Shown piece after piece: positions 1 through 46,674 of a DNA stretch of 46,674 nucleotides. The notes beneath the pieces are model-generated. The model was not told the DNA's origin, did not search any database, and worked only from the letters and a program-made list of their open reading frames with translations. The position numbers and the translations under genes were made by a program. The stretch is from Ilumatobacteraceae bacterium (lineage in GTDB: Bacteria > Actinomycetota > Acidimicrobiia > Acidimicrobiales > Ilumatobacteraceae): contig JAFMMJ010000008.1 in the NCBI GenBank assembly GCA_017859785.1, forward strand, positions 1-46,674, in the 5' to 3' direction. Position 1 is the stretch's first letter. Every line of letters starts with the position of its first letter.

Positions 1-60
1 GCCTTCTTCGTCACTGCCTTCTTCGCCACTGCCTTCTTCGGTGCTGCCTGCTTCGAGGCC
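1..60 (-). repeat. 15-bp imperfect tandem repeat coding Lys-Lys-Ala units
   Basis: Four consecutive 15-base units beginning GCCTTCTTCG or GCCTGCTTCG lie at the left edge and probably continue outside it. On the minus strand each codes a five-residue unit such as AVAKK. It is a low-complexity basic tail, not a mobile or CRISPR repeat. Confidence 0.8.
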
Positions 61-971
61 GGCTTCGGACCCAAATCCTGCGGTGCGGCGTCCCCGTCGA
101 CCATCCCGGGGAGTCCAGCGTCGATACTGCGACGGGCTGGCACGAATCCAGCGATCACCACGGTCGCGCTCTCCCCCAACTTCATGACCTTGCGCGCGCT
201 CGGAGGCGGTGGATCGGCCATGAGTCGAAGCGGCACATAGACCCTCACGTCATCCACTTTCAGATACGCCCCGTGCGACGAGTAGGCCTCGACAACCCCG
301 GTGCAACTCGTGCCGATGGGGTGACGTTCGACGAAGTCGAGGAACGGAACGAGCTCGTTGACCGTCGCCGCTCCGGGCGGTGGGGTTTTCGGTGTGGGCA
401 TTGGCTCGCTCGCCGCCACGCTCGTCCGTCCCTTGTGAGTGGATTTCGACTTCGATGCCGCCTTGCTGGCTGGTGCCGCCGCCTTCTCCGGTTTCGCGTC
501 GGTCTTGCGGGAGGTCCGCGTCACCTGGCGCGACACGGTGCCGCGAACTGGGGTGCGAGCGACGAATACCCATCCGACGTGTGGCACCGGCTTGCCGCCG
601 ATCAGGCGGCCCTCCTCGAAGAGCCACTCATGGGTGCCGTGGAACTCTTGGAACGAGTCGTTGCTGAGCACGGTCGCGCCGGACTTCCGAGCGATGTTCA
701 AGACGAAGGCGTCGCCTCGCCCGACAGCGCCGGCCGGCGGCGCGACAAGTTCGTTGTTGGCGACCGCCTCATCGAACTCGTCGCGCTCCGACTTGTTGAT
801 GCGATGCCCGAAGGTGGCGTCGACCACCACGGTGACGGGCACGTCGGGGTAATCGGCCATGAACGCCGTCACCGCCTCGCTCAACTGTTGGAGGCTGGGC
901 ATGGAGCGACCTTCGGTCGCGATGTTTGATCCGTCGACCACGATGTGGTTCGGACCCGTGTTGTTGGACAT
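1..971 (-). CDS. NYN-domain ribonuclease with S1-like domain and Lys/Ala tail (partial)
   Basis: Seen: a minus-strand frame opens with ATG at 971 and stays open to the left edge (323 codons), so the C-terminus is missing. Residues 7-15 read HIVVDGSNI, the first acidic strand of NYN/Zc3h12a-like PIN-fold nucleases. Further acidic residues (VVVDATFGH, near 50-58; GRGDAF; LSNDSF) complete the expected metal site. After a Lys/Ala linker, a second domain (about residues 225-300; GTSCTGVVEAYSSHGAYLKV) has the glycine and beta pattern of an S1 RNA-binding fold. The visible end is a run of Ala-Val-x-Lys-Lys units. Inference: an RNA-cleaving or RNA-processing enzyme that grips RNA with S1 and the basic tail. 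An SD (GAGGA, 5 bases before ATG) supports the start. The fold is fairly sure; the substrate is unknown. Confidence 0.75.
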   Translation of the reverse strand, partial: MSNNTGPNHIVVDGSNIATEGRSMPSLQQLSEAVTAFMADYPDVPVTVVVDATFGHRINKSERDEFDEAVANNELVAPPAGAVGRGDAFVLNIARKSGATVLSNDSFQEFHGTHEWLFEEGRLIGGKPVPHVGWVFVARTPVRGTVSRQVTRTSRKTDAKPEKAAAPASKAASKSKSTHKGRTSVAASEPMPTPKTPPPGAATVNELVPFLDFVERHPIGTSCTGVVEAYSSHGAYLKVDDVRVYVPLRLMADPPPPSARKVMKLGESATVVIAGFVPARRSIDAGLPGMVDGDAAPQDLGPKPASKQAAPKKAVAKKAVTKK

Positions 972-1105
972 GTGTTCCTCGTGTCGGACCCGGAGTGGGT
1001 CGATGTGGGGGTGATCGGACGGCTGATGCCTCCGTTTGGTCGCGTCCGGTCGTCGTCCGCCTCGGCAGGGCGACGGGGGTTGGCACGCGTCCGTTGGAAC
1101 CATCG

Positions 1106-1111
1106 TAGAGT
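1106..1111 (+). promoter_or_regulatory. -10 hexamer TAGAGT, leaderless type
   Basis: TAGAGT ends 8 bases before the GTG at 1120. There is no SD. The position predicts transcription starting at or next to the start codon of the HAD gene. Confidence 0.5.
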
Positions 1112-1119
1112 CGTCGGTC

Positions 1120-1761
1120 GTGAGTTCGACACCCTCGGGTCATCATCGCGCCGTGTTCTGGGACTTTGGTGGGGTGATCACCTCGAGTCCCTTTGAGGCG
1201 TTCAACCGCTACGAGGAGGCCAATGGACTCCCCCACGACTTCATCCGCTCGGTCAACTCGGTGGATCCCGACACGAATGCCTGGGCGAAGATCGAACGTC
1301 GCGAGGTGAGCGCCGCCGAGTTCGACTCACTTTTTGCCGACGAGTCAGAGCGACTTGGCTATCGAGTGCCCGGCGGTGATGTGCTCAATTGCCTCTATGG
1401 CTCGGTGCGACCCGAGATGGTGGCCGCTCTCGATCGCCTCCACGATGAGGGTTTCATCCTGGCTTGCCTCACCAACAACGTTCTCGGGTCGACGGGTGAC
1501 CGACCCGACGTCGATGACGCAATGTCGAGGTTCGATCACATCATCGAGTCGTCCAAGGTCGGTGTGCGTAAACCGGAACGCGAGTTCTACGAATTGGCCT
1601 GCGCGACGGCTGGAGTCGAGCCGAGCGACGTGGTGTTTCTCGACGATCTCGGCATCAACCTGAAGCCGGCCGCGGCGATGGGGATGGTGACGATCAAGGT
1701 GGTCGACTGGCGCGAATCGCTGCGCGAACTCGGCGCGGTGCTCGGTATCAACCTGGTCTGA
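1120..1761 (+). CDS. HAD-family hydrolase (HAD-IA type)
   Basis: 213 residues. Motif I is VFWDFGGVIT (nucleophile Asp, with Gly rather than Asp two places on, as in the YihX/EPHX2-N branch of the HAD superfamily). Motif II is ACLTNN, motif III the Lys of GVRKPE, and motif IV VVFLDDLG. The helical cap lies at about residues 25-90. These mark a Mg-dependent phosphatase or related hydrolase; the substrate cannot be read from sequence. I start at GTG 1120 rather than the TTG at 1036, because the extra 28 residues are low complexity and a -10 box sits inside that extension. The gene converges on kgd with 10 bases between stops. Confidence 0.8.
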   Translation: MSSTPSGHHRAVFWDFGGVITSSPFEAFNRYEEANGLPHDFIRSVNSVDPDTNAWAKIERREVSAAEFDSLFADESERLGYRVPGGDVLNCLYGSVRPEMVAALDRLHDEGFILACLTNNVLGSTGDRPDVDDAMSRFDHIIESSKVGVRKPEREFYELACATAGVEPSDVVFLDDLGINLKPAAAMGMVTIKVVDWRESLRELGAVLGINLV

Positions 1762-1771
1762 GCCCGCCGGC

Positions 1772-1774
<3 letters not shown>
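1759..1774. terminator. Small hairpin joining two convergent stop codons
   Basis: TGAGCC-CGCC-GGCTCA forms a 6-bp stem with a 4-base loop. The outer pairs are the TGA of the HAD gene and the last bases of the kgd stop on the other strand. There is no T-run, so a bidirectional terminator role is only plausible. Confidence 0.35.
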
Positions 1775-5404
<3,630 letters not shown>

Positions 5405-5411
5405 GTCGGGA

Positions 5412-5417
5412 ATGGTA
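5412..5417 (-). promoter_or_regulatory. -10 hexamer TACCAT for kgd, leaderless type
   Basis: On the minus strand TACCAT is followed by 7 bases and the GTG of kgd. No SD precedes that start. The hexamer would lie inside the coding sequence if the longer frame were used. Confidence 0.5.
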
Positions 5418-5469
5418 CCGGTGGCTGGTCGGGCGAGGCCGGTCGTGCCTCGGGTCACACCGGCCCGGC

Positions 5470-6321
5470 TCAGTTGGCGCGCTCGCCCCGCAGCTCGACG
5501 AGTCGTTGGGCGAGGAGCTCTGAGGCCGTTCGGCCGTCGGTGATGACGACGTCGTCAGCCGCGCCGAGGAAAAGCGGAAGCGACATGCGAGCCCGGCGAG
5601 CGGCGTCTCCGGTCGGATTGACGACGCGGTGGGTGGTGGCTGGGTAGTAGCCGTCGGTGGCGAGGTCGAGCATCTCTCCGCAGTTGACGGCGATCGAGCC
5701 CGGGTCGCAGGGCACGGCGTACCACTCGCCGTCGGTGCCGAGGAGTTCGAGTCCCGACTCATCGCTGGCAGGCAGCACGGTGAGGAGGTTGATGTCCTCG
5801 TGGGCGGCAGCTCGGATCGCGCCTTCAGGGGCGTCGCCGGTGAGCGGCGGGTAGCGCAACACGCGAAGCAAGGTGCGTGTGTTGCCTGCGATCATGGAGC
5901 GGATCGATTGTGAGAGCCGGGAGGCGACTTCGGGTGGTGTGTTGTCATCGACCCAGCCGAGCAGCGTGGAAGCGAGTTCACACGCGATGTCTCGGTAGCG
6001 CAGCGCGGCGTCGCTCACCTCGCTCGGATAGACGGTCGACCAGGGGTAGACGTGGAAGAACTCCTTCAGATCCCGCACGTCATTGCCTTTGGCGGTCTCG
6101 GAGGTGTCCGGTGGGAAGTAGCCCTCTTGGCCGTCGGCGCCGACGAGGTAGGACCGCGCGGCCCCCGAAGTGAAGAGTTCCGACCACTCGGCGTAGATGC
6201 CCTCCACCAGTTCCCACGGAAGCGGGTGGTTCACCAGCACGGCGAATCCGGTGTTGCGGAGGCTCTCAGTGAACGCTCTCGGCGCGTCCGGGTCGGTGTA
6301 GTCGACGACGGTGGGGATCAC
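5470..6321 (-). CDS. 2-oxoglutarate/Fe(II)-dependent oxygenase, isopenicillin-N-synthase-like
   Basis: 283 residues. The N-terminal DIOX_N-like part opens with IPTVVDYTD and includes NTGFAVLVNH. The C-terminal jelly roll has the iron ligands H174 and D176 (AAAHEDINLL) and H231 (TTHRVVNP), followed by an Arg at about 241-244 for the 2-oxoglutarate carboxylate. It should hydroxylate or desaturate a small molecule with O2 and 2-oxoglutarate; the substrate is unknown. The start is GTG 6321, where the family N-terminus begins, with TACGCT 6 bases upstream. The 72 codons above it are noise. It precedes kgd, which consumes the same co-substrate, by 65 bases on the same strand. Confidence 0.85.
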   Translation of the reverse strand: MIPTVVDYTDPDAPRAFTESLRNTGFAVLVNHPLPWELVEGIYAEWSELFTSGAARSYLVGADGQEGYFPPDTSETAKGNDVRDLKEFFHVYPWSTVYPSEVSDAALRYRDIACELASTLLGWVDDNTPPEVASRLSQSIRSMIAGNTRTLLRVLRYPPLTGDAPEGAIRAAAHEDINLLTVLPASDESGLELLGTDGEWYAVPCDPGSIAVNCGEMLDLATDGYYPATTHRVVNPTGDAARRARMSLPLFLGAADDVVITDGRTASELLAQRLVELRGERAN

Positions 6322-6327
6322 GTGGTG

Positions 6328-6333
6328 AGCGTA
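6328..6333 (-). promoter_or_regulatory. -10 hexamer TACGCT, leaderless type
   Basis: TACGCT on the minus strand is followed by 6 bases (CACCAC) and the GTG of the Fe(II)/2-oxoglutarate oxygenase. There is no SD. Confidence 0.5.
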
Positions 6334-6352
6334 TCCGCACGCCAGCCCGCCC

Positions 6353-7252
6353 TCAGGTGCTGCGGTTGACCTGCCAAGCGCCGACGAGGGCGATGGCGCT
6401 GCCGAGTAGCGCGAGGCCGGCGACCTCTTCCCCGAGCACCGCCATGCCAAGGATGATCGACACTCCAGGAATGAGGTAGGTGGTGGTGCTGGCCCGAGTA
6501 GAGCCGAGTCGTCCGGTGTTGCCGAGATGGACGACATAGGCGAGACCGGTACCGAAGGTTCCGAGCACCGCGGTGGCCAACGCGCTCGGCCAGGAGAACT
6601 CTGACTGTGCGAGGCCCCAGATGCCGGTCGGCAAGGCGAGGAGTGCCGCGCCGCCGAGTGATCGTCGGATCACCGGTAGAGCGCCGTGCGCGCGCTGCAG
6701 TGGACCGGCCGCGTTGATGGCGATGCCGTAGCAGGTGAGCGCGACGAGGATCATCACGATGCCGGCCACGCTCGACGACCCTTCGCCGATCGTCGGGAGC
6801 GCGATGAACACTCCTCCGATCGTGCCGATCGTGAGGCCGATGATCCGACCCGAGTTGACCCGAACTCCGAAGGCGAGCAAACCGACCACGACAACGGTGA
6901 CCGGGTTGATCCCGTTCAACATGCCCGTGATGCTCGATGAGACCCGTTCCTCCGCGAAGGCGAAGAGCGTGAGAGGCAACGCCATCCACGTCACCGACAA
7001 CAGCGCCGTCGTCGATCGCGTGTCAGCGGGAAGGCGCGTTCGGGCCCGCGGGACGAGAGAGAGCACCGCGAATCCGATCGCGATCCGTACCCAACCAATG
7101 AAGGCCGGGTGAAACGATTCGAGCCCAACAGCGATGAGGTAGAAGCTCGACCCCCACACGAGACCGGGCACGGCGAGCAACGCCCAGTCGACGGGTCGAA
7201 GGACGACGTCGTCGGGGGAGGTGACTCCGGTGGTTGGGTGAGCGGTCGCCAT
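6353..7252 (-). CDS. EamA/DMT-family transporter
   Basis: 299 residues, about ten hydrophobic segments arranged as two EamA repeats. The first carries WALLAVPGLVWGSSFYLIAVGL and a loop of hydroxyl and Gly residues near VSSSITGMLNGINPVTV. The second repeats the pattern and ends in the typical LALLGSAIALVGAW helix. The family exports small metabolites or amino acids from the cytoplasm; substrate unknown. Start ATG 7252, with TAGAGT 9 bases upstream. It lies 31 bases before the oxygenase start and is divergent from the PhyH gene. Confidence 0.85.
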   Translation of the reverse strand: MATAHPTTGVTSPDDVVLRPVDWALLAVPGLVWGSSFYLIAVGLESFHPAFIGWVRIAIGFAVLSLVPRARTRLPADTRSTTALLSVTWMALPLTLFAFAEERVSSSITGMLNGINPVTVVVVGLLAFGVRVNSGRIIGLTIGTIGGVFIALPTIGEGSSSVAGIVMILVALTCYGIAINAAGPLQRAHGALPVIRRSLGGAALLALPTGIWGLAQSEFSWPSALATAVLGTFGTGLAYVVHLGNTGRLGSTRASTTTYLIPGVSIILGMAVLGEEVAGLALLGSAIALVGAWQVNRST

Positions 7253-7261
7253 GGCGCCCGC

Positions 7262-7267
7262 ACTCTA
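7262..7267 (-). promoter_or_regulatory. -10 hexamer TAGAGT for the EamA gene
   Basis: Minus-strand TAGAGT with 9 bases to the ATG at 7252. Its -35 region would fall at about 7285-7290, overlapping the -10 of the divergent PhyH gene. Confidence 0.45.
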
Positions 7268-7287
7268 CGGCTGACACCGCGGGCCGT

Positions 7288-7293
7288 TACGGT
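7288..7293 (+). promoter_or_regulatory. -10 hexamer TACGGT for the PhyH gene
   Basis: TACGGT is followed by 7 bases and GTG 7301. Its -35 region at about 7265-7270 overlaps the -10 of the opposite EamA gene. Confidence 0.5.
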
Positions 7294-7300
7294 CGGCTCT

Positions 7301-8119
7301 GTGGGAGCGGTGACCGTTACTGAGGAGACGATCGAGGACTTCCGACGCGATGGCGCGACGGTGTTGCGCGGTGCGGTCTCCGAGGAGCATCTCACGCTGC
7401 TCGCCGCCGGGGTCGAACGGAATCGTCAGTCGCCGAGCCCGAACGCCCACTGGTACACGGATCCGTCAAGCGCGGTCGGTTTCTGGAGTGACTATGTGAC
7501 GTGGCGGTCAGTTCCCGAGTACGAGCAGATCGTGCGCGAGGGCTCTCTCGCCGCCGCGGCCGCTGCGCTGATGGCGTCCCGCACCGCCCGGTTCTTCCAT
7601 GAGCATGTGCTGATCAAGGAAGCGGGCGCCACCGAACGGACCCCGTGGCATCACGACCAGCCCTACTACTGCGTCGATGGCGACCAGAACGTGTCGATGT
7701 GGATCGCGCTCGATCCGGTGCCGGAGTCGTCTGCCCTGCGATTCATCGCGGGTTCGCACCGCTGGAACCGCTGGTTCATTCCGAGGCGCTTCATCGACCA
7801 CGCCCCCTACGGCACGGCCGACGACCGTTACGAGCAGCTCCCCGATCGTTTTGTCGGCTCCGACGGCGAACTCGATGGCGAGACAGTGATCAGCCTCCCA
7901 GTCGAACCGGGTGACGTCGTGTGCTTCCACTTCCGAACGCTTCACGGCGCGCCCGGAAATCCGAACGCGACCGCGCGACGCGCGGTCAGCCTGAGATGGG
8001 TCGGCGATGACGCGGTGTGGGCGGAGCGTCCCTGGCCGGTCTCGCCTACCTTCGAGTCCGAGGGTCTCGAGGTCGGCGACTCGCTCGACGACGAGCGGTT
8101 CCCCGTCATCCACCCCTGA
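7301..8119 (+). CDS. Phytanoyl-CoA dioxygenase (PhyH) family oxygenase
   Basis: 272 residues, usual for the family. The iron triad is H117-x-D119 (in TPWHHDQPYY) and H215 (TLHGAPGN), with R226 or R227 placed to bind 2-oxoglutarate. A jelly-roll core is recognisable from VSMWIALDPV to ALRFIAGSH. It hydroxylates a substrate with O2 and 2-oxoglutarate; acyl-CoA is one option, but many bacterial members act on other small molecules. Start GTG 7301: the 64 upstream in-frame residues are Arg/Gly-rich and antisense to the EamA gene, and a -10 box sits 7 bases before GTG. Confidence 0.85.
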   Translation: MGAVTVTEETIEDFRRDGATVLRGAVSEEHLTLLAAGVERNRQSPSPNAHWYTDPSSAVGFWSDYVTWRSVPEYEQIVREGSLAAAAAALMASRTARFFHEHVLIKEAGATERTPWHHDQPYYCVDGDQNVSMWIALDPVPESSALRFIAGSHRWNRWFIPRRFIDHAPYGTADDRYEQLPDRFVGSDGELDGETVISLPVEPGDVVCFHFRTLHGAPGNPNATARRAVSLRWVGDDAVWAERPWPVSPTFESEGLEVGDSLDDERFPVIHP

Positions 8120-8132
8120 GCGGCGGGGCCGG

Positions 8133-8138
8133 TAGGTT
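8133..8138 (+). promoter_or_regulatory. -10 hexamer TAGGTT upstream of ettA
   Basis: TAGGTT lies 9 bases before the ATG of ettA, within the 28-base gap after the PhyH stop. No SD is seen. Confidence 0.45.
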
Positions 8139-8147
8139 CAGGCCCGC

Positions 8148-9820
<1,673 letters not shown>

Positions 9821-9821
<1 letters not shown>

Positions 9822-10609
9822 TGTCGGTCGAGGTCGGCGGATCCGAATCCGCCGAGAACGACCATCAGCTCGCCGCGCGCCTCGCACGGGAGGCCGGCGA
9901 GCGACTGCTGGCGCTCCGCGAAGAGCTCTTCGCCTCCGGAGTTGACCACTGGAGTGTGAAGGACGCCGGCGACGACGCCAGTCAGACGTATCTCATGACG
10001 GAGTTGCGGCGGCTTCGTCCGGATGACGCGGTGCTGAGCGAGGAGGGCCTCGAGGATCCGCGCCGTTTTTCGGGTGGGAGGGTGTGGATCATCGACCCGC
10101 TCGACGGGACCCGGGAGTTCGCCGAGGATGGCCGCCACGACTGGGCGGTGCATGTGGCGCTCTGGGCCGATGGCGGTTTTCTCGCTGGGGCAGTCGCCCT
10201 TCCGGCGCTCGGTGTGGTGCTCACCATGGAGCCTCCTCCACCATTGCCCGATGGCGGTGGCCGGGAGCGACCGCGGCTCATCACCTCCCGCACCCGCGCC
10301 CCCTACGCCGCGGCGATCGTCGCTCAGGAGCTCGGCTGCGATGCGGTGCGCCTCGGCTCAGCAGGAGCGAAGGCGATGGCGGTGGTCCTCGGCGAGGCCG
10401 ACATCTATCTGCACGACGGGGGCATGTATCAGTGGGATTCGGCCGCCCCGGCCGCGGTCGCGTTGGCGGCCGGCCTGCACGTCAGCCGAATCGACGGCTC
10501 CCCCATCGTCTACAACGACCCCGACCCGTGGCTTCCGGATTTCATCGTCTGTCGTCCTGAACTCGCGGCCCCAGTACTCACCGCCCTTTGGGGCGTCGAC
10601 CCGCGCTGA
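9821..10609 (+). CDS. cysQ: 3'(2'),5'-bisphosphate nucleotidase CysQ (inositol monophosphatase fold)
   Basis: 262 residues. Motifs of the Li-sensitive, Mg-dependent phosphatase superfamily are in order: an early acidic pair (SEEGLE), WIIDPLDGTREF (metal-binding D-P-L-D-G-T) and the C-terminal YQWDSAAPAAVAL. The DPLDGTREF plus DWAVHVALW pairing resembles mycobacterial CysQ, which clears 3'-phosphoadenosine 5'-phosphate from sulfate assimilation; a fructose-1,6-bisphosphatase or inositol-phosphatase side role is possible. ATG 9821 shares its A with the ettA stop. The 54 residues above it in frame are antisense-like noise. Confidence 0.88.
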
Positions 10610-10677
10610 GTCCGAGGTCACGCCGACTTCGGTCCGCACGAGGTGCGCCGTCGTCGGTCACCGGCGAGACTGCCGAG

Positions 10678-12330
10678 GTGACGCTCGTGGACTCCCCCAC
10701 CACCGGCCGAGACGCCGACCCCTCCCCTGAACCGACCGATCGCGCCTGGGGCGCGTTCACCGAGTCGGCACCTTGGGTGCTCGAGGAGTCGGAGATCTCC
10801 TGGATGCCGCTCGCTGAGCGACTGCGCGAGCGGGCGCGGGCCGAGGTGCCCGAGCTAACCCGTGCGGGCCGAATCCCTGATCTGCGTCGTCTCGTCACCG
10901 TGGTCCGTCACCTCGGCTGGGCGGTCGGAGTCTGGTGGGTGCGCAAGCGTCGCGGCCGATACGCCGATGCTGAGGCGTCGAGAGCCGATCTGTCGGAGCG
11001 TCTGCGTTCGGCGATCGAGATCCTCGGCCCGACCTACATCAAGTTGGCGCAGATCATCTCCTCGGGTGAGGGGCTCTTCCCGGTCGAGCTCGTCGACGAG
11101 TTCAAGAAGTGCCGCGACCAGGTGCCCGCCGAGCCGTTCGAGGTGGTTCGCACCACAGTCGAAGCCGATCTCGGCGCCCGTCTCGAGGATGTCTTCTCCG
11201 AGTTCTCCCGCGAGGCGCTCGCTGCCGCTTCGATCGCTCAGGTGCACGCGGCCAAACTGCTCGACGGCACCGAGGTGGTTGTCAAGGTGCAGCGCCCCGA
11301 TGTTGCACGGCTGGTGCGCACCGACCTCCGCGTGATGGCGTCGCTCGCCCCGCATCTGGTGGGCCGCATCCCCGTGGCGGCGCTCGCTAACCCACCGGCC
11401 CTGGTTGAACTGTTCGCCGAGACCATTGTCGAGGAGCTCGACTTCCGTCTTGAGGGCGCGAACATGGTCGACGTCGCCCACGTCATCCACGATCTTGGTC
11501 AAGAGTCGTACGTCGTGCCGCGGCCGCACCCGGAACTCGCGAGCCGACGGGTCCTCGTGATGGAGCGCATCCGCGGTTTCAATTTCGATGACGTGTCCGG
11601 CATGCACGACGCGGGGATCGACACCGAAGAGGTCGTGCGAACCGGGATGGTCGCCTTCATGGAGGGCGCCATGATCCACGGCATCTTCCACGGAGACCTC
11701 CACGGCGGCAACTTGTTCGTGCTCGCGGACGGTCGCACCGCTCTGCTCGACTTCGGCATCGTCGCCCGTCTCTCCGAGGCGCGCCGCGTCGCCTTCCTTC
11801 GACTCATGATCTGCGCGACCACCAACGATGTGAAGGGCCAAATGGCCGCGCTGCGCGACCTTGGCGCACTTCCCCCTGACACCGACCTAGAGGCGGTCAT
11901 CCACGATCTGCGTCTTGATCAGGCGCCGATCGACCCGACGACACTGTCGGGTGAGGAGATGGTCGCTGAGGTGCAGCGGGTGGTGAAGGCCATGCTCGGC
12001 TACGGGGCGCGCCTGCCCAAGGAGCTCATGCTCTACGTGAAGAACATGGTGTTCCTCGATGGAGCGATCGCCCGGCTCGCGCCGGAACTCGACCTGCTCG
12101 CCGAGGTGACCAACATCTCGATGGTGTTCACCCAACGTCACGGCGACAAGTTGCTCCGCGATCTCGGCATGGACGCGAGCCGGGTCACGGTCGATCTCGA
12201 CAGCGTGAAGGCGGGTTTCGGGGTCGATCTCGACACCGAGCGGCTCACGTATCGCGAATTGCAGGAACGTCGGGCGTTGATCCAAAAGCGCATGCGCTCG
12301 CACGTCGAGTCGCAACGTGGTCGTCGCTGA
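10678..12330 (+). CDS. UbiB/ABC1 (ADCK-like) atypical kinase family protein
   Basis: 550 residues. Seen: the KxGQ-type motif as IKLAQIISSGEG (residues 122-125 KLAQ, with Ala replacing the usual Gly), an Ala-rich loop AAASIAQVHAAK, the Lys of VVVKVQRP, and the catalytic HGDLHGGN followed by LLDFGI. The C-terminal 150 residues are helical. Family members are membrane-associated ATPases or kinase-like proteins tied to isoprenoid lipid metabolism, quinones in particular. This one lacks an evident C-terminal transmembrane pair. Start GTG 10678 is chosen over TTG 10588 because the intervening residues are low complexity and a weak -10 (GAGACT, 10666-10671) lies 6 bases upstream; TTG cannot be excluded. 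Confidence 0.82.
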   Translation: MTLVDSPTTGRDADPSPEPTDRAWGAFTESAPWVLEESEISWMPLAERLRERARAEVPELTRAGRIPDLRRLVTVVRHLGWAVGVWWVRKRRGRYADAEASRADLSERLRSAIEILGPTYIKLAQIISSGEGLFPVELVDEFKKCRDQVPAEPFEVVRTTVEADLGARLEDVFSEFSREALAAASIAQVHAAKLLDGTEVVVKVQRPDVARLVRTDLRVMASLAPHLVGRIPVAALANPPALVELFAETIVEELDFRLEGANMVDVAHVIHDLGQESYVVPRPHPELASRRVLVMERIRGFNFDDVSGMHDAGIDTEEVVRTGMVAFMEGAMIHGIFHGDLHGGNLFVLADGRTALLDFGIVARLSEARRVAFLRLMICATTNDVKGQMAALRDLGALPPDTDLEAVIHDLRLDQAPIDPTTLSGEEMVAEVQRVVKAMLGYGARLPKELMLYVKNMVFLDGAIARLAPELDLLAEVTNISMVFTQRHGDKLLRDLGMDASRVTVDLDSVKAGFGVDLDTERLTYRELQERRALIQKRMRSHVESQRGRR

Positions 12331-12340
12331 CCGGTTGCTC

Positions 12341-12346
12341 TAGTTT
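12341..12346 (+). promoter_or_regulatory. -10 hexamer TAGTTT for nucS, leaderless type
   Basis: TAGTTT is followed by 6 bases and GTG 12353. The 22-base gap after the upstream stop has no SD. Confidence 0.55.
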
Positions 12347-12352
12347 CGGCGC

Positions 12353-13012
12353 GTGCGCCTCGTTATCGCCCGCTGTTCGGTCGACTACGCCGGTCGACTA
12401 TCGGCCCACCTGCCCGAGGCGGTTCGTCTCATCATGGTGAAAGCGGATGGGTGCGTGGCGATCCACGCCGACGGCGGCGCCTATAAACCGCTCAACTGGA
12501 TGAACGCTCCGAACACCCTCGCCGACAACGGCGATCACTGGGTAGTGACCAACCCGAAGGACGAGACGCTGACCATCCGTCTTCACGAGGTTCTCTCCGA
12601 CACCGAGCAGGAGTTCGGTGATGATCCGGGCCTCTCCAAGGACGGGGTTGAGGCGCACCTGCAGGAGTTGCTCGCTGCTGCGCCCGAGGTGATGGAGGAC
12701 GGGTTGCGCCTCGTTCGACGCGAGTACCCAACGGCGATCGGGCCGGTGGATCTCCTCTGTCGCGACAGCGCTGACCAGGTGGTGGCTATCGAGGTAAAAC
12801 GGCGTGGCGAGATCGACGGGGTGGAGCAACTCACCCGCTATATCGAGCGCTTGCATCACGACTCGTCCCTCGGTGAGGTGCGGGGGATGTTCGTCGCCCA
12901 GGTCATCAAACCGCAGGCCCGGGTGCTGGCCGAGAGCCGTGGGTTTGTCTGCGTCGAGGTCGACTACGACGCGCTGCGCGGACTGGCCCCCGACGAGTTG
13001 CGCCTCTTCTGA
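12353..13012 (+). CDS. nucS: Endonuclease NucS/EndoMS, non-canonical mismatch repair
   Basis: 219 residues, standard for actinobacterial NucS. The N-terminal DNA-binding part begins [21 protein letters not shown] and contains the dinucleotide-grip segment [22 protein letters not shown]. The C-terminal restriction-like nuclease has GPVDLLCRD and the E-x-K of VAIEVKRRG. In Actinobacteria that lack MutS/MutL it cuts both strands at mismatches, working with the beta clamp; the usual C-terminal clamp-contact tail would be the DELRLF end here. Leaderless-type start GTG 12353. Recognition is confident. Confidence 0.96.
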
Positions 13013-13039
13013 GGTCCGGTCGCCGTGGTTCGGCGCCGG

Positions 13040-13045
13040 TACCGT
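13040..13045 (+). promoter_or_regulatory. -10 hexamer TACCGT for manA, leaderless type
   Basis: TACCGT with 6 bases (GAGGCC) to ATG 13052. It decides that start over the earlier GTG at 13025. Confidence 0.55.
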
Positions 13046-13051
13046 GAGGCC

Positions 13052-14008
13052 ATGCGCACGGTGCGCGGGGTGGCCCGCCACTACGACTGGGGCGATGACC
13101 GCTTCATTCCCGAGTTGCTCGGCCTCACTGCCGATGGTCGACCGTGGGCGGAGTGGTGGGTGGGCACTCATCCCGAGGCTCCGGCCACGCTCGACGACGG
13201 ATCGTCACTCGAATCGGTAACCGGACGCCTTCCTTGGCTGTTGAAGGTCCTCTCGGCTGCTCGGCCGCTGTCGATGCAAACCCATCCCGACGCCGAGGGC
13301 GCGCGGCGAGGCTTCGAGGCCGGGGTGTTCGGGGATCCGAATCCGAAGCCGGAGCTCCTGCTCGCGCTGACCCCGTTCGTCGCGCTCTGTGGGGTGCGCC
13401 CGATCGACGCGACCACGCGTCTGCTCCGTTCGCTTGGTCGTGACGCGCTCGCCGAGCGGATCTCCACCGAAGGCGGGGTTGGGGCCGTCATCGTTGACCT
13501 CTACCGCGGCCGTCTCGATCCCGTTCCCATCATCGAGGCGTGCCGTGGAGTTGACCTTCCCGAGGCCCGCTGGGTGGTCGATCTCGACGCGCGCTATCCG
13601 GGCGAGCCGAGCGTCGCGGTGGCGTTGTTGCTCAACTTGGTCGAGTTGTCACCCGGCGAGGCGCTTCGTCTCGACGCCGGGAACCTCCACGCCTATTTGG
13701 CGGGTTCCGGTGTCGAGTTGATGGGGGCGAGCGACAACGTCGTGCGTGGAGGTCTCACGTCCAAGCCCGTCGATGTCGACCTGCTGCTCGCCACGATCGA
13801 CCCGACACCGCTCGAGCACCCGGTGCTGCCGGTCGCCGACCGCTACGAGCTACCGGCAGCGGGGGTCGCTCTCGCCCGGGTCGATGCCAACTTTGAGGCG
13901 ACCGAGCCAACGGTGGTGTTCGATCTCGCGGGTCGGTTCCTGCTCGCGGAGGCCAGCGACACCTCAATGGTGTCAGGGCATGGCGGTCTCGCCGTAGTGA
14001 GCCTCTAA
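13052..14008 (+). CDS. manA: Mannose-6-phosphate isomerase, class I
   Basis: 318 residues. The cupin-type zinc site is visible: Q and H in LSMQTHPD, Glu in KPELLLAL, and His in LDAGNLHAYL. The N-terminal motif HYDWGD is typical. It interconverts fructose-6-phosphate and mannose-6-phosphate, supplying mannose for cell-envelope glycans and GDP-mannose. It is somewhat shorter than E. coli ManA (391), as is common in Actinobacteria. Its TAA stop shares bases with the TAG stop of the convergent SCO6745-family gene (CTAA at 14005-14008). Confidence 0.92.
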   Translation: MRTVRGVARHYDWGDDRFIPELLGLTADGRPWAEWWVGTHPEAPATLDDGSSLESVTGRLPWLLKVLSAARPLSMQTHPDAEGARRGFEAGVFGDPNPKPELLLALTPFVALCGVRPIDATTRLLRSLGRDALAERISTEGGVGAVIVDLYRGRLDPVPIIEACRGVDLPEARWVVDLDARYPGEPSVAVALLLNLVELSPGEALRLDAGNLHAYLAGSGVELMGASDNVVRGGLTSKPVDVDLLLATIDPTPLEHPVLPVADRYELPAAGVALARVDANFEATEPTVVFDLAGRFLLAEASDTSMVSGHGGLAVVSL

Positions 14009-14745
14009 GACGCCCCGTCCATCAATGTGGCGTACATCGCCTCAGTGCCGGCGATCAACGCAGCGGCCTGATCGTCGCTCAGGACGGAAACTGCGGGTTC
14101 GACGATCGAGTTGGTGATCTCCTCGGCCCGGGCATGCCGCTCGCGGTCCTCGTCGGTCACGACATGCGCGTCCTCTGGCCAGCCAAAGATCGCGACGTCG
14201 TTGGGACGCTTGATCATGTGCGCGACCATCGAGGTCAGCCCGACGGCGCGAACCGCCGCCAAGTGAGCCGAGCCGCGCAGCTCCCGGAGTACGACCGCCT
14301 GGTGGTAGGCGGCGGCCGGTATGTCATTAGGGACCGACTCCGACCTCCAGCCAGCGAAGAGACTGAGACCAGAGTCATCGGCGGCAGCGATGACGGCTCC
14401 AGCAGCCTCCACATAGGCGTCGAGCCCAGCAACTCCCTCGAGACGAGCCCGACCGTGGTTGTGCGCGCAGGCGATGTACTCCCGCGCGGCCTGACGCGGG
14501 TCGAGTTGCTCCTTGGCGCTCGTCCACATCTTCCCAATGAGGTCAGGACTGAAATAACCAAATGCCGCGTGAACGACTGCAGCGTCGACGTCGCCGAGTA
14601 CGCCCCCGCGGCCGAGGAAGTAGAAGCGAAATCCATCGAGTCCGAGCTCTTTGCCGCGAGCGACGGTCTCCGGGTGAAAGATGAAAGTCTCGGCCAATCG
14701 ACCCGTCTTCAAGGCGATTTGGTGGGTTGTGTCTCGCGGGTTCAC
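14005..14745 (-). CDS. SCO6745-family (SalK/HTH-like) helical protein
   Basis: 246 residues, mostly alpha-helical, no signal peptide or membrane segment. It has the family pattern: a start resembling IALKTGRLAETFIFHPE, a short Gly-rich stretch FYFLGRGGVLGDV, then AAFGYFSPDLI and a central HNHGRARLEG. These proteins are common in Actinobacteria, named after Streptomyces SCO6745, and sometimes described as helix-turn-helix-like; no biochemical role is established to my knowledge. A paralogue sits at 30331-31206. Start GTG 14745; a weak -10-like GATGAT lies 6 bases upstream inside a 14-base palindrome. Confidence 0.65.
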   Translation of the reverse strand: MNPRDTTHQIALKTGRLAETFIFHPETVARGKELGLDGFRFYFLGRGGVLGDVDAAVVHAAFGYFSPDLIGKMWTSAKEQLDPRQAAREYIACAHNHGRARLEGVAGLDAYVEAAGAVIAAADDSGLSLFAGWRSESVPNDIPAAAYHQAVVLRELRGSAHLAAVRAVGLTSMVAHMIKRPNDVAIFGWPEDAHVVTDEDRERHARAEEITNSIVEPAVSVLSDDQAAALIAGTEAMYATLMDGAS

Positions 14746-14759
14746 GAGATGATCATCTC
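14746..14759. promoter_or_regulatory. Perfect 14-bp palindrome abutting a start codon
   Basis: GAGATGATCATCTC is its own reverse complement and ends directly at the GTG of the SCO6745-family gene. It contains the only -10-like hexamer in place (GATGAT). It could be an operator for a dimeric repressor. Confidence 0.4.
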
Positions 14760-14782
14760 AGGCCCGCAGTCGCGCCGACGAG

Positions 14783-15643
14783 TCACCCGTCGGTGAGCCG
14801 GCGGACCTCTGCCGACCGACCGGTGTTACCCCACGCCATGCCCGACATCGTGCGCAGGTGAGCGAGGTCGTGATCGACGAGTCGCGGCGCCGCGGCCATC
14901 ACACCGCCGTCGGCGAGCACCTCCGTGCCGGTGACGAAACGTGACTCATCCGAGGCGAGCCAGGCGACCACATCGGCGATCGCCTCGGCCGTTCCTCGAT
15001 CGGGCCAGGGCTGGATCTGCTCACGCCACGAGTCGGTGAACTCGGGCCGGCCTCGGTGGAGCAACTCGGTGTAGATCGCGCCCGGTGACACGGCGTTGAC
15101 CCGGATTCGATGCGCGGCGAGTTCCACCGAGGTGGTCTTGGTCAGGCTGAGCACCCCCGCTTTGGTGGCCGAGTAGGCCTGCGGGCCGCCCCCGCCGCTC
15201 GATCCAGCGATCGAGGCGGTGTTGATGATCGAGCCGCCGTGTCCACCGGCGATCATCGCCCGCGCGGCGTGCTTGGTGCCGAGGAAGACCGAGCGCATGT
15301 TGACGGCGAAGGTCGCATCCCACTCGTCGACGTCTTGCTCGGTGATCGGCCCGAAGGCACCGCCGATCCCCGCGTTGTTGAACATCACGTCGAGGCCGCC
15401 GAACGACTCGACCGCGAGGGTGACGAGGGCGGCCATGTCATCTTCAGAGGACACGTCGACACGAAGGAAGCGGAGTCGATCATCGGCGTCGAGTTCAGCG
15501 AGCAGTTCGGCGCCACGATCCGCGTTGAGATCGCCCACCACCACCGACAGTCCGTCACGAAGCAGCCGTTCGACTGTGGCGCGACCGATGCCGCCGCCAC
15601 CACCGGTGACGACGGCGGAGCGAACGCGCTCAGTCGGTGGCAT
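14783..15643 (-). CDS. Short-chain dehydrogenase/reductase (SDR), classical type
   Basis: 286 residues. The cofactor motif is VTGGGGGIGRATV (TGxxxGIG) with Asp at the end of strand 2 (VVVGDLNADR), which predicts NAD(H) preference. NNAG, the catalytic Ser region (INTASIAGSSGG) and YSATK (Tyr-x-x-x-Lys) follow, then the NAVSPGAIYTE segment. It oxidises or reduces an alcohol/ketone; substrate unknown. I start at ATG 15643, where the Rossmann fold begins. That ATG lies inside the last 14 bases of the SPFH gene, in another frame, which implies translational coupling. The N-terminal 94 residues of the longer frame are antisense noise. Confidence 0.88.
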   Translation of the reverse strand: MPPTERVRSAVVTGGGGGIGRATVERLLRDGLSVVVGDLNADRGAELLAELDADDRLRFLRVDVSSEDDMAALVTLAVESFGGLDVMFNNAGIGGAFGPITEQDVDEWDATFAVNMRSVFLGTKHAARAMIAGGHGGSIINTASIAGSSGGGGPQAYSATKAGVLSLTKTTSVELAAHRIRVNAVSPGAIYTELLHRGRPEFTDSWREQIQPWPDRGTAEAIADVVAWLASDESRFVTGTEVLADGGVMAAAPRLVDHDLAHLRTMSGMAWGNTGRSAEVRRLTDG

Positions 15644-16586
15644 CGGTGGTGTGGCCGGGCCGGGTGAACAGTTCGGCCACCCCGGCGAGAGAACCGAGCG
15701 CGGTCGAGGTGTCGGCCGGCAGGAAGATCTTGGTCGCCTTCCCGTCGGCCACCTTCGCGAGCGCTTCGAGGTACTTGATCGCGATGAGATCGTTGCTCGG
15801 GTCACCGTCGTGGATGGCGGCGTACACGAGCCGAATGGCGTCGGCCTCACCCTGAGCCTCGGTCTCACGTCGGAATCGCTCAGCCTCAGCGAGTTCGCGC
15901 ACGGCGAGCGCTTGACCCTCGGCATGGAGGATCTCGCGCTGCCTCACTGCCTCAGCAGCGAGGATCTCGGCTTGACGCTGCCCCTCCGCGCGGGTGATCG
16001 CGGCCTCGCGCTCACCGTTGGCCTGAGTGACGGTCGCGCGGCGCGTGCGCTCCGCCTTCATTTGCTCGTGCATCGCGCTCATGACATCGGCCGGGGGGTC
16101 GATGCGCTGGATCTCGACGCGCTTCACGCGCACCCCCCAGGTGTCGGTGGCGTCGTCGAGGATGCTGCGCAGGCTCGCGTTGATCGAGTCGCGCGAGGTG
16201 AGCGCCTGATCCAGTTGGAGATCACCGATGAGGTTACGGAGGTTGGTCTGCGCCAACTTGGTCACCGCGATGATGAAACTCGCCACGTTGTAGATCAGTC
16301 GTTGTGGGTCGACGGGCTCGTAGTAGACGACCGCGTCGACGCTCACCACGACGTTGTCAGAGGTGATGACCTCCTGCGGAGGGACGTCAACGACCTGCTC
16401 GCGCATGTCGACCAGCACCATCCGGTCGATGAAGGGCACCAGAAGTCGCAGACCGGGTTCGGCTGAGGTCTTGAAGCGGCCGAGTCGCTCGATCACGCCG
16501 CGCTGATAGGGACGCACGATCTTGACGCTGAACGAGAGGTAGACGATCAGTAGGGCGAAGACGGCGATGAGCACGATGAACGGCAT
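15630..16586 (-). CDS. SPFH/Band-7 (stomatin/paraslipin-like) membrane protein
   Basis: 318 residues. One N-terminal membrane helix (PFIVLIAVFALLIVYLSF, residues 2-19) is followed by the Band-7 domain with IVRPYQRGVIERLGRF and LLVPFIDRM. A long Ala/Glu/Arg coiled coil follows (about 180-270; QANGEREAAITRAEGQRQAE). Stomatin/paraslipin-type proteins form large rings in membrane microdomains and usually pair with an NfeD protein, exactly as here. Start ATG 16586 overlaps the NfeD stop by one base. A GTG one codon earlier is an alternative. Confidence 0.92.
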   Translation of the reverse strand: MPFIVLIAVFALLIVYLSFSVKIVRPYQRGVIERLGRFKTSAEPGLRLLVPFIDRMVLVDMREQVVDVPPQEVITSDNVVVSVDAVVYYEPVDPQRLIYNVASFIIAVTKLAQTNLRNLIGDLQLDQALTSRDSINASLRSILDDATDTWGVRVKRVEIQRIDPPADVMSAMHEQMKAERTRRATVTQANGEREAAITRAEGQRQAEILAAEAVRQREILHAEGQALAVRELAEAERFRRETEAQGEADAIRLVYAAIHDGDPSNDLIAIKYLEALAKVADGKATKIFLPADTSTALGSLAGVAELFTRPGHTTDATD

Positions 16587-17065
16587 CACGAGGACTCCCT
16601 TCCTTCGGTTGCTGGGGCTGACGGGATCACGATGACGGAGGTGCCGCGCACATCGACCACGCGAACGGTCGATCCCTCGGCGATGGCCGAACGGTCGACG
16701 GATTCGGCGCGCCATTCCTCGCGGCCGATACGCACCTCGCCGAATCCGGCAGCGCCGTCGCCGATGGCGATGAGCACGACCGCGTCGGCGCCGATGAGTC
16801 GTCGGGAACCGATGCCGTCCGAGGTGCCGTCGGCGTCGAGGCGCCGACGTAATGGGATCAGGGCGACTGCGCCGATGATCGAGACAATGAGGAACAGGAT
16901 CCATTGGACGGCGATTCCCGCGCCAGCGAACGCCGAGATCGATGCGGCAAGCGCCCCGGCGGCGAAGGGGAGCATGAAGAACGTCCCCGCGATGAAGATC
17001 TCGGCGGTGGCGAATCCGCCAGCGACGAGGAGCCAGACCCAACGCCATGTATCGGGGTCATCCAC
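16586..17065 (-). CDS. NfeD-family membrane protein with OB-fold domain
   Basis: 159 residues. Two or three hydrophobic helices lie in the first 75 residues (WVWLLVAGGFATAEIFIAG; FAAGALAASISAFAG; WILFLIVSIIGAVALIPL). A C-terminal OB-like beta domain follows (about 85-150; IGADAVVLIAI ... GSTVRVVDVRGTSVIV). NfeD proteins cooperate with SPFH partners in membrane-domain organisation; the next gene, coupled by TGATG, is that partner. Start GTG 17065 with TACCGT 6 bases upstream. Confidence 0.88.
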   Translation of the reverse strand: MDDPDTWRWVWLLVAGGFATAEIFIAGTFFMLPFAAGALAASISAFAGAGIAVQWILFLIVSIIGAVALIPLRRRLDADGTSDGIGSRRLIGADAVVLIAIGDGAAGFGEVRIGREEWRAESVDRSAIAEGSTVRVVDVRGTSVIVIPSAPATEGRESS

Positions 17066-17071
17066 GACCTC

Positions 17072-17077
17072 ACGGTA
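17072..17077 (-). promoter_or_regulatory. -10 hexamer TACCGT for the nfeD operon
   Basis: Minus-strand TACCGT with 6 bases to GTG 17065. It shares a 53-bp divergent region with the MFS promoter. Confidence 0.55.
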
Positions 17078-17105
17078 CCAAACGGTCTGCCGACGGGGCT
17101 CGGGC

Positions 17106-17111
17106 TAGCGT
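17106..17111 (+). promoter_or_regulatory. -10 hexamer TAGCGT for the MFS gene
   Basis: TAGCGT with 7 bases to ATG 17119. It selects that ATG over the upstream in-frame codons from 17047, which are antisense to nfeD. Confidence 0.55.
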
Positions 17112-17118
17112 CGCGCCG

Positions 17119-18399
17119 ATGAACCCGAGCGGCGAAGTCCCTGCTCGACCCGTGCGTTTCGCGCCCCGGGGCGTGTTCTACGGCTGGGTGGTGGTCGGGG
17201 TCACCACGCTGGCGCTCATCATCACGGCGGGCACGCGCGCCGCCCCTGGAGCGCTGCTCGTCGACATGGAGCGGAGCACCTCGTGGAGCACCTCGCAGCT
17301 GTCGCTCGCCGCGGGGCTCGGGCTCGTTACCTACGGCCTGAGCGGTCCGGTGGCGGGGGTTCTGATGCGGAGGTTCGGCATCCGCCTGGTGACCACGGCC
17401 AGCCTTCTCGGTTCGGCTGCGACGTATTGGATGTCGTCGACGGTCGAGAGCCTGTGGGCGCTCTGCCTCTGGTTCGGTCTGGTGTCGGGCCTCGCCGCCG
17501 GCTTGATCGCGAGCGTGCTCTCCGCCACGGTCGCCAATCGTTGGTTCGTGGAGCGCCGCGGGTTGGTGACCGGCTTGTTCGGCGCCAGCACGTCGGCCGG
17601 ACTGCTGCTCTTCTTCCCAGTGTTCACCGCGATTGGATCTGCCTCGGGATGGCGCGCCGCGATGACGATCGGCGCGACGATCGCCGGGCTCGCGGCCATC
17701 CCGATCTGGTGGTTTATGCGCGACTCCCCGTCGCAGATGGGGCTTGCACCCTACGGCGGCACCCCCGAGCCGCCGCCCGTGGCCGAGGCCGGCATCATGC
17801 GGCGCGCGGTCCGACGCCCCGAGTTCTGGTTGCTGGCCGGCACCTTCATGGTGTGCGGGGGCACGAGCAACGGCCTCATCGGGCAGCACTTCATCGCTCA
17901 CGCCACCGATCACGGCTTCAACGAGGTGACGGCGGCGAACTGGTTGGCGGTGATGGGCGCGTTCAACTTCGTCGGCACCTTGGTGAGTGGGTGGCTCACT
18001 GATCGGATCGACCCGCGGCGTCTGCTGCTCGCCTACTACTCCTTCCGCGGGCTCAGCCTGTTCTTCCTGCCCGTGATCCACGACAACGTGTCGATCGCGG
18101 TCTTCGCCGTGCTCTTCGGACTCGACTACATCGCGACCGTCCCACCGACGATCATGCTCTGCGCTGACCTCTTCGGTCGTCACAACGCGGGCGTGGTCTA
18201 CGGCTGGGTGTTCGCCGCCCACCAACTCGGTGCGGCTGGGGCGGCCTGGGGTGCCGGACTGGTGCGCGACGCGGTCGGCTCGTATGGATGGGCGTTCTCG
18301 TCGGCGGGCGCGGTCGCGATCGTGGCCGGTATGGCGGCGACGATGATCCGTCGACCGGAGGCGGCGCTGCCCGAGGCCGCGGTGCGAGGAGCGACGTGA
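17119..18399 (+). CDS. Major facilitator superfamily transporter
   Basis: 426 residues with about twelve hydrophobic helices in two halves. The first helix follows GVFYGWVVVGVTTLALI, and the region resembles oxalate/formate-antiporter or monocarboxylate-porter-type MFS members (FYGWxxVxxxxL, then a long periplasmic loop before LSLAAGLGLVTYG). The intracellular loop between helices 2 and 3 is MRRFGIRLV, and a WLTDRIDPRRLL loop starts the second half. Substrate unknown, probably a small carboxylate. Its last four bases (GTGA) are shared with the methyltransferase start, so the two are co-translated. Confidence 0.87.
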   Translation: MNPSGEVPARPVRFAPRGVFYGWVVVGVTTLALIITAGTRAAPGALLVDMERSTSWSTSQLSLAAGLGLVTYGLSGPVAGVLMRRFGIRLVTTASLLGSAATYWMSSTVESLWALCLWFGLVSGLAAGLIASVLSATVANRWFVERRGLVTGLFGASTSAGLLLFFPVFTAIGSASGWRAAMTIGATIAGLAAIPIWWFMRDSPSQMGLAPYGGTPEPPPVAEAGIMRRAVRRPEFWLLAGTFMVCGGTSNGLIGQHFIAHATDHGFNEVTAANWLAVMGAFNFVGTLVSGWLTDRIDPRRLLLAYYSFRGLSLFFLPVIHDNVSIAVFAVLFGLDYIATVPPTIMLCADLFGRHNAGVVYGWVFAAHQLGAAGAAWGAGLVRDAVGSYGWAFSSAGAVAIVAGMAATMIRRPEAALPEAAVRGAT

Positions 18400-19448
18400 G
18401 CGCGACGTATTACTCGGGGCGCTACTGGAACGACCTGGTATCGGTGCGCCGGCATCTGGCGATTCGGGCCACCGGCGAGCCCGGGGTCACCTGGTACGAG
18501 TGGCTCGGCCGCGAGGGCCGAACGTTCGACCGGGTGCTCATGTTGAACTGCGGCAACGGTTGGGTCGAGCGGGCGCTCCACGATGCTCGGCTCATCGGCT
18601 CGGTCGTCGGTGTCGACATCGACGCGGGCTTCATCGAAGGAGCGCGCCTCGCGGCCGGCAAATGCGGACTCGACGCCGAGTACGTGCTCGTCGACGTCGA
18701 TCGCGAGGATCTACCTGAGGGGCCCTTCGACCTCGTCGTCAACCACGCGGCCGCCCACCACATCGCGTATATCGATCGCGCCATGCGGCAGATCCATGAG
18801 CGGCTCGCCCCCGACGGGCTGTTCGTGTCGTGGGATTACGTCGGCCCTCATCGGAACCAGTACTCGCGAGCCCAGTGGGAGGCCGCTTCGGCGGTGAACA
18901 ACGAACTGCCCGAGGCGCTGCGCCAGACGATGGCGTATCCGGACCTCGATCTGATGATCGCCACCGATCGCTCCGAGGCGGTGCACTCCGAGCTCGTGTT
19001 GCCGATGATCGACCGCTACTTCGATGTCGAGTGGTTGCGACGCCTGGGTGGCGGCATCGCCTATCCACTGCTCACCCACAACGAAGCGATTCACGACGCC
19101 GCAGACGATGAGGCTGAACCATGGATCGACCACGTCATGCAAGCCGATCAGCGGTTCGTCGAGTCGCATCCCGAGCACAATCTCTTCGCCTTTGTCGTCG
19201 CGCGACGACGCGCCGACCTGCCGCCGGAGCAGGCGCTCATCGACTGGGAGTACGAGGAGCGGATGCGTGAAGAGGAAGCCGCAGCGAATGGCTTCGAATA
19301 CGGACCGCGCACCGAACTCGCACTCGAGATCGCTTCGTTTCCGACGCCCGGGCCGATCGGAGCGTTCGCGGCTCGCCGCCTCCCCGGGTTGACCTCGGCC
19401 TACAACCGGATGGTGGAGTGGGTCAGGCGCTCGGCGCGGCGTAGATGA
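18396..19448 (+). CDS. Class I SAM-dependent methyltransferase
   Basis: 350 residues. The SAM site is VLMLNCGNGWVERAL (residues about 48-62), followed by VVGVDIDAGFIEGAR with the ribose-binding Asp, and DLVVNHAAAHHI as motif IV. It is larger than a minimal methyltransferase (about 200 residues): the C-terminal 150 residues, rich in acidic and aromatic positions, are probably a lid or acceptor-binding part and I cannot assign them. Start GTG 18396 overlaps the MFS stop. The 3' end overlaps the convergent thioesterase gene by 26 bases. The acceptor is unknown. Confidence 0.8.
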   Translation: MSATYYSGRYWNDLVSVRRHLAIRATGEPGVTWYEWLGREGRTFDRVLMLNCGNGWVERALHDARLIGSVVGVDIDAGFIEGARLAAGKCGLDAEYVLVDVDREDLPEGPFDLVVNHAAAHHIAYIDRAMRQIHERLAPDGLFVSWDYVGPHRNQYSRAQWEAASAVNNELPEALRQTMAYPDLDLMIATDRSEAVHSELVLPMIDRYFDVEWLRRLGGGIAYPLLTHNEAIHDAADDEAEPWIDHVMQADQRFVESHPEHNLFAFVVARRRADLPPEQALIDWEYEERMREEEAAANGFEYGPRTELALEIASFPTPGPIGAFAARRLPGLTSAYNRMVEWVRRSARRR

Positions 19449-19821
19449 CGAACGTGCCGGTGGCGGCGACGATCTCGGTGCCGTCCTCGGTGGTGACGAC
19501 CGCATCGAGATGAGCGATCCGCCGGCCCGCTCGGCGCACCTTCGCTACGCAGGTGATGCGACCCGACCGACAGGGCGCGAGGTAGCGGGTGGAGATGTCG
19601 ACGGTCGAGCAGAAGTGCCCATCGGGGACGATGCTCATCGTGGCGGCGCCCATCGCGGTGTCGAGCATCATGTAGGGCACCGCGCCGTGGAGCGAGCCGT
19701 GGGGATTGATGTGCAAGTCGGTGACCTCGAGCGTGGCCGTGGCTGAACCCTCCCCCATCTCGATGTCGAAGCCGATCAGGTCGCGGAGCGGGAACGAAGG
19801 CGGTGGGGCGTCGGCGGGCAC
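19423..19821 (-). CDS. PaaI-type hotdog-fold thioesterase
   Basis: 132 residues, a single hotdog domain. The signature is NPHGSLHGAVPYMMLDTAMG, with the HG-x-x-x-x-x-D pattern for CoA thioester binding and hydrolysis, and the later strand STVDISTRYLAPCRSGRI. It hydrolyses an acyl-CoA; phenylacetyl-type and medium-chain substrates are usual in the family. Start GTG 19821 with TAGGTT 6 bases upstream. The stop lies inside the convergent methyltransferase end. Confidence 0.85.
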   Translation of the reverse strand: MPADAPPPSFPLRDLIGFDIEMGEGSATATLEVTDLHINPHGSLHGAVPYMMLDTAMGAATMSIVPDGHFCSTVDISTRYLAPCRSGRITCVAKVRRAGRRIAHLDAVVTTEDGTEIVAATGTFVIYAAPSA

Positions 19822-19827
19822 GAGCTG

Positions 19828-19833
19828 AACCTA
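19828..19833 (-). promoter_or_regulatory. -10 hexamer TAGGTT for the thioesterase
   Basis: Minus-strand TAGGTT, 6 bases to GTG 19821. Only 43 bases separate this start from the divergent ATG at 19865, so each -35 region falls on the other promoter's -10. Confidence 0.55.
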
Positions 19834-19852
19834 ACCACGCGCCTGCCACCGA

Positions 19853-19858
19853 TACCGT
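19853..19858 (+). promoter_or_regulatory. -10 hexamer TACCGT for the small PH-like protein
   Basis: TACCGT with 6 bases (GTCGGC) to ATG 19865. It is the other half of the 43-bp divergent pair. Confidence 0.55.
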
Positions 19859-19864
19859 GTCGGC

Positions 19865-20245
19865 ATGGCGATCTCCGTGGTGGTGACCGATTCCTCCGTG
19901 GATATCGAAGTCTCCGGTGCCGACCGGTTCTGGTCGTTGAGCCGGGGGCGGAGCATCCCAATTGATGAGATTGTGTCGGCTCGCGTGGCTCCCCGCGCCG
20001 AGGTCATCCGCCGCCTGCGTTGGCGAATCGGTGGTACAGCGTTCCCGCGCCTGATCTACGCGGGGCACTTCCTCATCAGGCCGGAGGGTGATGAGCGAGG
20101 GCTTCGCGCTTGGGTATCGATCCGACGAGGGCCCGAACTCCTCGAGATCATCCTGCGGGGACGTCGGCCGAGGCTGATCGCCCTCGAGCGCGACGACGCT
20201 CACGACTTGGCCTGGTTTATCGGCGAGCGACTGGGCCGGGGCTAG
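19865..20245 (+). CDS. Small conserved-type protein, possibly PH-like fold
   Basis: 126 residues, no signal peptide or membrane helix. The pattern of short beta strands (VVVTDSSVDIEV; IDEIVSARVAPR; HFLIRPEGD; RAWVSIRRGPELLEIIL) ending in one helix (DDAHDLAWFIGERL) resembles bacterial PH-domain-like proteins of Actinobacteria. I recognise the shape, not a named family. It is basic (many Arg). It is divergent from the thioesterase and ends 3 bases from the convergent SHOCT gene. No function can be given. Confidence 0.6.
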   Translation: MAISVVVTDSSVDIEVSGADRFWSLSRGRSIPIDEIVSARVAPRAEVIRRLRWRIGGTAFPRLIYAGHFLIRPEGDERGLRAWVSIRRGPELLEIILRGRRPRLIALERDDAHDLAWFIGERLGRG

Positions 20246-20248
20246 GCG

Positions 20249-20557
20249 TCAACCGCCGAGCGCCCGTCGGCGGGCCTCGCTGTGCTCCTCCGGGGTGATG
20301 ACCCCTCGGGCGAGCAGATCGTCGAGTTCGCGCAGTCGATCCTCGGTGCTGGTTCCCTCCACGATGCGTCCCTGAGCGAGCCGCGCCGCGATCTGGCCAC
20401 CGGCGGTCATCGGGTCGTCCACACCGGCCTGGCGCATGACCTGCAGGTTTCGTCGGGTGTGGCGCGTAAGCCCGACAACGAACACCAGGAACAGAACGAT
20501 GGGTACCGCCATCAGGATGGGCACCCAGATCGGGATGTCAATGTCGCCGAGGCTCAT
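20249..20557 (-). CDS. Membrane-anchored SHOCT-domain protein
   Basis: 102 residues. One N-terminal membrane helix (IWVPILMAVPIVLFLVFVVGL, about residues 9-29) and a C-terminal SHOCT motif, RLRELDDLLARGVITPEEHSEAR, a short helical oligomerisation module. Small actinobacterial proteins of this type are of unknown role. Unlike most genes here it has an SD (GGAGA, 7 bases before ATG 20557) and a -10 candidate TATCGT at 20578-20583, which gives a short leader. Confidence 0.8.
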   Translation of the reverse strand: MSLGDIDIPIWVPILMAVPIVLFLVFVVGLTRHTRRNLQVMRQAGVDDPMTAGGQIAARLAQGRIVEGTSTEDRLRELDDLLARGVITPEEHSEARRRALGG

Positions 20558-20613
20558 CGGTCGTTCTCCACGTCGACACGATAATTCCGCCGCACCACCC
20601 GAGGTCTATCGGT

Positions 20614-20619
20614 TACTGT
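20614..20619 (+). promoter_or_regulatory. -10 candidate TACTGT for the giant secreted protein
   Basis: TACTGT lies 40 bases before GTG 20660 and would give a leader of roughly 30 bases carrying the SD AAGGGGG (20647-20653). This is a conventional, led mRNA in contrast to the neighbours. Confidence 0.35.
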
Positions 20620-20659
20620 CCGCTCTCAATCGCGTTCAAATCTCTGAAGGGGGCTCCAC

Positions 20660-23600
20660 GTGGGCGACCGAATGAAAAAACTGCTGCCACTCGTCCTGAC
20701 CGCCGCGATCGTCGGCACCGCTGTCAGCCTCGTGTTCATCACCTTCGGTGACCGAAACGACACCGCCGAAGCAACAACGGTGTACGTCGCGACCCCCGGC
20801 GCCATCGGCCCCGACTCGTTTGCGCCGACCTTCGCGACCGGACAACTCGATCAGGCCACCATCACCGAACTGCGCTCCGCGCAAGAGGCCGGCGAATCGG
20901 AGAGCCTCTACGTCGTACCGTCAGGCACCTACGGCGGTCCCGGCAAAAACATCTGCGATGTCGAAGGCATGAAGGACTTCTTCCGTCGCAATCCGGCGAA
21001 GGCGGTCGCGTGGGCCGCGGTGCAAGGCATCGAACCCGGCCAAATCGACTCCTACCTCGACAGCTTGAACCCGGCGTTCCTCGCCCAAGACGTGCAACTC
21101 ACGATGTACGGATTCCGCGGCGGACAGGCCTACGGCTACCAAGCAGTACTCCAAGCCGGCACCGCCGTGCTCGTTGACGACCAAGGCATCCCCCGCGCCC
21201 GCTGCGCCTGCGGCAACCCACTCGTGCCGGAGGATCCGCCGGAGGGCACCCCAACCACCCTCACCCAGCAAGAGGAAACAACAACGACCACCACGACTAT
21301 CCCCGAATTGCCGTGTCCACCCGACGCCTACTCCCGTGAGGACGACGGAGCGGTCTTTATCGATGGTGATGGAAACCGCTGGCGTCATGTCGTTGTTGAC
21401 GGTGACAGTTACTGGAATTTCGGGGACACCTCGTACACCTATGCGAGCGAGATACCCGGCTACCAAGAGGAGTGTGATCCGTGTCCACCCGGGTCGCGCA
21501 CCTACGACTTCGATGACAGCGGACGCCCCTACACCCCCGACGAGGTCAACAGCCTCGACGACTATCCCGACCTCGAACCGGTTGACCTGAGTGACGAGTA
21601 CCCCGGCGAGTTCAACCCGGGCTCCCTCGACGACGGCGAGGTCACCCAGTGGACACCGACCGACGACTGGTGCCTGCCCCCGTGCCCACCAATTGACCCG
21701 GTCACCGGCGACACCTACGGCGATCGTTTCGTGTTTCAGGACGGAGCCTGGGTAGACGCAACCAATCCCGGCGCGCCTGCGATCGGCGACAGCCGACAGT
21801 TGCCGGGTTTCACCGACGAGTGCGATCCCTGCCCGCCGCCCTCCAACGACTCGAACGATGACGTCGCGACCAGGACCCGTTATGCCGATGGACGTCTGCA
21901 GCACTGGGACTTCCTCGAGAACGCCTGGCGTGACAACACCGGGGTGCTCACCGAAGAACTGGTTGACCTCGGAAAGCTTCGTGACCTCGGATCATCCATG
22001 ATCATCGATGGACTCGGCTCGTTGAACGATGAGGTGAATAACCCGTCGACTCCGATCGACCCATGCGCGCCGTGCCAGTTCCACGACTACATGTCGGCGT
22101 TGCCCACCTTGATCACCGACGAGAACGGGATGTCGTGGCGCTACGACTCCGCTCAGGATCTCTGGGTCAGCGACAGGATCACCTCGGTCGACCCGCCGGC
22201 ATCGCTCGCCAACTACATCGACCGCTACATCGCGGAGTACGACCCCTCGGTCGACTGCCCTTATTACCCTCAATGCCCTCCGCACAATGATCAGAACTTC
22301 TCCGAGTTCGTGATCGACCAGAACGGGGAGCTCTTCGTTTACACGACCACTCGAGGTGTCTCGTACTGGCTGTCGAGCGAGGGTTGGGCCCGTTACAGCA
22401 TCAACGACTTCCCCGGCTGCAACCCCTGCCCGGTCGACAACGGCGGAACGATCTACCTCTACGTCGATGCCAACAACATGATGTGGGCCTACGGCGGAAA
22501 CTGGAACCCGTTCGACGGCAGCGAGTCGGTTCACAACGCGTGGGAGATTCCTGGGTTCATCGAGCACTGCGCGACCTTTGAGTGCCCGCCGGATGATCCG
22601 CCTCCGGGCACGATCTACGTGACCTCCAACGGGGTCGCCTACGAGTACGTAGGAACACCTGACAACCCATCGCTCTGGACCCCGGACGGATTCAACTGGG
22701 TGCGAGGCGCCGCCAACCTCCCCGACTGCGCGAACGAGCAGGACGCCGAACTGGCCGCGGTGGAGGCTGACATCGTCTGCGGCTACATCGAGGACCTCGG
22801 TATCCACTTCATGTCCGTCGACCTTGTTGGACGCGTCTCCGAGGTGGTGTTCGTTCGAGACGACATCCCGAACGTCGAAGGGGACTTCAGCGGCTACGAG
22901 CGGTATGGCAATCGGTGGGTCAGGACCTATGGCATCGGCCGAGACACGGTCCAACGCCCGAGCGGCGTCGTGAGGATCAGCATCTCATCACGGTCGGGCC
23001 CCGATGTTGTGTACAACCACGACGTCGGCGACTGCATGGCCCCGTACCCAACGGAAACCGGGCTCGCCTTCGGGCTCTCGATCACCAAGGAGTGCGGTTA
23101 CAACTCCGTTACCGGTCGATTCGAACTGCGGGTCCGATTTGAGGATCGGGGTGTGCCCTTCACTCAGGTGAAGTCGGTTGTCATGGGGTCCGGCGGCACG
23201 GAATGGCGGAAGGAACTCGGTGGAATGAGCTTCCTTCGCGAGTTCAGTGAGCCGCCGAGAAACGCGTTCTTCGTGACCGTTCGGCTCTACGACAACTCCT
23301 TCACCGAGTTCTACATCGAGAACACCGGCAACTGCGACCAGACGGTTCAGCCGGGTTGGCAACCGCTCAACATCGTCGCCTCATGCGGCCTCTATGGCGG
23401 CTCGTACGCCATCGGCGTTCAGGTGGCAGGGGTGCAAGCGAGCGAGATCTACGAAATTCAGGACGACTCAGGAATTACCCGCTTTGGCGGTTGGGCCGGG
23501 GTGTACGAGGAAAGTGACGAGTTCTGGAACCTCTGGGTTCGAGACCTCGGTTCCAATCCTCCGGCTGTCGATCGGGCGGTCGAAGTCACCGTCTTTACCA

Positions 23601-24889
23601 ACGATGGTGACATGTACGTCGCGTTCATCTCTCGGGAGGAGATGCAGACCTGCATGAATGCTCGCCAGCCCTTCCCGCTCTTCGACGTCGGTCCGCCGGG
23701 ATTCCGAAACGACGGCACAGCGATGACCTGCGATCTCCTGTCGGACACTGACACGGGAAGAACCTTCTACCGGGTGATTCTGTCCTTCTATCGATTCAGA
23801 GGCGATAGCGGGCCGGGTATCGGGATCTCCCGGGTGTCATCAGGGATCGATCCGATCTTCCACCGCATCGGATCCAACGGCGACGAGTGGTACGCCGACT
23901 ACCAATACCGACCGGACGAGGGCCGGCCCCGCTGGGTCTCTGTCCGACTGTTCGACGGACGAGTCACTGAGTTCAGGTTGTCAGTCACCTGCCCCGACGT
24001 CGTCTCGCAGAGCGCGCAACTCGGCGAGTTCGAGCAGCCGCTGACATTCGAGGAACCGACAACGACTGAGGCAACAGGCGGCACCGTTGTCCTCGCGCCG
24101 ACCACCACGACAACCGCTCCGGTTGTGGTGGTGCCGGACACGACCGAACCGACGACAACGACAACCACCACAACCACCACGACCACGACGGTCGCTCGTA
24201 GTGGCCCGTCGATCTCGATACGTCAACTTGAGTGCGTCGATACCGGTGAACAGACGTTCACCACCGTCACGATCATCGTTGATGTCACCGAGAACGATGG
24301 CGACGAGGTGGCCCTCACTGGGTCAGCAGTCGTCTTCGGCACCGAGCAGCTCACTGCGCTCTCAGGCGACCGGATCTCGGGCAACACGGTGTACGTGACC
24401 GGAAACGGAACCGCGCGATTCACACTCGAGTTGACGAACGACAACTACGACAGCGTGATCCCCGTAACGGTCACCGCAACCGACCGCGATGGCCGGGACA
24501 CCGACGAGATGACCTTCCGCACCTATCCGTGCGGTGAGCAGGTCAACTCCGATCCCCTCATCACGCTCATGACGAGGTCGTGCACAACAAATCTCACGAA
24601 CGCCAGCACCGTGCTCACCGCCACCGTCTACGTCTATGACGATGACGGCGACACGCTCACGGTCAGCGCGACGCGCCGACCGACGCTCGGAACGCCAGCC
24701 ACGATGACCCCGATCTACATCTACGACGGGAGCATGGGGAGCACTTCGGCAACGGTGACGAACGCGAGCTCGGGTCAATCCGAGGTCCAGTTCCGAATTA
24801 CGTTCGCCGGATCGAGCAACGACTTCGTTACCAGGGTCTCGGTGAGCGACGGTTCAACCACGGTCAGCGAGTCGCTCTCCGGCTGCTGA
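20660..24889 (+). CDS. Giant modular secreted protein with DUF6777-like N-terminal domain
   Basis: 1409 residues. An N-terminal signal anchor follows MKK (LLPLVLTAAIVGTAVSLVFITF, about 7-29). Residues about 75-190 match DUF6777 as I know it, ending VPRARCACGNPL-like (here IPRARCACGNPL). A Thr run (206-213) follows, then about eight modules opened by Cys-rich CPP or CxPC motifs near residues 219, 271, 337, 387, 467, 532, 587 and 636, several closed by a xPG(Y/F)xxxC signature. Next come four beta-rich modules each bounded by Cys (703-791, 811-892, 908-997, 1024-1111), a Thr-rich linker (about 1120-1180) and two more (1192-1290, 1308-1409). No catalytic motif or sortase signal is seen. Likely a surface or extracellular adhesive/structural protein held by disulfides. 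GTG 20660 is favoured by its SD; ATG 20672 is possible. Confidence 0.8.
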   Translation: MGDRMKKLLPLVLTAAIVGTAVSLVFITFGDRNDTAEATTVYVATPGAIGPDSFAPTFATGQLDQATITELRSAQEAGESESLYVVPSGTYGGPGKNICDVEGMKDFFRRNPAKAVAWAAVQGIEPGQIDSYLDSLNPAFLAQDVQLTMYGFRGGQAYGYQAVLQAGTAVLVDDQGIPRARCACGNPLVPEDPPEGTPTTLTQQEETTTTTTTIPELPCPPDAYSREDDGAVFIDGDGNRWRHVVVDGDSYWNFGDTSYTYASEIPGYQEECDPCPPGSRTYDFDDSGRPYTPDEVNSLDDYPDLEPVDLSDEYPGEFNPGSLDDGEVTQWTPTDDWCLPPCPPIDPVTGDTYGDRFVFQDGAWVDATNPGAPAIGDSRQLPGFTDECDPCPPPSNDSNDDVATRTRYADGRLQHWDFLENAWRDNTGVLTEELVDLGKLRDLGSSMIIDGLGSLNDEVNNPSTPIDPCAPCQFHDYMSALPTLITDENGMSWRYDSAQDLWVSDRITSVDPPASLANYIDRYIAEYDPSVDCPYYPQCPPHNDQNFSEFVIDQNGELFVYTTTRGVSYWLSSEGWARYSINDFPGCNPCPVDNGGTIYLYVDANNMMWAYGGNWNPFDGSESVHNAWEIPGFIEHCATFECPPDDPPPGTIYVTSNGVAYEYVGTPDNPSLWTPDGFNWVRGAANLPDCANEQDAELAAVEADIVCGYIEDLGIHFMSVDLVGRVSEVVFVRDDIPNVEGDFSGYERYGNRWVRTYGIGRDTVQRPSGVVRISISSRSGPDVVYNHDVGDCMAPYPTETGLAFGLSITKECGYNSVTGRFELRVRFEDRGVPFTQVKSVVMGSGGTEWRKELGGMSFLREFSEPPRNAFFVTVRLYDNSFTEFYIENTGNCDQTVQPGWQPLNIVASCGLYGGSYAIGVQVAGVQASEIYEIQDDSGITRFGGWAGVYEESDEFWNLWVRDLGSNPPAVDRAVEVTVFTNDGDMYVAFISREEMQTCMNARQPFPLFDVGPPGFRNDGTAMTCDLLSDTDTGRTFYRVILSFYRFRGDSGPGIGISRVSSGIDPIFHRIGSNGDEWYADYQYRPDEGRPRWVSVRLFDGRVTEFRLSVTCPDVVSQSAQLGEFEQPLTFEEPTTTEATGGTVVLAPTTTTTAPVVVVPDTTEPTTTTTTTTTTTTTVARSGPSISIRQLECVDTGEQTFTTVTIIVDVTENDGDEVALTGSAVVFGTEQLTALSGDRISGNTVYVTGNGTARFTLELTNDNYDSVIPVTVTATDRDGRDTDEMTFRTYPCGEQVNSDPLITLMTRSCTTNLTNASTVLTATVYVYDDDGDTLTVSATRRPTLGTPATMTPIYIYDGSMGSTSATVTNASSGQSEVQFRITFAGSSNDFVTRVSVSDGSTTVSESLSGC
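24151..24189 (+). repeat. ACN threonine-codon repeat coding a poly-Thr linker
   Basis: A run of ACA/ACC/ACG codons encodes about thirteen Thr between the fourth and fifth beta modules. It is a probable site of O-glycosylation and of replication slippage. Confidence 0.8.
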
Positions 24890-25047
24890 CCCGATAACCG
24901 TGTGCGCGTCGCTCACAGGAGTGGCGCACGCGGTCCCGGGGACACCTGATGCAACTGGTCATCGGCGCCCCAAACCGACGGTGGCGAACTTCATCGCGCT
25001 GACCAGCTGACCCATCGGCGCAGGGCGTCGCCTGCCAGACTCTCGCC
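24890..25047. other. 158-bp intergenic region
   Basis: The gap after the giant protein holds an imperfect stem (GTGCGC near 24902, GCGCAC near 24925) without a T-run, and the CAGACT -10-like hexamer of the next gene at 25036-25041. I see nothing else in it. Confidence 0.4.
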
Positions 25048-25662
25048 GTGCTGTTTCGCCGGTCGGTCATGCTCCTCGTCGGGCTCTCGCTATTCGGAAT
25101 CAGCCTCGGCCTCGTCGTCCGCGCTGGCCTCGGCCTCGCGCCCTGGGACGTCTTTCACGAGGGGGTATCCGAGCGCCTCGATCTCTCACTCGGCACGGTG
25201 ATCGTGGCCACCAGTTTCGTGGTGTTGTTGCTGTGGATTCCGTTGCGAGAGCGACCGGGGGTCGGCACGATCGGCAACGCGATTCTCGTCGGGGTGTGGG
25301 TCGACATCACCATGGCGGTGATCCCTGAGATCGACGGCGCGCTCATCGGCCGCGTCGCCTTGCTGCTGCTCGGCGTCTCGATCAACGGCCTCGCGACCGG
25401 GCTCTACATCGGCGCGGGCATGGGCTCGGGTCCTCGAGATGGGCTCATGACCGGCATCGCCTCACGAGGGCACTCGATTCGCGCGGTGCGCACCTCGATC
25501 GAGGCGATCGTTCTCGTCACCGGTTTCGCTCTCGGCGGGACGATCGGTGTTGGCACCCTGCTGTACGCGTTCGCCATCGGTCCGATCGCCCACAAGACGA
25601 TCCCGTGGTTCGTTCGACTGTCAGGCCGCGACGCGCGAGGCCTGCTCGTCGAACAGCACTAA
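25048..25662 (+). CDS. YczE/YyaS/YitT-type integral membrane protein
   Basis: 204 residues, about five membrane helices. Family features: LFGISLGLVVRAGLGLAPWDVFHEGV near the N-terminus (G-LG-PWDV) and GLYIGAGMGSGPRDGLMTGI in the middle (G-G-GPRDGLM), which look like an internal repeat of one motif. Function unknown; such genes often lie beside regulators. Start GTG 25048 with CAGACT 6 bases upstream. The gene ends 67 bases before the tetR start. Confidence 0.8.
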   Translation: MLFRRSVMLLVGLSLFGISLGLVVRAGLGLAPWDVFHEGVSERLDLSLGTVIVATSFVVLLLWIPLRERPGVGTIGNAILVGVWVDITMAVIPEIDGALIGRVALLLLGVSINGLATGLYIGAGMGSGPRDGLMTGIASRGHSIRAVRTSIEAIVLVTGFALGGTIGVGTLLYAFAIGPIAHKTIPWFVRLSGRDARGLLVEQH

Positions 25663-25674
25663 CGGCGCGTCGCA

Positions 25675-25705
25675 GAACTATTGCGAGTCACTCTTGCAAT
25701 AGTTC
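25675..25705. promoter_or_regulatory. 31-bp inverted repeat, probable TetR operator
   Basis: Left arm GAACTATTGCGAG (25675-25687) and right arm CTTGCAATAGTTC (25693-25705) are inverted copies with one mismatch in 13, around a 5-base centre. The repeat is AT-rich against its surroundings. A -35-like TTGCAA (25695-25700) lies within the right arm, 16 bases from the -10 TACGTT, so bound repressor would block the promoter of the tetR operon. Confidence 0.75.
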
Positions 25706-25716
25706 ATTGATCCACC

Positions 25717-25722
25717 TACGTT
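25717..25722 (+). promoter_or_regulatory. -10 hexamer TACGTT for the tetR/sulfatase operon
   Basis: TACGTT with 7 bases to ATG 25730 and 16 bases from TTGCAA. This is the most complete -35/-10 pair in the window. Confidence 0.6.
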
Positions 25723-25729
25723 CTGCTTG

Positions 25730-26329
25730 ATGGGGGCATCAGCGAGACAAACGGTTGACGGCCGACGGCAGCGGACCGAGCGCGGTAGGGCCGCCGTGAT
25801 CGATGCGATGTTCGACCTCATCGTGGAGGGTCACCTCCCTCCTGCGGTCGACCAGGTCGCTCGTCGAGCCGGGGTGTCGACGGCCACGATCTTCCGCTAC
25901 TTCGGCACCCTCGACGACCTCCAGCAGGAGACGGTTGCCCGCTTCGTTGAGCGGTTCGACCATCTCCTCGAGATCGACCGGCCAGGCGAGGGGTCGGCGA
26001 CATCACTCGTGCGTCGGTTCGTCGACTCGCGGATCACGCTCTTCTCGACCGTCGGGCCGGTCATGCATCTCGCCTGGGTGCGCTCCCTTGACCAACCGCG
26101 CATCGCCGCCGCAGTGCGGGAGAACCGTCGTCGGCTCCGCGACGCGACCGAGGAGCATTTCGCCTCGGTGCTCGGGCCGCGATCCGCGCGTCGCAGCGGC
26201 CTCGTCGATGCGATCGACGGGATGTGCTCGATTGAGGCCTGGGTGTCGCTCACCCGCATCCACGATCGCTCCCCCGACGAGATCCGACGGGCGTGGACCG
26301 CCGGTGTGTCGAGATTGGTGGGATCGTGA
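25730..26329 (+). CDS. TetR/AcrR-family transcriptional regulator
   Basis: 199 residues. N-terminal helix-turn-helix at about 38-60 (VDQVARRAGVSTATIFRYFGTLDDL), with the tight Y-F signature of the family. The C-terminal helical part is a ligand and dimer domain without recognisable specificity. It probably represses its own operon through the 31-bp palindrome just upstream and is released by a pathway compound. Start ATG 25730 (7 bases from the -10), not the TTG one codon earlier. Its last four bases are shared with the sulfatase start (GTGA). Confidence 0.88.
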   Translation: MGASARQTVDGRRQRTERGRAAVIDAMFDLIVEGHLPPAVDQVARRAGVSTATIFRYFGTLDDLQQETVARFVERFDHLLEIDRPGEGSATSLVRRFVDSRITLFSTVGPVMHLAWVRSLDQPRIAAAVRENRRRLRDATEEHFASVLGPRSARRSGLVDAIDGMCSIEAWVSLTRIHDRSPDEIRRAWTAGVSRLVGS

Positions 26330-28590
26330 CGAGACCCGCACGCTTCGAGGGGACGATCGGGCGCACTGTCGCTCAGTCGACTCCCTGGTGGGATGAACCA
26401 CCAACAGCAGCCGAGGGCTCACCTGATGTGGTGGTGATCCTGCTCGATGACACCGGCTTCGCGCAGTTGGGATGTTTCGGCTCCGAGATCGACACCCCGA
26501 ATATCGATGCACTGGCCGCAGGCGGTCTGCGCTTCACCAACTTCCACGTCACGCCGCTCTGCTCCCCCACCCGAGCCGCGCTCATGACGGGCCGCGCCAA
26601 CCACGCGGTCGGCATGCGATCGGTGTCGAACTTCCGAACCGGGTTCCCCAATCAACTCGGTCACATCTCTCCCCACGCGACGACGATGGCCGAGGTCTTC
26701 CGTGAGGCCGGCTACGCGACGCTGTGCACCGGCAAGTGGCATCTCGCACCGATCGAGCAGTGCTCAGCAGCCGGCCCATTCGACCAGTGGCCGCTCGGCC
26801 GCGGCTTCGACCGCTTCTACGGATTCCTCGACGGTGAGACCGACCAGTTCCACCCCGACCTCGTCTCGGACAACCACATGGTGGAGCCACCGGCTACTCC
26901 CGACGAGGGTTACCACCTGTCGGAAGACCTCATCGATCGGGCGCTTGCGATGTACTCCGATTCCGTCGGAGTCCGACCTGATCGTCCCGTCTTCCTCTAC
27001 CTCCCCTTCGGTGCCACCCACGCCCCGCACCAAGCGCCAGCGGCGTTCATGGAGAAGTACCGAGGCCGCTTCGACGATGGCTGGGATGCCGCCCGCGATC
27101 GGTGGTTCGCCCGTCAGGTCGAGATGGGGATCGTGCCCGCGCACACGCGCCTCGCACCCCGTAATCCCGGTGTCGAGGCCTGGGATGAGCTCCCCGAGGT
27201 GCAGCGACGATTAGCCGCTCGACTACAAGAGGCCTTCGCGGCCTTCCTCGACCACACCGATGCCCAGATCGGCCGTCTCGTCGATGGGCTTCGCCGGCTC
27301 GGCCGCCTCGACAACACGATCCTCATGGTGCTGGCCGACAACGGGGCCTCCCAGGAAGGCGGCCCATACGGGGTGATGCACGAGATGAAGTTCTTCAACG
27401 GCATCCTCGAGACCCCCGAGCAGGCGGTCGCGCGCATCGACGACATCGGTGGTCCGAACAGCCACACCAACTACCCCTGGGGCTGGGCACAGGCTGGGAA
27501 CACTCCATTCCGCTGGTACAAGCAGAACACCCATGAGGGTGGGGTGCACGTACCCCTCGTCGTCCACTGGCCCTCGGGTATCGCCGAAGATCAGCGCGGT
27601 TCGCTCCGCGACCAGTTCGTTCATGTCTCCGATATCGCCCCCACGCTCTACGACCTCGCGGGCGTCGAAGCACCGGCGGTGTTCCATGGGGTCGAGCAGA
27701 TTCCGGTGAGCGGCCGCTCGTTCAGTGAGATCATCGATGACGCCTCAGCACCCGCTGCCAACACGCTTCAGTACTTCGAGAACGGCGGATCGAGAGCCCT
27801 GGTCGCTGGCGAGTGGAAGGCGGTGTGCCGGCATGTGCCCGGTGCCGATTTCGATACCGAGGCCTGGGAGCTCTACGACCTCTCCGCTGACCCATCGGAG
27901 TGCCTCGATCTCGCCGCCGATCAGCCAGAGCGTCTTGAGCGACTGAAAGATCTCTGGTGGGAAGAGGCCGAGCGTCACGGCGTGTTGCCACTCGACGACC
28001 GGACCTTCGAGTTGTTCGGTGCCCGCTTCCGAGACCGCTCCCCGCACCCGGCCGATCGGCGCTACGTGTACCGGCCGCCGATGTCACCGATTCCGGCGCA
28101 GGCCGCCGCGCAGATCGGCGGTCGCAACTTCGACCTGACCGCGCGGCTCGAACGCGACGCATCCGACGACGGCGTGCTCTTCGCGACCGGAACCGCCAAC
28201 GCGGGCATCTCAGTCTTCGTCCTCAACGGCCACCTGCATGTCGACTACAACGCCTTCTTCGACCACACGATCGCGGTCTCGACCATCCCGGTGCCGGCCG
28301 GATCGAGCACCGTGTCGGTCGCGTTCCGCCGCGGCGAGGGCTCCACCGGCCGAATCGATCTCCGTGTCGACGACCACGAGGCGGGTTCGGTTGAGATCCC
28401 GTTCATCATGCGGGTGATCTCCTCGGTCGGGGCGAGCGTCGGCCGAGACGCCGGGTCTGCGGTGTCGACCCTTTACTCGGGGCCGTTCGCGTTCACCGGA
28501 GTCATCGACGAACTCGAGATCCGCTTGCTGTCGCGCCGCGACGCCGAGACCGCCGACGCGGAGGCGCGAGCCGAGATGGGACGCCAGTGA
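26326..28590 (+). CDS. Arylsulfatase (type I, formylglycine-dependent)
   Basis: 754 residues, the length of AtsA-like actinobacterial arylsulfatases with a C-terminal beta domain. The modified Cys is C79 in LCSPTRAALMTGR (C-x-P-x-R), to be converted to formylglycine. Metal ligands include DD at 41-42 (VVVILLDDTGF) and DN in MVLADNGAS; KWHLAP carries the Lys/His pair. The last 170 residues (from about ARLERDASDDGVLF) form a lectin-like sandwich usual in this clade. It hydrolyses organic sulfate esters. No signal peptide is seen, so a cytoplasmic location is likely. No maturase (FGE) gene is in the window. Start GTG 26326 overlaps tetR by 4. Confidence 0.92.
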   Translation: MTRPARFEGTIGRTVAQSTPWWDEPPTAAEGSPDVVVILLDDTGFAQLGCFGSEIDTPNIDALAAGGLRFTNFHVTPLCSPTRAALMTGRANHAVGMRSVSNFRTGFPNQLGHISPHATTMAEVFREAGYATLCTGKWHLAPIEQCSAAGPFDQWPLGRGFDRFYGFLDGETDQFHPDLVSDNHMVEPPATPDEGYHLSEDLIDRALAMYSDSVGVRPDRPVFLYLPFGATHAPHQAPAAFMEKYRGRFDDGWDAARDRWFARQVEMGIVPAHTRLAPRNPGVEAWDELPEVQRRLAARLQEAFAAFLDHTDAQIGRLVDGLRRLGRLDNTILMVLADNGASQEGGPYGVMHEMKFFNGILETPEQAVARIDDIGGPNSHTNYPWGWAQAGNTPFRWYKQNTHEGGVHVPLVVHWPSGIAEDQRGSLRDQFVHVSDIAPTLYDLAGVEAPAVFHGVEQIPVSGRSFSEIIDDASAPAANTLQYFENGGSRALVAGEWKAVCRHVPGADFDTEAWELYDLSADPSECLDLAADQPERLERLKDLWWEEAERHGVLPLDDRTFELFGARFRDRSPHPADRRYVYRPPMSPIPAQAAAQIGGRNFDLTARLERDASDDGVLFATGTANAGISVFVLNGHLHVDYNAFFDHTIAVSTIPVPAGSSTVSVAFRRGEGSTGRIDLRVDDHEAGSVEIPFIMRVISSVGASVGRDAGSAVSTLYSGPFAFTGVIDELEIRLLSRRDAETADAEARAEMGRQ

Positions 28591-29423
28591 TGCGCGTCGT
28601 CACGCTCGGCACCGGGTCGCCCCTTCCCGATCCGAATCGGGCTGGCCCGTCGACGCTGGTGAGCGTCGACGACCAACATCTACTCATCGACTGCGGCCGA
28701 GGGGTATTGATGCGCCTCGCCGCCGCCGGGGTTGGGGCCGCGCAGCTCTCGGCGGTGCTCATCACCCATCTGCACAGCGACCATCTCACCGACCTCAACG
28801 ACGTGATCACCACTCGGTGGATCTCGACGTTCGAGTCGACCCCGCTCACCGTGGTGGGACCGCCCGGCACCCAAGCGGTGGTCGACTCGATCGAGTCCAT
28901 GCTCCGCGCCGACACCGGCTACCGGCTCGCCCACCACGACGATCTCACCGAGGCGCCGATCACCGAGGTGATCGAACTCACCGAGGGGCCAGTCGAGCTG
29001 CCCGGCGGCCCACGGATCACCGCTGCCCCCACCGATCACCGTCCGGTCGAGCCGAGCGTCGCCTATCGCATTGAGCACGACGGTCGCGCCGTCGTGCTCG
29101 CCGGCGACACGGTGCCGTGCACCGGACTCGACTCGCTCACTCGCGGCGCCGACATCTTGGTGCATACGGCGATACGCGCCGATGTCATCGCGAACATTCC
29201 GATCGCGCGACTCAACGACGTCTGCGACTACCACTCATCGATCGAGCAGGCCGCCGACACCGCCGAACGAGCCGGTGTCAGCGTGCTCGTGCTCACCCAT
29301 CACGTCCCCGCCCATCCCCCCGGGCAGGGCGACGAGGTGGCGGCGATCGCGAGCCGGAACTTCTCCGGCCGCGTCGTCGTCGCCGACGACCTCACCACCG
29401 TCACCATCCCTGAGGAGCACTGA
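28590..29423 (+). CDS. Metallo-beta-lactamase-fold hydrolase (RNase Z/AtsA-like branch)
   Basis: 277 residues. The zinc motif HLHSDH is at residues 60-65, preceded by the strand LLIDCGRGVLMRL. A later His (TDHRP) and the Asp of VLAGDTVPC provide the remaining ligands, and LTHHVP the final His. The overall order resembles RNase Z-like and AtsA-type MBL proteins, so a small-molecule ester, lactone or sulfate-ester hydrolase fits this operon better than a tRNA enzyme; that is inference. ATG 28590 overlaps the sulfatase stop by one base (TGATG); a GTG one codon earlier is an alternative. Confidence 0.85.
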   Translation: MRVVTLGTGSPLPDPNRAGPSTLVSVDDQHLLIDCGRGVLMRLAAAGVGAAQLSAVLITHLHSDHLTDLNDVITTRWISTFESTPLTVVGPPGTQAVVDSIESMLRADTGYRLAHHDDLTEAPITEVIELTEGPVELPGGPRITAAPTDHRPVEPSVAYRIEHDGRAVVLAGDTVPCTGLDSLTRGADILVHTAIRADVIANIPIARLNDVCDYHSSIEQAADTAERAGVSVLVLTHHVPAHPPGQGDEVAAIASRNFSGRVVVADDLTTVTIPEEH

Positions 29424-30334
29424 TGAAGGCCCTGCGCACCCCCGATGACCGTTTCGCCGAACTCCCCGACTTCGACTTCGAGCCGCACTACGTCGAGATC
29501 GACGACACCGAGGGCGGGACACTGCGCGTCCACTATCTCGACGAGGGCCCGGCTGACGCGCCCCCGGTGCTGTTGATGCACGGCGAGCCGTCGTGGTGCT
29601 TCCTTTACCGGCACATGATCCCAGTGCTGACCGCTGCGGGTCATCGGGTGGTGGCACCCGATCTCATCGGTTTCGGGCGCAGCGACAAGCCGACCGAGAC
29701 CGATGACTACACCTACGCGCGCCACGTCGGCTGGATGCGCGAGGCACTGTTCAGCGAGCTCGACCTCACCAACATCACTTTCTTCGGTCAGGACTGGGGA
29801 GGGCTGATCGGCCTGCGACTCGTGGCAGCTGAACCCGAACGGTTCGCCCGAGTCGTTATCGGCAACACGGGTCTACCGACCGGCCACGGGCCGGCGAGCG
29901 AAGCCTTCCTGAAGTGGCAGGAGTTCTCGCGAACCTCACCGCATTTCCCGATCGGAGCGATCATCAACGGCGGTTGCACCACCGATCTCACCCCCGAGGT
30001 GATCGCCGCCTACGACGCCCCGTTCCCCGATGACTCCTTCGTTGCTGGAGCGCGGATCTTCCCCTCGCTCGTGCCCACCACGCCGGACGATCCAGCGAGT
30101 GGTGACAACTCGGCTGCCTGGGAGGTGCTGTCGCGGTTCGATCGTCCGTTCCTTCTCGCGTTTAGCGACTCAGATCCAATCACTCGAGGAGGTGACGCCC
30201 CGTTCCTCGCGAAGGTGCCGGGAACCTCCGGTCAGGCGCACACCACCATCGTCGGCGGGGGTCACTTCCTCCAGGAGGACCGCGGCCCCGAACTGGCCCG
30301 GGTGATCGTTGAGTTCATTCAGGGCTCTCGATGA
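29423..30334 (+). CDS. Haloalkane dehalogenase (alpha/beta hydrolase, HLD-I-like)
   Basis: 303 residues. Oxyanion-hole motif HGEPSW (53-58), nucleophile elbow GQDWGG with D124 followed by the halide-binding W125, an acid candidate D251 in FSDSDPITRG, and base H281 in GGGHFLQED. The position of the acid after strand 7 fits subfamily HLD-I. The enzyme cleaves carbon-halogen bonds with water, giving an alcohol and a halide. Some relatives annotated this way have other hydrolase roles, so the natural substrate needs measuring. ATG shares its A with the previous stop. Confidence 0.85.
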   Translation: MKALRTPDDRFAELPDFDFEPHYVEIDDTEGGTLRVHYLDEGPADAPPVLLMHGEPSWCFLYRHMIPVLTAAGHRVVAPDLIGFGRSDKPTETDDYTYARHVGWMREALFSELDLTNITFFGQDWGGLIGLRLVAAEPERFARVVIGNTGLPTGHGPASEAFLKWQEFSRTSPHFPIGAIINGGCTTDLTPEVIAAYDAPFPDDSFVAGARIFPSLVPTTPDDPASGDNSAAWEVLSRFDRPFLLAFSDSDPITRGGDAPFLAKVPGTSGQAHTTIVGGGHFLQEDRGPELARVIVEFIQGSR

Positions 30335-31206
30335 GCGATCTTCGTTCGCTGAGCGCTCGGGCGGCCTTCGCCTCGCACCGCCTCATCGGGTGGATCTTCT
30401 GGGATCCACGGGGCATCGAGCGGTATGCGGCCCTCGGGATCCCGAATGGCGCCGGCTACTACGTCACCACCCGTGCCGGCCTGCTCGGTCACGCTGGGGC
30501 CTCGGTGGTCACCGCCGCCTACGGGTCGATCCATCCCGAGTTCATCTCCGTGAGTTACGCACTCCTTGACCAGCACGCCAGCGTCGACGACGCGATCCGA
30601 GTGCGCGACGAAGCGGTGCTCGCCGGACTCGCCGAGCACGCGCCCGAGATCTGCGCCGACCTCGCGGCGATCGCCCCCGCGCTGTGGGAAGCCGCTGACA
30701 CCCTTCCGTCGACGGGCCGACCGCTCTTCGCCGCCCAGTCCGCGCATCGACGACCCGACGAGCCGACCCTCGATGCTTGGCTCGCGGTGAACTGCATTCG
30801 CGAGTGGCGCGGCGACACTCATTGGGCTCTGCAGATCGCTGACGACCTCACCGGCACCGAGGCCGGAGTGCTCGACGGCGCCTGGCGTGACTACGAGGCC
30901 GACTGGTTGCCGAGGAGTCGCGGCGCTGACGACGCGGCGCTCGCGGAGGCCTACCGCCGACTCGAGGCACGCGGCTTCGTGACCGATGGCCGGGTGAACC
31001 CCGCCGGGGTTGCTCATCGTCAAAGCCTCGAGGATCGTCTCGATGATCTCTCCGTCGGCGCGTGGACCGCGTTCGGCGAGGCGGCCACCGAGTCGTTCAT
31101 CTCTCTTGTTGATTCGGTCGGCGATCACCTCGTCAGCCGAATCGACGCCACCGCGGGCGAGCGGTGGATGCCCGCCGCCCGCCGTCATCACAGGAGTCGC
31201 GCATGA
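30331..31206 (+). CDS. SCO6745-family helical protein, operon member
   Basis: 291 residues, helical, soluble. It shares with the protein at 14005-14745 the early ARAAFASHRLIGWIFWDPRG-like helix, the short stretch YYVTTRAGLLGHAG, and a following AAYGSIHPEFI (compare AAFGYFSPDLI). A central conserved region has NCIREWRGDTHW. The C-terminal 100 residues (DYEADWLPRSRG ... LSVGAWTAFGEAATES) resemble a winged-helix segment followed by a helix. No enzyme motif is seen. Its presence between a dehalogenase and an SRPBCC gene suggests a pathway or regulatory role. ATGA overlap with the dehalogenase stop. Confidence 0.65.
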   Translation: MSDLRSLSARAAFASHRLIGWIFWDPRGIERYAALGIPNGAGYYVTTRAGLLGHAGASVVTAAYGSIHPEFISVSYALLDQHASVDDAIRVRDEAVLAGLAEHAPEICADLAAIAPALWEAADTLPSTGRPLFAAQSAHRRPDEPTLDAWLAVNCIREWRGDTHWALQIADDLTGTEAGVLDGAWRDYEADWLPRSRGADDAALAEAYRRLEARGFVTDGRVNPAGVAHRQSLEDRLDDLSVGAWTAFGEAATESFISLVDSVGDHLVSRIDATAGERWMPAARRHHRSRA

Positions 31207-31649
31207 TCCACATCGAACGCTCATCGGAGATCGCAGCCACACCGGCCGAGATCTGGGAGGTGCTCGCCGACTTCGGCGCGCTGGCTTCGTGGGTGCCGAT
31301 GATCCAGCACACCTGTCCGCTCTCTGATCAAACCGAAGGGGTCGGCACGGTGCGCCGGGTGCAGGTGCAACGCCAGACGTTGGTCGAGACGGTGACCGTC
31401 TGGTCGCCACCGGACACCCTCACCTACACGATCGAAGGTCTTCCCTCGATCGCTGGGGTGCCGGTGACCACCTGGCGTCTCATCGCTGACGGCCCAAACA
31501 CCCGGGTCACGGTGTCGACCGATCTCGACACCGGCCGCAACCCGATCCGACGGCTCGTCGGTCGCAAAGTGCTCGATCGTCTCGGGTTGGCGGCGGAGTT
31601 CATGCTCGCCGGCCTGGCCGCGCGGGTCGCCCCGGGGGCGAGCTCATGA
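31203..31649 (+). CDS. SRPBCC-family (polyketide cyclase/START-like) ligand-binding protein
   Basis: 148 residues. The SRPBCC start is clear: MIHIERSSEIAATPAEIWEVLADFGALASWVP (the IxAxPxxVWxxLxDF pattern). Strands VGTVRRVQVQ, LVETVTVWSPPDTLTYTIEG and TTWRLIADGPNTRVTVST follow, then a long C-terminal helix. The fold binds hydrophobic or aromatic ligands; some members are cyclases or hydratases. Context suggests it binds or converts an intermediate of the sulfatase/dehalogenase pathway. Start ATG 31203 (ATGA overlap); the 13 residues from 31164 are noise. Confidence 0.82.
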   Translation: MIHIERSSEIAATPAEIWEVLADFGALASWVPMIQHTCPLSDQTEGVGTVRRVQVQRQTLVETVTVWSPPDTLTYTIEGLPSIAGVPVTTWRLIADGPNTRVTVSTDLDTGRNPIRRLVGRKVLDRLGLAAEFMLAGLAARVAPGASS

Positions 31650-34321
31650 ACGCGCGGCCCGACGTTGTCGTGATCATGACCGATGAGGAGCGGGCCGCTC
31701 CCGTGTACGAGACCGAGGAGTTGCGCGAATGGCGGCGGACATTGTTGGGCACCGCCTGGTTCGACGACCACGGTGTCTCCTTCGATCGGCACTACACCGG
31801 ATCGCTCGCCTGCGTGCCGAGCCGACCAACACTGTTCACCGGCCAATATCCCGATGTCCACGGGGTCACCCAAACCGACGGGCTCGGCAAGATGGCCGAC
31901 GACTCGCGGATGAGGTGGCTCCGCCCGGGTGAGGTGCCGACCCTCGGCAACTGGTTTCGCGCCGCCGGCTACGACACCGTCTACGACGGCAAGTGGCACA
32001 TCTCCCATGCCGACCTCCACGACTCGTCGGGGGAGCCACTCGCGACGAACACCGCCGAAGGCGAGGTGCTCGACGACAACGTTGCTCGTTATCTCGACGC
32101 GGACCCACTCAACCCGTTCGGCTTCTCCGGCTGGGTCGGCCCCGAACCCCACGGCGGGCTGTTCGCGAACTCGGGACTGGTGCGCGACCCGCTGATCGCC
32201 GACCGTGTCGTTCGTTGGCTCGACGACCGTTACGCGCGTCGCGCCGCCGGTGACGCCGAGGCGCTCCGCCCGTTTCTGCTGGTGGTCAGCTTCGTGAACC
32301 CCCACGACATCGTGCTGTTTCCGCTCTGGATGAACCGCGGCATGCCCGAGGCCCTCGACGGCATTCGGGTGCCGTCGGTGCCAATGGCGCCCTCGGCGTT
32401 CGAGGATCTTCGCCACAAGCCCGCCGCGCAGGTCGCCTATCGCGAGGCGTATCCGAGCTGTTACGGGCCGGCTGCGGCGGTCGCCCCGATCTACTCGAAG
32501 AACCATCAGCTCTACCGCGACCTTTACCACCGTCTCCATACGGCCGTCGACGGACCGCTCGAGCGGGTTCGCGCCGCGGTGACGGCGGGAGCCACCGCCC
32601 AAGGTCACGACACGGTGCTCGTGCGCACCTCCGATCACGGCGAACTTCTCGGCGCGCATGGTGGCCTTCACCAGAAGTGGTTTCAGCTCTACGACGAGGC
32701 GACCCGAGTGCCGTTCTCGATCGCTCGGCTCGGTTCGACGCCGACGGTCGCCCGACGCGTCACCGATCCAACCTCACATATCGACCTCGTGCCGACCCTG
32801 CTCGGTCTGGCCTCCATCGACGAGACCGCAACCGCGGAGGTGCTTCGCGAGTCGTTCTCCGAGGTGCACCCGCTGCCCGGCACCGATCTCTCCGATGTGA
32901 TCACCGGCGCCGAGGCTGATCCACATCGGGTCGTGTATCTCATGACTCGCGACAACATGCCTGAGGGCGATACCGGGGCGAGCGGAGTGTCACGGGCCCA
33001 CGGTCGCGTCACCGACGCCCCCGGTCCGCTGCGCATCAACGTCGCCGCCCACGTCGCATCGAACTTCGAGGGGGTCGTGTATCGACCCGACGCCGACGAA
33101 CTGCCCGCGGGCCACGGCCATCTCTGGAAGTTGGTTCGCACCTTCGATGACCCGTCGACGTGGACCGAACCGGGTGTGCGTCAGTTGGCGAGCGACGGCA
33201 TCGGCGGGCCGACCTATCGCACCGGGGTCCTTCCCGACCAGTGGGAGCTCTACGACCTGACCGACGATCCGGTTGAGATGGTGAACCGGGCGAACGACCC
33301 GGCGGCGGCCGAGGTGCTCGAGGCGCTTCGCGTTGTGATGAAGGCTGAGCGGCATCGGGCGGTTCCTGAGCGAAACGAGCCCTGGCCGTACGCGGTGAGC
33401 CGGATCACTGAGATCGACCGCGTGCCGCTGCTGCCACCGACGGAACTCATCCGCGCCCAGGTCGCCCAACGGGTGCGATCTCGGGTTCGCGCCCGCATCG
33501 CCGAGCGACGCAACTCGATTCGCGTCACCGCTCCTCCCCCGGCGCGGGCGGTTCGCCGGTTGCTGTCGCGACTCGGCCTTCATCCGGATGATCCGACACC
33601 GTCGTCGGCTGATCTATCGGGTCGACGGGCGTTGGTCATCGCGACCAACCACGGGCAACTCGACATTGGTCGACCGACCGGGGTGTTCGCAAGCGAGTTG
33701 ACCGTTCCCTATTACGCCTTCGTCGACGCGGGGATGAGCGTTGAGGTCGCGAGCCCGCTCGGCGGGGTGATCCCGGTTGATCCGCTGTCACTGAAGCCGG
33801 CGGTGCGTACGGCGGCCGACGACCGGTTCCTCTCCGACGCGGTGCTCCGCGCCGCGATGAACGCCTCGCGCCCGGTCGGATCGCTCGACATGGCCGACTA
33901 CGACATCGTGTATCTGGCCGGCGGGTGGGGCGCGGCCTTCGACCTCGGCACCTCTGAAGTGCTCGGCGATCAGATGACCGCGGCGGTCGCAGCTGGCGCG
34001 GCGATCGGTGGGGTCTGCCATGGCCCGCTCGGATTGCTCCGGGCTCGCGATACCGACGGCCGCCCGCTGGTGGAGGGTCGCCGAATCAGTGCGGTCACTG
34101 ACAAGCAAGTGCGTGAACTCGGCATCACCTCGACGCCGCTACATCCCGAGCGCGATCTCCGCGCCGCGGGAGCGCTCTTCGAGGGCCGGTCGGGGCGTCG
34201 CGATGTGCTGGCCAACCACTGGGTGGTCGACGGGAAGCTGGTGACCGGCCAGAACCAGAACGCGGCGCCGATGGTCGCGCGAGAACTCATTGGGCTCGTC
34301 GCTTCAGGAGGTGCACGGTGA
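31646..34321 (+). CDS. Sulfatase fused to a C-terminal DJ-1/PfpI domain
   Basis: 891 residues. N-terminal sulfatase (about 1-600): DVVVIMTDEERAAP supplies the first metal acids, C56 in ACVPSRPTLFTGQ is the C-x-P-S-R formylglycine site, GKWHISH carries Lys/His, and RTSDHGELLGAHG the DHG motif; the layout is closer to choline-sulfatase-type than to the first sulfatase. A basic Arg-rich linker (about 600-655) leads to a DJ-1/PfpI domain (about 658-885) with the nucleophile elbow GGVCHGPLG (C791), of the Hsp31-like type that can act as glyoxalase III, amidase or chaperone. The reading frame is continuous, so the fusion is real in this sequence. It joins neighbours by ATGA and GTGA overlaps. Confidence 0.88.
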   Translation: MNARPDVVVIMTDEERAAPVYETEELREWRRTLLGTAWFDDHGVSFDRHYTGSLACVPSRPTLFTGQYPDVHGVTQTDGLGKMADDSRMRWLRPGEVPTLGNWFRAAGYDTVYDGKWHISHADLHDSSGEPLATNTAEGEVLDDNVARYLDADPLNPFGFSGWVGPEPHGGLFANSGLVRDPLIADRVVRWLDDRYARRAAGDAEALRPFLLVVSFVNPHDIVLFPLWMNRGMPEALDGIRVPSVPMAPSAFEDLRHKPAAQVAYREAYPSCYGPAAAVAPIYSKNHQLYRDLYHRLHTAVDGPLERVRAAVTAGATAQGHDTVLVRTSDHGELLGAHGGLHQKWFQLYDEATRVPFSIARLGSTPTVARRVTDPTSHIDLVPTLLGLASIDETATAEVLRESFSEVHPLPGTDLSDVITGAEADPHRVVYLMTRDNMPEGDTGASGVSRAHGRVTDAPGPLRINVAAHVASNFEGVVYRPDADELPAGHGHLWKLVRTFDDPSTWTEPGVRQLASDGIGGPTYRTGVLPDQWELYDLTDDPVEMVNRANDPAAAEVLEALRVVMKAERHRAVPERNEPWPYAVSRITEIDRVPLLPPTELIRAQVAQRVRSRVRARIAERRNSIRVTAPPPARAVRRLLSRLGLHPDDPTPSSADLSGRRALVIATNHGQLDIGRPTGVFASELTVPYYAFVDAGMSVEVASPLGGVIPVDPLSLKPAVRTAADDRFLSDAVLRAAMNASRPVGSLDMADYDIVYLAGGWGAAFDLGTSEVLGDQMTAAVAAGAAIGGVCHGPLGLLRARDTDGRPLVEGRRISAVTDKQVRELGITSTPLHPERDLRAAGALFEGRSGRRDVLANHWVVDGKLVTGQNQNAAPMVARELIGLVASGGAR

Positions 34322-35136
34322 GCCGTGACCCGTCATACGGAGTTGTCGACCGCGAGTACGGCCTGCGTCTCGCGACCTGCGATCCAGCCGAGGACGGTCC
34401 GATCTGGATGGTCAATCTCATGCGCTATCGCGAGCGAGCCGCTTACGCCGACGGCTCCGATGGCGGTCGCTCGGGTCGCGAGGCTGATGACGAGTACGCC
34501 CCGGTCGACGTGCTCGCCGACATCGGCGCCGAGGTCGTCTTCCTCGCCGATGTGGAGGTGCAGGCTCTCGGTGCGGGGCCGGCTTGGGACCGGGTCGCGG
34601 TGGTGCGGTATCCGACGCGGCGTTCGTTCATCGAGATGCAGTCACGCGAGGATTTCCGTGAGCGCCATGTGCACAAGGAGGCGGGCATGGCGGCGACGAT
34701 CGTGATGGGTTGTCGACCGATGGAGGTGCCCGCTCTCCCCGACGGTGTCGTCGAGGTCGATTGGGCTGATGTGCCCCATCCGCCGACCGATGACGACGGG
34801 CCGATGATGGTGATCCACGTGCTGTCGTTCAACGATCCCGACGGCGCGGAGCGAACCCCGGATCACATGTCGGCCTATCAGCGCGTCGCTGCCGAATCCG
34901 CCGCCGCCCAGGGCATTCGTATCGCCGGATGGTTCTCCGTGGAGGGCACGATCCTCGGCGATGGACGACAGTGGCATCAGGTTCGGTTCAACGGATTCCC
35001 GTCGCGCCGAGCGTTCATGGCGGTGGTGAACGATCCGCGTCGGTTGGAGGCGCAGCGCGATCATCGCGAGGTGGCCATCGCCGACACCTACACGCTCATG
35101 ACCCGGGCGACCATCCCGTTCAGCGAAGCTCGCTGA
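34318..35136 (+). CDS. Tandem DUF1330-like (ferredoxin-like dimeric alpha-beta barrel) protein
   Basis: 272 residues in two similar halves. Half 1 (about 20-140) has IWMVNLMRYRERAAY, WDRVAVVRYPTRRSFIEMQSREDF and AGMAATIVM. Half 2 (about 160-265) has MMVIHVLSFND, WHQVRFNGFPSRRAFMAVVNDPR and a final TYTLM strand. Each half follows the alpha/beta order of dimeric ferredoxin-like proteins (DUF1330, EthD, antibiotic monooxygenase relatives), so the chain is a covalent pseudo-dimer. Such folds act as small cofactor-free oxygenases, decarboxylases or dehydratases; activity unknown. It is the last gene of the operon and starts at GTG 34318 by GTGA overlap. Confidence 0.7.
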   Translation: MSRDPSYGVVDREYGLRLATCDPAEDGPIWMVNLMRYRERAAYADGSDGGRSGREADDEYAPVDVLADIGAEVVFLADVEVQALGAGPAWDRVAVVRYPTRRSFIEMQSREDFRERHVHKEAGMAATIVMGCRPMEVPALPDGVVEVDWADVPHPPTDDDGPMMVIHVLSFNDPDGAERTPDHMSAYQRVAAESAAAQGIRIAGWFSVEGTILGDGRQWHQVRFNGFPSRRAFMAVVNDPRRLEAQRDHREVAIADTYTLMTRATIPFSEAR

Positions 35137-35151
35137 ACCCGAAAACGGCGA

Positions 35152-35175
35152 TGGGGCCCGGCGAACCGGGCCCCA
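35152..35175. terminator. Strong GC hairpin between convergent operons
   Basis: TGGGGCCCGG and CCGGGCCCCA pair perfectly (10 bp) around the tetraloop CGAA. There is no clear T-run, as is common in high-GC Actinobacteria. It lies 15 bases after the tetR operon and 58 bases beyond the end of the opposing transporter operon, so it can serve both. Confidence 0.75.
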
Positions 35176-35233
35176 CCTCCGAATCGTTTCGGTGGGAGGT
35201 CGAGACGACCCCACACCGCTCAGATGTGTCGCG

Positions 35234-36439
35234 TCAGTTGCCGCCCTCATTGAGGGTGACCGACATCGGCGAGTAACCCTCACCGAACAGGTCGACACCG
35301 CCGGCACCGGCGAGAGCCCAAGCGGCCTCGACGATCTCGTTGGTGTAGGCATCCGCGTCCGGCGCGGCCGTCAACACGGTCGTGCCCTCGAGGTTCGGGG
35401 TCTGCTGGCTGATCTCGACCGTCTGGTTCCAAGCGGCCTCGTCGGTGTAGCCGACGCCGTTGGTGGACGGCCAGATGAGCTTGTTGACCTCGTTCATCTG
35501 CCACAACTGGTGGCTCGCGCCGAGGGTCGGGCCGACTCCGAGCACGATGTCTGCGCATCCCTGGACGTCGTCACGGCAGTGCGCCCAGCCGAGCATCGAG
35601 GCCGCGACGAAGCGAACCGCGATGTCCTTGTAGGCGGCATCGGAGGCGAGACGGGCGCCATCGGCCCAGATCGCATCCTGAAGCATGCCGACGCCGTAGT
35701 CCTCGTAGTTGACGACGTTGAAGTCGTCCGGCGTGTAGAGCTCGCCGGTGTCGGGGTTCACGGCCTCGAGCACCATGGCGTACTCGTTGTAGGTCATCGC
35801 TTCGGCGGCGTCGATCTCCCCTTCGAGGAGGGCGGCCATGTCGAAGTTCTGACCGACGAGCTCAACGTCGGCGGCGGGGTCGAGACCCTCGGCGCCGAGG
35901 GCGGCGAAGATCTCGTACTCGTTGCCGAAGCCCCAGTTGCCGATCTTCTTGCCGGCGAAGTCGGCGGGTGAGGTGATGCCCTTGTCCTTGAACGACACCT
36001 GCAGGGTGCCGGAGCGCTGGAAGATCTGCGCGATGTTCACGATGTCGGCACCGGCCTCACGGCTGGCGAGGGCCTTGGGCACCCAGGCGAGGGCGAAGTC
36101 GACGTCGCCGTTCGCGAGCTGGGTCTGCGGCACGATGTCGAGACCGCCTTCGACGATGGTGACGTCGAGGCAGTGGTCGGCGTAGTAGCCCTGGTCGACG
36201 GCTGCGTAGTAGCCGGCGAACTGCGCCTGGGCGAACCACTGGAGCTGCAGGCTGACCTCATCAGGGGTCGTGCAGGTCTCCTCGGCGGCCGGCTCGGCAG
36301 CGGGCTCGGCGGCCGGCTCGGCAGCAGGCTCGGCGGCCGGCTCGGCAGCGGGTTCGGCGTCGTCGGAGCCGCAGGCTGCGACGAGCAGTGATACCGCGGC
36401 CAGTCCAGCCAGGACTCCGCGGTGCTTGCTGATTCTCAT
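35234..36439 (-). CDS. ABC transporter substrate-binding lipoprotein, NMT1/THI5-like
   Basis: 401 residues. Signal peptide with lipobox LLVAACGS (Cys at about 23), then a spacer of six EPAA units, then the NMT1/THI5-like domain: VSLQLQWFAQAQFAGYYAAVDQGYYADHCLDVTIVEGG (first part), later IGNWGFGNEYE and EAMTYNEYAM. This fold binds pyrimidine-like ligands in thiamine-precursor uptake. Here the operon points to a pyrimidine or a breakdown product. SD GGGGGAG precedes ATG 36439. The ATG overlaps the upstream permease stop (ATGA). It is the last gene of the operon, just before the terminator hairpin. Confidence 0.9.
   Translation of the reverse strand: MRISKHRGVLAGLAAVSLLVAACGSDDAEPAAEPAAEPAAEPAAEPAAEPAAEETCTTPDEVSLQLQWFAQAQFAGYYAAVDQGYYADHCLDVTIVEGGLDIVPQTQLANGDVDFALAWVPKALASREAGADIVNIAQIFQRSGTLQVSFKDKGITSPADFAGKKIGNWGFGNEYEIFAALGAEGLDPAADVELVGQNFDMAALLEGEIDAAEAMTYNEYAMVLEAVNPDTGELYTPDDFNVVNYEDYGVGMLQDAIWADGARLASDAAYKDIAVRFVAASMLGWAHCRDDVQGCADIVLGVGPTLGASHQLWQMNEVNKLIWPSTNGVGYTDEAAWNQTVEISQQTPNLEGTTVLTAAPDADAYTNEIVEAAWALAGAGGVDLFGEGYSPMSVTLNEGGN
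36281..36352 (-). repeat. 12-bp tandem repeat x6 (EPAA spacer)
   Basis: Six 12-base units CTCGGC(G/A)GC(C/G)GG and variants, alternating in two forms so that the higher-order period is 24 bases. Together they encode the Glu-Pro-Ala-Ala spacer between lipid anchor and ligand domain. Copy number is likely to vary between strains. Confidence 0.85.
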
Positions 36440-37221
36440 GTGGTTGCTCCCCCTGGGGCTTTGCCCCTCCGGTTTGAGGTGATGTTCTCCAACAGTACGG
36501 AGACTAGGTAAAAGGTGAGGCCGAGCAGGCATGCGCCGATGACGTACGCCCAGGCGACCGCATTCTTCGAATTGGCGAAGTTGGAGGGGATGAAATATCC
36601 GAGGCCGTTCTGGCGGCCACCGAAGTACTCCGAGACGAAGGCGGTGATGACGGCGGTTGGCGCCGCGATCTTCACCGCGGTGAACAAATACGGCACCGCG
36701 TTCGGGATGCGGGTCTTGACCAGCACCGACCGCGGAGTCGCCGCGTAAGAGCGCATGAGCTCGAGGTGGATAGGGCTCACCTGCCGGAGCCCCTTCGCGA
36801 CGTTCACGAGCACGATGAAGAACACGATGAGCATCACCATGAGTCGCCGTGGCACCTCGCTCGTCGAGGTGAACATGTTCTGGAAGACGGCGACGAGCAC
36901 GATGATTGGGATCGCGTTGAGCGCGATCGCGAGCGGCGAGACGAGTTCGTTGAGCAGGTTGGAGCGCATCAGCGCAAAGCTGGCGGCCACCCCGAGCGCG
37001 ACGCCGAGCAGGAGGCCGACCAGCGCGTTGCCGCCTGACACGAAAGCAGCGGCGCGCACGAGACCGACGTTGTCGGTGAAGGCCGACCAGATAGCGCTCG
37101 GTGCCGGAAGGAAGTAGGGCTTGAGGTCGAAACCGCGCACGAGCGCCTCCCAAGCAGCCACGAAGGCGACACCCCATACAAGAGGTGGGAGCACCGCGGA
37201 GGCGAGGCGCGCGACTCTCAT
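36436..37221 (-). CDS. ABC transporter permease (nitrate/taurine/thiamine-precursor type)
   Basis: 261 residues, about six membrane helices. The cytoplasmic loop that docks the ATPase is ELMRSYAATPRSVLVKTRIPNAVPYLFTAVKIAAPTAVI (E-x-x-x-x-x-A-x-x-x-x-x-x-x-x-x-x-P pattern of BPD permeases). It pairs with the second permease in the operon to form a heterodimeric channel for the solute delivered by the NMT1-type lipoprotein. Start ATG 37221 overlaps the ATPase stop by 4 bases. Confidence 0.9.
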   Translation of the reverse strand: MRVARLASAVLPPLVWGVAFVAAWEALVRGFDLKPYFLPAPSAIWSAFTDNVGLVRAAAFVSGGNALVGLLLGVALGVAASFALMRSNLLNELVSPLAIALNAIPIIVLVAVFQNMFTSTSEVPRRLMVMLIVFFIVLVNVAKGLRQVSPIHLELMRSYAATPRSVLVKTRIPNAVPYLFTAVKIAAPTAVITAFVSEYFGGRQNGLGYFIPSNFANSKNAVAWAYVIGACLLGLTFYLVSVLLENITSNRRGKAPGGATT

Positions 37222-38018
37222 CGGTCGTCGACTCCTCCGTGGCTGTGATAGCCCTCAACGGCCCGGAGTGACTCACGCACCTCAGTGATGCCGGCGAAGA
37301 AGGCCTGATCCTCACGGGTGTCGTCGTCGCGACCTCCGGTGAGCGCGATGTCAACGATGCGGGTGATCCGCCCCGGCCGAGGCGACATGACGACGACACG
37401 GTCGGAGAGGTAGACGGCTTCGGGAATCGAGTGGGTGACGAACACGATGGTCGAGCCGGTGGCCTCGCGGATGCGAAGCAGCTCGGCTTGCATGTGCTCG
37501 CGGGTCATCTCGTCGAGGGCGCCAAAGGGCTCGTCCATGAGGAGCAGCGGTGGATGGGTGGCGAGCGCGCGGGCGATCGCGACCCGCTGCTGCATGCCGC
37601 CCGAGAGCTGCCAAGGCATGTGGTCGGCGAAGTCGTCGAGTTTGACGAGGGCAAGCATCTCCTCAGCCCGCTCCCGCCGTCGGCCGCGATCCCAGCCGGC
37701 GAGCTCGAGCGGCAACTCGACGTTGCGTCGCACGTTGCGCCAATCGAACAGGCCGGCCTGCTGGAATGCCATGCCGTAGGTGTGGTCGCGGCGCGCCTGC
37801 CCGGCTGAGGTGCCGTTCACGATGATCGTGCCCGCGGTCGGTTCGACGAGGTTGGCGACAAGGCGGAGCAAGGTGCTCTTGCCGCATCCGGACGGCCCGA
37901 TCAGCGACACGAACTCGCCTTCGGCGATCGACAGGTCGATGCCGTCGAGGGCGTTGACCTCGCGGGCAGTGCCCGGGTTGAAGGTCATCGACACGGAGTT
38001 GAGGACGACAGCGGTCAT
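37218..38018 (-). CDS. ABC transporter ATP-binding protein
   Basis: 266 residues. Walker A GPSGCGKST (about 40-48), Q-loop FQQAGLFDWRNV, signature LSGGMQQRVAIARAL, Walker B LLLMDEPFGALDE, and the H-loop His of VFVTHSIPEAVYLSDRV. It powers import by the two flanking permeases and belongs to the SsuB/TauB/ThiZ group. ATG 38018 shares a base with the preceding permease stop (TGATG). Confidence 0.93.
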   Translation of the reverse strand: MTAVVLNSVSMTFNPGTAREVNALDGIDLSIAEGEFVSLIGPSGCGKSTLLRLVANLVEPTAGTIIVNGTSAGQARRDHTYGMAFQQAGLFDWRNVRRNVELPLELAGWDRGRRRERAEEMLALVKLDDFADHMPWQLSGGMQQRVAIARALATHPPLLLMDEPFGALDEMTREHMQAELLRIREATGSTIVFVTHSIPEAVYLSDRVVVMSPRPGRITRIVDIALTGGRDDDTREDQAFFAGITEVRESLRAVEGYHSHGGVDDR

Positions 38019-38887
38019 CAGGTGGCCTCTCTCGGACGGTTGCGGTTCACGATGACCTCAAGCAGCACAACCGAGCCGAAGAGGGCGAGTCCAAGGGCGG
38101 CCGCCCCGAATACCGCCGAGTAGATCTTCTCGGCGTCGCCGGTGGAGGCCTGCTGATACGAGAGGACAGCGCGACCGATACCACCGCGGATGCCGGTGGA
38201 GATCTCCGCCACGATGACGCCGACCACCGAGAGGGTTGCGGCGAGTTTGAGCGACGGGATGATGAACGGGACGGCCGCTGGGAAGCGAAGTTTCATCAGC
38301 GTGACCCGCCACGGCACGGCGTAGGTCTCCATGAGCTCGAGTGATGCGGCCGGCACCGAGGTGAGGCCCTTCAGCGTGCCAACGGCGACCGGGAAGAACG
38401 ATAAGAACGCCGCGAGCGCGCACACGCTCGCCCAACGCGGCCACTCCCATCCGAAGAGCTCGATCTTGCCGCTCCACGAAACGACCTGAGGAGCGAGAGC
38501 GATGAGCGGCACGGTTTGCGACATGATCACCCAGGGCAGGATGGCCCGGGAGGCGATGCGCCAGCGGGCCATGAGCACGGCAAGGCCGATGCCGACGATG
38601 CCTCCGACCAACAGCCCGACCGCGGCGAGGCGGAGCGTGTACCAGGAGTAGCCGGCGACGGTGACCGCGATGGGCGAGCCGCCGCTGCGGTTCTCGGGTT
38701 CGAGGAGCCGGGCGATCATGTCCCAGGTGTGCGGCATGGCTCGGTCGGAGGCCTTTGGGATGATCTTCCATCCGAAGACCGAACCACCATCGACGGGCCC
38801 GATGACCTTGTAGAGCTCCCACACGCAGCCAACGGCGAACACCGCGACGACGAAGAGGATCGTCTTGCGGGCCGCGCGACGAAGCAT
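38018..38887 (-). CDS. ABC transporter permease, second subunit
   Basis: 289 residues, about six membrane helices, with a longer N-terminal extracytoplasmic segment (YKVIGPVDGGSVFGWKIIPKASDRAMPH) than its partner. The ATPase-docking loop is SLELMETYAVPWRVTLMKLRFPAAVPFIIPSLKLAATLSVVGVIVAE. It is a second distinct permease of the same family, so the transporter is probably a heterodimer. ATG 38887 overlaps the LLM gene stop by one base. Confidence 0.9.
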   Translation of the reverse strand: MLRRAARKTILFVVAVFAVGCVWELYKVIGPVDGGSVFGWKIIPKASDRAMPHTWDMIARLLEPENRSGGSPIAVTVAGYSWYTLRLAAVGLLVGGIVGIGLAVLMARWRIASRAILPWVIMSQTVPLIALAPQVVSWSGKIELFGWEWPRWASVCALAAFLSFFPVAVGTLKGLTSVPAASLELMETYAVPWRVTLMKLRFPAAVPFIIPSLKLAATLSVVGVIVAEISTGIRGGIGRAVLSYQQASTGDAEKIYSAVFGAAALGLALFGSVVLLEVIVNRNRPREAT

Positions 38888-39903
38888 CAGCGCTTCGCCA
38901 ACCGATGCTCGGCGAGGGCGGGGATGATGTGCTCTCCGTATTCGAGAAGCGTCTGGTCTTTCCCGTCGTGCTGGAGGTAGATCGCGAACTGGTCGACGCC
39001 GAGGTCGGCGAGTTCCTGGAGACGCTCGAGGTGCTGCTCAGGGGTGCCGAGGATGCAGAACCTGTCGATCACCTCGTCGGGCACGAAGTCGGTGTGGGTG
39101 TTTCCGGCCTGGCCGTGCTGGTTGTAGTCGTAGCCCTTGCGACCCTTGATGTAGTCGGTGAGGGTGGCGGGCACATTGGAGGCCTCGCCGTAACGCTCGA
39201 CGATGTCGGCGACGTGGTTGCCGACCATGCCGCCGAACCAGCGGGTCTGGTCGCGCATATAGGCAATGTCGTCGCCGACATAGGCGGGGGCGGCGACGCA
39301 GATGGTGATCTCGTCGGGGTCGCGGCCGGCGCCCTCAGCAGCGGCGCGCACTGCGTCGATGGTCCACTTGGTGATCGCCGGGTCGGCGAGCTGCAGGATG
39401 AATCCCTCGCAGGTCTCGCCGATCAGGGCGAGGGCCTTCGGGCCGTAGCCGGCGCCCCACACCTCGAGGCGTGACTTCGCGGCCCACGGCAGGGTGATGG
39501 TGGAGCCGTTGTATTCGACCTCGCGGCCGTTGGCGAGTTCTCGGATCACGTGGATCGAGTCGCGCATCGTGGCGAGGGTCGTCGGTCGCCCGTTGGTTAC
39601 TCGCACCGCCGAGTCACCGCGACCGATACCGCACACAGTCCGGTTGCCGTACATCTCGTTGAGGGTGGCGTAGGTGCTTGCGGTGACGGTCCAGTCGCGT
39701 GTGGCTGGGTTGGTCACCATCGGCCCAACGATCACGTTGCGGGTCTCGGCCAGGATCTGGCTGTAGATGACGTACGGCTCCTCCCACAGGATGTGGGAGT
39801 CGAAGGTCCAGACGTGACTGAAGCCGAGCGACTCGGCTCGCTTGGCGAGCTCGACGACGCGGAGCGCCGGCGGTGTGGTCTGGAGGACGACGCCGATATC
39901 CAT
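38887..39903 (-). CDS. LLM-class (F420/FMN) oxidoreductase, TIGR03842-like
   Basis: 338 residues, a TIM-barrel luciferase-like protein. Strand 1 is MDIGVVLQTTPPALRVVELAKRAE; further marks are HVWTFDSHILWEEPYVIYS, VIVGPMVTNPATRDWTVTAS, YGNRTVCGIGRGDSAVR and WGAGYGPKALALIGETCEGFILQ, all in cofactor-binding positions of F420-dependent members. I associate this subgroup (TIGR03842, from memory) with dihydropyrimidinase loci. It is not RutA-like in context, since no other Rut genes are present. A reductive or oxidative step on a pyrimidine or its catabolite is the natural guess. Start ATG 39903, 2 bases after the mmsA stop; the 19 residues upstream belong to the mmsA end in another frame. Confidence 0.8.
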   Translation of the reverse strand: MDIGVVLQTTPPALRVVELAKRAESLGFSHVWTFDSHILWEEPYVIYSQILAETRNVIVGPMVTNPATRDWTVTASTYATLNEMYGNRTVCGIGRGDSAVRVTNGRPTTLATMRDSIHVIRELANGREVEYNGSTITLPWAAKSRLEVWGAGYGPKALALIGETCEGFILQLADPAITKWTIDAVRAAAEGAGRDPDEITICVAAPAYVGDDIAYMRDQTRWFGGMVGNHVADIVERYGEASNVPATLTDYIKGRKGYDYNQHGQAGNTHTDFVPDEVIDRFCILGTPEQHLERLQELADLGVDQFAIYLQHDGKDQTLLEYGEHIIPALAEHRLAKR

Positions 39904-39905
39904 GA

Positions 39906-41390
39906 TCAGCGGGTCTCCGGGAAGCCGAGGTTGATCGAGCTGGTCGCCGGGTCGGGCCAACGTGAGGTGACGACTTTTCCGCGGGTGTAGAAGTTGATGC
40001 CCTCCGGCCCGTACATGTGGGTGTCACCGAAGAGCGAGGCCTTCCAACCGCCGAAGCTGTAGTAGCTGACGGGCACCGGGATCGGCACGTTGACGCCGAC
40101 CATGCCGACTTCGATGTCGAACTGGAACTGGCGAGCGGCGCCGCCGTCGCGGGTGTAGATCGCGGTGCCGTTCGCGAACGGGTTCGCGTTGATCATCGCG
40201 ACGCCGTCCTCATAGCCCTTCACGCGCACCACGGAGAGCACCGGTCCGAAGATCTCGTCGTCGTAGCACTTCATGCCGGGGGTGACGTTGTCGATGAGGG
40301 TCGGGTCGACGAAGTAGCCGGCGGAGCCGTCGCTGCGGCGACCGTCAACGACAACGGTGGCGCCTTCAGCGCCGGCACCCGCGATGTAGCCCTCGACCTT
40401 GTCGCGGTGTTCGGCGGTGATGAGCGGGCCCATCTCGCTGGCGGAATCGCTGCCCGGGCCGACGACGACGCCGGGGATCCGCTCGGCGAGCTTCGCGACG
40501 AGGTCGTCGGCGATGGAGTCGGCGGCGAGCACGACACTGATCGCCATGCACCGCTCCCCCGACGAGCCGTAGGCGGCGCTGATGGCCGCGTCGGCGGCCA
40601 TGTCGAGATCAGCATCGGCGAGCACGAGCATGTGGTTCTTCGCGCCACCGAGGGCCTGAACGCGCTTGCCGTTGGCGGTGCCGGTCTCGTACACGTACTT
40701 CGCGATCGGGGTGGACCCGACGAAGCTGACCGCCTTCACGGTCGGGTGCTCAAGGAGGCGGTCAACGGCGACCTTGTCGCCCTGGACCACGTTGAAGCAT
40801 CCCGATGGCAGGCCGGCGGAGGCGAGGAGTTCGGCGATGAAGAGGCTGGCCGACGGATCCTTCTCGCTCGGCTTCAGAATGAAGGTGTTTCCGCAGGCGA
40901 GGGCGTTGGCGAACATCCACATCGGCACCATGGCCGGGAAGTTGAACGGGGTGATGCCGGCCACCACGCCGAGGGGCTGGCGGATGCTGTAGACGTCGAC
41001 GCCGTTGGCGGCTTGCTCGCTGTAGCCGCCCTTCAACAAGTGCGGGATGCCGCAAGCGAACTCGATGTTCTCAAGGCCACGGGCGACTTCTCCGAGGGCG
41101 TCGGAGGGCACCTTGCCGTGCTCGGCGGTGAGGAAGGCGGCGATCTCCTTGCGGTTCGCGTCGACGAGTTCGCGCATGCGGAACAGGATCTCGGCCCGCT
41201 TCGACAGGCTGGTGGCGCGCCATTCGGGAGCGGCAGCCTCGGCAACGGCGATCGCGCGGTCGACTTCGGCGACGCTGGCGAGGTCGACCTCGGCGGCCTG
41301 CTCACCGGTGGCCGGGTCGTAGACCGGGGCGGTGTTGCCCGAGGTTCCCTCGACGATGCGTCCGTCGATCCAGTGGCTGATCCTCTTCAT
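39906..41390 (-). CDS. mmsA: CoA-acylating (methyl)malonate-semialdehyde dehydrogenase
   Basis: 494 residues, the family length. Catalytic C281 lies in SSGERCMAISV, the substrate/NAD motif FNFPAMVPMWMF is at about 150-160, and LGGAKNH at 248-253 replaces the usual ALDH Glu, as is typical for the CoA-acylating MMSDH clade that does not deacylate with water. In this operon it should turn malonic semialdehyde (from beta-alanine) into acetyl-CoA and CO2, with methylmalonic semialdehyde to propionyl-CoA for thymine or valine breakdown. Start ATG 41390 is fixed by SD GGAGGAG 5 bases upstream. Confidence 0.92.
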   Translation of the reverse strand: MKRISHWIDGRIVEGTSGNTAPVYDPATGEQAAEVDLASVAEVDRAIAVAEAAAPEWRATSLSKRAEILFRMRELVDANRKEIAAFLTAEHGKVPSDALGEVARGLENIEFACGIPHLLKGGYSEQAANGVDVYSIRQPLGVVAGITPFNFPAMVPMWMFANALACGNTFILKPSEKDPSASLFIAELLASAGLPSGCFNVVQGDKVAVDRLLEHPTVKAVSFVGSTPIAKYVYETGTANGKRVQALGGAKNHMLVLADADLDMAADAAISAAYGSSGERCMAISVVLAADSIADDLVAKLAERIPGVVVGPGSDSASEMGPLITAEHRDKVEGYIAGAGAEGATVVVDGRRSDGSAGYFVDPTLIDNVTPGMKCYDDEIFGPVLSVVRVKGYEDGVAMINANPFANGTAIYTRDGGAARQFQFDIEVGMVGVNVPIPVPVSYYSFGGWKASLFGDTHMYGPEGINFYTRGKVVTSRWPDPATSSINLGFPETR

Positions 41391-41431
41391 GTGCTCCTCC
41401 AAGGGGCGGGTGTGCGGGGGTGTGGTGACGG

Positions 41432-42847
41432 TCAGTGCAGGTAGGTGCTAAGGCCGCGCTTCACGTAGCGGCCGTGGCCGACGCTGCCGGTGAAGGTGTC
41501 GTTCTCGACAACGACGGTTCCGCGACTGAGCACGGTGTCGACCTTGCCGTCGATCTCGAAGCCCTCGTAGGCCGAGTGGTCCATGTTCATGTGGTGCTTG
41601 TCGTTCACGCCGATCTTCGTGCGCTTGGTTGGGTCCCACACCAAGATGTCGGCGTCCATTCCGGGGGCGATGGCGCCCTTGCGGTCGAGGCCGAACATGC
41701 GCGCCGGGGTGGTGCTGCAAGTCTCAACCCAGCGCTCGAGGGTGATCTCGCCGTTGACGACGCCTTGGTAAAGGAGCTCCATACGGTGCTCCACACCGCC
41801 GATGCCGTTCGGGATGGCGGAGAAGTTTCCGAGACCGAGTTCTTTCTGGTCCTTCATGCAGAACGGGCAGTGGTCGGTGGAAACGACGGCGAGCTCGTTC
41901 ATGCGCAGACCCTTCCAGAGGTCGCGGTGGTGATGGGCGTGCTTGGTGCGAAGCGGCGTGGAGCACACCCACTTGGCGCCTTCGAAGCCGGGCTGCATGA
42001 GCTGGTCTTCAAGTGAGAGATAGAGGTATTGCGGGCAGGTCTCAGCGAAGACGTTCATGCCGGCGTGCTGGGCGGCGGCGACCTCCTCGAGCGCCTCCGA
42101 CGCCGACATGTGCACGATGTAGAGCGGCACGTTGCCGGCCACCTTGGCGAGCTGGATCGCACGGTGGGTGGCCTCACCCTCGAGTTCGGCGGGGCGGGTG
42201 AGCGAGTGGAAGTAGGGGTCGGTCTCACCGCGGGCGAGGGCCTGGGCGACGAGCACGTCGATCGCGATGCCGTTCTCAGCGTGCATCATGATCATCGCAC
42301 CGGTCTCCGAGGCATTCTGCATGGCCCGAAGGATCTGACCATCGTCGGCGTAGAAGACGCCGGGGTAGGCCATGAAGAGTTTGAAGCTGGTGACGCCCTC
42401 GTTGTCGACGAGGTAGGTCATCGCCTTCAGTGAGTCCTCGTCGACACCGCCGATGATCTGGTGGAAGCCGTAGTCGATGGCGCAGTTGCCGGCGGCCTTC
42501 TCATGCCAGGCGGCCAGTGACTCGTGCACGTTCTCGCCGGTCTTCTGCACGGCGAAGTCGACGATGGTGGTCACCCCGCCCCAGGCGGCGGCGATGGTGC
42601 CGGTCTCGAAGGTGTCAGAGGCATTGGTGCCGCCGAAGGGGAGCTCCATGTGGGTGTGGACGTCGATGCCGCCGGGCACGACGTATTTGCCGGTGGCGTC
42701 GATAACGCGGTCGGCGGTCACGCCAAGCGATTCGGCCTGGCCGGGCGCGAAGATCGCGGCGACGGTTTCACCGTCGATGAGCACGTCGCCGGTGGTGCGG
42801 CCGGTCGCCGAGACGACGGTGCCGCCGGAGATGAGTGTCCTTGCCAT
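41432..42847 (-). CDS. hydA: Dihydropyrimidinase (D-hydantoinase)
   Basis: 471 residues, cyclic amidohydrolase. Binuclear metal ligands: H64-x-H66 (GGIDVHTHMELPFGG), carboxylated K156 (SFKLFMAYPG), the His of MHAENG, the His of IVHMSAS and the Asp of STDHCPF. It opens 5,6-dihydrouracil or dihydrothymine to N-carbamoyl-beta-alanine or its methyl homologue; hydantoins are often accepted too. SD of AGGGGGG type lies 6-7 bases before ATG 42847. It is the second gene of the operon, 29 bases after the ureidopropionase. Confidence 0.95.
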   Translation of the reverse strand: MARTLISGGTVVSATGRTTGDVLIDGETVAAIFAPGQAESLGVTADRVIDATGKYVVPGGIDVHTHMELPFGGTNASDTFETGTIAAAWGGVTTIVDFAVQKTGENVHESLAAWHEKAAGNCAIDYGFHQIIGGVDEDSLKAMTYLVDNEGVTSFKLFMAYPGVFYADDGQILRAMQNASETGAMIMMHAENGIAIDVLVAQALARGETDPYFHSLTRPAELEGEATHRAIQLAKVAGNVPLYIVHMSASEALEEVAAAQHAGMNVFAETCPQYLYLSLEDQLMQPGFEGAKWVCSTPLRTKHAHHHRDLWKGLRMNELAVVSTDHCPFCMKDQKELGLGNFSAIPNGIGGVEHRMELLYQGVVNGEITLERWVETCSTTPARMFGLDRKGAIAPGMDADILVWDPTKRTKIGVNDKHHMNMDHSAYEGFEIDGKVDTVLSRGTVVVENDTFTGSVGHGRYVKRGLSTYLH

Positions 42848-42876
42848 GTTGTTCCCCCCTAGTGGTGGTTCGCGGG

Positions 42877-43719
42877 TCAGCGGGCGGTGATCTCCCCGTA
42901 GGCCTCGGGGCGACGGTCGCGGTAGAACTGCCAGCCCGCGCGGACTTCGCGGATGAGGTCGAGGTCGAGGTCGCGGATGATGAGTTCGGGGTTATGCGGG
43001 TCGCCCTTGTCGCCGACGTACTCGCCGCGCGGGTTAACGAAGTAGCTCTGCCCGTAGAAGTCGTTCTCACCGAGCGGTTCGATGCCGACGCGGTTGATGG
43101 CGCCGACGTAGTACATGTTGGCGACGGCGGCGGCCGGCTGCTCGATGCTCCACAGGTACTCGGAGAGTCCGCGGTGCGTGGCCGACGGGTTGAAGACGAT
43201 CTCCGCGCCGTTCAGGCCGAGGCAGCGCCAGCCCTCGGGGAAGTGGCGGTCGTAGCAGATGTAGACGCCGACCTTGCCGACAGCGGTGTCGAACACCGGA
43301 TAGCCGTCGGTGCCGGGGGTGAAATAGAACTTCTCCCAGAAGCCCTTCACCTGCGGGATGTGCTGCTTGCGGTACTTGCCGAGGTAGGTGCCGTCGGCGT
43401 CGATGACGGCGGCAGTGTTGTAGAAGAGGCCGGTCTGCTGGATCTCATACATCGGGAGCACCATGACCATGCCGAGTTCCTTGGCGACCGACTGGAAGCG
43501 CTGGGTGGTCGGGCCGTCGGGGATGGCCTCGGTGTAGTCGTAGAAGGCGGCGTCCTGCACCTGGCAGAAGTAGGGGCCGTAGAAGAGCTCCTGGAAGCAC
43601 ATGATCTGCGCACCCTGAGCGGCGGCCTCGCGGGCCGACTCCTCGTGCTTGTCGATCATGGACTCCTTGTCGCCGGTCCAGTCGGTCTGCAGCAATGCGG
43701 CCCTGACGATGTTGGACAT
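42877..43719 (-). CDS. Beta-ureidopropionase (N-carbamoyl-beta-alanine amidohydrolase), nitrilase superfamily
   Basis: 280 residues. The nitrilase catalytic set E44 (CFQELFYG), K118 (YRKQHIP) and C155 (ICYDRHFPEGW) is intact. N-carbamoylputrescine amidase relatives share these, but the neighbouring dihydropyrimidinase and beta-alanine genes favour hydrolysis of N-carbamoyl-beta-alanine to beta-alanine, CO2 and ammonia. Start ATG 43719 with SD AAGGAG 6 bases upstream; the longer frame to 44052 is antisense to the MocR gene. First gene of the operon, with a leader of about 100 bases. Confidence 0.9.
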   Translation of the reverse strand: MSNIVRAALLQTDWTGDKESMIDKHEESAREAAAQGAQIMCFQELFYGPYFCQVQDAAFYDYTEAIPDGPTTQRFQSVAKELGMVMVLPMYEIQQTGLFYNTAAVIDADGTYLGKYRKQHIPQVKGFWEKFYFTPGTDGYPVFDTAVGKVGVYICYDRHFPEGWRCLGLNGAEIVFNPSATHRGLSEYLWSIEQPAAAVANMYYVGAINRVGIEPLGENDFYGQSYFVNPRGEYVGDKGDPHNPELIIRDLDLDLIREVRAGWQFYRDRRPEAYGEITAR

Positions 43720-43844
43720 CTCCGTCTCCTTGTTCGACCCGGCGGTCGGCCGGGTGGTCGGTGCTTTGGGGAGATGTCGTGACCGTCCCCCCGGCGGTCT
43801 TCCGGATGGTAATTCGGCCGAACCTCGCTGGACAATAGCGACTA

Positions 43845-43856
43845 TGTACCAGTACA
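43845..43856. promoter_or_regulatory. Inverted repeat TGTAC-CA-GTACA, probable MocR operator
   Basis: Perfect 5-bp arms around a 2-base centre. It overlaps the first four bases of the mocR -10 and lies in the -35 side of the opposite operon, so one bound dimer could control both directions. Confidence 0.5.
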
Positions 43857-43858
43857 GT
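43853..43858 (+). promoter_or_regulatory. -10 hexamer TACAGT for mocR, leaderless type
   Basis: TACAGT with 7 bases (CCGCGCG) to ATG 43866 and no SD. It overlaps the palindrome, consistent with autoregulation. Confidence 0.5.
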
Positions 43859-43865
43859 CCGCGCG

Positions 43866-45266
43866 ATGTCGGACACACTCGGTCCCGTCGCGACGGCGGT
43901 TCGCTCAATGCTCGACTCTGCCGGCGGTGGGCGCCGCGAGTCCGAGATCGTCGCGACCACCATCGGCCGTCTGGTGGCCTCCGGCGAGTTGCTCGCTGGT
44001 GACCGCCTCCCGACGGTGAGGACGCTCGCGAAGGCCGTCGGCATCTCCCCAACCACGGTCAGCGAGGCCTGGCGGTCGCTGTCGAGTGCCGGGGTGATCA
44101 CGACCAACGGTCGCAACGGCACACGGGTGCGGGCGCTCGCTGGCTCGGCAGCGCCGACTCGGTATCGCGCGCTCGGCACCGGGGCAGAGACGTTCCGTAT
44201 CGACCTCTCGAGCGGTGTCCCCGATCCGATGCTGCTGCCGGATCTCGGCCCGTCGATGGCGCGGGTCGGTCGCGCTGATCTCACGTCGAGTTATCTCGAC
44301 GATCCCGTCGTGCCGGGCTTCGGAGAGCATCTGGCGAGCACATGGCCGTTCCCCGCCGCGTCGTTGACCGTGGTCGACGGCTGCCTCGATGCCCTCGATC
44401 GGATCTCGGCTGAGATCCTCCCGTTCGGCTCGGCGGTGCTGGTGGAAGAGCCAACCTTCCCGCCGCTCATCGACCTGCTTGAGCGGCTCGGATGCGAGGT
44501 GATCGGCGTGGCCATCGATGCCGAGGGTCCGGTGCCCGACGATCTAGCTCGCGGGCTCGGTGCCGACCCCGTCGCGTTTTTCACTCAGCCGCGGGCCCAC
44601 AACCCAACCGGGGTGTCGATGTCGGAGCGTCGGGCGGGCGAGATCGCTCAGGTGTTGCGGTCGACGAAGACGCTCGTGGTCGAGGACGATCATGCGTGGG
44701 GCATCTCGACGGGTCCGGTGGAGAGCCTCGGCGACCTGCTGCCAGATCGGGTGGTGCACATCCGAGGCTTCTCTAAGAGTCACGGACCCGACCTTCGCCT
44801 CGCGGCGATCGGCGGTCCGAGCGAGGTGATCGAGCGGGTTCGGGCTCGTCGCATGCTCGGAGCCGGGTGGTCGAGCCGGCTGCTGCAGTTGCTGTTGCTC
44901 GACATGCTCTCCGACGAGACAGTCATCGAGGCGATCGCGACAGCGAGGAGCGTCTACACCTCGCGGAGGAAGCGGTTCCTTGAGCGGCTGCGCACCCACG
45001 GCATCGACCTCGACGACGGGGACGGGCTCAATCTGTGGGTGCCGGTGGACGATGAGCAGAGTGCGCTGGTGGCGTTGGCGGCCGCTGGTGTGCGCGTCGC
45101 GCCGGGGGCGCCGTTCACGCTCGGTGGTCGCGCCGATCACCTCCGGCTCACGGTCGGCCTGCTACCTGAATCCGACGCCGACTGGCTCGCCGGTCTCGTC
45201 GCGAGCGCCGCCCGGTCGGGCGCGTCGGCACGGGTGTCGGGCGGGCTCGCGCCGATGAGCATGTGA
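43866..45266 (+). CDS. MocR-type regulator (GntR winged helix fused to aminotransferase fold)
   Basis: 466 residues. N-terminal GntR-type winged helix at about 15-90 (LVASGELLAGDRLPTVRTLAKAVGISPTTVSEAWRSLSSAGVI), a linker, and a class I aminotransferase fold from about 105. The PLP Lys is K304 in RGFSKSHGPDLRL; AHNPTGVS and VVEDDHAWG carry the Asn and Asp for cofactor binding. MocR proteins sense PLP adducts with amines or amino acids, and beta-alanine is a good candidate here. It is divergent from the catabolic operon and upstream of the aminotransferase; control of both is inferred. Confidence 0.9.
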   Translation: MSDTLGPVATAVRSMLDSAGGGRRESEIVATTIGRLVASGELLAGDRLPTVRTLAKAVGISPTTVSEAWRSLSSAGVITTNGRNGTRVRALAGSAAPTRYRALGTGAETFRIDLSSGVPDPMLLPDLGPSMARVGRADLTSSYLDDPVVPGFGEHLASTWPFPAASLTVVDGCLDALDRISAEILPFGSAVLVEEPTFPPLIDLLERLGCEVIGVAIDAEGPVPDDLARGLGADPVAFFTQPRAHNPTGVSMSERRAGEIAQVLRSTKTLVVEDDHAWGISTGPVESLGDLLPDRVVHIRGFSKSHGPDLRLAAIGGPSEVIERVRARRMLGAGWSSRLLQLLLLDMLSDETVIEAIATARSVYTSRRKRFLERLRTHGIDLDDGDGLNLWVPVDDEQSALVALAAAGVRVAPGAPFTLGGRADHLRLTVGLLPESDADWLAGLVASAARSGASARVSGGLAPMSM

Positions 45267-45334
45267 GCGACAACCCCACCCACGAGTTTCGTAACCCAAC
45301 AAAGTCGCCATTGTGCGATCGAATTCATGACGCT

Positions 45335-45340
45335 TATTCT
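45335..45340 (+). promoter_or_regulatory. -10 hexamer TATTCT for the aminotransferase
   Basis: TATTCT with 6 bases to ATG 45347. A -35-like TTGTGC (45311-45316) is 18 bases upstream. The 80-base gap is AT-richer than its surroundings. Confidence 0.55.
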
Positions 45341-45346
45341 TCGCCC

Positions 45347-46674
45347 ATGACCACGCTCGAAGATCTCGGAATCGATGACTCGGCTCTCGCCGATGAGTTG
45401 ATCGCCGCCGCCTACGACAACGACCGCCGGCACGTGTTCCACTCGTGGTCGGCGCAGGGCGCGCTGAAGCCGGTGGTGATCGCGGGTGCGAGTGGCTCTC
45501 GTATCTGGGACGACAAGGGAACGGTGTGGCTCGACTTCGCGAGCCAGCTGGTGAACGTGAACATCGGCCATCAGCACCCGCGCATGGTCGAGGCGATCGC
45601 CCGCCAGGCCGGCCGCCTGTGCACGATCGCGCCGAGTTTCGCGAACGACGTGCGTAGTGAAGCGGCGCGCCTCATCGCCGAGCGGGCACCCGGTCACCTC
45701 AACCGGGTGTTCTTCACCAACGGCGGCGCCGAGGCGGTCGAGAACGCGATCCGGATGGCCAAGGCGCACACCGGCCGCCTCAAAGTGCTATCGGCCTACC
45801 GCAGTTATCACGGCAGCACGGTCGGAGCGATCTCGCTCACCGGTGAGCCGCGCCGCCTCGACAACGAGCCGGGGCTGCCCGGGGTGGTCAAGTTCTTCGG
45901 CCCGTACCCGTATCGCTCACCGTTCCACTCGGCTGACGCGAGCCAGGAGTGCGAGCGGGCGCTCGCGCATCTCCGCGATGTGATCATCGGTGAGGGCGCC
46001 GACCGGGTCGCGGCGATCGTGCTCGAGTCGGTGGTCGGCACCAACGGCATCCTCGTTCCGCCCGACGGCTACCTGGCCGGGGTGAGAGCACTGTGCGACG
46101 AATTCGGGATCATGATGATCTGCGACGAGGTGATGGCCGGTTTCGGTCGGTGCGGCCAATGGTTCGCGGTGAACAACTGGGATGTCGTTCCCGATCTCAT
46201 CACCTTCGCCAAAGGAGTGAACTCGGGTTACGTGCCGCTCGGCGGGGTGTGCATCTCCGATGCGATTGCCGAGACCTTCGACACCCGTGTGTTCCAGGGC
46301 GGCCTCACCTATTCAGGCCATCCGCTCGCGTGCGCGGCCGCGGTGGAGAGCATCCACATCATCGAAGATGAGGGCGTGCTTGAGCATGCCCGTCGACTCG
46401 GCTCGGAAGTGATCGGCCCGGCGCTCGCCGCTATGGCCGAGCAGCGCGGCGCGGTCGGCGAAGTACGCGGGCTCGGAGCGTTCTGGGCGATCGAGCTGGT
46501 GGCCGACCGGGAGTCGAAGGCGCCGCGTGCCGCCGAGGACATGCAGCGCGTCGCGGCGCACTGCAAGGCGAGTGGTGTGTGGCCATTCGTCGCCGGCAAC
46601 CGCATCCATGTCGTGCCACCGTGCAACACCGATCTCGACGATGCCCGCACGGGTCTCGCGGTGATCGACGAGGC
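45347..46674 (+). CDS. Class III PLP aminotransferase, probable beta-alanine transaminase (partial)
   Basis: 442 residues visible; the frame is open at the right edge and only a short C-terminal piece can be missing. Marks of class III omega-aminotransferases: FTNGGAEAVENAIRMAK, YRSYHGST, the ESVVGTNG segment, ICDEVMAGFGRCGQWFA (Asp for the pyridine nitrogen) and K289 in ITFAKGVNSGYVPLGGV. With dihydropyrimidinase and mmsA nearby it should move the amino group of beta-alanine (or 3-aminoisobutyrate) to pyruvate or 2-oxoglutarate. Exact donor and acceptor are inferred. Confidence 0.88.
   Translation, partial: MTTLEDLGIDDSALADELIAAAYDNDRRHVFHSWSAQGALKPVVIAGASGSRIWDDKGTVWLDFASQLVNVNIGHQHPRMVEAIARQAGRLCTIAPSFANDVRSEAARLIAERAPGHLNRVFFTNGGAEAVENAIRMAKAHTGRLKVLSAYRSYHGSTVGAISLTGEPRRLDNEPGLPGVVKFFGPYPYRSPFHSADASQECERALAHLRDVIIGEGADRVAAIVLESVVGTNGILVPPDGYLAGVRALCDEFGIMMICDEVMAGFGRCGQWFAVNNWDVVPDLITFAKGVNSGYVPLGGVCISDAIAETFDTRVFQGGLTYSGHPLACAAAVESIHIIEDEGVLEHARRLGSEVIGPALAAMAEQRGAVGEVRGLGAFWAIELVADRESKAPRAAEDMQRVAAHCKASGVWPFVAGNRIHVVPPCNTDLDDARTGLAVIDE

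Follow-up and report, generated by a model that had tools for sequence, protein, structure and literature searches.

The window analyzed here is a stretch of DNA of 46,674 nucleotides from an Ilumatobacteraceae bacterium. Between positions 25675 and 35175 it contains a unit made up of eight open frames on the forward strand. Start and stop codons were confirmed for the frames at 25727, 26326, 28587, 29423, 30331, 31203, 31646, and 34318, and the seven gene junctions overlap, in order, by 4, 4, 1, 4, 4, 4, and 4 bases. This agrees with the original prediction of an eight-gene unit with overlaps of 1 or 4 bases that contains no transporter; none is found among the eight genes. A convergent ABC-transporter operon (35234-41402) was considered as the missing importer and rejected because it is not a recurrent neighbor and its partners resemble a separate pathway.

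The first gene (25727..26329, + strand) is predicted to encode a TetR-family regulator (TetR_N 25.7 bits, cut-off 24). On its 5' side is a candidate palindromic operator (25675..25705), an inverted repeat with 13-nt arms that are 92% complementary and separated by a 5-nt spacer. A similar TATTGC...GCAATA palindrome occurs at only two (L035 and L136) of 100 loci (20 loci, L031-L050, and 80 loci, L071-L150), leading us to reject an operator conserved across loci and suggesting that the regulators differ. Folding and a repeat scan revealed a strong hairpin (35146..35181) between the convergent operons, where a 76-nt stretch has a folding energy of -41.8 kcal/mol (z -4.0) and none of 200 shuffles was equally stable. 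It lacks a T-run and did not appear in the output of a terminator scan; its position between convergent genes suggests that it may serve both strands. A scan for sigma-70-like promoters found 0, compared to 0.4 in shuffles. Of the operator/promoter and hairpin predicted to border the unit, we recovered the palindrome and the strong hairpin, but no sigma-70-like promoter.

The second gene (26326..28590, + strand) is predicted to encode an S1-type sulfatase that we call Sulf1, which resembles the arylsulfatase of Pseudomonas aeruginosa and contains the motif CSPTR (Sulfatase 1.8e-64). It matches the structures 4cxk and 1hdh of this arylsulfatase, PAS, with an E of 7e-90. Residues 32-552 of Sulf1 align with PAS and place the Sulf1 cysteine against the catalytic position; unlike PAS, Sulf1 has about 200 extra residues at the C-terminus. 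Of 39 relatives, 38 keep Cys78 of Sulf1, and the exception is a poorly aligned frame. Both Sulf1 and the product of the seventh gene, Sulf2, contain the PF00884 domain, the CxPxR motif, and the metal-site Asp/His/Asn residues of the S1 sulfatase family. The two had been predicted to be of the formylglycine type; both keep CxPxR, but no formylglycine-generating enzyme (FGE; PF03781) was found in the genome of the window, nor in the nine listed members of its genus (E<=1e-45; genomes 89-98.8% complete). Formylglycine formation in this genus is therefore unexplained and we do not claim active formylglycine enzymes for the host of the window. The earlier reading had not noted this absence of FGE. 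Of the 18 genomes bearing the Sulf2 fusion described below, 12 have a strong FGE match. An anaerobic, radical-SAM sulfatase maturase as the modifier of the cysteine was rejected because none of the nine genomes searched, two of them from the genus of the window, had a match over the cut-off; eight had weak matches.

Sulf2 (31646..34321, + strand) is 891 amino acids long. Pfam, sequence, and fold matches place an S1-type sulfatase at about residues 1-580 and an Hsp31/glyoxalase-III-type DJ-1 domain at about residues 655-889, forming the C-terminal part of the protein. The original prediction had overlooked the DJ-1 domain and what it took to be a second sulfatase is a sulfatase::DJ-1 fusion. 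Hsp31/glyoxalase III proteins have a Glu-Cys-His residue set. The DJ-1 half of Sulf2 contains this set (E684, C791, and H792) and shares the fold of 1u9c, YDR533c (1qvw), 4lru, and others (Z 30.0-31.8); unlike 1u9c, 1qvw, and 4lru, it is the C-terminal half of a sulfatase. Twelve catalytic-site residues spread over both halves, C56, P58, R60, K116, H118, H220, D330, H331, K344, E684, C791, and H792, are invariant in 24 fusion sequences. Of the 296 genomes of the class, 18 carry the fusion with both halves (among the matches listed), as do the best 80 of 480 loci. Both active-site motifs lie within one open frame in 77 of these 80 fusion loci, the exceptions being L079, L128, and L130, of which the last two end at contig edges. 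The hosts of the 80 named loci are mostly Acidimicrobiia and also include Nocardioides, Streptomyces, and Frankiales. A search of one open-access library found no account of a sulfatase::DJ-1 (PfpI) fusion.

The third gene (28587..29423, + strand) is predicted to encode an MBL-fold hydrolase which, from its fold and metal ligands, is a candidate MBL-type sulfuric-ester hydrolase. It contains HxHxDH ligands, and the metal ligands are kept in 35 of 35 relatives. The best fold match is 8gyg, the MBL-type arylsulfatase of Pseudoalteromonas atlantica T6c (Z 33.9 versus 32.0 to RNase Z; rmsd 2.1, 265 residues aligned), and the two also align as a single stretch. The two are 26% identical and the function of the window protein is putative. 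The protein scores just over the threshold for 'ribonuclease Z' (367 bits, cut-off 363) and is missing about 55 residues that E. coli RNase Z has between the YRIE and GDT segments, where the tRNA-binding arm of tRNase Z lies. There is no other close MBL relative in the genome, the second match having 18.7 bits. Two other loci (L083 and L098) carry an extra homologous MBL protein, and a Pfam scan of the L083 copy found an alkyl-sulfatase dimerisation domain. The resemblance of the MBL protein to an arylsulfatase had been overlooked in the earlier reading.

The fourth gene (29423..30334, + strand) is predicted to encode a haloalkane dehalogenase (HLD) of the subfamily I type (481 bits to PRK00870, cut-off 265). 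Members of this subfamily are marked by an Asp nucleophile followed by a Trp, a second halide-binding Trp in the cap, and a catalytic Asp and His. The window protein has D124, W125, W165, D249/D251, and H281 and is predicted to release halide. Among its relatives, D124, W125, D249, D251, and H281 are present in 35 of 35 sequences and E55 and W165 in 33 of 35. The protein matches the solved structures 6f9o (DpcA), 4mj3 (DmrA), and 5esr (DccA) end to end. All three have the catalytic pentad in common with the window HLD, which differs from them in that its gene lies within or beside sulfatase genes. The residue counts for HLD, the MBL protein, and Sulf1 come from open frames of 80 loci, 13 loci with G handles, and the window, in which the same species may recur.

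The remaining genes are predicted to encode an SCO6745/HTH_67 family protein (30331..31206, + strand; 3.7e-64, 164 bits, cut-off 120), an SRPBCC (Polyketide_cyc2) ligand-binding protein (31203..31649, + strand; 1.7e-21), and, at the end of the unit (34318..35136, + strand), a protein that matched no Pfam or NCBIfam family. The nearest solved structure to this last protein is RPA0582 (3dca; E 1e-11, residues 25-136), which is DUF1330-like. Pfam and NCBIfam supported the MBL hydrolase, SCO6745, SRPBCC, and HLD labels given earlier, whereas the DUF1330-like label draws on the structural match.

We then asked how widely this gene neighborhood is conserved, using open frames weighted by homology rather than curated genes for the relatives so that distances and overlaps are approximate. 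The SRPBCC gene lies directly upstream of the fusion in 68 of 76 testable loci. Within 9 kb of the fusion in 80 loci, we found SRPBCC in 77, TetR in 39, DUF1330-like in 33, MBL in 31, Sulf1 in 29, HLD in 26, and SCO6745 in 11. Where 5 kb was available on both sides (37 loci), HLD and Sulf1 occurred together in 14, HLD alone in 2, and Sulf1 alone in 4, while the remaining 17 had neither gene (Fisher P 5e-5, relatedness ignored); 21 of the 37 thus have no HLD near the fusion. Because the same families recur as neighbors across many genomes, the grouping reflects more than chance, and one that is accidental or specific to this strain is ruled out. The predicted co-occurrence outside the strain is borne out by this wide recurrence and by HLD-sulfatase linkage beyond the cluster.

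At E<=1e-60, HLD was detected in 173 of the 296 class members, mostly as a single copy. These include three genomes of 0.7-1.1 Mb (74-94% complete) with no sulfatase at E<=1e-15. To examine linkage, 40 regions were fetched, 39 around HLD and one (G271) around a fusion locus already covered; five regions from fusion-bearing genomes (G250, G071, G202, G271, and G039) were excluded, leaving 35 genomes. These comprise the 20 best HLD matches outside fusion-bearing genomes and 15 picked by hand before nearby sulfatases were inspected, a few of which were already known to hold a distant sulfatase match (on the same contig in G141). Of these 35, which are not a random sample, at least 11 have a sulfatase within 5 kb of HLD, versus 0.8 expected. 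A twelfth (G242), linked by open-frame clustering and missing from the matches listed, was left out of this count; 24 of the 35 have no sulfatase within 5 kb of HLD among the matches listed. By genus, the linkage occurs in 8 of 28 versus 0.8 expected (P 5e-7). On an HLD tree from a short search (63 rows, with good support at 17 of 60 inner branches), the linked label takes seven changes, and the well-supported branches alone force three for each group; the tree leaves out frames without the motif word or outside the length range and includes 10 of the 12 linked fusion-free rows.

The genes with their intact active-site residues, the fusion, the conserved neighborhood, and the repeated HLD-sulfatase linkage were all observed, and a desulfation-plus-dehalogenation module is supported. 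We infer the reactions, their order, their cytosolic site, and the inducer of the operon. Our reading, to which we give about an even chance, is that the unit is a TetR-controlled operon for the cytosolic breakdown of a small organic compound bearing a sulfate ester and, in at least some cases, a halogen on an sp3 carbon. The SRPBCC protein would present the substrate and the fused sulfatase would cleave sulfate esters, with the PAS-like sulfatase and the MBL hydrolase added in the full form. HLD would exchange halide for a hydroxyl group, and the DJ-1 domain may convert a reactive alpha-oxo-aldehyde arising downstream to a hydroxy acid. The DUF1330-like and SCO6745 proteins are probably accessory. 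Counting against this reading are the 21 well-flanked loci with no HLD near the fusion, the occurrence of HLD in genomes where no sulfatase was found, the 24 fusion-free genomes with no listed sulfatase close to HLD, the absence of FGE in the genus, the lack of a transporter in the unit, and, for the MBL protein, its ribonuclease Z score and the lack of another close relative in the genome. The original prediction had sulfate and halide removed stepwise from one compound, and it is partly supported: the cluster recurs widely and HLD-sulfatase linkage is also seen outside it. Loss of both groups from a single compound is compatible with the data, but the 21 loci with no nearby HLD and the presence of HLD where no sulfatase was found count against it.

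It is possible, although we think it doubtful, that the genes form a broad sulfate-scavenging or detoxification unit with a shared regulator and no single substrate, in which HLD has substrates of its own or is simply carried along. The modular make-up, with the fusion and SRPBCC occurring without HLD and Sulf1 at many loci, is consistent with this, as is the prevalence of mostly single-copy HLD in the class; the HLD-sulfatase linkage by genus outside the fusion cluster and the tight overlapping gene junctions argue against it. We regard it as unlikely that both alkaline-phosphatase-superfamily proteins are phospho- or phosphonate-ester hydrolases with an unmodified or partly modified Cys. The lack of FGE in the nine genus members, the maturase result, and the presence of a phosphonate monoester hydrolase (4uph, Z 23.6) among the structural matches point this way. 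Against it are the preserved CxPxR and metal-site residues, the FGE matches in most fusion-bearing genomes, and the fact that named sulfatases are the nearest matches both by sequence and by fold.

A role in the breakdown of steroid sulfates, terpenoid sulfates, or other sulfated polycyclic natural products, with incidental halide removal, seems very unlikely. Near the fusion in L045-L048 are genes for thiolase-like and HsaA-like flavin monooxygenase proteins, along with acyl-CoA ligase in L045-L047 and enoyl-CoA hydratase in L045 and L046, but the window has no such neighbors, and most loci lack all of them except the ligase. That the genes are chance neighbors in one strain has next to no probability, having already been refuted by the conserved neighborhood.

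Within our preferred reading of sulfate-ester breakdown, the algal substrate suggested originally is a possibility. A strictly algal reading is weakened by relatives in soil actinobacteria, namely Nocardioides sp. Root1257, Streptomyces sp. CB02009, and Frankiales; the Root1257 locus (L083) carries SRPBCC, HLD, MBL, and sulfatase genes along with the fusion. Degradation of algal chlorosulfolipids or similar aliphatic chloro-sulfates is quite improbable, yet this chemistry would explain a sulfatase fused to a glyoxalase-type domain beside a dehalogenase. Given the general structure of these lipids, the sulfatases would take off sulfate esters and the dehalogenase would hydrolyze chlorides. A geminal dichloride beside the freed alcohol could yield a hydroxy-ketone, oxidation of which would give a 2-oxo-aldehyde; the fused DJ-1 domain might then form a 2-hydroxy acid that enters normal fatty-acid breakdown. 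A recent report describes chlorosulfolipids from seawater of the Eastern Pacific that carry as many as 11 chlorines, with one or two sulfates at most on the C27 forms, and its text contains neither dehalogenase nor sulfatase nor any word in degrad- (PMC13413282). Titles and the beginnings of abstracts in one open-access library yielded no account of bacterial chlorosulfolipid breakdown and no description of this cluster.

The slfRCHSL alkyl-sulfate operon of Psychrobacter sp. DAB_AL62B is also compact, regulator-led, and devoted to sulfate-ester breakdown, and is repressed without substrate; the accessible part of its description lists an AraC/XylS regulator, an alkyl sulfatase, an alcohol dehydrogenase, an aldehyde oxidoreductase, and a fatty-acid-CoA ligase, and mentions no dehalogenase, DJ-1 fusion, or SRPBCC protein (PMC10779009). 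Genes for such an alkyl sulfatase, alcohol- and aldehyde-oxidizing enzymes, and a CoA ligase are absent from the eight of the unit.

The abstract of one paper calls the biological role of haloalkane dehalogenases 'still poorly understood' (PMC10619424). The recurrent genetic link between HLD and sulfatases suggests a testable role for these enzymes, the processing of natural halogenated organosulfates, and the architecture of the sulfatase::DJ-1 fusion merits enzyme assays. A gene set shared by aquatic and soil actinobacteria, with this unusual fusion protein at its center, appears suited to removing sulfate groups, and in many cases halogens, from small molecules.

The window lies in a 1.96 Mb genome estimated to be 98.8% complete. 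Reading of the frames, with starts and stops checked, confirmed the predicted run of overlapping genes: eight forward-strand genes (25727-35136) whose junctions overlap by 4, 4, 1, 4, 4, 4 and 4 bases. They encode, in order, a TetR regulator, a sulfatase (Sulf1; PF00884, closest solved structure the Pseudomonas aeruginosa arylsulfatase PAS), an MBL-fold hydrolase, a haloalkane dehalogenase (PRK00870 score 481 bits; most similar to the solved structures 6f9o, 4mj3 and 5esr), an SCO6745/HTH_67 protein, an SRPBCC protein, a second sulfatase (Sulf2) and an RPA0582-like protein. The expected flanking elements were found in part: a palindrome (25675-25705) lies 5' of the operon and a strong hairpin, lacking a T-run, lies 3' of it, and the promoter was not borne out, as no sigma-70-type match was found. 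Upstream are genes for a 1409-aa protein in which Cys-Pro-rich and Thr-rich stretches recur (20660-24889, forward strand) and a YczE-type membrane protein (25048-25662). A convergent operon on the reverse strand (35234-41402) encodes an ABC transporter (taurine/nitrate-type ATPase and permease), an F420-dependent LLM oxidoreductase (TIGR03842) and a methylmalonate-semialdehyde dehydrogenase.

Sulf2 is not the plain sulfatase originally predicted. Residues 1 to about 580 form an S1-type sulfatase, and a DJ-1/PfpI domain is fused C-terminally (about 655-889). In a structure model built from 24 sequences (mean pLDDT 78, pTM 0.63), the first half resembles many sulfatases (Z up to 25.6) and the DJ-1 half groups with 1u9c, YDR533c and glyoxalase III (Z 30.0-31.8, rmsd 1.7-2.2 among the top seven matches listed). 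All 24 fusions compared share the sulfatase motif Cys56-x-Pro-x-Arg60 and the DJ-1 residues Glu684, Cys791 and His792. Our searches of one open-access paper library gave no account of this fusion or of the cluster.

Catalytic residues of the other enzymes are also conserved. Asp124, Trp125, Asp249, Asp251 and His281 of the dehalogenase are present in 35/35 cluster copies, the window's included, and Glu55 and Trp165 in 33/35; the exceptions are very divergent copies on a long tree branch (L118:11101 and L125:14021) that have no equivalents of these two residues. Cys78 of Sulf1 is kept in 38 of 39 relatives, the remaining one being a poorly aligned frame, and the HxHxDH motif, His151, Asp174, His216 and His238 of the MBL protein in all 35 copies.

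The gene families also co-occur elsewhere. Counted from the matches listed, 18 of 296 Acidimicrobiia genomes contain the fusion with both halves (a TAG reported within the match in genome G002 is the end of that match), and the same families recur around it in varying order and strand. A collection of named genomes gave 480 matching loci. Among the best 80 of these, hosted mainly by Acidimicrobiia but also by Nocardioides, Streptomyces and Frankiales records, 77 carry the two active-site motifs within a single open frame, and neighbors within 9 kb include SRPBCC (77/80), TetR (39), DUF1330-like (33), MBL (31), Sulf1 (29), dehalogenase (26) and SCO6745 (11). SRPBCC lies directly upstream of the fusion in 68 of the 76 loci with that sequence available. 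Where 5 kb was present on both sides (37 loci), 16 had the dehalogenase, 18 had Sulf1 and 14 had both; contig ends may hide neighbors in the other 43. From these counts, SRPBCC plus the fusion is the smallest conserved unit, and the dehalogenase, second sulfatase and MBL protein make up another set whose members tend to occur together. Other genes also occur near the fusion. A GrdB/PrdB-like gene (glycine/D-proline reductase type; e.g. L143:3722-4882) is found at 10 of 94 clustered loci, nine of which also have a protein of the 227-aa type that belongs to no Pfam family. A GST-like protein that weakly resembles isoprene-epoxide GST and beta-etherase (L040:12324-13460, also L042, L044 and others) belongs to a family likewise present at 10 of the 94. 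Gene order in L112, a record titled as a Bifidobacterium breve MAG, is nearly that of L111 (an IMCC26207 record); the title is probably misassigned.

Dehalogenase and sulfatase genes are also linked outside the fusion. The dehalogenase was detected (E<=1e-60) in 173/296 class genomes, mostly as a single copy. In a non-random selection of 35 fusion-free genomes with the dehalogenase, at least 11 had a sulfatase within 5 kb of it versus 0.8 expected from sulfatase density; counted by genus, the linkage was 8/28 versus 0.8 expected (P 5e-7). In a quick dehalogenase tree the linked state needs 7 changes, or 3 when just the well-supported branches are counted, and no group is one clade, so the linkage does not look like a single inherited event. 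In three genomes of 0.7-1.1 Mb (L205, L206 and L207) the dehalogenase is present but no sulfatase was found at E<=1e-15, suggesting that the enzyme may have a sulfatase-independent role. These three loci have several neighboring gene families in common.

The MBL protein could be an arylsulfatase or an RNase Z. Its structure model (mean pLDDT 92) matches the MBL-type arylsulfatase 8gyg best (Foldseek E 4e-24, Z 33.9), with RNase Z behind at Z 32.0. By sequence E-value, E. coli RNase Z narrowly outranks 8gyg (5e-20 vs 4e-19), and the protein narrowly exceeds the NCBIfam 'ribonuclease Z' cut-off (367 vs 363); the genome has no second close relative. The alignment with 8gyg is a single stretch, whereas those with two bacterial RNase Z chains are split in two, and we therefore read the protein as missing about 55 residues of E. 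coli RNase Z. A third sulfuric-ester hydrolase, independent of formylglycine, is a plausible candidate role. At L083 (332-1591; Nocardioides sp. Root1257) and L098 (3459-4727), both in non-Acidimicrobiia hosts, a homologous extra MBL protein adjoins the cluster; a Pfam scan of the L083 copy found an alkyl-sulfatase dimerisation domain, and NCBIfam placed neither in a family over cut-off.

Formylglycine-generating enzyme (FGE) was found neither in the window's genome nor in 8 other listed genomes of the genus (E<=1e-45), and no radical-SAM-type maturase exceeded the cut-off in a set of 9 genomes, two of them of this genus. FGE is present in 17/121 family genomes. PF03781 matches occur in 16 of the 18 fusion-bearing genomes, in 12 of them at E<1e-75; the weaker matches in the other four (1e-11 to 1e-31) we take to be related ergothioneine-type proteins. 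CxPxR is nevertheless kept in all five sulfatase-family proteins of the window's genome; the genus may use an unknown maturation route, the enzymes may act unmodified, or they may have changed function and not be sulfatases there. The MBL protein would escape this problem. According to a review of sulfur metabolism in M. tuberculosis (PMC3141025), type II and III sulfatases, which do not depend on FGE, may account for the sulfatase activity that remains in its absence.

The closest described system is the alkyl-sulfate slf operon (PMC10779009), which is like the cluster in logic but has in that account none of its distinctive genes. The original prediction was of stepwise sulfate and halide removal from one compound; as a joint module it is strengthened, and as a pathway it stays a hypothesis. 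Since haloalkane dehalogenases act on sp3 carbon, bromophenol sulfates are poor substrate candidates and aliphatic halo-sulfates are better. Chlorosulfolipids are natural products that bear numerous aliphatic chlorides as well as sulfate esters. Recent work detected them in coastal seawater (PMC13413282). We consider a substrate of this type quite unlikely: it agrees with the enzymes present and would account for the sulfatase::DJ-1 fusion, but hosts from soil and the many loci that lack a dehalogenase point to a wider substrate range.
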